From the NCBI GenBank assembly GCA_913058335.1, contig CAJXPX010000019.1, forward strand, positions 1 to 41,571: a DNA stretch of 41,571 nt. Reading direction: 5' to 3'. Of this stretch, positions 1 to 41,571 are shown piece by piece. The stretch is from an uncultured Hyphomonadaceae bacterium. Its GTDB lineage: Bacteria > Pseudomonadota > Alphaproteobacteria > Caulobacterales > Maricaulaceae. Numbering within the stretch: position 1 is the stretch's first letter; each line of letters opens with the position of its first letter. A program made the translations under genes and the position numbers. The notes under the pieces were generated by a model. It was not told the DNA's origin. It searched no databases and was given only the letters and a program-made list of their open reading frames with translations.

Positions 1-59
1 AATGTTACGGAATCGGGTCATTCGGCTTGACAAATGGGGCGGGTTTAGTGAGGGCCAGA

Positions 60-230
60 TAAAGAGGGGTGGAGTCACACCCCGGCTAAAGCCTTGTCTG
101 CACATCGTTTTTTATGCCCCCAACGCCAAAAGGCTTGGGGGCATGGATTTTACGCGATCCCCCGTAAAACCTGAGAAAAATAGTGGGGGCACCTTGTATT
201 TTACCCCCGCAATGTCCCGGAAAATTTATC
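60..230. other. Candidate origin of transfer (inverted-repeat cluster before the relaxase)
   Basis: The 230 bases before the relaxase hold several inverted repeats built on short G and C tracts. GGGGTG at 66-71 pairs with CACCCC at 78-83. ATGCCCCCAA at 114-123 pairs with TTGGGGGCAT at 135-144, extended inwards by GCC/GGC across an AAAA loop with one bulged base. Further G5/C5 tracts follow near 155, 185 and 204. Position and structure fit an oriT or a relaxase operator. I do not see a clear IncP-type nick motif, so the nick site is not assigned. The larger hairpin could instead be a terminator for a gene left of the window, but no T run follows it. Confidence 0.35.
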
Positions 231-2204
231 ATGGCTAAATGGGACGAAAATAAATTTGAAGTCTCGCTGGGGCGGCTACGTTCACCCTCAGGCAGTCGGC
301 GTGCTGTTGGTTTCTTTGAGCAGGTATCGCGCGGGGCGAGAGCCACGCGGCGTAAAGCGGCTTACAGTAAATCTTCAGGTTCGTCTGTGAAGGCCATGAG
401 CTTTCATCGCCGCGTCATAGTGAAAGCGTCAATCAAGACGATGGCAAAATCAGGCATTGCCGCATTTAGAAAGCACATAGATTATATTCAGCGCGACGGT
501 ACGGATGAAGACGGAAAGCGCGCGCAAGTTTACGGACGCGGCGTTGAAGAGCCAGCCTTGCTTGACGTTGACCAAACAGATCTCGAAAGCGGCGAAAGTC
601 GAAAAGAGGCACTGCGGGCTTTCACTGACAGCTGTAAGACAGATCGACATCATTTTAGGATTATTGTTTCGCCAGAGGATGGGCAAAAACTATCAGACCT
701 CAAAGCCTATACGCGGGACCTCGTCTCGCGAATGGAAAATGATTTAGGCACGAAGCTCAAATGGGTCGCGGCAAATCATTATGATACGGGCCAACCTCAT
801 ACGCATCTCATTATCAGAGGCGTAAGGGATAACGGCAAAGATCTCGTCATCCCGAAAAAGTATATTGCTCATACTTTAAGAGAGCGCGCCCAAGAACTTG
901 TCTACGAAGAGCTTGGCCTCGTGAGCCAAATGGAGGGGCGCGTTCGCATGGCACATAGCATACAGGCGAAAGGCGCGACTGGACTGGATCACTCATTGCG
1001 CAAAAGAATTAAGGACGGCGTTATCGATATGCGTCAGCCTGCTGCCAAAGGGCGGGTCTGGCATCGACAGTTACAGGTCAGGCGATTGCGCGTTCTGGAA
1101 AAGATGGGCTTGGCAGAAAGGCTAGGCTCAGGCCGCTGGGCTGTTGACCCCTCATTCACAAATACATTGCGCGATATGAATGAGCGTTCCCAAATGGTGA
1201 AAGCTATCCACCGAAGTTTAGAGCAAACTGGACACTCGGTTGGACTTGTAACGGAACGCAACCGCTTTGACCCGAACGGCCTAACAGCTCAGCCCATAAC
1301 AGGCGCTGTGCAGAATTTTGGAAGGCCTGATGATACGCGTGAAGGTGGGTTTGTTGTTATCCAGTCACTTCACGGCGAGCCTATTTATGCGAAGGTCTCT
1401 GAGAGCGAAACATTTGAAACCTTGAAAAAAGGTCAGGTTATAACTTTTCAGCCTCATCAACTGGGGGCGAGAAAAATTGATCATTCAATCTCAGACTTCG
1501 CCAAATCTCATAACGGAACTTACAGCGAAGTGCGCCATATTACAGAAGGCGGAAATGTTTCCCCGGCCTATGCGCAATCCCACGTTAGGCGGCTTGAAGC
1601 TTTAAGACGAAAAAATCTTGTGACGCGTCGGCAAGATGGGACATGGCACATTCCAGATAACTATCTTGAGCGCGCCTCAAATTATGAAGCTGACAAAGCT
1701 GTGAAGCTGCCAACACAAATTTATCGGCAGAGCACGCAGACGCTACCTGAGATGCAGCGCGCAAGAGGCGCGACTTGGCTAGATAAGAGACTTAGCGAAA
1801 AAGGCATAAGCGGGCTTGGAAATACTACCTTTCAAGATGCTTTAAAAAAACGCCAAATGGTCTTGGAAAAAATGGGCCATAAGCTCTCACAGGAAGGACG
1901 GCTACCTGAAACAGTATTGAAAGATTTACGGCAGATGGACCTTCGCGATGCCGCAAAAGGGTATTCGGAGTCCATGAACAAGCCTTACGCGGCATTAAGT
2001 GAAAGCCGGACTGTGGAGGGTATTTACCGTGAAGCCATTGATCGGCCGAGCGGGAAGTTTGCAGTTATAGAACGCGCGAAAGACTTCACTCTCGTGCCTT
2101 GGCGCCCCGTAATGGAGAGGGGATTGGGTAGGTCTATAAAGGGCCGAATCTCCGCATCAGGAATTAGTTGGGATGTTACGAAGCAAAGAGGACTTTCGCG
2201 TTAA
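231..2204 (+). CDS. MOBP-type relaxase with C-terminal DUF3363 region (VirD2/TraI-like)
   Basis: DNA relaxase that nicks oriT, stays covalently bound to the 5' end and pilots the strand to the coupling protein. The N-terminal domain (about 60-200) shows the expected motifs: HIDYIQRDG with the likely catalytic Tyr85, HHFRIIVSPEDG at 140-151, and the metal-binding motif HYDTGQPHTH at 183-192. The remaining ~450 residues match the relaxase-associated DUF3363 region, with several stretches of the form 'LRRLEALRRKNLV' resembling helix-turn-helix-like repeats. I chose ATG 231 because the protein then begins like family members (MAKWDENKF). The in-frame ATG at 183 would add 16 unlikely residues across the repeat region. 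Length is 657 aa, normal for the family. Confidence 0.9.
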   Translation: MAKWDENKFEVSLGRLRSPSGSRRAVGFFEQVSRGARATRRKAAYSKSSGSSVKAMSFHRRVIVKASIKTMAKSGIAAFRKHIDYIQRDGTDEDGKRAQVYGRGVEEPALLDVDQTDLESGESRKEALRAFTDSCKTDRHHFRIIVSPEDGQKLSDLKAYTRDLVSRMENDLGTKLKWVAANHYDTGQPHTHLIIRGVRDNGKDLVIPKKYIAHTLRERAQELVYEELGLVSQMEGRVRMAHSIQAKGATGLDHSLRKRIKDGVIDMRQPAAKGRVWHRQLQVRRLRVLEKMGLAERLGSGRWAVDPSFTNTLRDMNERSQMVKAIHRSLEQTGHSVGLVTERNRFDPNGLTAQPITGAVQNFGRPDDTREGGFVVIQSLHGEPIYAKVSESETFETLKKGQVITFQPHQLGARKIDHSISDFAKSHNGTYSEVRHITEGGNVSPAYAQSHVRRLEALRRKNLVTRRQDGTWHIPDNYLERASNYEADKAVKLPTQIYRQSTQTLPEMQRARGATWLDKRLSEKGISGLGNTTFQDALKKRQMVLEKMGHKLSQEGRLPETVLKDLRQMDLRDAAKGYSESMNKPYAALSESRTVEGIYREAIDRPSGKFAVIERAKDFTLVPWRPVMERGLGRSIKGRISASGISWDVTKQRGLSR

Positions 2205-2260
2205 GTAAAGTCTATTGCTGTCTCTTTGTCTATCTGTGTTGCTCTAATATGCGCTAGAAT

Positions 2261-2309
2261 ACCCCGCATTATCACGCGCAATCTCGCGGGGTCTGTCTTT
2301 CACTTTTTT
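2261..2309 (+). terminator. Terminator-like hairpin after the relaxase gene
   Basis: ACCCCGC at 2261-2267 pairs perfectly with GCGGGGT at 2286-2292, leaving an 18-base loop. A T-rich stretch including six T at 2304-2309 follows. The 200-base gap 2205-2404 also leads into traG, so this may separate relaxase and traG transcription or act as an attenuator. The large loop weakens the call. Confidence 0.45.
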
Positions 2310-2404
2310 GGTCTCTAAACCCTCTAATTTCCCCACGCTTTCCTACCTAGATAAATTTTGCATTTGCCCTGACCTTAAGTCTCGAAACAACAACGAGGCT
2401 TTTC

Positions 2405-4438
2405 ATGTCACCCAATTCAATTCTCATCGGCCAAGTCGGAGTCGTCTTTACAACGATAGGCGCTGGCGTATGGGGCGCAACACAATGGGTGGCGACTGAA
2501 CTTCAGTTTGACCCGTATTTGGGTCAGCCTTGGTTTATTCTTAGTGATACGCCTGTCTACTATCCTTGGCGTCTATTTGAATGGTGGTATGCATTTGAAC
2601 CTTATGCACCAAACGTTTTTGCGCAGGGTGGGCAGATTGCGATTAGTGCATCTTTCCTCGGCGTCGCTTTTTCTGTCATCGGGTCTGTTTGGCGTGGACG
2701 CCAGGCCAAGAAGCTAACGACCTTTGGGTCATCGCGCTGGGCTAATGATAAAGATATGAAGCAAGCGGGCCTCTTTGAGCAAGACGGTGTCTTTATTGGG
2801 CGCACAGATAATAACTATATTCGTCATTCAGGCCCTGAACATGTTATGACTTTTGCTCCGACACGTTCCGGCAAAGGCGTCGGTCTTGTGGTGCCGACTT
2901 TGCTGTCTTGGCCTCACTCCACAGTTGTTCACGACATTAAGGGCGAGAACTGGCAGCTGACCTCGGGCCATCGTTCAAGCTTTTCACATTGCATCCTGTT
3001 TGACCCAACTAATCCTGCGTCCGCGAAATATAACCCACTTTTGGAAGTGCGTAAGGGCCGTAATGAAGTTCGTGATGTCCAAAATATCGCAGATATACTG
3101 GTAGACCCAGAAGGCGCTCTAGAGCGACGCTCCCATTGGGAGAAAACGGGTCACGCTTTGTTGGTTGGAGCGATCCTTCACATTCTTTACGCCGAAGAAG
3201 AGAAGACTCTTGCTCGCGTTGCCTCCTTTCTATCTGACCCGTCGCGCACGTTCAAAGAGACGTTGATTGCGATGATGTCCACTAATCACCTCGGTTGCAG
3301 TGATGCAGCCACCCCAAAAGTTCATCCCGTTGTCGCGCAGGCGTCACGTGAACTCCTCAATAAGTCTGAAAATGAACGCTCTGGCGTGCTCTCAACGGCG
3401 ATGAGTTTTTTGGGATTGTATCGAGACCCGACCGTAGCCGAGGTGACCTCATCTTGTGATTGGCGCATTGAAGATCTGGTAAGTGCAGACAAACCCGTTT
3501 CGCTCTACCTTGTTGTGCCGCCCTCTGACATTTCAAGAACAAAGCCTCTGGTGCGTCTAATCCTTAATCAAATTGGCCGCCGCTTAACGGAAAAGCTCGG
3601 CGGCGAGATTGATGGCAATGCGCGCCGCCAAGTGCTGCTTATGCTCGACGAGTTTCCTGCTTTAGGCCGCTTGGAGTTTTTTGAAAGCGCGCTTGCTTTC
3701 ATGGCGGGTTATGGCCTTCGTGCATTTTTGATTACCCAAAGCCTCAATCAGATTGAGAAGGCTTACGGTCCTAATAATTCCATTTTGGATAACTGCCATG
3801 TCCGCGTGGCTTTTGCGACTAATGATGAGCGCACGGCTAAGCGGATTAGCGACGCACTTGGGACAACGACTGAAATGCGCGCCATGAAAAATTATGCAGG
3901 TCATCGCCTCGCGCCTTGGTTAAGTCACGTCATGGTATCTCGCCAAGAGACTGCCCGCCAACTTCTGACGCCGGGCGAGGTCATGCAATTGTCGAGTGAA
4001 GATGAAATCATTCTTGTGTCAGGCGTTCCGCCCATTCGCGCGACTAAAATCAGATATTATGCAGATAAGAATTTCAAGAGCCGCGTTTCCCCTGTGCCGC
4101 TCTTGAATGGCCCCGATCATCCTTACGGCGATTGTCCTCCCCCGCGCCAAGATGATTGGGGCTTCATAAAAGCGGAGGTGCATGATCACCTTCTGAAGAC
4201 TTTCAAAGCTGAACTTGTCGAGAATGATGAGAGTTCTGATGGTAGCAAAGAACGTAAGATTGAGATTGAAAAACAAACTGAGCCTAAAACTGGTCTCGAA
4301 AATGAGTCTCTTGTTTCCTTCGGAGATGTTGATCTTGAGGAACAATATGAAGCGGTAGCAGGCACTACAATTGCGCGCGACACAGACATTGTAGACCGCG
4401 CAACACCGGGCCAAGATTTTGCGGGGCTATCACGATGA
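2405..4438 (+). CDS. traG: Type IV coupling protein TraG/VirD4
   Basis: Inner-membrane hexameric ATPase that connects the relaxase-DNA complex to the mating channel. It has hydrophobic N-terminal segments at about 5-30 and 77-95, Walker A APTRSGKGVG at 151-160 and Walker B VLLMLDEFPALG near residues 409-421. RITQ-type sequences (FLITQSLNQIEKAYG) follow, as in VirD4 proteins. The C-terminal ~70 residues are acidic and variable. Length is 677 aa, typical for Trb-associated TraG. The start is preceded by AACGAGG at suitable spacing. It overlaps the following CopG-like gene by ATGA, indicating translational coupling. Confidence 0.95.
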   Translation: MSPNSILIGQVGVVFTTIGAGVWGATQWVATELQFDPYLGQPWFILSDTPVYYPWRLFEWWYAFEPYAPNVFAQGGQIAISASFLGVAFSVIGSVWRGRQAKKLTTFGSSRWANDKDMKQAGLFEQDGVFIGRTDNNYIRHSGPEHVMTFAPTRSGKGVGLVVPTLLSWPHSTVVHDIKGENWQLTSGHRSSFSHCILFDPTNPASAKYNPLLEVRKGRNEVRDVQNIADILVDPEGALERRSHWEKTGHALLVGAILHILYAEEEKTLARVASFLSDPSRTFKETLIAMMSTNHLGCSDAATPKVHPVVAQASRELLNKSENERSGVLSTAMSFLGLYRDPTVAEVTSSCDWRIEDLVSADKPVSLYLVVPPSDISRTKPLVRLILNQIGRRLTEKLGGEIDGNARRQVLLMLDEFPALGRLEFFESALAFMAGYGLRAFLITQSLNQIEKAYGPNNSILDNCHVRVAFATNDERTAKRISDALGTTTEMRAMKNYAGHRLAPWLSHVMVSRQETARQLLTPGEVMQLSSEDEIILVSGVPPIRATKIRYYADKNFKSRVSPVPLLNGPDHPYGDCPPPRQDDWGFIKAEVHDHLLKTFKAELVENDESSDGSKERKIEIEKQTEPKTGLENESLVSFGDVDLEEQYEAVAGTTIARDTDIVDRATPGQDFAGLSR

Positions 4439-4929
4439 AAAAGAACCTAACGCGTGTCACAGCTTATACGCCCAAAGCGCTTTATCAGCGTCTGGAAAAT
4501 GCGACGACGCATCCAAAAACAAGCAAATCTGAAATTATAAATAATGCCCTTCGGCTCTATCTTTCGCCGGAAGCGGAAGCCGTTCGTAATAATCCTCTCA
4601 CACGCCGTTTGGACCAAATGAACCGAGAGCAAGAGAGGCTACGCCAGCGACTAATCGTGCTTACAGAGAGTCACGCTCTTTTTGTCCGCTACTTTTTAAC
4701 AATGGTATCGCCGCCGCCAGCCGATAAGCGCGCAGCCAGTAAGGCTGAAGGAGAGATCCTATTTGACGGATATTACAACGCCCTAAAAGTCATTCTGTCC
4801 AATAAAAACCGTCACCTATTCACGGGGATTGAAGATGTCTTCTTGGCGGAAAGTGACTTCTTCACGGAAGCGGACTTGGATGCTTTACAGGTAAATCCGC
4901 CCAAAAAACACAGTGGGGGCTCATCATGA
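4435..4929 (+). CDS. CopG-type ribbon-helix-helix protein of the transfer operon
   Basis: Small protein of 164 aa. The first ~45 residues have the ribbon-helix-helix pattern: a short beta strand (TRVTAYTP) and then two helices with SKSEIINNALRLYL. The middle (60-95) is a charged helix, possibly a coiled coil (DQMNREQERLRQRL). Genes of this type regularly sit between traG and trbB in alpha- and gammaproteobacterial ICEs. They are thought to be regulators or accessory DNA-binding proteins at oriT. Here it overlaps traG and trbB by four bases on each side. The DNA target is unknown; the repeats before the relaxase are a plausible candidate. Confidence 0.8.
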   Translation: MKKNLTRVTAYTPKALYQRLENATTHPKTSKSEIINNALRLYLSPEAEAVRNNPLTRRLDQMNREQERLRQRLIVLTESHALFVRYFLTMVSPPPADKRAASKAEGEILFDGYYNALKVILSNKNRHLFTGIEDVFLAESDFFTEADLDALQVNPPKKHSGGSS

Positions 4930-5891
4930 CACAGCGTAACTCTCAGAGTCGTTCCCGTACCGACGCCATGCTCAAAACTGCGCTTGGTTCTGTAATCTGT
5001 GACGCACTAGCCGACCCAAGCGTCGTCGAAATTATGCAAAACCCGAATGGGGAATTGTGGATTGAGCGCGCTGGTCTTGGCCGCGAGCCACAAGGTCTCA
5101 TTTTGCCTGCTGAAAAAGCCGAACGGATAATTCGGCTGATTGCGTCTTTATCTGGTTTTGACGTGACACGCGAGACCCCAATTGTAAGCGCTGAACTGCC
5201 GATTGGGGGGCAACGCTTTGAGGGTGTAATGCCGCCAGTGGCCTTGCAGCCCTCATTCGCCATTCGCGTGCCTGCCGCAAAGGTCTTTCGGCTTGAGGAT
5301 TACGTCATCAGCAAAACGATGAGCAAAGCAGCCGCTAGCACGCTTTGTACCGCCATTGGAAACCGCCAGAATATTTTGGTTGTCGGCGGAACAGGTTCAG
5401 GGAAGACAACGCTGACCAATGCGCTGCTCGCCGAGATTGCTAGTGAAGATCACCGCGTTCTAATTTTAGAAGATACGCGCGAGCTACAATGCGAGGCCAA
5501 AGATTGTGTGTCGCTTCGTACCCAGCCGAGTGTTTCCATGCGCGACCTCGTGCGTTCGACATTACGCCTGCGACCAGACCGTATTGTGGTTGGCGAAGTG
5601 CGCGGCGGTGAAGCGCTTGATCTATTAAAAGCTTGGTCGACGGGACATCCCGGCGGCGTTGCAACAGTTCATGCCAATAGCGCTGCAGATGGTCTTGACC
5701 GTCTTGAGCAGCTTGTCGGCGAAGTCACGGCCAATGTGCCGCGCAAACTCATCTCCGCAGCGGTCAATATCGTTGTCGGGATCGAGAACCATGGAGGCGT
5801 TCGGCGGGTCACGGACATACTCGAAGTTCTCGGATGTAATGGAGAAAACGGAACCTATCGGCTTAGGCCAATGGTGCCTGACCCTCCCTAA
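4926..5891 (+). CDS. trbB: P-type conjugative transfer ATPase TrbB (VirB11 family)
   Basis: Cytoplasmic hexameric traffic ATPase that powers pilus assembly and substrate passage. The VirB11 motifs appear in order: Walker A GGTGSGKT at 154-161, Asp box LILEDTRE at about 179-186, Walker B RIVVGEVRGGEA at 219-230 and His box TGHPGGVATVHAN at 239-251. At 321 aa it has the usual length. ATG 4926 overlaps the stop of the CopG-like gene (ATGA). A 72-base gap with a terminator-like hairpin separates it from trbC, so the downstream genes may be expressed at a different level. Confidence 0.96.
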   Translation: MTQRNSQSRSRTDAMLKTALGSVICDALADPSVVEIMQNPNGELWIERAGLGREPQGLILPAEKAERIIRLIASLSGFDVTRETPIVSAELPIGGQRFEGVMPPVALQPSFAIRVPAAKVFRLEDYVISKTMSKAAASTLCTAIGNRQNILVVGGTGSGKTTLTNALLAEIASEDHRVLILEDTRELQCEAKDCVSLRTQPSVSMRDLVRSTLRLRPDRIVVGEVRGGEALDLLKAWSTGHPGGVATVHANSAADGLDRLEQLVGEVTANVPRKLISAAVNIVVGIENHGGVRRVTDILEVLGCNGENGTYRLRPMVPDPP

Positions 5892-5898
5892 TATCAGC

Positions 5899-5925
5899 GG
5901 CTGAAGCGCAAGGTTTCAGCCTTTT
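5899..5925 (+). terminator. Terminator-like stem-loop between trbB and trbC
   Basis: GGCTGAA at 5899-5905 pairs perfectly with TTCAGCC at 5915-5921 around a 9-base loop, followed by TTTT at 5922-5925. It sits in the only sizeable gap inside the trb cluster. A short weak terminator here would reduce read-through; alternatively it could be an mRNA-processing or stability element for the pilin message. Confidence 0.45.
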
Positions 5926-5963
5926 CATCTCTCAATAATCAACCTTCAAAAAAGGAGTCTATT

Positions 5964-6326
5964 TTGACCCTATTCTCTAGTCATGCCTTGAGCTCACATG
6001 TTCTTGGTAACCCTCACTTCCGCCAAGCCGCCATTGGCGCTGCATTTGGTCTGGCCTTTATCGCTTTGGCCAGTCCTGCTCATGCCGCCGGTTCCGGTAT
6101 GCCGTGGGAAGGTCCGCTCACTCAAATCCTCTCATCCGTAGAAGGCCCAATTGCCAAAATCGTCGGCACGATGGCCATCATCATGGCAGGTCTGGCTTTA
6201 GCCTTTGGCGATACGGGCGGCGGTTTTCGTAAGCTGATCCAGATTGTCTTCGGACTTTCGATTGCCTTTACGGCGACCAGCTTCTTCCTGTCCTTCTTTA
6301 GCTTTGGCGGCGGGGCCGTCATCTAA
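5964..6326 (+). CDS. trbC: TrbC/VirB2-type pilin precursor
   Basis: Pilin subunit of the conjugative pilus, 120 aa. An N-terminal signal region with a hydrophobic stretch (about 22-41) ends in SPAHA and cleavage is likely after it. The mature part has two hydrophobic segments (about 58-80 and 90-115) separated by a short loop with GDTGGGFRK, the VirB2/TrbC layout. The start is TTG at 5964, supported by a very strong AAAGGAG ribosome site at 5951-5957. The stop overlaps the trbD start by one base. Confidence 0.88.
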   Translation: MTLFSSHALSSHVLGNPHFRQAAIGAAFGLAFIALASPAHAAGSGMPWEGPLTQILSSVEGPIAKIVGTMAIIMAGLALAFGDTGGGFRKLIQIVFGLSIAFTATSFFLSFFSFGGGAVI

Positions 6327-6592
6327 TGGACACGGCGCAGCACATAGATGGATTTAGAATCCCGGTTCACCGTTCGCTCACCCAGCCCATCATGATGGCA
6401 GGTGCGCCGCGTGCGGCCACCATTCTAAATGGAACGCTTGCAGCAGCTCTGGGTCTGGGGCTTCAGCTCTGGCCCGTAGGCATAGTCATTTGGACACTGA
6501 GCCAAACGGCCTGCGTTTTTGCGGCCAAACGTGATCCGCTCTTCCTCGACGTGCTGCGCCGTCACCTTCGTCAAAAATCATATCTTTCATAG
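6326..6592 (+). CDS. trbD: TrbD (VirB3-like) inner-membrane protein
   Basis: Short 88-aa protein with the VirB3 beginning (GFRIPVHRSLTQPIMMAGAPR) followed by a hydrophobic hairpin at about 33-62 and a basic tail (RDPLFLDVLRRHLRQKSYL). VirB3 proteins associate with the VirB4 ATPase in the inner membrane, and trbE follows directly. It overlaps trbC by one base. An AGGAGG site for the next gene lies just after its stop. Confidence 0.9.
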   Translation: MDTAQHIDGFRIPVHRSLTQPIMMAGAPRAATILNGTLAAALGLGLQLWPVGIVIWTLSQTACVFAAKRDPLFLDVLRRHLRQKSYLS

Positions 6593-6601
6593 GAGGCAGC
6601 C

Positions 6602-9049
6602 TTGCTAAACCTTTCAGAATATAGAAGCAAATCCGCCCAGCTTGCAGATTACTTGCCATGGGCGGCGCTTATCGCGCCCGGCGTCATCTTGAATAAAGAT
6701 GGCAGCTTTCAGCGCACAATGCGCTTTCGCGGGCCTGACCTTGATAGCTCCACACCTAATGAACTCGTTGCGACTTGCGCGCGGGTCAATAACGCGCTTC
6801 GCCGTTTCGGTTCTGGTTGGGCGCTACACTTTGAAGCCTCGCGCCGAGATGCGCGTCCTTATGCCAATTGCGATTTTCGGGATCCTTTAGCTTGGCTTAT
6901 TGAGCAAGAGCGCCGCGGTCTTCACGAAGCTTCAGGCTCACTCTTTGAGTCAGTCTATCACGTTACATTCACCTTCCTACCGCCAGCCGATAAAGTCGGA
7001 AAACTTGAGCAATTCTTTGTCGAGACGGATACGCAAGACGAAGAAGAAGTTGGAGCCAGCTATAATTATTTGCAGGCATTCATTCGTGATACAGACGCGG
7101 CGCATGATTTATTCTCTAGCGTCTTCCAAGCCGCTCAATTCTTATCCGATGATGAAACTCTGACGTTTTTGCAAAACTGCCTGACGCCTGATGCCTGTCA
7201 ATCGGTGCGAACACCTGACATTCCTATGCACCTTGATGCCGTTCTTGGCGGCACGCAGCTTGTCGGAGGTTTAGAGCCGCGTCTGGGCGAGCAGCATATT
7301 CGCGCGATTACGCTTATGGGGTTTCCAAGCGCGACTGAACCTGGGGTGCTGGATAGCCTCAATGCTCTCGGTTTTCCCTATCGCTGGACGACGCGGTTTC
7401 TTCCAATGGACAAGCCTGAAGCCACAAAAGTCTTGGGGCGCTATCGCCGCCAGTGGTTTGCTAAACGCAAAAACGTAATGGCCATCCTCAAAGAGGTGAT
7501 GACCAATGAAGCTTCAGTGCTTGTCGATACAGATGCAGATAACCAAGCCGCAGATGCAGACACAGCGCTTCAGCTTCTGGGACAGGACCATGTGTCTTTT
7601 GGTTATGTCACTCAGACCATTATCGTCTCTGACGACGACATAGACGTTGTTGAGCAGCGCGCAAAAGCCATTGAGCAAATCGTTAGCGGACAAGGTTTTG
7701 TTACAATCCGCGAAAGCGTGAACGCCGTTGAAGCCTGGCTTGGCTCACTTCCGGGACATGCCTATGCCAATGTCCGCCAGCCGCTTATTCATACACTGAA
7801 CCTCTCACACATGATGCCAGTCTCGGCTATCTGGGCAGGCCCCAAACAGAATGAACATCTTGGCGGTCCGCCGCTGCTTCACGCGACAACGCAGGGGCAT
7901 ACACCGTTCCGTCTCGTTACCCATCAAGGCGATGTCGGACACACTTTGATTGTCGGCCCGACAGGCGCCGGTAAGTCAGTCTTACTGTCTTTGTTAGCGC
8001 TTCAATTCCGCCGTTATGAAGACTCGCAAGTGTTCCTCTTTGATAAGGGCCGCAGCGCCAAAGTCGCGACGCTTGGCATGAAGGGCGAGCATTATGAGCT
8101 GGGCGGTGAAGCCGGGCTTTGCTTTCAACCCTTGCGCCATATCGATGATGCCTTTGAGCTGAATTGGGCTGGGGACTGGGTGCTAGATTTACTTCGGCAT
8201 GAAACTGTCGAGATTACGCCAGAGGTCAAAGAGACTGTCTGGTCAGCGCTGTCTTCACTCGCAACGGCACCAGCGGAGGAACGCACACTGACAGGCCTAT
8301 CGGCTTTGCTTCAGTCGGCCAATCTTCGCCAAGCTATTCAGCCTTACACCCTCGAAGGCCCGCATGGTTCCGTTTTAGACGCAGACACAGACAGTCTATC
8401 TGATGCTGATTGGCAGTGCTTTGAGATGGAAGAGTTGATGCACTCCAAGGCGCTCGCTTTGCCGGTGCTGACTTATCTCTTTCATAAGCTCGAAGCGCGT
8501 TTTGACGGTAAGCCAACATTGCTTGTGCTCGATGAAGCTTGGGTCTTTTTAGATGACCCTGTTTTCTCAGAGCGCATCCGCGAGTGGCTTAAAGTTCTTC
8601 GAAAGAAGAACGTCTCGGTTATCTTCGCGACCCAGTCTTTGGCTGATGTCGCAAATTCATCAATCGCACCTGCACTGATTGAAAGCTGCCCCTCTCGCAT
8701 TTTTCTGCCCAATGCACGCGCAAGCGAGCCGCAGCAGCTGGAAGCCTATCGCCGCTTTGGTCTTAACGACACGCAAGTCCAGCTCATCGCTCATGCTACA
8801 CCTAAGCGGGATTATTATTTTCAGAGCCGCGCAGGAAACCGCGTCTTTGATTTAGGGTTAGGGCCAATCGCTTTGAGTATTTGCGGCGCGTCTTCAGTCG
8901 CTGACATTGAGGCCGCCAGCCGCATTCACGAGAGTTCTGTCTTTCCCGATTTTGCCAATGAATGGTTGGTCAGGCGCGAGCTGGAATGGGCAGCTGATCT
9001 TCTCGCCACACACCCCGAATTTTCAACATCCAAAACAGGAGCTGCCTAA
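6602..9049 (+). CDS. trbE: Conjugal transfer ATPase TrbE (VirB4 family)
   Basis: Large ATPase of the secretion channel, 815 aa, required for pilus biogenesis and DNA transfer. The N-terminal half is the CagE/TrbE-VirB domain. The ATPase half carries Walker A VGPTGAGKSVLLSLL near residues 451-465 and Walker B LLVLDEAWVFLDDP near 640-653, followed by FATQSLADVANS. The start is TTG at 6602 behind AGGAGG. The stop overlaps the trbJ start by one base (TAATG). Length and motifs are complete and no truncation is seen. Confidence 0.96.
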   Translation: MLNLSEYRSKSAQLADYLPWAALIAPGVILNKDGSFQRTMRFRGPDLDSSTPNELVATCARVNNALRRFGSGWALHFEASRRDARPYANCDFRDPLAWLIEQERRGLHEASGSLFESVYHVTFTFLPPADKVGKLEQFFVETDTQDEEEVGASYNYLQAFIRDTDAAHDLFSSVFQAAQFLSDDETLTFLQNCLTPDACQSVRTPDIPMHLDAVLGGTQLVGGLEPRLGEQHIRAITLMGFPSATEPGVLDSLNALGFPYRWTTRFLPMDKPEATKVLGRYRRQWFAKRKNVMAILKEVMTNEASVLVDTDADNQAADADTALQLLGQDHVSFGYVTQTIIVSDDDIDVVEQRAKAIEQIVSGQGFVTIRESVNAVEAWLGSLPGHAYANVRQPLIHTLNLSHMMPVSAIWAGPKQNEHLGGPPLLHATTQGHTPFRLVTHQGDVGHTLIVGPTGAGKSVLLSLLALQFRRYEDSQVFLFDKGRSAKVATLGMKGEHYELGGEAGLCFQPLRHIDDAFELNWAGDWVLDLLRHETVEITPEVKETVWSALSSLATAPAEERTLTGLSALLQSANLRQAIQPYTLEGPHGSVLDADTDSLSDADWQCFEMEELMHSKALALPVLTYLFHKLEARFDGKPTLLVLDEAWVFLDDPVFSERIREWLKVLRKKNVSVIFATQSLADVANSSIAPALIESCPSRIFLPNARASEPQQLEAYRRFGLNDTQVQLIAHATPKRDYYFQSRAGNRVFDLGLGPIALSICGASSVADIEAASRIHESSVFPDFANEWLVRRELEWAADLLATHPEFSTSKTGAA

Positions 9050-9747
9050 TGCGCCGCACACTCAAAAAACTTCGTTCTCTAATTATCACCGCCGCGATTA
9101 TGCCTATGGTTTTCGCTGCGCCCGCCCATGCTATTTTTGGCTTTGGCGATATTGTGATTGACCCGACGAACCTCATTCAAAATGCGCTCACCGCGACGCG
9201 CACGCTACAGCAGGTCACAGACCAAGCCCGTATGCTGCGCAACCAAGTCACGCAAATGACGCGGCTTGGGATTTATGTTGGTGAGGACTTTGAGCGTACA
9301 CTCTCAGAGTTAAACCGTCTCACCCATCAAGCGCGGGGACTAACCTACCGTATTGATGAAATTGAGCGCGTCTTTGAGATGCACTTCCCGGATGCTTATG
9401 CGGACTGGTCAGTGACTGAGCAGGCCCAGATTGCAGATGCGCAGCAAGACGCCGCAATTATGGCCTTTCGCGATAGCATTCAAATGCAGGCGCAGATCAC
9501 TCAAGCTGTTGAGCAAGATAGCCGCCAGTTAAATGTGCTGATGAATGCCTCGCAAGGTTCAGCCGGAGAACTTTCGGCTGTTCAGGCGGGCAATCAAATC
9601 ACAGCGCTTTCAGCCAAGCAGACCATGCAGATGCAAACGCTGATGGCCGCGCAATATCGGGCCGAAGCGATTGAACGCTCGCGTGCGCTCTATGCAGAGC
9701 AAGCAGGCGCAGCCCGCCATGAGGCCTTTATGGGCCGGGGCGGCTAA
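9049..9747 (+). CDS. trbJ: P-type conjugative transfer protein TrbJ (VirB5-like)
   Basis: Periplasmic/pilus-associated protein of 232 aa. The signal peptide (about 1-27) ends in FAAPAHA. The mature start AIFGFGDIVIDPTNLIQN is characteristic of TrbJ. The rest is predicted long helices rich in Gln and Ala (coiled-coil-like, about 40-215). In IncP systems TrbJ is essential for mating-pair formation. No trbK entry-exclusion lipoprotein gene is found between trbJ and trbL, where it sits in many related clusters. Confidence 0.92.
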   Translation: MRRTLKKLRSLIITAAIMPMVFAAPAHAIFGFGDIVIDPTNLIQNALTATRTLQQVTDQARMLRNQVTQMTRLGIYVGEDFERTLSELNRLTHQARGLTYRIDEIERVFEMHFPDAYADWSVTEQAQIADAQQDAAIMAFRDSIQMQAQITQAVEQDSRQLNVLMNASQGSAGELSAVQAGNQITALSAKQTMQMQTLMAAQYRAEAIERSRALYAEQAGAARHEAFMGRGG

Positions 9748-9748
9748 G

Positions 9749-11137
9749 ATGATACCTATTCAACAAGTTACGCCGCCCGTTCCGCCGCCTTCTGACATGT
9801 CGGTGATTGATACCTTCATGGACACGTTCGCAAGCTATATTGATTCAGGTTTTGGTCTTCTAGGGTCAGAAGTAGATTTTCTGGTCGCGACCTTAATTGT
9901 CATTGATCTTGTCTTAGCAGGTGTGTTCTGGGCGATGTCGTCCGATGGCACCATCATGGCGCGCTTCATCAAGAAGGTGCTCTATATCGGCGTCTTTGCC
10001 TACATCATTGGTAACTTCGCATTTCTGGCGACGATCATCTTTGATAGCTTTTCGGGGCTTGGCTTGCAGGCAACGGGTACAAGCCTAACGCCCTCTGATC
10101 TCATGCGTCCCGGCTTTATTGCCAGCACGGGATTTGATGCTGCGTCGCCAATCTTAGACACGATTAAAGACCTTACTGGCCCCGTCGCATTCTTCGTCAA
10201 TATCGTTTTGATTGCAGTCTTGTTTCTGGCTTGGCTGATTACGATTTTTGCCTTCTTCTTTTTGTCGATACAGCTCTTTGTCACGATCATTGAGTTCAAG
10301 CTAACAACATTGGCAGGCTTTGTGCTCGTGCCCTTTGCACTCTGGAATAAGACATCATTCTTGGCCGAGCGCGTGCTTGGCAATGTGGTTTCCTCTGGCA
10401 TTAAGGTGATGGTGCTCGCTATCATCATCGGCATTGGCTCAACGCTCTTCACAGAAGTCACATCAGGGCTTTCCGGTGATGTGTCCCTTGAAGATGCAGG
10501 CGGCGTTATTCTCGCAAGTCTGGCTCTTTTTGCTCTGGGTCTATTTGGGCCTGGTATTGCGACGGGCCTTGTCACAGGCGCGCCCCAACTGGGTGCAGGT
10601 GCAGCGGTTGGAACGGTTGCCGCTGTTGGAGCCGCAAGCGCGGCTGGAGCAGCAGGTTCCCTCGGCGCGTCTAAAGCGGCAGGTAAAGCGGCCATGGGCG
10701 CGACAAAAGCGGGTGCTTCGCTCGGCGGCGGCGCGAGTATGGCTTTTGCCATGGGTAAAGCTGCAAGCGGTGCGGGAGGCGTCAAAGGCGCAGCCGCAGG
10801 TCTAAGCGCTGTCGCGCAAGCTGGAGCGGGCACAGTGGCCAATGCGGCCAAAAGCCAAGTCTCTAAGGCGGGCGGCGCGCTCAAATCGGCATCTACCAAA
10901 GGTGCGCGCGGCGCAATCACAGGCACGGGTGGTTCTATGGGGCCAGCCAAAGGCGGAGCGACTTCAGGCGCTGCGGAGGCTGCGAGCGGCGGGGGCGCTG
11001 ACCAAGCCCCTGATTGGGCGAAGAAAGCCAAATCCTCTTCCAACTCTCACCGCGCGGAAAGCGCAGCCCTTCATGCCTTAAGGGGCGGTGATAGCGGCGG
11101 CGCATCTTCCGGCCCCAAACTCAAAGATGATGAATAA
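9749..11137 (+). CDS. trbL: TrbL/VirB6 polytopic membrane protein
   Basis: Polytopic inner-membrane component of the channel, 462 aa. About six hydrophobic segments lie between residues 30 and 280. The last ~170 residues are a low-complexity Ala/Gly/Ser/Lys tail, as is common in TrbL. I start at ATG 9749, one base after the trbJ stop, with GGGGCGG upstream. A longer in-frame start at 9671 would lie inside trbJ and add 26 residues without family support. The low-complexity tail produces a long antisense open frame that is not a gene. Confidence 0.92.
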   Translation: MIPIQQVTPPVPPPSDMSVIDTFMDTFASYIDSGFGLLGSEVDFLVATLIVIDLVLAGVFWAMSSDGTIMARFIKKVLYIGVFAYIIGNFAFLATIIFDSFSGLGLQATGTSLTPSDLMRPGFIASTGFDAASPILDTIKDLTGPVAFFVNIVLIAVLFLAWLITIFAFFFLSIQLFVTIIEFKLTTLAGFVLVPFALWNKTSFLAERVLGNVVSSGIKVMVLAIIIGIGSTLFTEVTSGLSGDVSLEDAGGVILASLALFALGLFGPGIATGLVTGAPQLGAGAAVGTVAAVGAASAAGAAGSLGASKAAGKAAMGATKAGASLGGGASMAFAMGKAASGAGGVKGAAAGLSAVAQAGAGTVANAAKSQVSKAGGALKSASTKGARGAITGTGGSMGPAKGGATSGAAEAASGGGADQAPDWAKKAKSSSNSHRAESAALHALRGGDSGGASSGPKLKDDE

Positions 11138-11152
11138 ATAAAGGAGACTACA

Positions 11153-11866
11153 ATGGTCTGGAAAAGACAACAAAATGCGTATGGGAAAACGCCTATCGCA
11201 ACCACGCCTTATCAAAAGGCAGCGCAGGTCTGGGATGAGCGAATTGGCTCGGCCCGCGTGCAAGCTAAGAACTGGCGGCTCGCTACGCTTTTATCGCTTG
11301 GCGTCTCAGGCGTTCTTTCTGGCGGAATGCTATGGCAAGCCACGCAGAGCCTAGTCACGCCCTATGTCGTTGAAATCGACACGACGGGCGAAGTGCGGGG
11401 CGTAACGCCTACCGTGCAGGACTATGTGCCCTCTGACGCGCAAATCGCGTTTCAGCTCGCGGACTTCATTCGCAAGACGCGGGGCATTTCATCTGACCCG
11501 GTCGTTGTTCGTCAAAACTGGCTAGATGCATATGACTTTGCGACGAGCCGCGCGGCTGTCACATTGTCAGACTATGCAGCGGCAAATGATCCCTTCGCCG
11601 AAGTCGGGGTGCGGTCTGTTTCGATTGCTATTGAAAGCGTTGTTCGCTCATCAGAATCGACATTTGAAGTTCGCTGGCGAGAGACAGAATTTCGAACGGG
11701 CGTAAAGCAGCGAAGCTCGTCTCATACGGCGCAGCTTACCGTTGTGACTGACCCGCCTCGTGATGAAGCCACGCTCCAGCGCAATCCCTTGGGCCTCTAT
11801 GTCCACGCAATCAATTGGTCACAAGACCATTCCATCCCAACCCAAACACAAGGAGCCAAGCCATGA
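11153..11866 (+). CDS. trbF: Conjugal transfer protein TrbF (VirB8 family)
   Basis: Bitopic inner-membrane protein, 237 aa, that nucleates channel assembly. A cytoplasmic N-terminus (NAYGKTPIATTPYQKAAQVWD) precedes one membrane helix at about 42-65 and a periplasmic VirB8 domain beginning TPYVVEIDTTGEV. AAAGGAG lies upstream of ATG 11153. The last four bases overlap trbG (ATGA). Length is normal. Confidence 0.94.
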   Translation: MVWKRQQNAYGKTPIATTPYQKAAQVWDERIGSARVQAKNWRLATLLSLGVSGVLSGGMLWQATQSLVTPYVVEIDTTGEVRGVTPTVQDYVPSDAQIAFQLADFIRKTRGISSDPVVVRQNWLDAYDFATSRAAVTLSDYAAANDPFAEVGVRSVSIAIESVVRSSESTFEVRWRETEFRTGVKQRSSSHTAQLTVVTDPPRDEATLQRNPLGLYVHAINWSQDHSIPTQTQGAKP

Positions 11867-12897
11867 GAGCTTTAGCCTTAACCCTTATCCTGTCTTCAGC
11901 CGCTTTGAGCGGATGCTCGCATCTATCCAAACCAACCGTGCCCGATTTTAAATTGGATGATGCAATCTTTGAGTCGGCCATCATTCAGCCTGAAATTACG
12001 GAGACTACGCATGGGCCTCAAAAACCAGAAACCGTTATTGTCGAACGCTTCACGGCGGTTCCGTTACCGGGGCAGCTTAAGCTACGAGAGAGCTATATTC
12101 CGCATCGCCAAAATGCGGGAAAGCCGCATGAGGTTATTGATGCTGCCAATGTAGGCGCAAAGGTCGGGCCTAATCCTGATGCCTATGTAAATGCGATACA
12201 GGTTTATCCCTTCACCAAAGGCGCTCTCTATCAAGTCTTCACAGCGCCTGAGCAGGTGACGGATATTGCGCTTGGGTCTGGCGAGCGGCTTATCTCCGTT
12301 TCAGCGGGTGATACTGAGAATTGGATTTTAGGCGATACGCTTTCCGGCGAAGGTGAGACCGAGCAGGTTCATATACTGGTGAAGCCCATCAAGAGCGGCC
12401 TAACAACAAACCTCATCATCACGACATCAGAGCGCGTCTATCACGCCGAGCTTACCTCTTATCGAGAAACTTATATGGCGGCAGTGTCATGGCGCTATCC
12501 ACTTCAGGGGCTAATCAGCCTATCGAAGTCGTTGGTGGCGAAAGCTAAGCCAGCTTCATTTACTGGCTCCAATACAGCTGTGCCGTCTCGGGCTATCCCA
12601 ATAGGGCTATCCGTGGATGCGTTGAAGTTTCGGTATGAGATTGATGGAGACACGCCGCATTGGCGTCCACTTCGGGCTTTCGATGATGGCCGCAAAGTCT
12701 ACATCCAATTCCCGGCGCGTATCGACCAAGGTGAAGCGCCGCCCTTATTTGTGGTCAGCAGCGAGGGTGAAACCCAGCTTGTCAACTACCGGGTTAAAGG
12801 CCGTTACTATGTGGTGGACCGTCTATTTGCCCGTGCCGAGCTTCGCCTCGGTGAAAAAGACCAACAAGTTGTTCGCATTGATCGGACCCAGTCATGA
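11863..12897 (+). CDS. trbG: TrbG (VirB9 family) lipoprotein
   Basis: Outer-membrane-complex subunit of 344 aa. The N-terminus is a lipoprotein signal with lipobox LSGC (Cys18). The N-terminal domain covers roughly 80-210, and the C-terminal VirB9 domain (PSRAIPIGLSVDALKFRYEI onward) interacts with the VirB10-like TrbI. ATG 11863 is chosen because it gives the signal peptide, has AGGAG at 11851-11855 and overlaps trbF by ATGA. The longer frame from 11815 would start inside trbF. Confidence 0.94.
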   Translation: MRALALTLILSSAALSGCSHLSKPTVPDFKLDDAIFESAIIQPEITETTHGPQKPETVIVERFTAVPLPGQLKLRESYIPHRQNAGKPHEVIDAANVGAKVGPNPDAYVNAIQVYPFTKGALYQVFTAPEQVTDIALGSGERLISVSAGDTENWILGDTLSGEGETEQVHILVKPIKSGLTTNLIITTSERVYHAELTSYRETYMAAVSWRYPLQGLISLSKSLVAKAKPASFTGSNTAVPSRAIPIGLSVDALKFRYEIDGDTPHWRPLRAFDDGRKVYIQFPARIDQGEAPPLFVVSSEGETQLVNYRVKGRYYVVDRLFARAELRLGEKDQQVVRIDRTQS

Positions 12898-14168
12898 GCG
12901 GGGCGGGCCAAAAAAAATCGGCAGCCCTTCAAATCAAAGGCAGTCCGCCATCGGCCAAGCGCTTTAACAAACGTGTCTTAGGCACGCTATTGGGAGGCTC
13001 GGCACTGGCTATTCTATTAGCAGCAGGCTTTGCTTTGCGTTCGCCAGAGAGCGAAGCGGTTGCACCTCAAGAGCTTTATAATACCACAAACAAAGCCTTG
13101 CCTGATGCTTTGAATGCACTTCCCGAAAGCTATAGCGAGGTTGAGCCAAGTCCTCAGTTTGGCATACTTGGGCCGCCTTTGCCTGGCGATATCGGGGCCG
13201 GTCTTTATGGAAAGCCAAAGGACATCCCAACAGACAATCCTTTCCGGTATCAGCCGCCGTCTTCATATGCGCCAGCTCCGGCGCAGCGCTATGGAGGTAC
13301 AGTCTCTCAGACTTCATCAAATGCCCCAACAGGGCGAACGTCGAATTTGTTCTTTATCGCGAATGATGGCGGAGGTGATAGCGCTAAGGCCGCTCAGGCT
13401 TCAGCGCCAACCTTTGCTGATCCTGGAGTCGCGGCATTGGCAGCATTGTTGGGACAAAGCGGGAATGGCTTACTTCCTCAATCTTCCTCTAAAGGCGGGC
13501 GCGGCCAAACCACGAATGATAAAAGTGATCCGTTCACGTCAGATTTGACTGATGCAGAGATTTATAATCCGCATAGTTTGCGGACGCCTGTATCGCCTTT
13601 TCAAGTTATGGCGGGAACAATCATTCCAGCCAGCCTTGTTACTGGATTGAATTCGGATTTACCGGGACAGGTCATAGCGCAGGTCACCGAGAATGTTTAT
13701 GATACGCCTACGGGTCAGCATTTATTGCTGCCTCAAGGCACTCGGCTATTAGGGCGTTACGATAGCGATATCGATGATGGTCAGTCTCGTGCTCTTGTTG
13801 TCTGGAACAGGCTTATACGTCCTGACGGCTCTTCTCTCGTCATAGAGAATTTACCCGGTGTAGATTTGTCTGGTCAGGCAGGTTTGCGGGATGATGTCGA
13901 TCGACATACGGGAAGTCTTTTCAAAGCCGCGATTCTCTCATCCGTTTTATCCATCACCGCTGAACTCGGCACTGACGAGGAAGATGAACTTGCGGAAGCC
14001 ATTCGTTCTGGCGGGCAGCGCACCATCAACCAAACGGGGCAAAGGGTGGTTACGCGGGCTATATCACGCAAGCCAACGCTAAAGGTTCGTCCTGGTTGGA
14101 AGCTTGGTGTCATCGTCAATCGAGACCTCGTTCTATCACCCTACAATTTATCTAATGGAGGCCGCTAA
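12894..14168 (+). CDS. trbI: TrbI (VirB10 family)
   Basis: Scaffold that spans inner membrane, periplasm and outer membrane, 424 aa. It has a short cytoplasmic N-terminus, one membrane helix (about 26-47), a Pro/Ser/Gln-rich periplasmic linker, then the conserved VirB10 beta-barrel domain (about 225-420). That domain includes VMAGTIIPASLVTGLNSDLPG, PQGTRLLGRYDS and the C-terminal GWKLGVIVNRDLVLSPY. It overlaps trbG by four bases and the next gene by one. Confidence 0.95.
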   Translation: MSGAGQKKSAALQIKGSPPSAKRFNKRVLGTLLGGSALAILLAAGFALRSPESEAVAPQELYNTTNKALPDALNALPESYSEVEPSPQFGILGPPLPGDIGAGLYGKPKDIPTDNPFRYQPPSSYAPAPAQRYGGTVSQTSSNAPTGRTSNLFFIANDGGGDSAKAAQASAPTFADPGVAALAALLGQSGNGLLPQSSSKGGRGQTTNDKSDPFTSDLTDAEIYNPHSLRTPVSPFQVMAGTIIPASLVTGLNSDLPGQVIAQVTENVYDTPTGQHLLLPQGTRLLGRYDSDIDDGQSRALVVWNRLIRPDGSSLVIENLPGVDLSGQAGLRDDVDRHTGSLFKAAILSSVLSITAELGTDEEDELAEAIRSGGQRTINQTGQRVVTRAISRKPTLKVRPGWKLGVIVNRDLVLSPYNLSNGGR

Positions 14169-14410
14169 TGGCTAAACCAAATAAGCCCACTTTGCGTATT
14201 GCGAAGTTACCAAACTTGACGCCCGTTAAGCTGACTGTGAGCCTAGAACCAGAGGTTCATCAAATGTTGGAGGACTATGCTAAAATTTACGGCGATAATT
14301 ATGGAGAGGCCGTCAAACCTGCGGAACTCGTGCCGTCTATGATTACTGGATTTCTGGCGACAGACAATGGATTCAAGCGCGCTCGGAAAGCCCTCGTACC
14401 TTCAGAGTAA
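14168..14410 (+). CDS. DUF2274 domain protein closing the trb operon
   Basis: 80-aa soluble protein, matching the DUF2274 proteins that routinely follow trbI in this type of transfer operon. KLPNLTPVKLTVSLEPEVHQML at about 13-34 suggests a ribbon-helix-helix-like strand and helix, so a small regulator is possible. The function is not established. It overlaps trbI by one base, and a hairpin follows within ten bases of its stop. Confidence 0.85.
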   Translation: MAKPNKPTLRIAKLPNLTPVKLTVSLEPEVHQMLEDYAKIYGDNYGEAVKPAELVPSMITGFLATDNGFKRARKALVPSE

Positions 14411-14415
14411 TTTTG

Positions 14416-14447
14416 CTTGGCACTAAAAATGGGAGGGTAGTGCCAAG
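14416..14447. terminator. Perfect 10-bp hairpin after the trb operon
   Basis: CTTGGCACTA at 14416-14425 and TAGTGCCAAG at 14438-14447 form a perfect 10-bp stem with a 12-base loop, starting five bases after the DUF2274 stop. TTTT precedes the stem at 14411-14414 and AAAA follows, so it is not a standard plus-strand intrinsic terminator. It may still stop or stabilise the trb transcript. The rest of 14448-14529 shows nothing I recognise. Confidence 0.4.
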
Positions 14448-14529
14448 AAAATATATGATTTCTGCAATGGCGGCCAAGCGTACATCAGACGGTCTAATCT
14501 ATCCCACCCAAAAAAAAGATATCCAGGGG

Positions 14530-14573
14530 TTGATTTAAGAACATCACATGTCTATATGTTCGATAATAGAACA
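14530..14573 (+). promoter_or_regulatory. Candidate promoter and operator of the cargo operon
   Basis: TTGATT at 14530-14535 and TATATG at 14553-14558, 17 bases apart, could be -35 and -10 boxes; GATAAT at 14562-14567 is an alternative -10. The palindrome TGTTC-GATAATA-GAACA at 14557-14573 overlaps them and lies 13 bases before the first cargo start, where an XRE repressor would be expected to act. The half-sites resemble GTTC-N7-type SOS boxes but are inverted rather than direct. Promoter assignment is by eye. Confidence 0.45.
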
Positions 14574-14586
14574 ATAGAGAATTTGA

Positions 14587-14961
14587 ATGTTGGAAAATAA
14601 AACAGAAGAATTGGCCGCGTTTGATGCCAAAAAAGACGAACTAATTGATGCTTTGTCGGAATGGTATGACGAAGAGATTGAAGCGATTGATGCAGGCATT
14701 GAAGAAGGTGTTCCGCAAGGTGATGCCGGAACAATTTCGTCTTGTGGACCTGCTATCGACTCCAAGCGTGTTTTAGATGCGAGTGCAGTAACAAAAAAAG
14801 TCATTGGTATCGATGTTCCTCCAAAAATCATTAGAAAAGGCGGGTACAATGATTTAGATGATCTTGTCTCACATTTGGTCCCAAGATTACGTAAAGTAAT
14901 TTCTGGTGAAATCAAAATTCCTAAAAAAAAGAAAAACAAAAAAACGAAGGTTAGCTCCTAA
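14587..14961 (+). CDS. Unrecognised 124-aa protein, first gene of the cargo operon
   Basis: I do not recognise this family. The N-terminal half (1-50) is strongly acidic and probably helical (ELAAFDAKKDELIDALSEWY, then EEIEAIDAGIEEG). The C-terminus is very basic (IPKKKKNKKTK). A central SSCGPAIDS and a helix DLDDLVSHLVPRLRKVI lie between. The charge split suggests binding to a basic partner and to nucleic acid, but this is inference. It overlaps the XRE gene by one base (TAATG), so a role with the regulator pair (antitoxin, co-regulator or sensor) is plausible. The ribosome site is weak. Confidence 0.75.
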   Translation: MLENKTEELAAFDAKKDELIDALSEWYDEEIEAIDAGIEEGVPQGDAGTISSCGPAIDSKRVLDASAVTKKVIGIDVPPKIIRKGGYNDLDDLVSHLVPRLRKVISGEIKIPKKKKNKKTKVSS

Positions 14962-15299
14962 TGAGTGATGAAGAAGTTAAATGGGCAAAAATTGGTGAAA
15001 GACTTAAGAATGCGCGAGAATATTTGGATTTAAGCCAAGACGAAGTTGCTAAGTCACTAGGTTTAAAGCGTCCTGCGATATCGAAAATTGAAAATGGTAA
15101 GAGGAAGGTTGATGCTGTAGAGTTGGGTCAATTCTCTCAACTCTATGAACAATCAATTGAGTCCTTAACTGGTACAGCACCAGATGTACCATTACCAACG
15201 AATGTTAAAGCATTGGCCAGAGCGGCGACTGATCTGTCTGAAGGTGATAGGGAAAAGTTACTCGATTTCGCAAAATTCCTCCAAAATCGGCCTGAGTAA
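14961..15299 (+). CDS. XRE-family helix-turn-helix regulator
   Basis: 112-aa DNA-binding protein. The HTH_3/XRE domain spans about 11-65, with LSQDEVAKSLGLKRPAISKI as the two recognition helices and ENGKRKV after them. The C-terminal part (85-112) is a helical DLSEGDREKLLDFAKFLQN tail, as in phage-type repressors. It overlaps its neighbours by one base on each side, and the next gene is an ImmA/IrrE peptidase. This is the ImmR-ImmA type of pairing, in which the peptidase cleaves the repressor under stress. It probably represses its own operon via the palindrome at 14557-14573. Confidence 0.92.
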   Translation: MSDEEVKWAKIGERLKNAREYLDLSQDEVAKSLGLKRPAISKIENGKRKVDAVELGQFSQLYEQSIESLTGTAPDVPLPTNVKALARAATDLSEGDREKLLDFAKFLQNRPE

Positions 15300-16324
15300 T
15301 GAGAAGGTCCATGGTAAGAACTCGATATGAGGATGCTCGATTGGGAGCAATAGCAGAAGCTAAGTCTCTCCACCGGAGATTGGATTCTAAACACATCCTT
15401 TCTAAGAACAAGCAAGGTTTTGTAGATGTATTCGGAGTAATTGAAGCGCTTAATATTCCGCTTGTTTTCGACAAGCTTGATGCATTAGGATTTTGCCTTC
15501 CTTTTCCATCAAAAGGAATAATGATCAATAAAAACCGTACACTTCATATACAGCGCTTTACCGCAGCTCATGAACTCGGGCATGCCGTCTTGGAACATCA
15601 GGGAAGCATAGACCATAGATTGAATTACCGCGGTGGAATGGATGCACCATCAAGTGACCCAATTCAAGAAGTGGCAGCTGATGCTTTCGCCGCAGAATTC
15701 ATGCTGCCGAGATGGTTATATAAACACCATATACAAACACAAAAGTGGACAGTAGATCGTCATCTCAGAAACCCTGAAATTGTATACCAGCTTTCATTGC
15801 GCATGGGCGCGAGTTATGAAGCAACCTGCTGGGGCTTACTGAGCCATAAAATTTTGTCTAAAACATTTGTTGAAGAATTAGTTTCAACAGAGGTGGCACT
15901 GATTAAACGTTCGACTGTTGCGGATAGTCTCCCAGGTAATAGTTGGGCGAATGTTTGGCGCCTGAGTCAAAAGGATAACGGCGCATACTATTCAGCAGAT
16001 ACTCAAGATTTGTTGAGACTTGATTTGTCAGAAGGAAATATACCTCAATCAGCATGGGACGTTTCTGCCCTTCGCGATGTTGGGTTTGAAGTTGTTTCTG
16101 ATGAAACGCTGTCCCAGTTATGTAGTTCGAGCAATGTTTTTGACCGCAGGGTAGTAGTACGACCGCCAAGAAAAGAATTCGGTGAAGTTTTAATTTCTCA
16201 ACGAAATCCAGAAATCCCATTTGCTGCTGAAAACCCAATGCTCGGTGTAATGCTTGACCTTGGAGGTAAAGAAAACGGAAAGTTTTCACGAAGCTTGAAA
16301 CGGAAAAAAGGCCTAGTCGCATGA
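15299..16324 (+). CDS. ImmA/IrrE-family zinc metallopeptidase
   Basis: 341-aa protein with the gluzincin motif HELGH at residues 91-95 and a downstream EVAADAFAAEFMLP (Glu123/Asp127 as likely further ligands), the ImmA/IrrE signature. The C-terminal ~170 residues lie beyond the usual short ImmA core and are not recognised; they could be a sensor domain. Known relatives cleave an XRE repressor to induce a mobile element or a damage response. The adjacent XRE gene is the obvious substrate. The start overlaps the XRE stop by one base; an alternative ATG is at 15311. It ends in ATGA overlap with the TS-like gene. Confidence 0.9.
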   Translation: MRRSMVRTRYEDARLGAIAEAKSLHRRLDSKHILSKNKQGFVDVFGVIEALNIPLVFDKLDALGFCLPFPSKGIMINKNRTLHIQRFTAAHELGHAVLEHQGSIDHRLNYRGGMDAPSSDPIQEVAADAFAAEFMLPRWLYKHHIQTQKWTVDRHLRNPEIVYQLSLRMGASYEATCWGLLSHKILSKTFVEELVSTEVALIKRSTVADSLPGNSWANVWRLSQKDNGAYYSADTQDLLRLDLSEGNIPQSAWDVSALRDVGFEVVSDETLSQLCSSSNVFDRRVVVRPPRKEFGEVLISQRNPEIPFAAENPMLGVMLDLGGKENGKFSRSLKRKKGLVA

Positions 16325-17190
16325 ATGAAGGTTTGTCAGTAAAGCTAATTGAGGGTGATACGATACCTGAGGTTTGGTTAAAAGCAGTTCGTTTTTTGTC
16401 AAAGCAAAAAGGACGAGAGTTTTTCGATTTGGTATTGCATGTTAGAAAACCTACCGTGGTTAACAAAGCTGATAAAGCTACCATAAAAATGGTTGAAGCC
16501 TTTCTCCAAACACACAAGGGTATGCCCGTTGCTACAGTTGCTGAAACAATTTTCCCGATGTCTTACTATAAGCGCGGAGGAAAAAAGGCAGTATATGAGG
16601 ATTATGTAAGAGACATTATAAAGATACGTAGTGAGCGTGATGATGAACACAACGGATGGGGGCTTTACGCGCTTAGGATGATTAATTTTATTATGCCTGA
16701 CGGTAAACCCTTCAACCAGTTAGAGCGGGTAATTGAAAAAGTTGGGTTTAAGGTAAAATATCAAAGCTGTTTTGAGGTCAATGCATCCGAAGATATTCGC
16801 AGAAATTACTTTGAAGATGAGGAGGATGCGGCTGATTTATCTGTTTTTGACCCATCGACGGATGCTGGGAGGTATTATGGTGGCCCTTGTCTAAGTCATG
16901 TAAGCTTTAAACGTGACAAAAGAGTGGATCAAATGAGGTTAAATGCTACCTATAGGTCTCACTTCTACATTCAGAGAGCGCTTGGCAACCTGATAGGTCT
17001 CAGCAATTTATTATTATTCGTTTCAAGAGAGACGAAACAAAACATAGGACCATTAACGATCAACGCCACTTATGCTAAACTCGATATTGGTTCAGATAAT
17101 AAGGGAACGTGGACCACTAAAAACGTCATAGCCCTTATAGACGAATGTGAAGCTCTGTATCATAATGATTCGGCACTGAATGATTCTTGA
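16321..17190 (+). CDS. Thymidylate-synthase-like protein with altered active site
   Basis: 289-aa protein whose C-terminal half follows thymidylate synthase. GGPCLSHVSF places the nucleophile-equivalent at Cys190. YRSHFYIQRALGN at 211-223 matches RSxD...N, with Arg212, Ser213 and Asn223 (pyrimidine-binding) kept. LTINATYAKLD corresponds to the ribose-binding HxY strand. The N-terminus (IPEVWLKAVRFL, residues 15-26) fits the TS first helix. By my alignment, the folate-site Asp (E. coli 169) is Phe215 and the HxY residues are missing. It may therefore be a modified-pyrimidine synthase, such as a hydroxymethylase, or a nucleotide-binding sensor. TS fold is fairly secure; activity is not. It overlaps immA by four bases. 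Confidence 0.75.
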   Translation: MNEGLSVKLIEGDTIPEVWLKAVRFLSKQKGREFFDLVLHVRKPTVVNKADKATIKMVEAFLQTHKGMPVATVAETIFPMSYYKRGGKKAVYEDYVRDIIKIRSERDDEHNGWGLYALRMINFIMPDGKPFNQLERVIEKVGFKVKYQSCFEVNASEDIRRNYFEDEEDAADLSVFDPSTDAGRYYGGPCLSHVSFKRDKRVDQMRLNATYRSHFYIQRALGNLIGLSNLLLFVSRETKQNIGPLTINATYAKLDIGSDNKGTWTTKNVIALIDECEALYHNDSALNDS

Positions 17191-17207
17191 AAGGAAAGGA
17201 GATTGCT

Positions 17208-17780
17208 ATGGGAACTAAAAAGAAATCTGCTGACCTCATAAATGAGCTGCAAAGAGAACAGCTTACCCATGATAAAGATTATCACCCTGATATTTTATCT
17301 TTGGACACTACCAAGCGCGTTATTCACATGTCTCTTCACAATGCAAAATATGCTGCGCGTTTTGTAGCTGCTCACGAAGATAGTGATAGAGTTTTACATC
17401 GTGAAACACTAACAGATGCTTTCATTATCTCAGTTGCAACCGCGAACGCACTTACACATGATTTGAGGAAGTCTATTTCTGACGAAATGTTGAATCTAAA
17501 TGATTTGGCAACGGTTGGGTCTGAGCTTAAAAAAGCACAAGGCAGCAACCAGTCCTTTCATCGGCGCTATTCCGCAGAAGTTGGGCAGATGGCGAAGGCG
17601 TGTGAGTCCTTGGACCATCTCGAAAACTATCCTTTCCGTGAAAAGCTTACGGAGGCTAACGCAAATATCTTCAAATTGGTATTGAGTGATGCGGCAGACA
17701 AGGATGTAGATATCGTAAAAGAATATAGGTCTAGACTTTCACAAGTTGAAGCAAATTCCCCTTTTTCAATATTTCTTTGA
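17208..17780 (+). CDS. All-helical protein, possibly a degenerate MazG-like pyrophosphohydrolase
   Basis: 190-aa protein predicted to be entirely helical. KRVIHMSLHNAKYAARFVA (36-54) followed by HRETLTDAFIISVATANAL (64-82) resembles the central helices of MazG-like dNTP pyrophosphatases (EExADvlIyllrLA). Most of the metal-binding Glu residues are not present; Glu66 and Asp70 remain. The family is therefore uncertain, and an unrelated helical scaffold is possible. ATG 17208 is chosen over an upstream TTG because AAAGGAG sits 6-7 bases before it. It lies 17 bases after the TS-like gene and 5 bases before the deaminase-fold gene. Confidence 0.6.
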   Translation: MGTKKKSADLINELQREQLTHDKDYHPDILSLDTTKRVIHMSLHNAKYAARFVAAHEDSDRVLHRETLTDAFIISVATANALTHDLRKSISDEMLNLNDLATVGSELKKAQGSNQSFHRRYSAEVGQMAKACESLDHLENYPFREKLTEANANIFKLVLSDAADKDVDIVKEYRSRLSQVEANSPFSIFL

Positions 17781-17785
17781 CATAA

Positions 17786-18493
17786 ATGTTCTGGAGCAAT
17801 GAAAAATTAAAGTCGGAGCTTCCTAGCCTGATCAATCGTTATAATCTTAATGATGTTGGGCAGGCGAACTATACTCTACATATAGGAAATGAAGTTTACA
17901 TTACGCCTAATGGAGATCCATCAAGACTAGGCAAAGATCGTCAAATCGCGCTTGCAAATAACCAATTTTTTGAAATACCTCCTGGTCAGTTTGCTTTTCT
18001 ACTTACAAAGGAGAAAGTGACTGTACCTAAAAACGCTTTGGCATTTATTTCAGTCAGGGCAAGATACAAATTCCAAGGTTTGGTAAATGTTTCAGGCTTT
18101 CATGTCGACCCAGGTTTTTCAGGCAAGCTAGTATTTGCCGTTTTTAATGCTGGGCCATCAACTGTGACGCTCAGCGAAGGAGAGGCATGTTTCCATATTT
18201 GGTACGCTGATCTCGATGGCAATTCTGATACACCTGTACAGCCAGGCTATGATAGACTGCCACCTAAAATAATATCTAAGCTTGGAGACACTGTCGTTTC
18301 CTTGAGTTCTCTAAATTCAAAAGTAAATGCTTTAGAAAAAATGGTCTTTAGGTTGCTTGTCACTGCAACAATTTTATTTGGTCTACTGGGTTCTGTTATA
18401 ATTAAAAATATGATGAATGGATCAGATAAGCCTGCTGTTGAAGCTGTTACTCCTGTAGTTCAACAGTCCTCTGAAACCACTACCGACAAATAG
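17786..18493 (+). CDS. dCTP deaminase/dUTPase-fold protein with C-terminal membrane anchor
   Basis: 235-aa protein. Residues 25-145 follow the trimeric Dcd/dUTPase fold: EIPPGQFAFLLTKEKVTVP, ISVRARYKFQGL, VSGFHVDPGFSGKLVFAVFN, LSEGEACFHIWY. The structural Asp108-Pro-Gly is kept. Aligned from memory to E. coli Dcd, the catalytic Glu138 is Ala118, Ser111 is Ala92 and Arg115 is Phe96. Deamination therefore looks unlikely, and the Arg-rich dUTPase C-terminal arm is absent. A short helix (170-185) leads to a single membrane helix at about 187-205 and a Pro/Thr/Val tail. An anchored nucleotide sensor is my inference. Related active dCTP deaminases act in anti-phage dNTP depletion. Confidence 0.85.
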   Translation: MFWSNEKLKSELPSLINRYNLNDVGQANYTLHIGNEVYITPNGDPSRLGKDRQIALANNQFFEIPPGQFAFLLTKEKVTVPKNALAFISVRARYKFQGLVNVSGFHVDPGFSGKLVFAVFNAGPSTVTLSEGEACFHIWYADLDGNSDTPVQPGYDRLPPKIISKLGDTVVSLSSLNSKVNALEKMVFRLLVTATILFGLLGSVIIKNMMNGSDKPAVEAVTPVVQQSSETTTDK

Positions 18494-18501
18494 GTATTAG
18501 T

Positions 18502-19512
18502 GTGAGAGAGCTACAGACGACCGAGGTTTTTGAAACCTATTGGAAGTTCGCAGCACAAAGGCAAAATATCTATTACAATAGATTGAAAGGCGAAGATCAA
18601 CCTTGGTCGAGTGACAAAATTCTACAACAATATAGATTTACTAACGCTTATCGCGCAGCAGATAGAGTAAGCCAATACCTAATAAAAGAAATCCAGTACA
18701 ACCCTCAAAGGTCAAGTCGACCCGATGATATATTTCTGAGAACGTTGTTGTTCAAAATTTTCAATAAAATTGAGACTTGGGAATCGATTGAACTAGCAAA
18801 TGGGAAACCGATTGAGGCATCAACCATAAATTATGACCGAGTAGCGAAGGTTCTTTCTGAGAGAATGGCGCAGTCTATACCTATCTATTCGGCGGCATAT
18901 ATAATGCCGTCTCCAAAATTTGGCTATGATCGGAAATTTGCTAATCATCTGGCACTTCTCAAAAAAATGATTGAGGACAGTCTTCCAGAAAGGCTACGTC
19001 AAAGACCTGGTTTGAGCGATGTATATGATTTGTTGCTCTCATATTCTGGTTTAGGACCATTTTTGGCTTTTCAATTTTCGATTGATTTAAACTATTCCAG
19101 CCTACTTAATTTTGAAGAAGACGAATTTGTCGTTGCAGGCCCCGGAGCTATTGATGGTATATCAAAATGTTTCCATAATTATCGGAACTATAAACCTGCT
19201 GAGATCATATATCATGTCACAGCGAACCAAGATAAATACCTTAATGAATACGAAGTGAAGTTCCGACCTTTATTCGGAAGAAAACTGAAACCGATAGACT
19301 GTCAAAACTTATTTTGTGAGATATCAAAGTATGCTCGTGTTGCGCATCCAGAGGTCAAAGGGGTTTCTGGCCGCAATAGAATTAAACAATCATACTCACG
19401 AAACTATAGTCAACTACCAGAGCCATATTTTCCGGATAGGTGGGGCATTAATAACGAGGTAAAAGACTTTATAGCTAAACATCCATCGATAATAGGAAGA
19501 CAATTAGTGTAG
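18502..19512 (+). CDS. HMUDK_hel-like putative nucleotide/base-modification protein
   Basis: 336-aa protein resembling the helical domain family described with 5-hydroxymethyl-dU DNA kinases and thymine-hypermodification enzymes (annotated as 'nucleotide kinase domain' or 'putative DNA base hypermodification protein'). Hallmarks are YRFTNAYRAADRVSQYL at 44-60, LLFKIFNKIETWE at 82-94, GLGPFLAFQFSIDLNYS at 183-199 and AGPGAIDGI at 212-220. The last ~70 residues (DCQNLFCEISKYAR onward) also fit. No P-loop kinase domain is attached. The fold is thought to be DNA-glycosylase-like. The start is GTG 18502 with a weak ribosome site. Its place beside a TS-like gene supports a role in pyrimidine chemistry. 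Confidence 0.72.
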   Translation: MRELQTTEVFETYWKFAAQRQNIYYNRLKGEDQPWSSDKILQQYRFTNAYRAADRVSQYLIKEIQYNPQRSSRPDDIFLRTLLFKIFNKIETWESIELANGKPIEASTINYDRVAKVLSERMAQSIPIYSAAYIMPSPKFGYDRKFANHLALLKKMIEDSLPERLRQRPGLSDVYDLLLSYSGLGPFLAFQFSIDLNYSSLLNFEEDEFVVAGPGAIDGISKCFHNYRNYKPAEIIYHVTANQDKYLNEYEVKFRPLFGRKLKPIDCQNLFCEISKYARVAHPEVKGVSGRNRIKQSYSRNYSQLPEPYFPDRWGINNEVKDFIAKHPSIIGRQLV

Positions 19513-19522
19513 TGAACCGGAT

Positions 19523-19912
19523 ATGATATACGGCATTGGAACCGATATATGTGCAATAGAACGAATTCAGCGCTCTTATGAAAAAAGGGGGCAAATCTAT
19601 GCGGCCACATTTTGTAATTCGAACGAGTTAATGCAAATTGGAAAATCCTCAAGTCCCGCTTTGCATTTAGGTAAAATACACTGTGCTAAGGAATGTATTG
19701 GGAAAGCTGTAGGTACTGGCCTAGTCCCAGATTTTTGGTGGGATGACATTGAGGTCAACGTCAATAATGAGGACAACGAAGTTTTTCTGTTTGAGAATGG
19801 CATGGGGTTTATACGCAAATCACTAAAGATTGATGGTTCGTGGAAGCTGCACTTGTCGCTAAGCAATACAAGTAAACTAATTTCAGGAGTATGCATTATT
19901 TCAGCTTCTTAA
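19523..19912 (+). CDS. AcpS-like 4'-phosphopantetheinyl transferase
   Basis: 129-aa protein with the AcpS signatures YGIGTDICAIERI at 3-15 (Mg-binding Asp8) and CAKECIGKAVGTG at 54-66 (Glu57, Lys61). Length matches holo-ACP synthases. Such enzymes transfer phosphopantetheine from CoA to a serine of a carrier protein. Active-site acids are kept, but the C-terminal SISHT-type motif reads SLSNTS. No carrier protein or fatty-acid gene is nearby, so it is unlikely to be the housekeeping acpS. It lies ten bases after the HMUDK_hel-like gene and closes the operon. Partner and role are unknown. Confidence 0.85.
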   Translation: MIYGIGTDICAIERIQRSYEKRGQIYAATFCNSNELMQIGKSSSPALHLGKIHCAKECIGKAVGTGLVPDFWWDDIEVNVNNEDNEVFLFENGMGFIRKSLKIDGSWKLHLSLSNTSKLISGVCIISAS

Positions 19913-20081
19913 TGGCAAGATTTTTTGCACCGTAAGGCCCGCTATAGGGGTGAAATTCCTTAGAATGTTTACCATTTAGGTTTTTAGTTAATTCTCCATT
20001 TAACACGCAAAAACTCGCAAACCTCAGATTACTCCAATTTATTACCCTTAAGAATTTTGAATACTTCGAGTAAGCTTAAGT

Positions 20082-20249
20082 GTGACCGACAAAGTAACAG
20101 AAATTCAAAAAGGCTTAGCAAAACTCACATGGGTAATCGAAAGCCATAGCGAAGACGCATGGCCACTTTTCGAGCGCCTCGAAAAGGAACTACTTCAGTT
20201 AAATTCACGGCAGGACCAACTACAGAAATATCGTCAGAAATTTAACTGA
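20082..20249 (+). CDS. Small conserved-looking helical protein (55 aa)
   Basis: An uninterrupted GTG-initiated frame of 55 codons, predicted as two charged helices. It contains WPLFERLEKELLQL, a phrase I associate with small hypothetical proteins of alphaproteobacteria. It converges on the integrase gene, overlapping its 3' end by 16 bases. The ribosome site is poor (GAG eleven bases upstream). Function is unknown; a role with the integrase is possible but unproven. The 169 bases before it (19913-20081) are AT-rich and hold nothing I recognise beyond room for a promoter. Confidence 0.6.
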   Translation: MTDKVTEIQKGLAKLTWVIESHSEDAWPLFERLEKELLQLNSRQDQLQKYRQKFN

Positions 20250-21568
20250 GTAAAATCGAGGGTCATTTTGGACATTTCATCTCGCCTAAATGTGAGTGAA
20301 CCACCATCTCCATATTCAGGCCGATTGTTGTAATGGCCAATCAACTTGCATCTAAGTCCATAGTCTAGGCCAGCTTCTAACATCCGTTTCTCAAAGGAGT
20401 GTCTGAAGGAATAAATACGATGATTTGACGTTGGTAAGAGTTCTCGTTTCTTGAAATATTTCCCAAGCGTTGAGGATAGAGAGTCAGATTTCTCTCGGTA
20501 ACGTGGAAATCCGGTAGGACATCTTTTCATAGCTTCAAGTGAAACACCTAAAAGCGGCACGTCGCGCTTAGCTGACTTTGATTTTAGTTGACGATTTTTC
20601 TGCGGCCGAATCTTTAGATGAGGGACTTCATGATCAAGAACGATATGCTCAGGCTTTAGATTGGCAATCTCGCTTGGACGACATCCAGTCTCAATTAACG
20701 CAAGCACAATGCACCTAGCTTCAAGGTTCAGCTCATCAAGTGCGCCGGGCGCCAAAATTTTATTCTTAATCCACTCATTTTCAAAAGCTGGAATGTCTTT
20801 GTAGACAACATTCTTAAAGCGAAGGTTTCTGAAGGGATTGTCGCGTTTATCTTCGCCTTGGTAATCCCAGAAGCGCTCAAACAGTATTCGTAAGTTTGTA
20901 AGGTCTTTGTTTGCCGAGTTTGCGTGAAGCGGTTTGGATCCGTCTGTTGGGTTTATACGGCTGCTCCACCAGCCATATACTTGCTTGGCATGGGTGCGCG
21001 TAATGGCATCCATCGGCAAGTCTCCGCAAATGGCGACAAAATTATTGACCGCCCGTCGTTTCACCTTTGTCCAGCTGGAAATTTGGCTCTTTGATTTCCC
21101 TTTTAAATCGGCAGCACAAATCGTGTTACAATAGACGCTGAACGCTTCAGTTATTGGTATAGCTGTTGGCTTAACTAGGCCAAGTATAGCGTCAGCATCT
21201 GATGTTGCTGTAGGGGCCTTCACATTCAGCTTTTTTAGGCGGTCTAGAATTTCGTCTAGTGTGGCCTCGACGGCTAAGTCTTCAGCAGGAATATACACAA
21301 AGCCCCGCGACATAGCACGGTGCTTTGCGGCCTCGTAACTATCAAGAGCCTTGGGCTTACCGGATTGAAGCGTTCGCCAGAAAAGCTCATCGGCTTTAGC
21401 TAAGGCGTCCCGCCTTGCGCGAGCGATTTCAATAGAGGCTGTATCAAGCGCAACGCGGATTGTACCGCGTGCATCGAATGATTGGTATATTGAGGGGACT
21501 CTTCGGTGATAATTCCAGCGGTCTCCGCGGCGTTTAAGGTATTGGTTCAAGCGTTTCATTACAGGCAT
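20234..21568 (-). CDS. int: Tyrosine recombinase (ICE integrase) with DUF6538-like N-terminus
   Basis: Site-specific recombinase of 444 aa with this start. The N-terminus YLKRRGDRWNYHRRVP is the DUF6538-type arm-binding start. A core-binding domain spans about 130-260, then the catalytic domain: Arg in ETGCRPSEIANL, Lys in the beta-hairpin after LKIRPQKNRQLKSK, Arg in YSFRHSFEKRML (the usual His of HxxR is Tyr), LIGHYN, and a probable nucleophile Tyr in RPEYGDGG. It faces the tRNA-Thr 3' end. I prefer ATG 21568 (or 21559). A TTG at 21604 would add twelve residues encoded by a 12-bp tandem repeat. Confidence 0.93.
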   Translation of the reverse strand: MPVMKRLNQYLKRRGDRWNYHRRVPSIYQSFDARGTIRVALDTASIEIARARRDALAKADELFWRTLQSGKPKALDSYEAAKHRAMSRGFVYIPAEDLAVEATLDEILDRLKKLNVKAPTATSDADAILGLVKPTAIPITEAFSVYCNTICAADLKGKSKSQISSWTKVKRRAVNNFVAICGDLPMDAITRTHAKQVYGWWSSRINPTDGSKPLHANSANKDLTNLRILFERFWDYQGEDKRDNPFRNLRFKNVVYKDIPAFENEWIKNKILAPGALDELNLEARCIVLALIETGCRPSEIANLKPEHIVLDHEVPHLKIRPQKNRQLKSKSAKRDVPLLGVSLEAMKRCPTGFPRYREKSDSLSSTLGKYFKKRELLPTSNHRIYSFRHSFEKRMLEAGLDYGLRCKLIGHYNNRPEYGDGGSLTFRRDEMSKMTLDFTQLNF

Positions 21569-21570
21569 GT

Positions 21571-21603
21571 TGTAGCACATTTTGTAGCACAATTTGTGGC
21601 ACA
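21571..21603. repeat. Three 12-bp-spaced direct repeats before the integrase
   Basis: TGTAGCACA at 21571-21579 and 21583-21591 and TGTGGCACA at 21595-21603 are spaced exactly 12 bases. They lie between the integrase start and the tRNA attachment site, where arm-type integrase sites or operators are expected. In the minus-strand frame they would encode a repeated C-H/Y-K/N-L/M tetrapeptide. Confidence 0.75.
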
Positions 21604-21627
21604 AAGCGTGTGGAAATCTAAGTGTCG

Positions 21628-21645
21628 CGGGACAAGCCGGGACAA
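21628..21645. repeat. CGGGACAA direct repeat near the attachment site
   Basis: CGGGACAA occurs at 21628-21635 and 21638-21645, ten bases (one helical turn) apart, between the integrase and tRNA-Thr. It is a second candidate arm-type or excisionase-binding site. Two copies of an octamer is modest evidence. Confidence 0.5.
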
Positions 21646-21691
21646 ATATGTAATGATTTCAGCAGCTTATCTAGTTTGTGAAGCTAGAAAA

Positions 21692-21712
21692 TGGTGCCCC
21701 CACACGGACTCG
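21692..21712. other. Predicted ICE attachment site (attR/attL) in the tRNA-Thr 3' end
   Basis: Tyrosine integrases that sit beside a tRNA gene generally recombine within its 3' part (T-arm to acceptor). The gene's 3' end faces the integrase, 124 bases from the preferred start. The core length cannot be read here because the second copy is outside the window. Confidence 0.5.
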
Positions 21713-21767
21713 AACCGCGGACCCCCTGATTACAAATCAGGTGCTCTACCAGCTGAGCTATAGGGGC
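21692..21767 (-). tRNA. tRNA-Thr (anticodon TGT)
   Basis: On the minus strand the 76-nt gene folds as a cloverleaf. Acceptor GCCCCTA pairs with TGGGGGC, the D-arm contains AGCTCAGCTGGTAGAGC, and the anticodon stem-loop is CTGAT-TTGTAAT-CAG with anticodon TGT. The T-arm is CGCGG-TTCGAGT-CCGTG. Discriminator A and CCA are encoded (TGGT at 21692-21695 on the plus strand). The gene is intact, as expected when the element carries the duplicated 3' end. Confidence 0.97.
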
Positions 21768-21961
21768 ACTGGAAGATGCGCGCGGCTAATAGCTTTGTCG
21801 CGCCGGTCTGGCAAGTCGAATATTGGCCCTTAAGTAAAAAAACCTCAGTTCGTATTAGGGCGCGGTAATTCTTACGTCCGGACCTTCTAAAACAGGTTTG
21901 GCATGTGCCGCAATAGATTTGGGCTTGCGTGAAATGGGTGCCGCGCTAGAAGGCCCAGATT

Positions 21962-23677
21962 ATGGCTCGTATTCTTATTACCTCCGCTCTGCCCTATATA
22001 AATGGCGTCAAACATCTCGGCAATTTGGCCGGTTCAATGTTGCCCGCTGATATATATGCCCGCGCTATGCGGCTGATGGGGCATGAAGTTCTCTATATTT
22101 GCGCCACAGATGAGCACGGCACGCCGGCAGAACTGGCGGCCCAAGCGGCTGGTATGGAGGTCGCAGAGTACTGCGACAAAATGCACGAGGCGCAAAAGCG
22201 GGCGGGCGATCAATTTGGCCTTTCTTATGATTATTTCGGGCGCTCTTCTGCCCCGTCCACCGCCAAATTGACTCAGCACTTTGCGCAAGTTCTCGAAGAA
22301 AACGGCTTGATTGAAGAGCGGGTGTCCAAGCAGGTATATTCCAATGCGGATGGACGGTATTTGCCGGATCGTTATGTCGAGGGAACATGTCCGAATTGTG
22401 AGTTTGAGAAAGCCCGCGGGGATCAGTGCGATAATTGCGGCAAGCTCCTTGACCCGGTCGATTTGATTGATCCTTATTCTGCGGTTTCAGGCAGTCACGA
22501 CGTTGAAGTGCGCGACACAAATCACCTTTATCTCTTGCAGTCCAAAATGAGCGACCGCCTGCGGTCATGGGTGAACGATTCCACTGGGTGGCCGCCGCTA
22601 GCAAGTTCAATCGCGCTTAAATGGCTGGATGAAGGTCTGCGCGACCGCTCTATCACACGTGATTTGGATTGGGGTATTCCTGTGACGGGTGCAGACGGGA
22701 AGATCCGTAAGGGATTTGAGGGCAAAGTTTTTTACGTTTGGTTCGACGCGCCCATCGCCTATATCGGCGCAACGCAGGACTGGGCCACGGACAATGGCGG
22801 CGATTGGGAGAGCTGGTGGCGCACAGATAAGGGTGCGGAAGACGTACAATATGTTCAGTTCATGGGCAAGGATAACGTCGCTTTCCATACGCTCTCTTTC
22901 CCCACGACGATTATGGGTAGCGGCGAGCCGTGGAAGCTCGTGGATCAGTTAAAAGCTTTCAACTGGGTGACCTGGTATGGCGGCAAGTTTTCAACGTCTC
23001 AGGGCCGAGGCGTTTTTATGGATCAGGCAATAGAGATTGCCCCGTCCGATTACTGGCGCTGGTACCTTATGGCAAATGCGCCTGAAGGATCTGACGCGGC
23101 CTTTACGTGGGAAGATTTTCAATCTTCAGTCAACTCTGATTTGGCCAATGTTCTCGGGAATTTTGTCAACCGGATTACTAAATATTGTGTTGGGAAGTTT
23201 GACGGGGTGGTGCCGGAGGGCGGGGAGCCGGGAGAAGCTGAAGAGTGGCTCGAAAAAGAACTCTCAGATCGCCTTCCAAAGCTCATCAAATTTTATGAGT
23301 CCCGTGATTTCCGCAAAGCCATGGGCGAAACTCGCGCAATTTGGGCGGCCGGAAATGAATATCTCACACAAGCCGCGCCCTGGACACACTATAAGACGGA
23401 TGTAGACCAGGCCGCTATTGGTGTTCGCCGCGGACTTAATCTTGTGGCGCTATTCGGTATTATTGCTCAACCCGTCATTCCTGAGGCGGCCACAAAAATT
23501 CTTGATGCGATTGGCGTTCCGGATAATCGGCGCAGTTGGAATTTTGGTGAGGTAAAAGACCTTCTTGAGGCCCTGCCGATTGGTCACACTATAGCCGCGC
23601 CGGAACTCTTATTCTCAAAAATTGAAGAAGACGCGGTGGCGGACTGGACAAAGCGTTTTGGCGGTGGTGACGCCTAG
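21962..23677 (+). CDS. metG: Methionyl-tRNA synthetase
   Basis: Class I synthetase that charges tRNA-Met in the cytoplasm, 571 aa. The N-terminal [17 protein letters not shown] includes the HIGH-type motif (HLGN at 18-21). The knuckle has CPNC at 143-146 and CDNC at 156-159 for zinc. The KMSKS-type loop is [10 protein letters not shown] near 342-351. The anticodon-binding helical domain fills the C-terminus. It lacks the extra C-terminal dimerisation domain of the longer E. coli form, as in many alphaproteobacteria. It is the first chromosomal gene outside the ICE. The 194-base gap 21768-21961 should hold its promoter, and no strong ribosome site is seen. Confidence 0.97.
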
Positions 23678-23696
23678 ATGAATATGTTCGAGGCGG

Positions 23697-24533
23697 TTAG
23701 GTCATACCCCAGACAGGGTTCGAGGGTTTGAATGCGGCGAGAGCTATGATCAATAGCGCCCCGGCCAGTGCGAGGCCACCCGTGAGAAGAGAGTCTTGAG
23801 CCACAAAAATTTGCTTTACAAAAACAAAGCTCAATCCCCAGATGATCGGAAATGCATATGCTCTATTGGCGTTGCTTTTCCTTGTCACAGCGGCGGCCCA
23901 TACCAAAGCCAAGGCCAGCATAATAATCGTCGGAACCAATAAGGGAATCTGATTCCCCATTAATTTTGTAACAATTGGAGTCCAGTTGAGGAACACGGCT
24001 AGCGATGTCCATCCGGCGATGAGGCTGATTGGCAGCCAAACACATATTGTTTCTATCTTGTTGAGAGCTTGGTGTTTCTTTGTAAGAATGAGCATGGCCT
24101 TAACCAGGCAGAGCATTGCGGGAATAAAAACTATTGCTGTTCCTAACTGAACCCAAGATGCGGGGGCATATGCTGAAATCAGAGACCACAAACAGATCAA
24201 TGCAAATCCTGAGCCTGCCCACCATCCGGACGCTCTAAATGTGTCTCGTGTTCGATTGGTACTGAAGGCCTGTAAAATACCATAAGAAATACATCCCACG
24301 AAAATTGGAAACCAAATCGAAAAGGCAAATCCTAAAGGAACCAGAAGGTTTTCATTGATGTCTGAAAGGCCTTTCGGGCTTCGGGCATTGGAGTCGAAAA
24401 CCGACAGGGTAGAAAGTATCCACATTAAAGGAGCTGTTATCAGCCCTAAAGCTTGCCGAATATAGTCGGAAAGTCTTGCTCCGCCTGACGGGGGGGCATT
24501 ATCTTGATTTTGCTTCAAAGCCGCGTTCGTCAT
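23697..24533 (-). CDS. TspO/MBR-related polytopic membrane protein
   Basis: 278-aa protein with about seven hydrophobic segments after a soluble ~25-residue N-terminus. FAFSIWFPIFVGCISYGIL (about 72-90) and the Trp-rich segments resemble the alphaproteobacterial 'tryptophan-rich sensory protein' group, a longer relative of TspO. Ligand and role are unknown; porphyrin or stress sensing is only known for true TspO. It converges with metG, with 19 bases between the stops, and is divergent from hpf. Confidence 0.55.
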   Translation of the reverse strand: MTNAALKQNQDNAPPSGGARLSDYIRQALGLITAPLMWILSTLSVFDSNARSPKGLSDINENLLVPLGFAFSIWFPIFVGCISYGILQAFSTNRTRDTFRASGWWAGSGFALICLWSLISAYAPASWVQLGTAIVFIPAMLCLVKAMLILTKKHQALNKIETICVWLPISLIAGWTSLAVFLNWTPIVTKLMGNQIPLLVPTIIMLALALVWAAAVTRKSNANRAYAFPIIWGLSFVFVKQIFVAQDSLLTGGLALAGALLIIALAAFKPSNPVWGMT

Positions 24534-24647
24534 GACCTATATACGCACAAAATTTCAAATAAGTCTCAAAACGCCTTTACAAAATTTAAGCGTAAAAAAA
24601 GTTTGGGGGCAGTCATGGCACTTTTTTTATGCTAACCAGTATATCTA

Positions 24648-24653
24648 TATAAT
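24648..24653 (+). promoter_or_regulatory. Likely -10 box for hpf
   Basis: A consensus TATAAT lies 19 bases before the hpf ATG in an AT-rich leader, giving a very short 5' UTR that contains AGAGG. I see no good -35 at 17 bases. A TGGCAC-T7-ATGC stretch just upstream resembles a sigma-54 site but has wrong spacing. Confidence 0.4.
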
Positions 24654-24671
24654 AACTAAGAGAGGTAAATT

Positions 24672-25253
24672 ATGCAGATCCAAATCGTTTCCAAAGGCAT
24701 AGATGTTTCCCCCGCGCTAAGAGAGCGTATATCGGGACGTTTAGACGAAATGATGGATAAGTATATTCACCGTGAGGGGGAGGCCCATGTCTCCGTTAGC
24801 CGCGAAGGCACCGGGTTTAAGACTGTTTGTTCAGTACATTTGCCCAGTGGAGCGTCGCTAGAAGGCCAAGGCGCCGCACAGGACGCTTACGGCGCGACGG
24901 ATGAAGCTCTGACACATATTGAAAAGCGCCTGCGCCGATATAAACGCCGCTTGAAAGACCATTCTCAGGCACAAAAGGCCGCCAAAAATATGAACCTCTT
25001 CATCTTGCAAGACCCTACGGGCGGACAAAAGGATGAGGATGAAGACGATGAGACAGAATTCCCGGATCAAGACGAGCCTATGGTGATTGCTGAAAAGCAA
25101 GGTAAAATCCGTACGCTCACGCCTTCAATGGCGGCGTTGGAACTTGGCTTGGCTGATAGCGGAGTGGTCGTATTTCACAATGCACGCCACGGTGGATTGA
25201 ATGTGGTCTTTAAACGCCAGGACGGCAATATTGGGTGGGTCGATCCGGATTGA
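24672..25253 (+). CDS. hpf: Ribosome hibernation-promoting factor, long form
   Basis: 193-aa long HPF (HPF/RaiA family) that pairs 70S ribosomes into inactive 100S dimers in stationary phase. The N-terminal S30AE domain (1-105) begins MQIQIVSKGIDVSPALRERI. An acidic linker (DEDEDDETEF) follows, then the C-terminal dimerisation domain (about 138-192) with SMAALELGLADSGVVVFHN and WVDPD. It lies upstream of ptsN, as in many proteobacteria, but the usual rpoN is not upstream here. AGAGG precedes ATG. Confidence 0.96.
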   Translation: MQIQIVSKGIDVSPALRERISGRLDEMMDKYIHREGEAHVSVSREGTGFKTVCSVHLPSGASLEGQGAAQDAYGATDEALTHIEKRLRRYKRRLKDHSQAQKAAKNMNLFILQDPTGGQKDEDEDDETEFPDQDEPMVIAEKQGKIRTLTPSMAALELGLADSGVVVFHNARHGGLNVVFKRQDGNIGWVDPD

Positions 25254-25288
25254 GCAGGCGTATAAGCGTTTAAGTCGAGGCTGAATAT

Positions 25289-25306
25289 AGGGCTGAAGCC
25301 CTTTAT
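25289..25306 (+). terminator. Short hairpin after hpf
   Basis: AGGGC at 25289-25293 pairs with GCCCT at 25298-25302 around TGAA, followed by TTATT. A second hairpin, GCGCTCC at 25320-25326 with GGAGCGC at 25333-25339, lies just downstream without a T run. One of them may separate hpf from ptsN or stabilise the hpf mRNA. Confidence 0.4.
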
Positions 25307-25393
25307 TGACCTTTGAATTGCGCTCCTCTAAGGGAGCGCGCAACTGAGCGCGAGACCGCGCATAACTCTCACCGACTTGATTTTTTCCGGTGA

Positions 25394-25891
25394 ATGAATA
25401 TGAGTATCGTCATGCCCACCCCGCCGCTTTTTACTGCGGAAGGCGTTCTGTTTGATTTGAACGCTGGAAGCCAAAAACAGCTTTTTCAGGAAATATCCGC
25501 CCTTCTTATCAAGAGTCAAAAACTTGATGCGAAAGGAATTGCTTGCCGTGATATTGTGGCTGCGGCAGTGGAAAGAGAGCGTCTGGGCTCAACTGGGGTT
25601 GGAAACGGCGTTGCTCTTCCGCATGCTCGACTTGACGGCATTGACCATGTCACGGCTGTGTTCGTTAAACTCGCCACCCCGCTGGATTTTGATGCGGTGG
25701 ATGACCGGGATGTGGATTTAGTTGCGTTTCTTTTGGCGCCCGGGAATGCTGGGGGGTCTCATTTGCGGGCGCTGGCGAAAGTCTCTCGACTATTGCGCCG
25801 ACAAGACATGCGCCAGCGTCTTCGTTCAGCCCCAAATGCTGAAGCGCTTTATACCATTTTGGCCGAAAGTCAGGACGCGAAAGCCGCATAG
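25394..25891 (+). CDS. ptsN: PTS IIA-Ntr protein
   Basis: 165-aa EIIA of the nitrogen PTS, a phosphorelay regulator rather than a sugar transporter. The phospho-acceptor His77 lies in VGNGVALPHARLDGI. The FVKLATPLDFDAVDDRDVDLVAFLLAP and HLRALAKVSRLLR stretches are typical. The start may be ATG 25394 or 25403; the extra residues do not matter to the domain. It follows hpf, the conserved pairing. Confidence 0.95.
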   Translation: MNMSIVMPTPPLFTAEGVLFDLNAGSQKQLFQEISALLIKSQKLDAKGIACRDIVAAAVERERLGSTGVGNGVALPHARLDGIDHVTAVFVKLATPLDFDAVDDRDVDLVAFLLAPGNAGGSHLRALAKVSRLLRRQDMRQRLRSAPNAEALYTILAESQDAKAA

Positions 25892-25966
25892 ACCGGTTAT
25901 AAAACTGTCATATAGCTAATGCGGCTTAGGGCTATATTTTCCTGCTTCGCCTGACTAAAAGACAGC

Positions 25967-28108
25967 ATGACAACCCAGCTTTCCAGACGTTTTTTCAATC
26001 GAGAACTTTCTTGGCTATTTTTCAATACACGGGTATTGGAAGAGGCGCAGAACCCGAATGTGCCGTTATTAGAGCGGGTCCGCTTTCTTTCCATTTCGGC
26101 GTCCAATCTCGATGAATTCTATATGGTTCGTGTGGCGGGCCTTCGAACACAGGTTTTGGCCGGAATGCACTCAAAATCCGCTGACGGCCTGACGCCTGAC
26201 GCGCAAATTGAAAAAATAGGGCGGCGGGCCGGAAAAATTGTAAAGCGTCAGGGAACGTGTTGGTCAAAACTCGTTCGCGAACTCGCCTCAGAGAATATTC
26301 ATATCCGTAAAATGTCCAGCCTGAAAAAAGAGCCGTTTGAGGCGGTCAAATCGCTTTTCGTTGATTCGATACTGCCTATCTTGTCTCCTTTGGCCGTCGA
26401 CCCGGCTCATCCCTTCCCATTTTTACCCAATTTCGGTTTCGGAATGGCGCTTTCTATGAATGTGGAAGGCCGCGACGAGCCTATGTATGGCTTAATAATC
26501 ATACCAACCCATGTACCGCGCTTCCTTCCGGTTGAGGCCGGAGGTAAAGGGCAAAATTATGTTTTGATCGAAGATGTTCTGACGACTTTTGCTCAAGATT
26601 TATTTCCGGATTTTGATGTCCGGCATACTGGTTTATTCCGGATTACACGTGACAGTGATATAGCGGTTGACGAAGACGCGGAAGATCTTGTGCGTCATTT
26701 TGAGTTTTTACTTAAAAAACGCAGACGTGGGCGCGTCATTCGTCTCGAACTTGGAGAGGGCGTTGTCCCCGAACTTCGTGAGTTTTTGATAGACAGCTTT
26801 GAATGCTGGGAAGAAGACATTCAGGATGAAAACAAAATGCTCGGCCTGAGTGATGTGTCTCAAATTATAAATAAGCAAAATCCTGACCTTCTCTTCCCTT
26901 CATTTAATGCCCGTTTCCCTGAACGCATCAGGGAGTTTGAAGGAGATTGTTTTGCGGCAATTGCAGCAAAAGATATTGTTGTTCATCACCCCTATGAAGA
27001 ATTTGATGTGGTTATTCAGTTCTTGAAACAAGCTGCCGCAGATCCAAATGTCGTCGCAATTAAACAAACGCTCTACAGGACATCGGAAGATAGCCCGATT
27101 GTCGCGGCGTTGATAGAGGCTGCGGAAAATGGTAAATCGGTCACCGCCTTGGTTGAATTGAAAGCGCGGTTTGACGAGGCCACCAATCTGCGCTGGGCGC
27201 GCGATCTGGAGCGGGCAGGGGCTCATGTGGTTTACGGCTTTGTTGGCTATAAAACCCACGCAAAAGTATCTCTGGTTTTAAGGCGCGAAGGATCACGCCT
27301 TCGTAGTTATGCTCATTTTGGGACAGGGAATTACCACGCTCAAAATGCGAAAATATATACGGATTTAGCCTTATTCACTGCCGATCCGGATATGGGCGAG
27401 GACGTCGGAAAATTATTTAATTATGTCACCAGCTATTCTAAACCCCGAAACCTGACCAAATTGGTAATTGCCCCAATGGGATTGCGAGATGCACTTTATA
27501 GTCATATCGACGATGAAATTGCCTTAGCCAAGGAAGGCAAGCCTGCTTGTATCTGGGCCAAAATGAACTCCCTTGTCGACGCGGATATGATTGACAAGCT
27601 CTATGAAGCTTCAAGAGCGGGAGTTCAGATAGATTTGATTGTGCGCGGTATTTGCTGCCTACGTCCCGGTGTGCCGGAGCTTTCCGAAACGATAAGAGTG
27701 AAGTCTATTGTCGGACGTTTCCTAGAGCATTCCCGAATTATTTGCTTCGGAAATGGGTCTGCCATGCCCCATGATGATGCCAAAGTCTTTGTTTCGAGCG
27801 CCGATTGGATGCCGCGCAATCTGGATCGCCGTGTTGAAACTCTTATTCCCATTGACGACCCGACGGTGCACGGGCAGGTTCTGGATCAGATTATGGTCGC
27901 AAATCTTATAGATACTGCCAATAGTTGGGAGCTTGATTCCAAAGGGAAATATACGCGATTGAGCAGGGAAGGAGAAATCGAACAATTTTCTGCCCATGCT
28001 TATTTTATGAAAAATCCGTCTTTATCCGGTCGCGGACAAGCTTTGGATAATGACGCGCCGCTTCCTCTTGAAACTATATTTGCCGAAAAGCTGAAAGCGT
28101 CGACGTGA
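25967..28108 (+). CDS. ppk1: Polyphosphate kinase 1
   Basis: 713-aa enzyme that reversibly makes polyphosphate from ATP. The N-domain FFNRELSWLFFNTRVLEEA, the head domain, and the two phospholipase-D-like catalytic domains are all present. The autophosphorylated His is near residue 449 in YAHFGTGNYH. PNVVAIKQTLYRT and ALVELKARFDEATNLRWAR are further hallmarks. Length is normal. The stop overlaps the ppx GTG start (GTGA), so synthesis and degradation enzymes are translationally coupled. Confidence 0.97.
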   Translation: MTTQLSRRFFNRELSWLFFNTRVLEEAQNPNVPLLERVRFLSISASNLDEFYMVRVAGLRTQVLAGMHSKSADGLTPDAQIEKIGRRAGKIVKRQGTCWSKLVRELASENIHIRKMSSLKKEPFEAVKSLFVDSILPILSPLAVDPAHPFPFLPNFGFGMALSMNVEGRDEPMYGLIIIPTHVPRFLPVEAGGKGQNYVLIEDVLTTFAQDLFPDFDVRHTGLFRITRDSDIAVDEDAEDLVRHFEFLLKKRRRGRVIRLELGEGVVPELREFLIDSFECWEEDIQDENKMLGLSDVSQIINKQNPDLLFPSFNARFPERIREFEGDCFAAIAAKDIVVHHPYEEFDVVIQFLKQAAADPNVVAIKQTLYRTSEDSPIVAALIEAAENGKSVTALVELKARFDEATNLRWARDLERAGAHVVYGFVGYKTHAKVSLVLRREGSRLRSYAHFGTGNYHAQNAKIYTDLALFTADPDMGEDVGKLFNYVTSYSKPRNLTKLVIAPMGLRDALYSHIDDEIALAKEGKPACIWAKMNSLVDADMIDKLYEASRAGVQIDLIVRGICCLRPGVPELSETIRVKSIVGRFLEHSRIICFGNGSAMPHDDAKVFVSSADWMPRNLDRRVETLIPIDDPTVHGQVLDQIMVANLIDTANSWELDSKGKYTRLSREGEIEQFSAHAYFMKNPSLSGRGQALDNDAPLPLETIFAEKLKAST

Positions 28109-29640
28109 ACAGAAAAAAGACTGCTATAGGCCGGGAAGTTGGCGTCGTTGACATAGGCTCTAACTCAGTCCGCCTGGTAATTTACGAAGTATTTGGGTCG
28201 CATTTCACCGCAATTTATAACGAAAAGATTCTCGCAGGTCTGGGACGGTCATTAAAATCAACGGGCCGCCTTTCCGAAGAAGGAAAGGACCTCACGCTTC
28301 AGGCACTATCGCGGTTTACTCGTATTGCAAAAGCGCGAGGTCTCCCTCCTCTGATTTTTGGAGCAACCGCGGCTCTTCGCGAAGCCGAAGACGCACCAGA
28401 ATTCATTCGGGAAATTAAATCAGAAACGGGCTTGGCGATTGAGCCGATTAGCGGCGATGAAGAAGCGCGCCTCAGCGCTATGGGGCTGATTTCCATGCAC
28501 CCGCGCGCCTCAGGCCTAGCGGCTGATTTAGGCGGGGCAAGCCTAGAACTGGTTCATATAAAACAAGGAGAAAAAGAGGCGTTTGTGGGCAAACGACAAT
28601 CTCTCCCGCTTGGCCCATTTGACCTTATGGGCGGGAACCTGACCGAGATGTCGGTCAATATCATCCGTGAAGCAAAAGAAGCCATTGCAGAACATTTGGC
28701 TGACTATAAAGGATTGCTTAAAAAAGGCAGGGGGGAATCGCTCTACCTGATTGGCGGGGCGTGGAGAAATTTAGCATCCATCCATCAAAGTCGATCCGGC
28801 TATCCGCTTCGAACATTACAAAGTTATACGCTGACGCCAAAACAAACCGTCAAACATGCTCGTTGGGCCTATGGCCAAGGCCGCGATGCCGTATTTAATT
28901 GGCCGGGCATGCGAAGCCGAAGGGCGGAGACCTTACCTTATAGTGCGCTATTACTTGAAATTTTAATTGATAAAATCAAACCAAGTGAAATCGTTATTTC
29001 GCAGGCGGGCCTGCGCGAAGGGCTTGTGCAAAATGCTATTTCCCAATCGCAAAGGCAGCGTGATCCGCTATTTGACGGCTGCCGCGCTTTTGCCAAAGGT
29101 TCCCTTCAAACAGAGAATTTTGGTCGCCCGCTTATCCGCTTTATTGAACCGGTGAGACCGCTTTTGCCAGAGGTGTTTAATCCCGCCGATGACAAAAGGA
29201 TTTTTGAGGCTGCTTGCCTTATGGCGGGTATCGGCAAAGACTTACATCCGGATTACCGCGCCGAAGCGATTTTTGCTGCTGTTCTCTACGCGCCTGTGGC
29301 GGGACTATATCATGCCGAGCGGGTGTTCCTTGCGCTTTGTCTTTTCCGTTCCAATACGGCCAGCCGTGAGGTGCCGACGCCTAATATTATTGATACTTTG
29401 CTCACACCGGAGCAGCAAGAAATTGCGGGCATGGTTGGCGCCGCCATTCGTTTGGGCATAGTCTCAACCGGAGGGTCTTCGGAATTATTGGACTGTTTTA
29501 CTTTAGAGGATAAAGGCGGAGTGTTGACCTTGTCAGTCGATCCGGAAGAAAGAGCCCTATTGACAGAACAGGTTGAGTTTAGGGTCAAGAAGCTCGCGTC
29601 GAAACTCAATATGAAGTTCAACATTTCCGGTGTGAAATAA
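28105..29640 (+). CDS. ppx: Exopolyphosphatase (Ppx/GppA family)
   Basis: 511-aa phosphatase of the actin-like ATPase fold that releases phosphate from polyphosphate ends or cleaves pppGpp. VGVVDIGSNSVRLVIYEV at 13-30 is the phosphate-1 loop, and AADLGGASLELV near 138-149 the second. The C-terminal ~200 residues form the helical/HD-like domain of long Ppx enzymes. The start is GTG 28105. The stop abuts the stop of the next, convergent gene with no base between them. Confidence 0.95.
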   Translation: MNRKKTAIGREVGVVDIGSNSVRLVIYEVFGSHFTAIYNEKILAGLGRSLKSTGRLSEEGKDLTLQALSRFTRIAKARGLPPLIFGATAALREAEDAPEFIREIKSETGLAIEPISGDEEARLSAMGLISMHPRASGLAADLGGASLELVHIKQGEKEAFVGKRQSLPLGPFDLMGGNLTEMSVNIIREAKEAIAEHLADYKGLLKKGRGESLYLIGGAWRNLASIHQSRSGYPLRTLQSYTLTPKQTVKHARWAYGQGRDAVFNWPGMRSRRAETLPYSALLLEILIDKIKPSEIVISQAGLREGLVQNAISQSQRQRDPLFDGCRAFAKGSLQTENFGRPLIRFIEPVRPLLPEVFNPADDKRIFEAACLMAGIGKDLHPDYRAEAIFAAVLYAPVAGLYHAERVFLALCLFRSNTASREVPTPNIIDTLLTPEQQEIAGMVGAAIRLGIVSTGGSSELLDCFTLEDKGGVLTLSVDPEERALLTEQVEFRVKKLASKLNMKFNISGVK

Positions 29641-30954
29641 TTACTTTTCTGTGTTTTCCCTTTGGGGGGTAAAGTCTCCTCCATTTACGCTCTTGGATGT
29701 ATTGACCTCATCTTCATTCAGAGAAAGAGGTTTGTAATCTTGAATAATAGTTGAGCCGACCTCTAGGGATGAGCCGCGTTTAAGTGTGCTGACAGACCCG
29801 ATCTGGCTGCCTTCCTCAATGGTGGATATCCGCATTTTAGGAGACTCTATAGTGGTCTCTAAGGGATCTGATTCTAATGTTTGACTATTTGATGGGGGAC
29901 TGATGGCTTTGCTAACTTCACTCGACTTAACAGGGTCGGCGCTTAAACGGTAGAGGTCGCCATTTTTTGAATCGGCGACGATGAGACCATTTTCGTCAAA
30001 GTATAATGCGCCTGGCACGCCCCAAGCTGCGCGCCGGGAGGCGTTCAGAAAACCGGAGAATATAATCCTGCCTTTCCCCTCAATTTGCCCTAATCCGGCA
30101 GGGATCGCTATAACGTCATATCCATCGGGGGAGAGGCGGGAGACTATGACATGCGTGCTTAAGGCCGATGGCCATTCTGACGTTCCGATAGGCAAAGCCA
30201 ATGAGGCCAAGGTGTGAGAACTGTCCAGATCAAAGACCTGGGTCAGCGATGGTCCAACGGCGTGATCTAAGGCAACCCACGGCGTCCCACTCCCCAAAGC
30301 GCCCAAAGCAATAATATCTTGATCAGATTGTCTTTCTTGCAAAAGCCTGGCGGCTCCAGTTTGAATATCCACGCCTAAAACCCTTACCTTTCCCTGTTTG
30401 GTTGTTAAACCGAGGAAAAGAGTTTTTCTATCAGCAGAAATGGTGAGGGGGTGATGCTGGCCTTTGGATTTCGCTTTTAGAAGTCCGGCAAGTTTAACGG
30501 GAGGATGAACTCCTTCGATACTCCAAATAGCATTGCGATCCGCCACATAAACAGTTTGCTCATGTACAGCCAATCCCGAAGGCGTATCAAATCGCTGCGG
30601 TAACGCCTGTTTGGAATCAAATCGCCCATCTTGATTGCGGTCTGGCAATCGCCAGATCCTACCTGACGAGCTGTCAGCCACATAGAGTGTCCCGTTTGCA
30701 GCCATAGCTAGGGCAGAGATCGTGCCAAGCCCCTGTGAAAGGGATTTAAAAGTCAACCCGGCCCCCGCCTGTAATGTTTGACTGGACTTTCCAGTCCGCA
30801 ACCGAATGAGGGATCTATTTTTAGACGCCGCTGTAAGGTCAATTAGGGTGTCTTCACGGCTTTCTGAGCCGGATTGAAATGGGGACGGCTGCGCCCAAAG
30901 CGGAATCGCGCTTATCATCAATATGACGAATAAAGATAAACCTATGAGTCGCAT
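29641..30954 (-). CDS. Secreted beta-propeller (NHL/PQQ-sugar-dehydrogenase-like) protein
   Basis: 437-aa protein with a clear signal peptide (about 1-22, ending LWAQ). Residues 65-340 show propeller repeats such as NGTLYVADSSSGRIWRLPD followed by DRNQDGRFD, which looks like a calcium-binding loop seen in sorbosone/glucose dehydrogenase-like propellers. The catalytic residues of that family cannot be confirmed by eye. The last ~90 residues are Ser/Glu-rich and probably disordered. It is likely periplasmic, and an enzymatic role is uncertain. Confidence 0.75.
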   Translation of the reverse strand: MRLIGLSLFVILMISAIPLWAQPSPFQSGSESREDTLIDLTAASKNRSLIRLRTGKSSQTLQAGAGLTFKSLSQGLGTISALAMAANGTLYVADSSSGRIWRLPDRNQDGRFDSKQALPQRFDTPSGLAVHEQTVYVADRNAIWSIEGVHPPVKLAGLLKAKSKGQHHPLTISADRKTLFLGLTTKQGKVRVLGVDIQTGAARLLQERQSDQDIIALGALGSGTPWVALDHAVGPSLTQVFDLDSSHTLASLALPIGTSEWPSALSTHVIVSRLSPDGYDVIAIPAGLGQIEGKGRIIFSGFLNASRRAAWGVPGALYFDENGLIVADSKNGDLYRLSADPVKSSEVSKAISPPSNSQTLESDPLETTIESPKMRISTIEEGSQIGSVSTLKRGSSLEVGSTIIQDYKPLSLNEDEVNTSKSVNGGDFTPQRENTEK

Positions 30955-31088
30955 ATCTCTTCCTAAGGGAAGTTTAGCGCTTCCGACGACTAAATTTTAC
31001 AGCCGGATGAGACGATATCCCCTAGAAAGCCTAGTGTTAATTCAGGATATGTAAGAAAAGTTACTTCTACTTGTCACATCTCTGTCTT

Positions 31089-31113
31089 TCTGATTATCTA
31101 TAAAAGAATCAGA
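31089..31113. promoter_or_regulatory. Inverted repeat in the gap before the HNH gene
   Basis: TCTGATT at 31089-31095 and AATCAGA at 31107-31113 form a perfect 7-bp inverted repeat with an 11-base spacer, in the 277-base divergent gap 30955-31231. It could be an operator for either neighbour. Nothing else recognisable is in the gap. Confidence 0.3.
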
Positions 31114-31231
31114 TTAGCCTTTCTGGAGTGAGTGCTTTCAGTCATTTGCCTTGTAAAATTTCCGAAAATGTCTCCCAGCCTAGGTGGAGGATCGACTTTT
31201 TCATTTTTACGCCTAAAAATGAGAGAGTCTG

Positions 31232-31816
31232 ATGAGCCTTGCTGAGATTAATTTTTCGGATGCCAAACCTGTTGCTCAAGGGAATTATCCCTGTCTCATC
31301 CTAAATGCAGATTACCAACCTCTCTCTTATTTCCCATTGTCTCTCTGGTCCTGGCAAGATGCTATCAAGGCCGTTTTTCTTGAGCGGGTAAACGTCATTG
31401 ATCATTATGAGCAATGCGTCCGATCTGCGTCGTTCGAAATGCAAATGCCGAGCGTTGTCGCGCTAAAAGACTATGTTGCGCAAAATCGTTCGCCGGCCTT
31501 TACCCGGTTTAACTTGTTCCTCCGGGATGGTTTCGAATGTGTTTATTGCCATAGCGAAACAGAACTCACCTTCGATCACGTCATTCCGAGACGGCTTGGC
31601 GGAAAAACAACGTGGAAAAATATCGTTGCCGCCTGTTCCAGTTGCAATCTTAAAAAAGGGGGACGTCATCCGAAAGAAGCGGGTATGCACCCGCTGATTA
31701 AACCTTTTCAACCAACTATGCATCAGCTGCAGTCACAGGGACGACGTTTCCCGCCCAACCACCTGCATGATAGCTGGTTGGATTATCTTTATTGGGACAT
31801 TGAACTCAAAGAATAG
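31232..31816 (+). CDS. HNH endonuclease-family protein
   Basis: 194-aa protein with a C-terminal zinc-bound HNH fold: Cys103-x2-Cys106 (FECVYCHS), FDHVIPRRLGGKTTWKNIV at 114-132 supplying Asp115, His116 and Asn130, and CSSC at 135-138. The N-terminal PCLILNADYQPLSYFPLSLWSWQDA is the strongly conserved start of a widespread alphaproteobacterial single-copy family. Its role (DNA repair or nucleic-acid processing) is not established. It stands outside the ICE and is not obviously part of a restriction system. Confidence 0.93.
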   Translation: MSLAEINFSDAKPVAQGNYPCLILNADYQPLSYFPLSLWSWQDAIKAVFLERVNVIDHYEQCVRSASFEMQMPSVVALKDYVAQNRSPAFTRFNLFLRDGFECVYCHSETELTFDHVIPRRLGGKTTWKNIVAACSSCNLKKGGRHPKEAGMHPLIKPFQPTMHQLQSQGRRFPPNHLHDSWLDYLYWDIELKE

Positions 31817-31867
31817 ACATTGATATATCTATAGTGTCTAAAGAGAAAACTGCCCCTTTAGGATGAC

Positions 31868-32716
31868 ATGACAGACCCAATTAATTCCGACCAGCCCCAA
31901 TTTAAGTGGCAAAACCCAAAGCCTCAATTCGATGTCGGCCGCGTATTGAGACGCACTTTTTCCGCTATTAAAAATAACTTTGTGAAGTTTGGATTGCTGT
32001 CTTTCGTCATTGTTGGGCTGCCTATGTTTTTTGTCGGTTTATGGCCGCTCCTTCTTTATGGGGGAGAAGGCATATTAGCAGGAAATACAATGAATGACGG
32101 CCTTCTCATCGGGACATTAGTTGGCGCTATGGGAGGAGGGCTGTTATACTTTTTATTATATGCTTTGGCTCAATCTGTTCTCGTTCACGCTTGTTTTAAA
32201 GATTTCGCTGGCGAAAAGGTTAGCCTGAGACTGTCGCTGAAGAAGTCTTTGAGCCTATTATTCCCCTTAATCGGATTAATTGTTTTATATATGCTAGGCG
32301 TGTTTTTCGGTTTTATTTTGTTTTTGATCCCAGGACTTCTATTGCTGTTAGGGTGGTATGTATGCATTCCGGTGCTGTTGGTAGAAAAACGCAGCGTTAC
32401 AGAATCACTTGGCCGCTCTTGGGAGCTTACAAAAGGGTATAAACGGTGGGTGCTTCTCATCGTTATTATTCTGTGGGTGATTTCGACTGTTATTAGCGTT
32501 CTTCTGACGCTTTTATCGGTGCCTTTTGGGGATCCCAATATGGCAGTCATAACGGGAGGAAGCGCAACTTTCTGGATTGTTTATGCTTTAGCATCTGCAG
32601 CCGCTCAAGCCATTGCAGTGCTCATTACTGCCTCTTCGGTGGCGGCAGTCTATTTCGAGATCCGTGACCTGAAAGAGGGCATAACGCCAGAATCGATTGC
32701 ATCGGTGTTTGACTAG
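31868..32716 (+). CDS. Polytopic membrane protein of unknown function
   Basis: 282-aa protein with a ~40-residue soluble N-terminus (FDVGRVLRRTFSAIKNNF) and about six hydrophobic segments between 45 and 265. SVTESLGRSWELTKGYKRWVL at about 178-198 is typical of the membrane-domain family often labelled DUF975 or glycerophosphodiester-phosphodiesterase membrane domain. Function is unknown. It follows the HNH gene by 51 bases and converges on sufE. Confidence 0.8.
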   Translation: MTDPINSDQPQFKWQNPKPQFDVGRVLRRTFSAIKNNFVKFGLLSFVIVGLPMFFVGLWPLLLYGGEGILAGNTMNDGLLIGTLVGAMGGGLLYFLLYALAQSVLVHACFKDFAGEKVSLRLSLKKSLSLLFPLIGLIVLYMLGVFFGFILFLIPGLLLLLGWYVCIPVLLVEKRSVTESLGRSWELTKGYKRWVLLIVIILWVISTVISVLLTLLSVPFGDPNMAVITGGSATFWIVYALASAAAQAIAVLITASSVAAVYFEIRDLKEGITPESIASVFD

Positions 32717-32722
32717 GCTTAG

Positions 32723-33184
32723 TTAAACGAGCGCTTCGGCCTCCGCCTTTATACGCGAGACCATAGCGTTCAGACCGTTAGAGCGTTGCGGGGACAAATG
32801 TTCGGACAAGCCGAGTTTCCCAAGTATAGATTTCGCATCAAGGCTTAGAATTTTGGAGGCTTTGCGGCCTGAAAAAATAACTAAAACAATTGCCACAAGG
32901 CCTTTCACAATATGGGCGTCACTATCGCCCTGAAAACGCAGAACAGGGTCATTTTCGCCTTCTTGTTCGCTCACCAGCCAAACCTGACTGACGCAGCCTT
33001 TGACTTTTGTCGCGTCAGTTTTCAAGGCGGGCTCCAAAGGAGACAAAGCTTTTCCCATATCAATGACGTGCATATACCGGTCTTCCCAATCTTCAAGAAA
33101 CTCGAAATCGGAAATCAATTCTGCAATATCATCTGGTAAATCTTCGCTCATAGGTTTGAAATAGGGGTCTTTGGTGTCTCTCAC
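32723..33184 (-). CDS. sufE: SufE-family sulfur acceptor
   Basis: Takes persulfide sulfur from the SufS desulfurase for Fe-S cluster assembly. The N-terminal ELISDFEFLEDWEDRY and the active Cys64 in VKGCVSQVWL are SufE hallmarks. Length is 153 aa from 33184, or 142 aa from the internal ATG at 33151, which would start closer to the conserved domain. It is not beside other suf genes here. It is divergent from the histidine kinase. Confidence 0.93.
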   Translation of the reverse strand: MRDTKDPYFKPMSEDLPDDIAELISDFEFLEDWEDRYMHVIDMGKALSPLEPALKTDATKVKGCVSQVWLVSEQEGENDPVLRFQGDSDAHIVKGLVAIVLVIFSGRKASKILSLDAKSILGKLGLSEHLSPQRSNGLNAMVSRIKAEAEALV

Positions 33185-33299
33185 AAGGGGAAGACGGTGT
33201 CCGAAGCCTGAGTAAAATTTACACCTGACACGCGAATTGGCTGGTCAAACGACTCAAAAAACGTGTTTTATATAATGTTAGAGGTCGAAAGGATTACAT

Positions 33300-34913
33300 T
33301 TGACTTACGCAGATACTAAACGCGCCGTATCCGTACCGAGCTTGATTTGGCTTGCCGTCATCGCGGCTGCCTTTCTCGCCGCGATTTTACGAGGTGTTGC
33401 ACCGATAGATTTGGCCCTTCCCGCAGGGGTCGCTGTCTTTCCAGCAGTAATCACGCTTTTATTTATTTTCGGTATTCATAAGGAATGGGTGCAGATCCTT
33501 GTTCTCTTGTCTTGGCTCGCCTTGGCTATTGTCGCGTGTTTGTTTGTCGGGTTTATGCCTTTAGCGATATTATTTCTAGCCGCTCCCATCATGGCGGCCT
33601 TGTTTCGACAAGAGAAAATTGTCGAAGCTTTGGTTATGTCCGTTATTCTGGCAGGGCTTATTTATTTTGCCTTAATACAGGGGGCTATTCCTGAGACGCC
33701 TTTGACCGCCTCACAAATCTTGTGGGCTACACAAACAGGGATAATCGGGTTGATAGCGCTTGTCGTGGGGACGCTATTTTCTTCGGCGCAGCTCCGAAAC
33801 AATGATCTTCTCAAAGCCACCGCCGAGGGAGATACGAATCCTACGGATTGCGAAGCGCTACAAGGTAGCGTCTTGAAATTCGCAAAAGACGGTAAGCTAG
33901 TCACGGCAAATTTAGAGGCTCAAAAGGTTTTCAATATACCCTCTTTGGCGACGCCCGTAACCATAAGCTCTCTTCTTGAACAGGATAAAACTGAACAGGA
34001 AGCCTTTATGAGCGCCTGTGAAAAGGTTCGAGACTCGGATCAATCTTGGTCAACACGGTTGAGTGTGCGGGATGAGGATGGCAATGTAACCGTTCTGGAC
34101 GGCTATGTGGCCCCGGAGAAAAAGGGAGGGCTGATTCTCCACGCAATCGACCGGACAGCAGAAGAAAGCCGAATTGAAGATTTGCGCCGAAGTCACGCTA
34201 TAGCCTCTCGGGAAACAGATGATAAAACTCTGTTTTTCGCCGGGGTGAGTCATGAGCTGCGAACCCCATTAAATGCTATCATTGGGTTTTCCGACATGAT
34301 GCGCTCCCGACTTTTTGGGCCGCTGCCTTCAAAATATGCAGAATATGCCGACCTTATTCATGACAGCGGCCAACATATGCTCGATTTGATTGGTGATGTG
34401 CTGGATTTATCCAAAGTCGAGGCTGGAAAATATACACTTCAATATGACAGTTTTGACGCCGCCGATGTTATTCGTAGTTCCGTCAAAATGATCCGCCCGG
34501 CGGCAGATGCAGCTGAAGTCCGGTTGGATGTGTCCGTGGATGTAAATGAGACGCTTATAGTTGAAGCCGACCGAAAAGCCTTACGTCAGATTTTACTCAA
34601 CCTGCTCTCCAATGCGATTAAGTTCTCAGACCGGGGCGGGCGCGTGTCTATCAAGGCGGCCGCAAATGGCGGCTATCTTGTATTGCGAGTAGAGGATGAA
34701 GGAGAGGGTATTAGCGCCGAAGATCTTGTCACGATTGGTACGCCCTACACGCAATCAGCCAGCGGCTTATCCTCCGAGGAGCGCGGAAGCGGGTTAGGAT
34801 TATCTCTCGTAAAATCTTTAACCGAGCTACATAGCGGAGAGTTTGATATTGAAAGCCAACTCGGCGAGGGCACTCAGGTCACGGTATCGCTTCCCTTATC
34901 GCGCGCGACGTGA
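33300..34913 (+). CDS. Membrane sensor histidine kinase, DivJ/PleC-like
   Basis: 537-aa kinase. About five or six membrane segments lie in residues 10-165, then a PAS-like domain (about 180-290). HisKA follows with phospho-acceptor His318 in FFAGVSHELRTPLNAIIGF, and YAEYADLIHDSGQHMLDLIGD after it, a phrase typical of the DivJ/PleC cell-cycle kinases of alphaproteobacteria. The ATPase domain shows the N box LLNLLSNAIKFSD, G1 VEDEGEGIS and G2 GSGLGLSLVKSL. The start is TTG 33300 with AAAGGA upstream. No response regulator is adjacent, consistent with a DivK-type partner elsewhere. Confidence 0.92.
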   Translation: MTYADTKRAVSVPSLIWLAVIAAAFLAAILRGVAPIDLALPAGVAVFPAVITLLFIFGIHKEWVQILVLLSWLALAIVACLFVGFMPLAILFLAAPIMAALFRQEKIVEALVMSVILAGLIYFALIQGAIPETPLTASQILWATQTGIIGLIALVVGTLFSSAQLRNNDLLKATAEGDTNPTDCEALQGSVLKFAKDGKLVTANLEAQKVFNIPSLATPVTISSLLEQDKTEQEAFMSACEKVRDSDQSWSTRLSVRDEDGNVTVLDGYVAPEKKGGLILHAIDRTAEESRIEDLRRSHAIASRETDDKTLFFAGVSHELRTPLNAIIGFSDMMRSRLFGPLPSKYAEYADLIHDSGQHMLDLIGDVLDLSKVEAGKYTLQYDSFDAADVIRSSVKMIRPAADAAEVRLDVSVDVNETLIVEADRKALRQILLNLLSNAIKFSDRGGRVSIKAAANGGYLVLRVEDEGEGISAEDLVTIGTPYTQSASGLSSEERGSGLGLSLVKSLTELHSGEFDIESQLGEGTQVTVSLPLSRAT

Positions 34914-34919
34914 TGGGAC

Positions 34920-37304
34920 CTAACGATATTCTTTGGCTCTTGAGCGCGGTTCAGACAAGCCAAGAAAAACGAGAGCCAATCCGAATAGCAAAATAAGCAA
35001 AAAGGCGGCAGCGCTGAATTGGCGTGCCCCCCAGTTTTGCTTAATCATTGGCGAAGAATTTTTGCCTGTGACCGGCTTATCTGCAATCAACCTCAAATCT
35101 AATTCAGAAGAGGCTTTAGAGATATTGGCAGGCGGCGTTTCAGCCTCCGTTTCCCAGAAATGAATAGTATTTTTGACGCGCCCCCAATTCACCTCGGGCA
35201 ATCCTATATGGGGCAAGGAAACTTCCGGAAGTGTGAAGACCACATTAGAAAGCTTAACTGCCGAGAAGCCGAACTTAGAGACACTATCTGGCATATGTGC
35301 TCTCTCGAAATAGGGGAGGGGAGAAGAAAGCTCTGTCATTAAAACACTCTTCTTATTCCAACGCGCGACCTGGCCTTGCATTTTATTCCAATGATCCGGC
35401 TCGGAAAAAGTCTCAATTGCCTCCGCAAACTGCGCCCCAGATGTATCGCTAATGATGCCGACCATTTTGTTGGATTGATAGGGCGACACAAATAACGCGG
35501 CGATCCCGCCGCGATCAATACGGTTATGCTCCGCTGTTCTCATAACAAAATTCTGATGAACAGATTTACTATTTGAGGAGGTGTAGCGATTCGCGCTAAC
35601 AGATAAAAGGTTTTCTCCGTTTTCAGGTTTTCCACGCAAAGCAGATATCAGAGATTTCGGTGCAGTGGTTTTTGCAGAGGCCGGAAGCTCATGAGACGGC
35701 ACAATAAATAAAACATTTCGACCCTCCGACGATGTTTCGATTTGTTCGCTGCCCCGTATATAAACGGCTTCAGACCAGGCGTTACCGCTACTCTTAGCAA
35801 ATTTCATCAGCAGCTCTAATGCAGCGAAATAATCAGCGTCATTTTCAGGTAAAACCAAAAGAGTGTTTTTACCGGCCGCATCCGAAAAGGGCGCGCCTGT
35901 CGCCGTCATCCGTGAGAGATCGGATAAAGGCGTTTCACGATCTTGGCTTAGGGTGACGTTTGAGCCCTCACCAATATAAATTCCGTTTGATCGAAAAGTT
36001 TGAGCGTCACACTCATTAAGCGTCGACGTGTCGAAATAAGGCTCTAGCTTTAAGATATTGTCCTGCCCGCGAAGCGCGTGTGAAGGAACCTGAAACGCGA
36101 CAGATTTTTGAGTTTTATTGAGCGTCGTTTGGCCGATAGGCTGACCATTGAGAAAGAGGGTCGCCGAATTTTTCTCTCCCAAGATGGCTTCACGGGCTTC
36201 TAGCTTTAATAATACTTCCCCCCTGCTGGCGATTGGGTCTGCAACGTCAAAGCGTAAGCCCGTCTGATGAAGGTTATAATCTGGTTCAAATTGCATCGCC
36301 TTAAAGTCGGTAAGTTTAGTCTGTCCCTGATTTAATATTGTATCTGCCGATAGTTTGGTCTGCATTTGGATTTCGCCTGTACTCACCACGGTTCGGCGTG
36401 TGTTAGGCAAAGAATGCTGCGAGAACGATTTAACCAAGCTCAATACTTGTTCATCCGTATCTCCTGTTAGGATAACTCGCATGGGCCGGCCTTCGTCAAA
36501 GGCCAGTCTAGGCCCTGTGGAGCTCATTACTCCGTCATTTCTGACGAAACGGGAAATTTGATCTCTCCGCCCTGCAATAAACTCTATCTGCCCGGCTCCT
36601 GAAATGGACGTCAATTCAACCGCTTTTTCAAGACGCATCCCAACGGCTTGTGCGAGAAGGGACTGAAGTTGGGTCTTATTCTTTCCATAAGAGACAAGAC
36701 TCACCCGCCTGGGCGCAGTGAGGGGGTTGGAAAGCTCTGCCTCAATATCGCTCACAATCAGGTTTCTGGACTTGGCCCGGCTTTGGAGCGTGAGTTTGGA
36801 CTCATCTAAATTTAAAGCCCATCCCCCGTCTCGGCTCTGGAGGCAGTTTGAGTCAGTCGGAGCGGCATAATATATATTAAGGACATTCCCTCGGGACCGT
36901 ATCCCTGTTGTTTCGAGAGAGAGCGCCGCATCAAATCCGCGCCCTTTCGTTACGACCTTTATCGGGGCTGCTTGGTTGAATTTCACGTAAATTTCAGCAC
37001 TGCGCGGCATATTCCCAACCGGATCTGCGGAAAGGCTCAAACGAAGAGACGACGTCCAATCTGTTTCCGGCACATCGAATTTCACCGTATAGTTCGGATT
37101 TTGCCAGTCTAAAACAGGTTTAGGTGAAGGGGAGGTGAAAGCAGATAACGGAGCCGTTTGAGTTTGGTTTTTACCGGCGGCGGTTTTCAATCCCGGATAA
37201 TCTATGTCCCGACTTTCTGCCTGCGCCGTGACAGACGGTATAGAAGTCGCTAGAAGCGCTATTACCGCAACTGATTTCAAAGCGTGTTGACGGAAATGGG
37301 ACAT
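34920..37304 (-). CDS. BcsB-like periplasmic polysaccharide-synthesis protein
   Basis: 794-aa protein with an N-terminal signal peptide (MSHFRQHALKSVAVIALLA, cleavage near TAQA) and one C-terminal membrane helix (FSAAAFLLILLFGLALVFLGL). This is the BcsB layout, in which a periplasmic protein guides nascent cellulose from the BcsA synthase. Two repeats of jelly-roll plus flavodoxin-like units are suggested by SLRLSLSADPVGNMPRSAEI and GLRFDVADPIASRGEVLLKL. I chose ATG 37304 because it begins the signal peptide; the open frame extends 85 codons further. No bcsA or other synthase gene is nearby. Confidence 0.8.
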   Translation of the reverse strand: MSHFRQHALKSVAVIALLATSIPSVTAQAESRDIDYPGLKTAAGKNQTQTAPLSAFTSPSPKPVLDWQNPNYTVKFDVPETDWTSSLRLSLSADPVGNMPRSAEIYVKFNQAAPIKVVTKGRGFDAALSLETTGIRSRGNVLNIYYAAPTDSNCLQSRDGGWALNLDESKLTLQSRAKSRNLIVSDIEAELSNPLTAPRRVSLVSYGKNKTQLQSLLAQAVGMRLEKAVELTSISGAGQIEFIAGRRDQISRFVRNDGVMSSTGPRLAFDEGRPMRVILTGDTDEQVLSLVKSFSQHSLPNTRRTVVSTGEIQMQTKLSADTILNQGQTKLTDFKAMQFEPDYNLHQTGLRFDVADPIASRGEVLLKLEAREAILGEKNSATLFLNGQPIGQTTLNKTQKSVAFQVPSHALRGQDNILKLEPYFDTSTLNECDAQTFRSNGIYIGEGSNVTLSQDRETPLSDLSRMTATGAPFSDAAGKNTLLVLPENDADYFAALELLMKFAKSSGNAWSEAVYIRGSEQIETSSEGRNVLFIVPSHELPASAKTTAPKSLISALRGKPENGENLLSVSANRYTSSNSKSVHQNFVMRTAEHNRIDRGGIAALFVSPYQSNKMVGIISDTSGAQFAEAIETFSEPDHWNKMQGQVARWNKKSVLMTELSSPLPYFERAHMPDSVSKFGFSAVKLSNVVFTLPEVSLPHIGLPEVNWGRVKNTIHFWETEAETPPANISKASSELDLRLIADKPVTGKNSSPMIKQNWGARQFSAAAFLLILLFGLALVFLGLSEPRSRAKEYR

Positions 37305-37413
37305 TATCCGGGGCCTTTTGATAAATACCCCTTTAACCAAGCAAGCAGGATGCCAGATATGCCTTTGAAGCGAAATTAATGCAGCGGTTTCATCAAGAGC
37401 GAGATTGGCTAAT

Positions 37414-37800
37414 ATGAGCCCGCGTTTGAAATCAGAGTTTTGGGTAACGGCTCTTCTTCGCAGGGCACAGAGCCAAGGCGGGTTTGCGACCGTGATTCGC
37501 AAAGGTGATCCTGACGCTGGAATTGTTTTGATTGTTTTTCGGTCAGGGCAAGGGCTCAAACTATATGCGCCAGAACGAAATTTTGAGGGAGAAAGGGTAT
37601 GGTGGCCCGCCGATATGAAGGATCAGGCGATGCTCGACACCCGGATTAACCGTCGTGTGGATGAGGACCCTGATATTTGGGTTGTCGAAATTGAAAGTGA
37701 CGCGGCGCCAGAGGCTCTTATAGGGGAGACGGTTGAACAGGGCGCCCGCGAAGCGGACCCTGCCGAAGTTGCTGCGCAAGCCTTATTCCGAGACCGATAG
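37414..37800 (+). CDS. DUF1491 family protein
   Basis: 128-aa soluble protein matching DUF1491. The pattern FWVTALLRRAQSQGGFATV, then KGDPDAGIVLIV, LKLYAPERN and VWVVEIES is characteristic of this alphaproteobacterial family of unknown function. I prefer ATG 37414 to the TTG at 37405 because of spacing to the purine-rich AGAGCGAG. The last 83 bases overlap the 3' end of the convergent MATE gene, so the two transcripts are antisense there. Confidence 0.88.
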   Translation: MSPRLKSEFWVTALLRRAQSQGGFATVIRKGDPDAGIVLIVFRSGQGLKLYAPERNFEGERVWWPADMKDQAMLDTRINRRVDEDPDIWVVEIESDAAPEALIGETVEQGAREADPAEVAAQALFRDR

Positions 37801-39157
37801 CCGCGCAGGTCAAGCCCGCCATCAGGCCATACCAGACCCCTTTCGGGCCGAGCGGACTATGCAGACCGAGATAATAGGCGACTGGAAACCCTATGAGCCA
37901 ATAGCTTATACCTGTGATCCACATCGGCACAGTTACGTCTTTGAGGCCCCGCAAAAGCTGATTACAGGCCACTTGAATGGCATCAGCAAACATGAACGCG
38001 GCTGCGATGGGCAAGAAGGTAATCACAAACGCAATCACTTCCACATTTTCGGCTTTCTCTAGGTTGAGGTATAGCGCGGCAATAGTTTCCGGCATGAGCG
38101 CTATTGGAATCGCAAAGATTCCTATAGCAATGATACAGGACAGAATTGTCGTGCTGGAGGCCCGCTTTTCGGCAGGCTTGTTTTTCGCGCCGCGTGCAAG
38201 ACCAATACGGACGGCACCGGCCATACTCATTCCCCAAGGCATCATAAAGGCCGTTGCGGATGCGTTGAGCGCTATCTGATAAGCGGCTTGTTCGGTGATG
38301 CCGATAAGTCCGACGACAAGGACCAGAGCGTTGAACAGCATTCCTTCGAAAGAGGTGGTAACGGAAATGGGCCAGCCAAGTCTGAAAATCTCGCGAAGCC
38401 TTTCCCAGTCCGGTTCAAAGAAGCGTTTGAATATCTCAAAGGTCCGCGCTCGTTTATCCCACTGAATATATATGAGAAAGATAAAAAAACCGAAGATGGT
38501 TGCAATGGAGGAGGCGAGGCCAGCTCCTACCAAACCGAGAGCCGGAAATCCGAACAATCCGAAAATCAGTAAAGCGTTCAACCCGGCATTCATCAAAACT
38601 ATAACAAACACAATTATGAATGGGACAAAAGTTTTGTCGAGCGCCGCGAGAAAATTTCGCAGCGCCATCGTGGCAAGTCCAAAAGGTAAACCGATAAGAA
38701 TCGCCAGAACATAGCTCTGTGCTTTGGCCGCCGCGACAGGGTCTTGCCCCAAAAACAAAGCGGCGCGTTCTGTCATAAGCATCACACCCAGCATGAACGG
38801 CGTCATGAAAAATATCATCCAAATCGCCATACGCACAGTGCGGCGGGAATCGCGTGTATCATTTTTATTTGCCCCCAAAGCCTGAGCGACGAGGGGAGAC
38901 ACCGCCATAATCGGTCCGCTGGCAATCATATATAGAAGAAAGATCATCACGCTGCCGAGTGCTGCCCCGGCCAGATCGGCGGGGGATAGACGGCCGATCA
39001 TGACAGTATCGACAAAATAGATTGAAAACATGATGAGCTGGGTAAACGCCATCGGGATGCCTAGGCGCAAAAGCGCGCCCATTTCGCCCCGCCACGTTTC
39101 GGGAAGAGTTGTCACCTCGGGCGATGCCGGAGCTATGATATGAGCTGCTTCAGTCAT
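37718..39157 (-). CDS. MATE-family efflux transporter (NorM-type)
   Basis: 479-aa inner-membrane exporter with about twelve membrane helices in two homologous halves. The N-terminal LRLGIPMAFTQLIMFSIYFVDTVMIGRL and later FRLGWPISVTTSFEGMLF are the paired MATE starts. Members use a proton or sodium gradient to export cationic drugs or dyes. Substrate cannot be told. The N-terminal ~28 residues are soluble. The gene is intact. Its upstream neighbour is a decayed oxidoreductase gene. Confidence 0.95.
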   Translation of the reverse strand: MTEAAHIIAPASPEVTTLPETWRGEMGALLRLGIPMAFTQLIMFSIYFVDTVMIGRLSPADLAGAALGSVMIFLLYMIASGPIMAVSPLVAQALGANKNDTRDSRRTVRMAIWMIFFMTPFMLGVMLMTERAALFLGQDPVAAAKAQSYVLAILIGLPFGLATMALRNFLAALDKTFVPFIIVFVIVLMNAGLNALLIFGLFGFPALGLVGAGLASSIATIFGFFIFLIYIQWDKRARTFEIFKRFFEPDWERLREIFRLGWPISVTTSFEGMLFNALVLVVGLIGITEQAAYQIALNASATAFMMPWGMSMAGAVRIGLARGAKNKPAEKRASSTTILSCIIAIGIFAIPIALMPETIAALYLNLEKAENVEVIAFVITFLPIAAAFMFADAIQVACNQLLRGLKDVTVPMWITGISYWLIGFPVAYYLGLHSPLGPKGVWYGLMAGLTCAAIGLGIRLAQQLRQGPLRGRPVQPSPL

Positions 39158-39209
39158 GGACGCGGCTGTTAGTCGTTTTTAAAGAAAAGACAAAGTTTAA
39201 ATCGGAGTT

Positions 39210-39709
39210 TTATCGTAGGCCCAATCCGGCGGTTTCGTAGATAGCGCATATTGTTAACTGCGTCAGCACCGCCTGTGAACGCCGAAGCTTTACTCGTTAG
39301 CATTTTAATAACATGGTCGAGCTGATAAGCGTAGGTAGAACGCGTGTAATGTTGTTCATCATCCTTTTCCGAGAAGGTTCTGATGCCATTTTCAGTTTCC
39401 ACGCTGAGAGTAAAACGTCGATAGAGGGCGCGTAATTAGCGTGAGAAATTCAATGATAGCAGGGTGGAAACGATAATGAAAAGCTTCAATGCGATGGCCT
39501 TCTGAATTTTCAGCGGCGGCCATCATGGCTTTGGCTTCCTGTGTGTTCATCGCAAAAGGTTTTTCACATAAGGCAGATTTCCCGGCTTTGAGTCGAGCGC
39601 TTCCGGAATATTATGTTCCTCTGCATAGGTTTTGGATTTTGCAAATCACGGCTGGCGAGGGCCAGAACCTGACAGTCTTCGCGGCACTGAGAAGGCCGAT
39701 ATTGATCAT
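39210..39709 (-). pseudogene. Decayed Gfo/Idh/MocA-family oxidoreductase gene
   Basis: Fragments of an NAD(P)-dependent sugar-type oxidoreductase appear in order but in changing frames on the minus strand. They are MINIGLLSAAK (from ATG 39709), CQVLALASRDL, KTYAEEHNIPEALDS, AGKSALCEKPFAMNTQ with EAFHYRFHP, then TYAYQLDHVIKML with GGADAVNNMR, and finally IYETAGLGLR before TAA at 39210-39212. At least five frame changes and two internal deletions are needed, since a full gene is about 1 kb. A 77-codon frame (39169-39402, GTG start) covers part of it and should not be taken as a gene. This explains the 606-base gap between the MATE and ABC genes. Confidence 0.85.
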
Positions 39710-39763
39710 ATTCAGGTTCTCAAAATGAGTTTAGTTTTCTTCTCCGACTTACAGGGAGAGGAC

Positions 39764-40705
39764 TTATGCTGCTTCGCTCGAATAAGTCAGCGCCATGAAC
39801 ACATCTTCCAAATCCGGCTCCTCCGTTCTCAAGTCGCCGATAGACAATCCAGCGTCTTTAAACTCATTGAGCATACCGGAAATTGAATCTGTTCCGGCGC
39901 GATAAGAAATCACTAAATCGCCGTCTTCCATGACTTCGGCGTCCAAATGTGACAGGCCTGCGGGGACAACCCTTATCGGTTCTGTCGGAGTGATGACTAA
40001 TTTGCGTTTGTCCAGACGGGACAAGAGTGAGGATTTGCTCTCATTGGCGACAATTTTACCTTGGTGAATAATGGCGATCTGATCGCAAAGCGCTTCTGCC
40101 TCTTCGAGATAATGTGTGGTCAATATAACGGTGGTACCGCGTTTATGCAGCTCCTCTACATAGACCCAAAGTTGCCGGCGCAGCTCAATATCGACTCCGG
40201 CGGTGGGCTCGTCAAGAATCAAGACGGGCGGATTGTGGACCAAGGCTTTGGCAATTAACAATCTGCGTTTCATGCCGCCGGAAAGCTGCCGCACATAAGC
40301 GTCCCGCTTATCGGCAAGGCCGAGGGCCTCTAGAATTTCTTCGGATCGGCGTTCGGATTTCGGCACACCGTAATATCCCGCTTGAATTTCCAAGGCTTGA
40401 TAGGGTGTAAAAAAGACATCCATTGTAATTTCTTGCGGCACAATTCCAATAGAGGCGCGCGCTTGCCGGGTTTGCGTTTCAATATCGAAGCCACAGATTT
40501 CAGCTGTGCCAGAGGTTTTATTGACTAACCCTGCAAGGATATTGATCATCGTAGACTTCCCCGCTCCGTTCGGGCCGAGCAAACCGAAGATAGACCCGCG
40601 CGGTATAGTCAAATCGACACCTTTCAACGCCTCTTTGGCCGGAGCCTTGCGGGTCGCCTTATAGGTTTTTTGCAAATTTTTTATTTCAATTGCTGGAGCA
40701 GTCAT
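39764..40705 (-). CDS. ABC transporter ATP-binding protein (YadG/ABC-2 type)
   Basis: 313-aa ATPase: Walker A LGPNGAGKST at 43-52, Q-loop IVPQE, signature LSGGMKRR, Walker B and D-loop VLILDEPTAGVD, and H-loop TTHYLEEAE. The C-terminal ~90 residues form the extension found in ABC-2 exporters. ATG 40705 is chosen because it starts at the conserved MTAPAIEIKNLQKTY; an upstream in-frame start at 40774 adds 23 unsupported residues. An ABC-2 permease normally follows, but none is adjacent. Instead the next sequence is the decayed oxidoreductase. Confidence 0.93.
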   Translation of the reverse strand: MTAPAIEIKNLQKTYKATRKAPAKEALKGVDLTIPRGSIFGLLGPNGAGKSTMINILAGLVNKTSGTAEICGFDIETQTRQARASIGIVPQEITMDVFFTPYQALEIQAGYYGVPKSERRSEEILEALGLADKRDAYVRQLSGGMKRRLLIAKALVHNPPVLILDEPTAGVDIELRRQLWVYVEELHKRGTTVILTTHYLEEAEALCDQIAIIHQGKIVANESKSSLLSRLDKRKLVITPTEPIRVVPAGLSHLDAEVMEDGDLVISYRAGTDSISGMLNEFKDAGLSIGDLRTEEPDLEDVFMALTYSSEAA

Positions 40706-40806
40706 AATTATTGTCCAAATATTGCCGGTGGGATGAAACCGCCCGTTGACGATTCTATTGCATAAATCTAACAAAGTCCCTTCTACACATCACGCGCAGG
40801 CTTTGC

Positions 40807-41007
40807 ATGTCAAATTCAAATGAAATTTCCCAAAACCACGATGACATTACTGTCGTGAAAACAAAACGCGTTGCCTGCGACGGAAGCGGCGTCGCTCTGG
40901 GGCATCCTCGAACCTGGCTTGATATGGGGCAAGATACAAATGTGCGCTGTAAATATTGCGACCGTGTGTTTGTATTGGATGAAAATCTAGCGCAAACTGG
41001 GCATTAA
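40807..41007 (+). CDS. Zinc-finger protein, CHCC/NDUFS6-like
   Basis: 66-aa protein with the zf-CHCC pattern: Cys24 in VACDGSG, His33 in ALGHPRTWLDM, and Cys48/Cys51 in VRCKYCDRVFVL. The family is related to the NDUFS6 (13-kDa) accessory subunit of mitochondrial complex I and is common in alphaproteobacteria, where a similar link to complex I is suspected. It is intact and monocistronic, divergent from the ABC gene. Confidence 0.9.
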   Translation: MSNSNEISQNHDDITVVKTKRVACDGSGVALGHPRTWLDMGQDTNVRCKYCDRVFVLDENLAQTGH

Positions 41008-41031
41008 TTCGTCCTATTCCACGGAAACGCT

Positions 41032-41532
41032 TTATTCCACTCTAAAGCGATAAGTTTTCGACACGCCGGAGACAGGAACAGGCCGTCCGTTTTCAGTTCG
41101 AGGGTAGAACCGTGTGCGCATCGCCGCGCGCTCTGCCGCTCTCACAAAATCGCGTTCATATTTATCTGCTTCGACATTGACGACTTCGGTCATGACAACC
41201 CGGCCTTCAATATCGACATTTAGAAGAAGCGAAACCACGGCGCCAACGCCGCGCCGCTCGGCCCGTCTGGGATAATTGGGTTGTTGGTTTTCCCGCACTC
41301 TTAGGGGGACGATGTTCGCGGGCTCGGTGAATGAGGGGAAACTCTCCACCGGATTTTGTGAAAAGTCTGGTCCGGCAATGCCTGGCCCGCCGGCCAGAAA
41401 ATCATCAGGAACAGTTTCAGATATCCCGCTTTCGTCGCTCTCAAGACTTCTATCTAGCAAGGCGGCGGGGTCATCCGCTTCAATGATTTCAAGTCTCAAA
41501 CGTTCAATATCGTCTTCGCGCCCACCCAATAG
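41032..41532 (-). CDS. TonB C-terminal-domain protein, 5' end missing
   Basis: The 167 visible residues are the 3' part of an energy-transducer TonB-like protein. A linker leads to a C-terminal domain with QPNYPRRAERRGVGAVVSLL, LNVDIEGRVVMTEVV, FVRAAERAAMRTRFYPRTEN and a final SKTYRFRVE. This domain contacts outer-membrane receptors to transmit proton-motive force. The start is lost: genuine sequence stops at 41532. The apparent ATG start and residues MYKRQ are translated from sequencing adapter and must not be annotated. Confidence 0.85.
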   Translation of the reverse strand, partial: LLGGREDDIERLRLEIIEADDPAALLDRSLESDESGISETVPDDFLAGGPGIAGPDFSQNPVESFPSFTEPANIVPLRVRENQQPNYPRRAERRGVGAVVSLLLNVDIEGRVVMTEVVNVEADKYERDFVRAAERAAMRTRFYPRTENGRPVPVSGVSKTYRFRVE

Positions 41533-41571
41533 CTGTCTCTTATACACATCTGACGCTGCCGACGACTCCTT
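41533..41571. other. Nextera adapter contamination at the contig end
   Basis: From 41533 the sequence reads CTGTCTCTTATACACATCT, the transposase mosaic-end read-through sequence, followed by GACGCTGCCGACGA of the Illumina Nextera i5-side adapter. The last six bases, CTCCTT, fit the start of a reverse-complemented i5 index (GTAAGGAG, recalled as S505). This is an assembly or trimming artefact and not genomic DNA. Confidence 0.98.

Follow-up and report, generated by a model that had tools for sequence, protein, structure and literature searches.

What might a compact run of eight genes, carried by an ICE of an uncultured Hyphomonadaceae bacterium, be doing for the element or its host? We analyzed the locus within its window, that is, the whole stretch of DNA, 41,571 bp long; because this is also the entire contig, the left end of the ICE lies outside view. 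The operon consists of eight intact plus-strand ORFs (14587-19912), and their coordinates confirmed the overlaps of 1, 1 and 4 bases and the subsequent gaps of 17, 5, 8 and 10 bases that an initial annotation of this DNA had described. The gap of 17 is counted from an ATG at 17208 in gene 5, for which the ORF list gives a TTG start at 17187. The operon is also AT-richer than the flanking trb genes, as had been claimed (38-43% vs. 51-57% GC). In 1-kb bins, GC content is 0.385-0.429 in the operon region (14000-19999), 0.512-0.571 to the left, where the transfer genes lie (9000-13999), and 0.507-0.537 to the right (22000-23999). Pfam searches of seven ORFs recognized a conjugation module on the left (183-14410, plus strand) with relaxase, T4SS coupling protein, VirB11-type ATPase, TrbE, TrbL, TrbI and DUF2274 genes, and on the right lie an ICE tyrosine integrase (20234-21604, minus strand; PF00589, 1.1e-7) and the adjoining tRNA-Thr (21692-21767, ARAGORN). 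This context agrees with the position between transfer module and integrase that the initial annotation had proposed, and supports the operon being ICE cargo.

Our searches recovered 104 related loci, which dereplication reduced to 76; they come from one haloarchaeon and several phyla of bacteria. Their core genes run in the order small ORF (the acyl carrier protein (ACP)-like gene), XRE, ImmA, papain-type peptidase (where present) and thymidylate synthase (TS)-like. Co-occurrence of the genes elsewhere had been set beforehand as a test of the initial annotation, and the core was found to co-occur widely. The literature searches made here returned no described precedent for the composition, again as that annotation had supposed; the gene set, which is carried by many bacteria as well as at least one archaeon, is apparently undescribed. 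Among plasmid records carrying the TS-like gene, 13 of 22 were typed as conjugative. Lamassu LmuA/LmuB adjoin the copy in Sinorhizobium fredii NXT3, and an annotated Shedu adjoins a Bradyrhizobium copy; such defence neighbors were chosen by eye, and 4 of the 8 scanned had no PADLOC match. Genes 1 and 4-8 of the window likewise had no match in PADLOC.

Profile matches to both partners upheld the proposed XRE/ImmA switch. Gene 2 (14961-15299) encodes a 112-aa XRE-type HTH repressor (HTH_3, 1.4e-10), residues 10-109 of which match PADLOC capH (9.9e-13). Gene 3 (15299-16324) encodes an ImmA/IrrE metallopeptidase (M78/ImmA, PF06114, 8.8e-14) that matches PADLOC capP (3.8e-15) and has HELGH at residues 91-95; the HExxH motif is kept in 75 of 75 relatives. 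The pair therefore has the make-up of a CapP/CapH-type switch, an HExxH peptidase beside an XRE protein, both matched by HMMs. Two operator-like 17-bp dyads are found at the start of the operon. The first, O1 (TGTTCGATAATAGAACA, 14557-14573), lies 14 bp ahead of the first start codon and differs from the pattern TGTNNGANNNTCNNACA by one mismatch. The second, O2 (TGTTGGAAAATAAAACA, 14588-14604), overlaps the start of gene 1, has three mismatches to O1 and one to the pattern, and is 31 bp from O1, the commonest inter-site spacing. A dyad with at most one mismatch precedes the core in 46 of 72 relatives, compared with 0 of 72 for a control stretch and a mean of 0.28 for mononucleotide shuffles, all counted with a pattern derived from the same loci.

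Gene 4 (16321-17190) matches TIGR03283 at 3.9e-6, far under the curated cut-off of that model. A structure search had been named as the test of its TS assignment, and the fold was confirmed: the structure model (pLDDT 87.3) gave 396 Foldseek matches at E ≤ 0.001, the best of them to 5jnh (E 5.2e-9, probability 1.00), which is MilA, an enzyme of mildiomycin synthesis. The residues expected to contact dUMP are retained in the relatives, namely Cys190 (76/76), Asn223 (76/76) and Arg212 (70/76). The folate-binding Asp of thymidylate synthase (Asp169 in E. coli) is not; at residue 215, paired with it by a remote alignment with PDB thymidylate synthases, 50 proteins have Tyr (31), Phe (11), His (6), Ser (1) or Asp (1), and hence Tyr, Phe or His in 48. 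Because this position is not kept, we filed gene 4 as TS-like rather than as a thymidylate synthase. The host encodes a separate ThyA (on C7), and a search of phage records with the TS-like protein gave no match at E 0.01.

The pyrimidine-nucleotide theme seen in the initial annotation was supported. Gene 6 (17786-18493) encodes a protein of dCTP-deaminase/dUTPase fold with a C-terminal hydrophobic segment (PF22769, 2e-12; 47.9 bits, cut-off 27; TIGR02274 at 1.7e-18, below cut-off) and is present in 15 of 76 loci. Where the catalytic Glu of a dCTP deaminase would be expected (Glu138 in E. coli), all six aligned Dcd-like proteins have Ala or Ser, suggesting that this protein may not be a deaminase; Glu is likewise missing there in a PDB chain named dCTP deaminase. 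Gene 5 (17208-17780), found in 7 of 76 loci, encodes a conserved protein with many invariant His, Asp and Glu residues that matches phrog_19333 (1.9e-14), a family of unknown function. Its reading as MazG was not borne out and we rejected it: Pfam gave no MazG match for the protein, and when profiles were compared with the MazG proteins of relatives, the probability was 0.1%. MazG and MazG_C occur in 63 of 76 relatives.

Gene 7 (18502-19512) encodes a HMUDK_hel/aGPT-Pplase1-family protein (HMK); PF18723 matches at 1.5e-100 (336.7 bits, cut-off 25), in keeping with the original assignment. The model is all-helical (pLDDT 91.8), and the top 14 Foldseek matches were DNA glycosylases, none under E 0.025. 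We rejected HMK as a 5-hmdU DNA kinase, since PF18723 stands alone in a protein that has only helices and no P-loop fold. Uracil-DNA glycosylase (UDG) is found in 46 of 76 relatives, HMK in 25 and both in none, with six changes between them on the TS tree, at least three on supported branches. A Gemmataceae MAG contains a natural HMUDK_hel-MazG-MazG_C fusion. When we looked at HMK loci other than those of the TS-like search, several had no core, so HMK is not tied to it.

Phages hypermodify thymines to escape restriction, and the HMK family occurs in 395 of 50,697 phage records, with members lying beside TS genes in phages. The element could similarly hypermodify thymines of its own DNA or that of its host and evade restriction in transfer, which would suit its mobile setting and the match of the TS-like model to a hydroxymethylase. 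An M6-like phage cassette comprises a pyrimidine hydroxymethylase, aGPT-Pplase1, a nucleotide kinase and aGPT-Pplase2, as one report describes (PMC9476957). However, we found no P-loop 5-hmdU kinase, aGPT-Pplase2, radical SAM or PLP enzyme among the eight proteins, and the UDG that takes the place of HMK in many relatives would remove such a base, not build it. This explanation also leaves the ACP, the papain-type peptidase and the chagasin domain unaccounted for, and we consider it unlikely.

Chagasin domains inhibit papain peptidases. The ImmA of relatives ends in a chagasin domain (PF09394) beside a papain-type peptidase gene; the domain is present in 48 of 57 ImmA proteins beside a peptidase and in 0 of 10 without one; on the tree, just two independent pairs underlie this correlation (sign test p 0.5). 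The peptidase plus chagasin-bearing ImmA is the commoner form of the system. The window has no papain-type peptidase, and its ImmA keeps the C-terminal part with eroded chagasin motifs (NIPQSAW/CSSNV/RNPEIP) and no PF09394 match. Many defence systems hold a dangerous effector with an inhibitor, and a peptidase whose catalytic residues are all invariant (65/65), paired with an inhibitor domain, fits such an effector. The TS-like protein and the ACP might then sense a nucleotide, or a phage TS or dUTPase, with the peptidase or another part killing the cell. However, universal conservation of the TS catalytic Cys goes beyond what binding would require. Because the window and a clade with Streptomyces and Nostoc both lack the peptidase gene, the peptidase is not a general effector, and we regard this guarding role as quite improbable.

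Gene 1 (14587-14961) encodes a 124-aa ACP-like protein, recognized through its family profile, with an Asp58-Ser59 attachment motif; among homologues the Ser is kept in 69 of 69 and the Asp in 63 of 69. The profile of 15 homologues finds acyl carrier proteins in the PDB (best 8.3e-5), and one Streptomyces homologue matches PF00550 (1.2e-7). The window protein by itself has no ACP match in Pfam, and three homologues (L009, L112 and L134) have none to PF00550; nor did we recognize an acyl-loading enzyme in the operon. Gene 8 (19523-19912) encodes an AcpS-type 4'-phosphopantetheinyl transferase (PF01648, 8.2e-10; TIGR00516 at 5.9e-13, below cut-off), with Asp8 (15/16) and Glu57 (16/16), which we take to be the Mg/catalytic residues, and Lys61 (16/16). 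It is a second copy of AcpS, the host's own being on C13. Judged from sequence, gene 1 probably codes for an ACP, and gene 8 for the AcpS that would modify it. Of the 76 loci, 20 have an AcpS or Sfp-type transferase no more than 7 kb from the TS-like gene, 13 of them among the 25 loci with HMK; the other 56 relatives would need the AcpS of their host. The initial annotation was right about the ICE, the pyrimidine theme, the switch and the folds, and wrong about MazG, but it had overlooked both of these proteins, which change the likely chemistry.

An ACP, a phosphopantetheinyl transferase and a MilA-like fold could also belong to a small gene cluster that makes a modified nucleoside, either an antibiotic or a signal. 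We think this highly unlikely, because no synthetase, ligase or exporter was recognized in the operon, because the regulator is of XRE/ImmA type, and because the set is spread over distant phyla and plasmids with a UDG partner. ICE cargo is often mixed, and gene 5 and the Dcd-like gene are infrequent, but chance assembly of unrelated genes is extremely improbable and was rejected for the core, whose order is the same in 65 of 68 distinct loci with the complete core of four genes (in the remaining three the XRE start precedes the ACP start only through an overlong XRE ORF start), while the HMK, Dcd and gene 5 set of the window is found again in 4 of 76 loci.

We give an even chance to the reading that the operon is an inducible mobile conflict system, probably anti-phage or anti-mobile-element, based on carrier-protein-dependent pyrimidine chemistry. 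XRE would bind the tandem operators over the first start codon and hold the operon low until a trigger led the ImmA peptidase to cleave it; CapP cleaves CapH in this way. AcpS would load a phosphopantetheine arm onto the ACP, and Cys190 of the TS-like enzyme would add to C6 of a uracil nucleotide, making C5 reactive. Because the folate-binding Asp is lost, the C5 group would come from, or be, the ACP arm rather than methylene-folate; we infer that holo-ACP replaces folate in this TS-type reaction. The Dcd-like protein and gene 5 (MazG-MazG_C in most relatives) may tune nucleotide supply, and HMK, or UDG in other relatives, would act in DNA on the base so formed. The papain-type peptidase of most relatives, held by the ImmA chagasin domain, could be a further effector or processing step, one that the window appears to have lost.

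More tentatively, and with the odds against it, this could be the first carrier-protein-dependent nucleotide or DNA-base modification in genome conflict. The ACP arm would replace folate at a TS fold, deoxyuridylate would receive at C5 either a carrier-borne group or the arm thiol, and interchangeable glycosylase-like enzymes, UDG or HMUDK_hel, would handle the product or base. An XRE/ImmA switch would govern the whole, and in its usual form it includes a chagasin-held papain-type peptidase. If so, acyl carrier proteins, familiar from lipid and natural-product synthesis, also serve nucleotide chemistry in genome conflict, and a TS fold can do without folate. With a papain-type peptidase next to it, the fusion of ImmA to chagasin would make a bacterial protease-inhibitor switch for which the literature searched here gave no precedent. 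The system also places PF18723 and MazG_C, two families hitherto known from prediction, in a conserved cellular context. The gene set is probably a defence system acting on DNA building blocks, and because the operon is small, portable and easily cloned, its chemistry (mass spectrometry) and defence (plaque assays) are directly testable.

Several components resemble known systems. As in CapH/CapP of CBASS, ImmR/ImmA and DdrO/IrrE, an XRE gene is followed by an ImmA-type metallopeptidase gene with a dyad operator ahead of the operon, and genes 2 and 3 have full-length HMM matches to CapH and CapP; unlike that pair, the ImmA of relatives bears a chagasin domain, and none of the eight proteins matched a CD-NTase or CBASS effector in PADLOC. 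Relatives share with chagasin (MEROPS I42) inhibitors the PF09394 domain beside a papain-type peptidase, but theirs is fused to a metallopeptidase within an XRE-controlled operon, and the window has no chagasin. The independent DefensePredictor study, which favors a defence role, predicts that aGPT-Pplase, MazG, MazG-C and dUTPase domains are defensive, and it validates systems in which TS and 5hmdU-kinase domains occur; a figure legend names UDG and HTH, and acyl carrier, phosphopantethein, papain and C1 peptidase are absent from its main text (PMC13092281). Phage thymidine hypermodification of the M6/ViI type shares a HMUDK_hel/aGPT-Pplase1 member and a TS-fold enzyme with the operon, which has no 5-hmdU kinase, aGPT-Pplase2 or tailoring enzyme and has ACP, AcpS, XRE and ImmA of its own. 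Finally, the TS-like enzyme shares its fold, nucleophilic Cys, phosphate-binding Arg and uracil-binding Asn with thymidylate synthase and the dUMP, dCMP and CMP hydroxymethylases, and differs from them in its aromatic residue at the folate Asp position (48/50, by the remote alignment) and its linkage to an ACP.

The positions, overlaps and gaps that the initial annotation had given for the eight plus-strand genes at 14587-19912 were all confirmed, as was the setting it described, an AT-rich operon in an ICE between trb genes and an integrase. In order, the genes encode an ACP-like protein, an XRE protein, an ImmA/IrrE protein, a thymidylate synthase (TS)-like protein, gene 5, a Dcd-like protein, HMK (HMUDK_hel/aGPT-Pplase1, PF18723) and AcpS. 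The ICE integrase adjoins tRNA-Thr, and the window is the entire 41,571-bp contig, with the opposite end of the ICE lying beyond it. A 55-aa ORF at 20082-20249, between the operon and the integrase, has no visible tie to the system. The host encodes a ThyA of its own, on a contig other than the window, as well as an AcpS, so genes 4 and 8 come in addition to these. Among 60 near genomes (17 of the same genus), TS-like matches were confined to the window and one genome of the same family (E 7e-4), which suggests that the operon arrived recently in this lineage.

To gather relatives, we searched plasmid records by tblastn with gene 4, which matched 22 of 72,556, and phage records, of which 0 of 50,697 matched at E 0.01. 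A profile scan retrieved 166 relatives from GTDB contigs, 80 of which were taken in, and one match from viral contigs; 14 of the 22 plasmid records bearing a TS-like gene were included in the locus comparison. Together with those from HMK searches, the TS-like loci numbered 104, which dereplication at 90% TS identity brought down to 76. Models of the components were built from plasmid neighbours and then run on the 76 loci; the scan was seeded by TS, so TS is present by construction and the other components are independent of the seed. ImmA was found in 75 loci, XRE in 74, ACP in 69, a papain-type peptidase in 65, MazG in 63, uracil-DNA glycosylase (UDG) in 46, HMK in 25, AcpS in 16, a Dcd-like gene in 15, gene 5 in 7 and an Sfp-type transferase in 4. 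The order ACP, XRE, ImmA, TS on one strand was kept in 65 of the 68 loci having all four genes, and the sole difference in the other three was an overlong XRE ORF.

Hosts of the relatives include proteobacteria, Acidobacteria, Polyangiaceae, Bacteriovoracales, Gemmataceae, Streptomyces, Nostoc and Haloarcula. The archaeal copy, on a Haloarcula marina plasmid (L011), has an Sfp-type transferase, HMK, a homologue of gene 5, and a dTMP kinase upstream of the core (ACP, XRE, ImmA, the peptidase where present, and TS). Entry via HMK instead of TS led to six other alphaproteobacterial genomes, three of which had the core, two only a MazG_C-type MazG beside HMK, and one neither core nor MazG; among plasmid records with HMK, 14 of 20 were inspected and seven of these had the core. 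The co-occurrence elsewhere on which the initial reading depended was thus found, with all four core genes present in 68 of the 76 dereplicated loci, and given this recurrence a chance cluster is rejected for the core.

Judging by its family alignment and profile, gene 1 encodes an acyl carrier protein. Asp58 and Ser59 are invariant in an alignment of 15 gene 1 homologues, and among the 69 ACP-model matches the attachment Ser is present in all and the Asp in 63. The family profile matched acyl carrier proteins in the PDB (best 8.3e-5); among the matches listed (60 PDB chains), nearly all were carrier proteins, and the alignments matched them at the attachment Ser. The Streptomyces copies are annotated by NCBI as acyl carrier proteins, and one Streptomyces homologue matched PF00550 at 1.2e-7. 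Searched singly, the gene 1 protein of the window fell below every ACP model. The ACP model was blank in four loci that hold an ACP-like ORF at the equivalent place, recognized by eye, with DS in two and NS in two. An AcpS or Sfp-type transferase lies within 7 kb in 20 of the 76 loci, 13 of the 25 with HMK versus 7 of the 51 without it.

The predicted structure of gene 4 (pLDDT 87.3) matched TS-fold structures, the first being the CMP hydroxymethylase MilA (5.2e-9). Known TS enzymes bind the nucleotide, attack C6 with a Cys and use a folate partner. In the TS-like alignment, Cys190 and Asn223 are present in 76 of 76 loci and Arg212 in 70, and the Arg-to-Asn spacing equals that of PDB TS. At the folate-Asp position, counted in the 50 TS rows of one alignment (A6), 48 have Tyr, Phe or His. 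Read through the known TS mechanism, these residues predict an enzyme that still binds the nucleotide, still attacks C6 with its Cys and has a partner other than folate. Because ACP and the TS-like enzyme constantly co-occur, we infer that ACP may supply the replacement partner.

Gene 5 as a MazG found no support in Pfam or in profile comparison, and a PDB profile search with it returned no match below E 0.33. Members of the Dcd-like family (17786-18493 in the window) have a hydrophobic segment at the C terminus and lack a Glu where a deaminase would be expected to have one. Just past its UDG-MazG genes, one relative has a calcineurin-like phosphoesterase in fusion with a TS domain (L013:10789-12969), and another has a metallophosphoesterase gene adjoining a canonical TS gene (L021:10843-14098).

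A dyad, TGTNNGANNNTCNNACA, precedes the ACP gene with at most one mismatch in 46 of 72 loci (26 exact). Mononucleotide shuffles, 100 in number, gave a mean of 0.28 and a maximum of 3, and a downstream control stretch gave 0 of 72, a contrast somewhat flattered by deriving the pattern from the very loci counted. Two such sites lie in the window (14557-14573 and 14588-14604) at a spacing of 31 bp; this is the commonest spacing in the set, though 12.5 of its 21 counts were already obtained in a shuffle control keeping strong sites.

The papain Gln, Cys, His and Asn are kept in all 65 peptidase genes (65 loci). A Pfam scan took in the ImmA proteins of 57 of these loci and placed chagasin (PF09394) on 48 (best 4.1e-11), versus 0 of 10 ImmA proteins from peptidase-less loci. 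The GY/F/H loop is present in 62 of 63 ImmA proteins beside a peptidase, with lower counts for strict motifs (RPW 45/65, G.GY 33/65). In peptidase-less loci ImmA is shorter in nine, and that of the window is full length with eroded chagasin motifs. On the TS tree the window groups with three loci that bear the peptidase, in a supported four-member clade, so it has probably lost both peptidase and chagasin domain. No displaced peptidase gene was found elsewhere in its host, a negative that, coming from one genome, carries little weight. On the phylogeny the peptidase/chagasin link is consistent, with two independent pairs, too few for significance.

UDG and HMK were never found together, and five of the 76 loci had neither; in three of these five the contig ends shortly past the TS gene. 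For this exclusion Fisher's test gave 1.8e-15, counting loci as independent despite kinship, and on a TS tree made without three fragmentary or split rows (L012, L041 and L130) the state changes six times, at least three of them on supported branches. Such an alternation suggests equivalent roles for UDG and HMK, both acting on a base of uracil or thymine type within DNA. Its Pfam content and a structural model made up only of helices rule out HMK (gene 7) as a kinase. The nearest structural neighbours of HMK are DNA glycosylases, weakly (best E 0.025, query TM-score ≤0.31), and are only suggestive of a glycosylase. HMK is linked with the MazG module by a natural fusion of HMUDK_hel, MazG and MazG_C in a Gemmataceae MAG (L099:10736-12712).

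Most economically, the operon can be read as an inducible conflict system on mobile elements that would act on uracil nucleotides or bases. This reading draws on the mobile settings, on defence neighbours, which are seen in some loci only, on the HMK and MazG_C families elsewhere, which lie beside TIR and phospholipase genes, and on the same domains having been predicted defensive by others (PMC13092281). On a plasmid of Sinorhizobium fredii, the operon has Lamassu LmuA/LmuB genes as neighbours (L112:11484-16653). Counting against the conflict reading, HMK also occurs beside dnaQ/dnaE on plasmids. On two Sphingomonadales plasmids (L111 and L122), HMK is flanked by a dnaQ-like exonuclease and dnaE at 7.3-13.2 kb, and the core is absent. 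Outside the system, HMK was also seen with TIR genes, a CBASS-type phospholipase, Nmad2 and radical SAM genes, on a Gloeothece plasmid (L124), in Parabacteroides (L110) and in two further loci (L125 and L127); these neighbourhoods may represent a second class of conflict system built around HMK.

As the initial annotation had supposed, we found no described system of this composition in the literature searched, and partial mention in papers on thymine hypermodification or nucleotide targeting is possible; among the papers listed, none joined chagasin, ImmA and IrrE. The single domains are all known already; what we rate as new is the pairing of ACP with TS and the circuit of ImmA, chagasin and peptidase. 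Its switch has a known counterpart in CapH/CapP: by HMM matches, the XRE protein resembles CapH and the ImmA protein resembles CapP.
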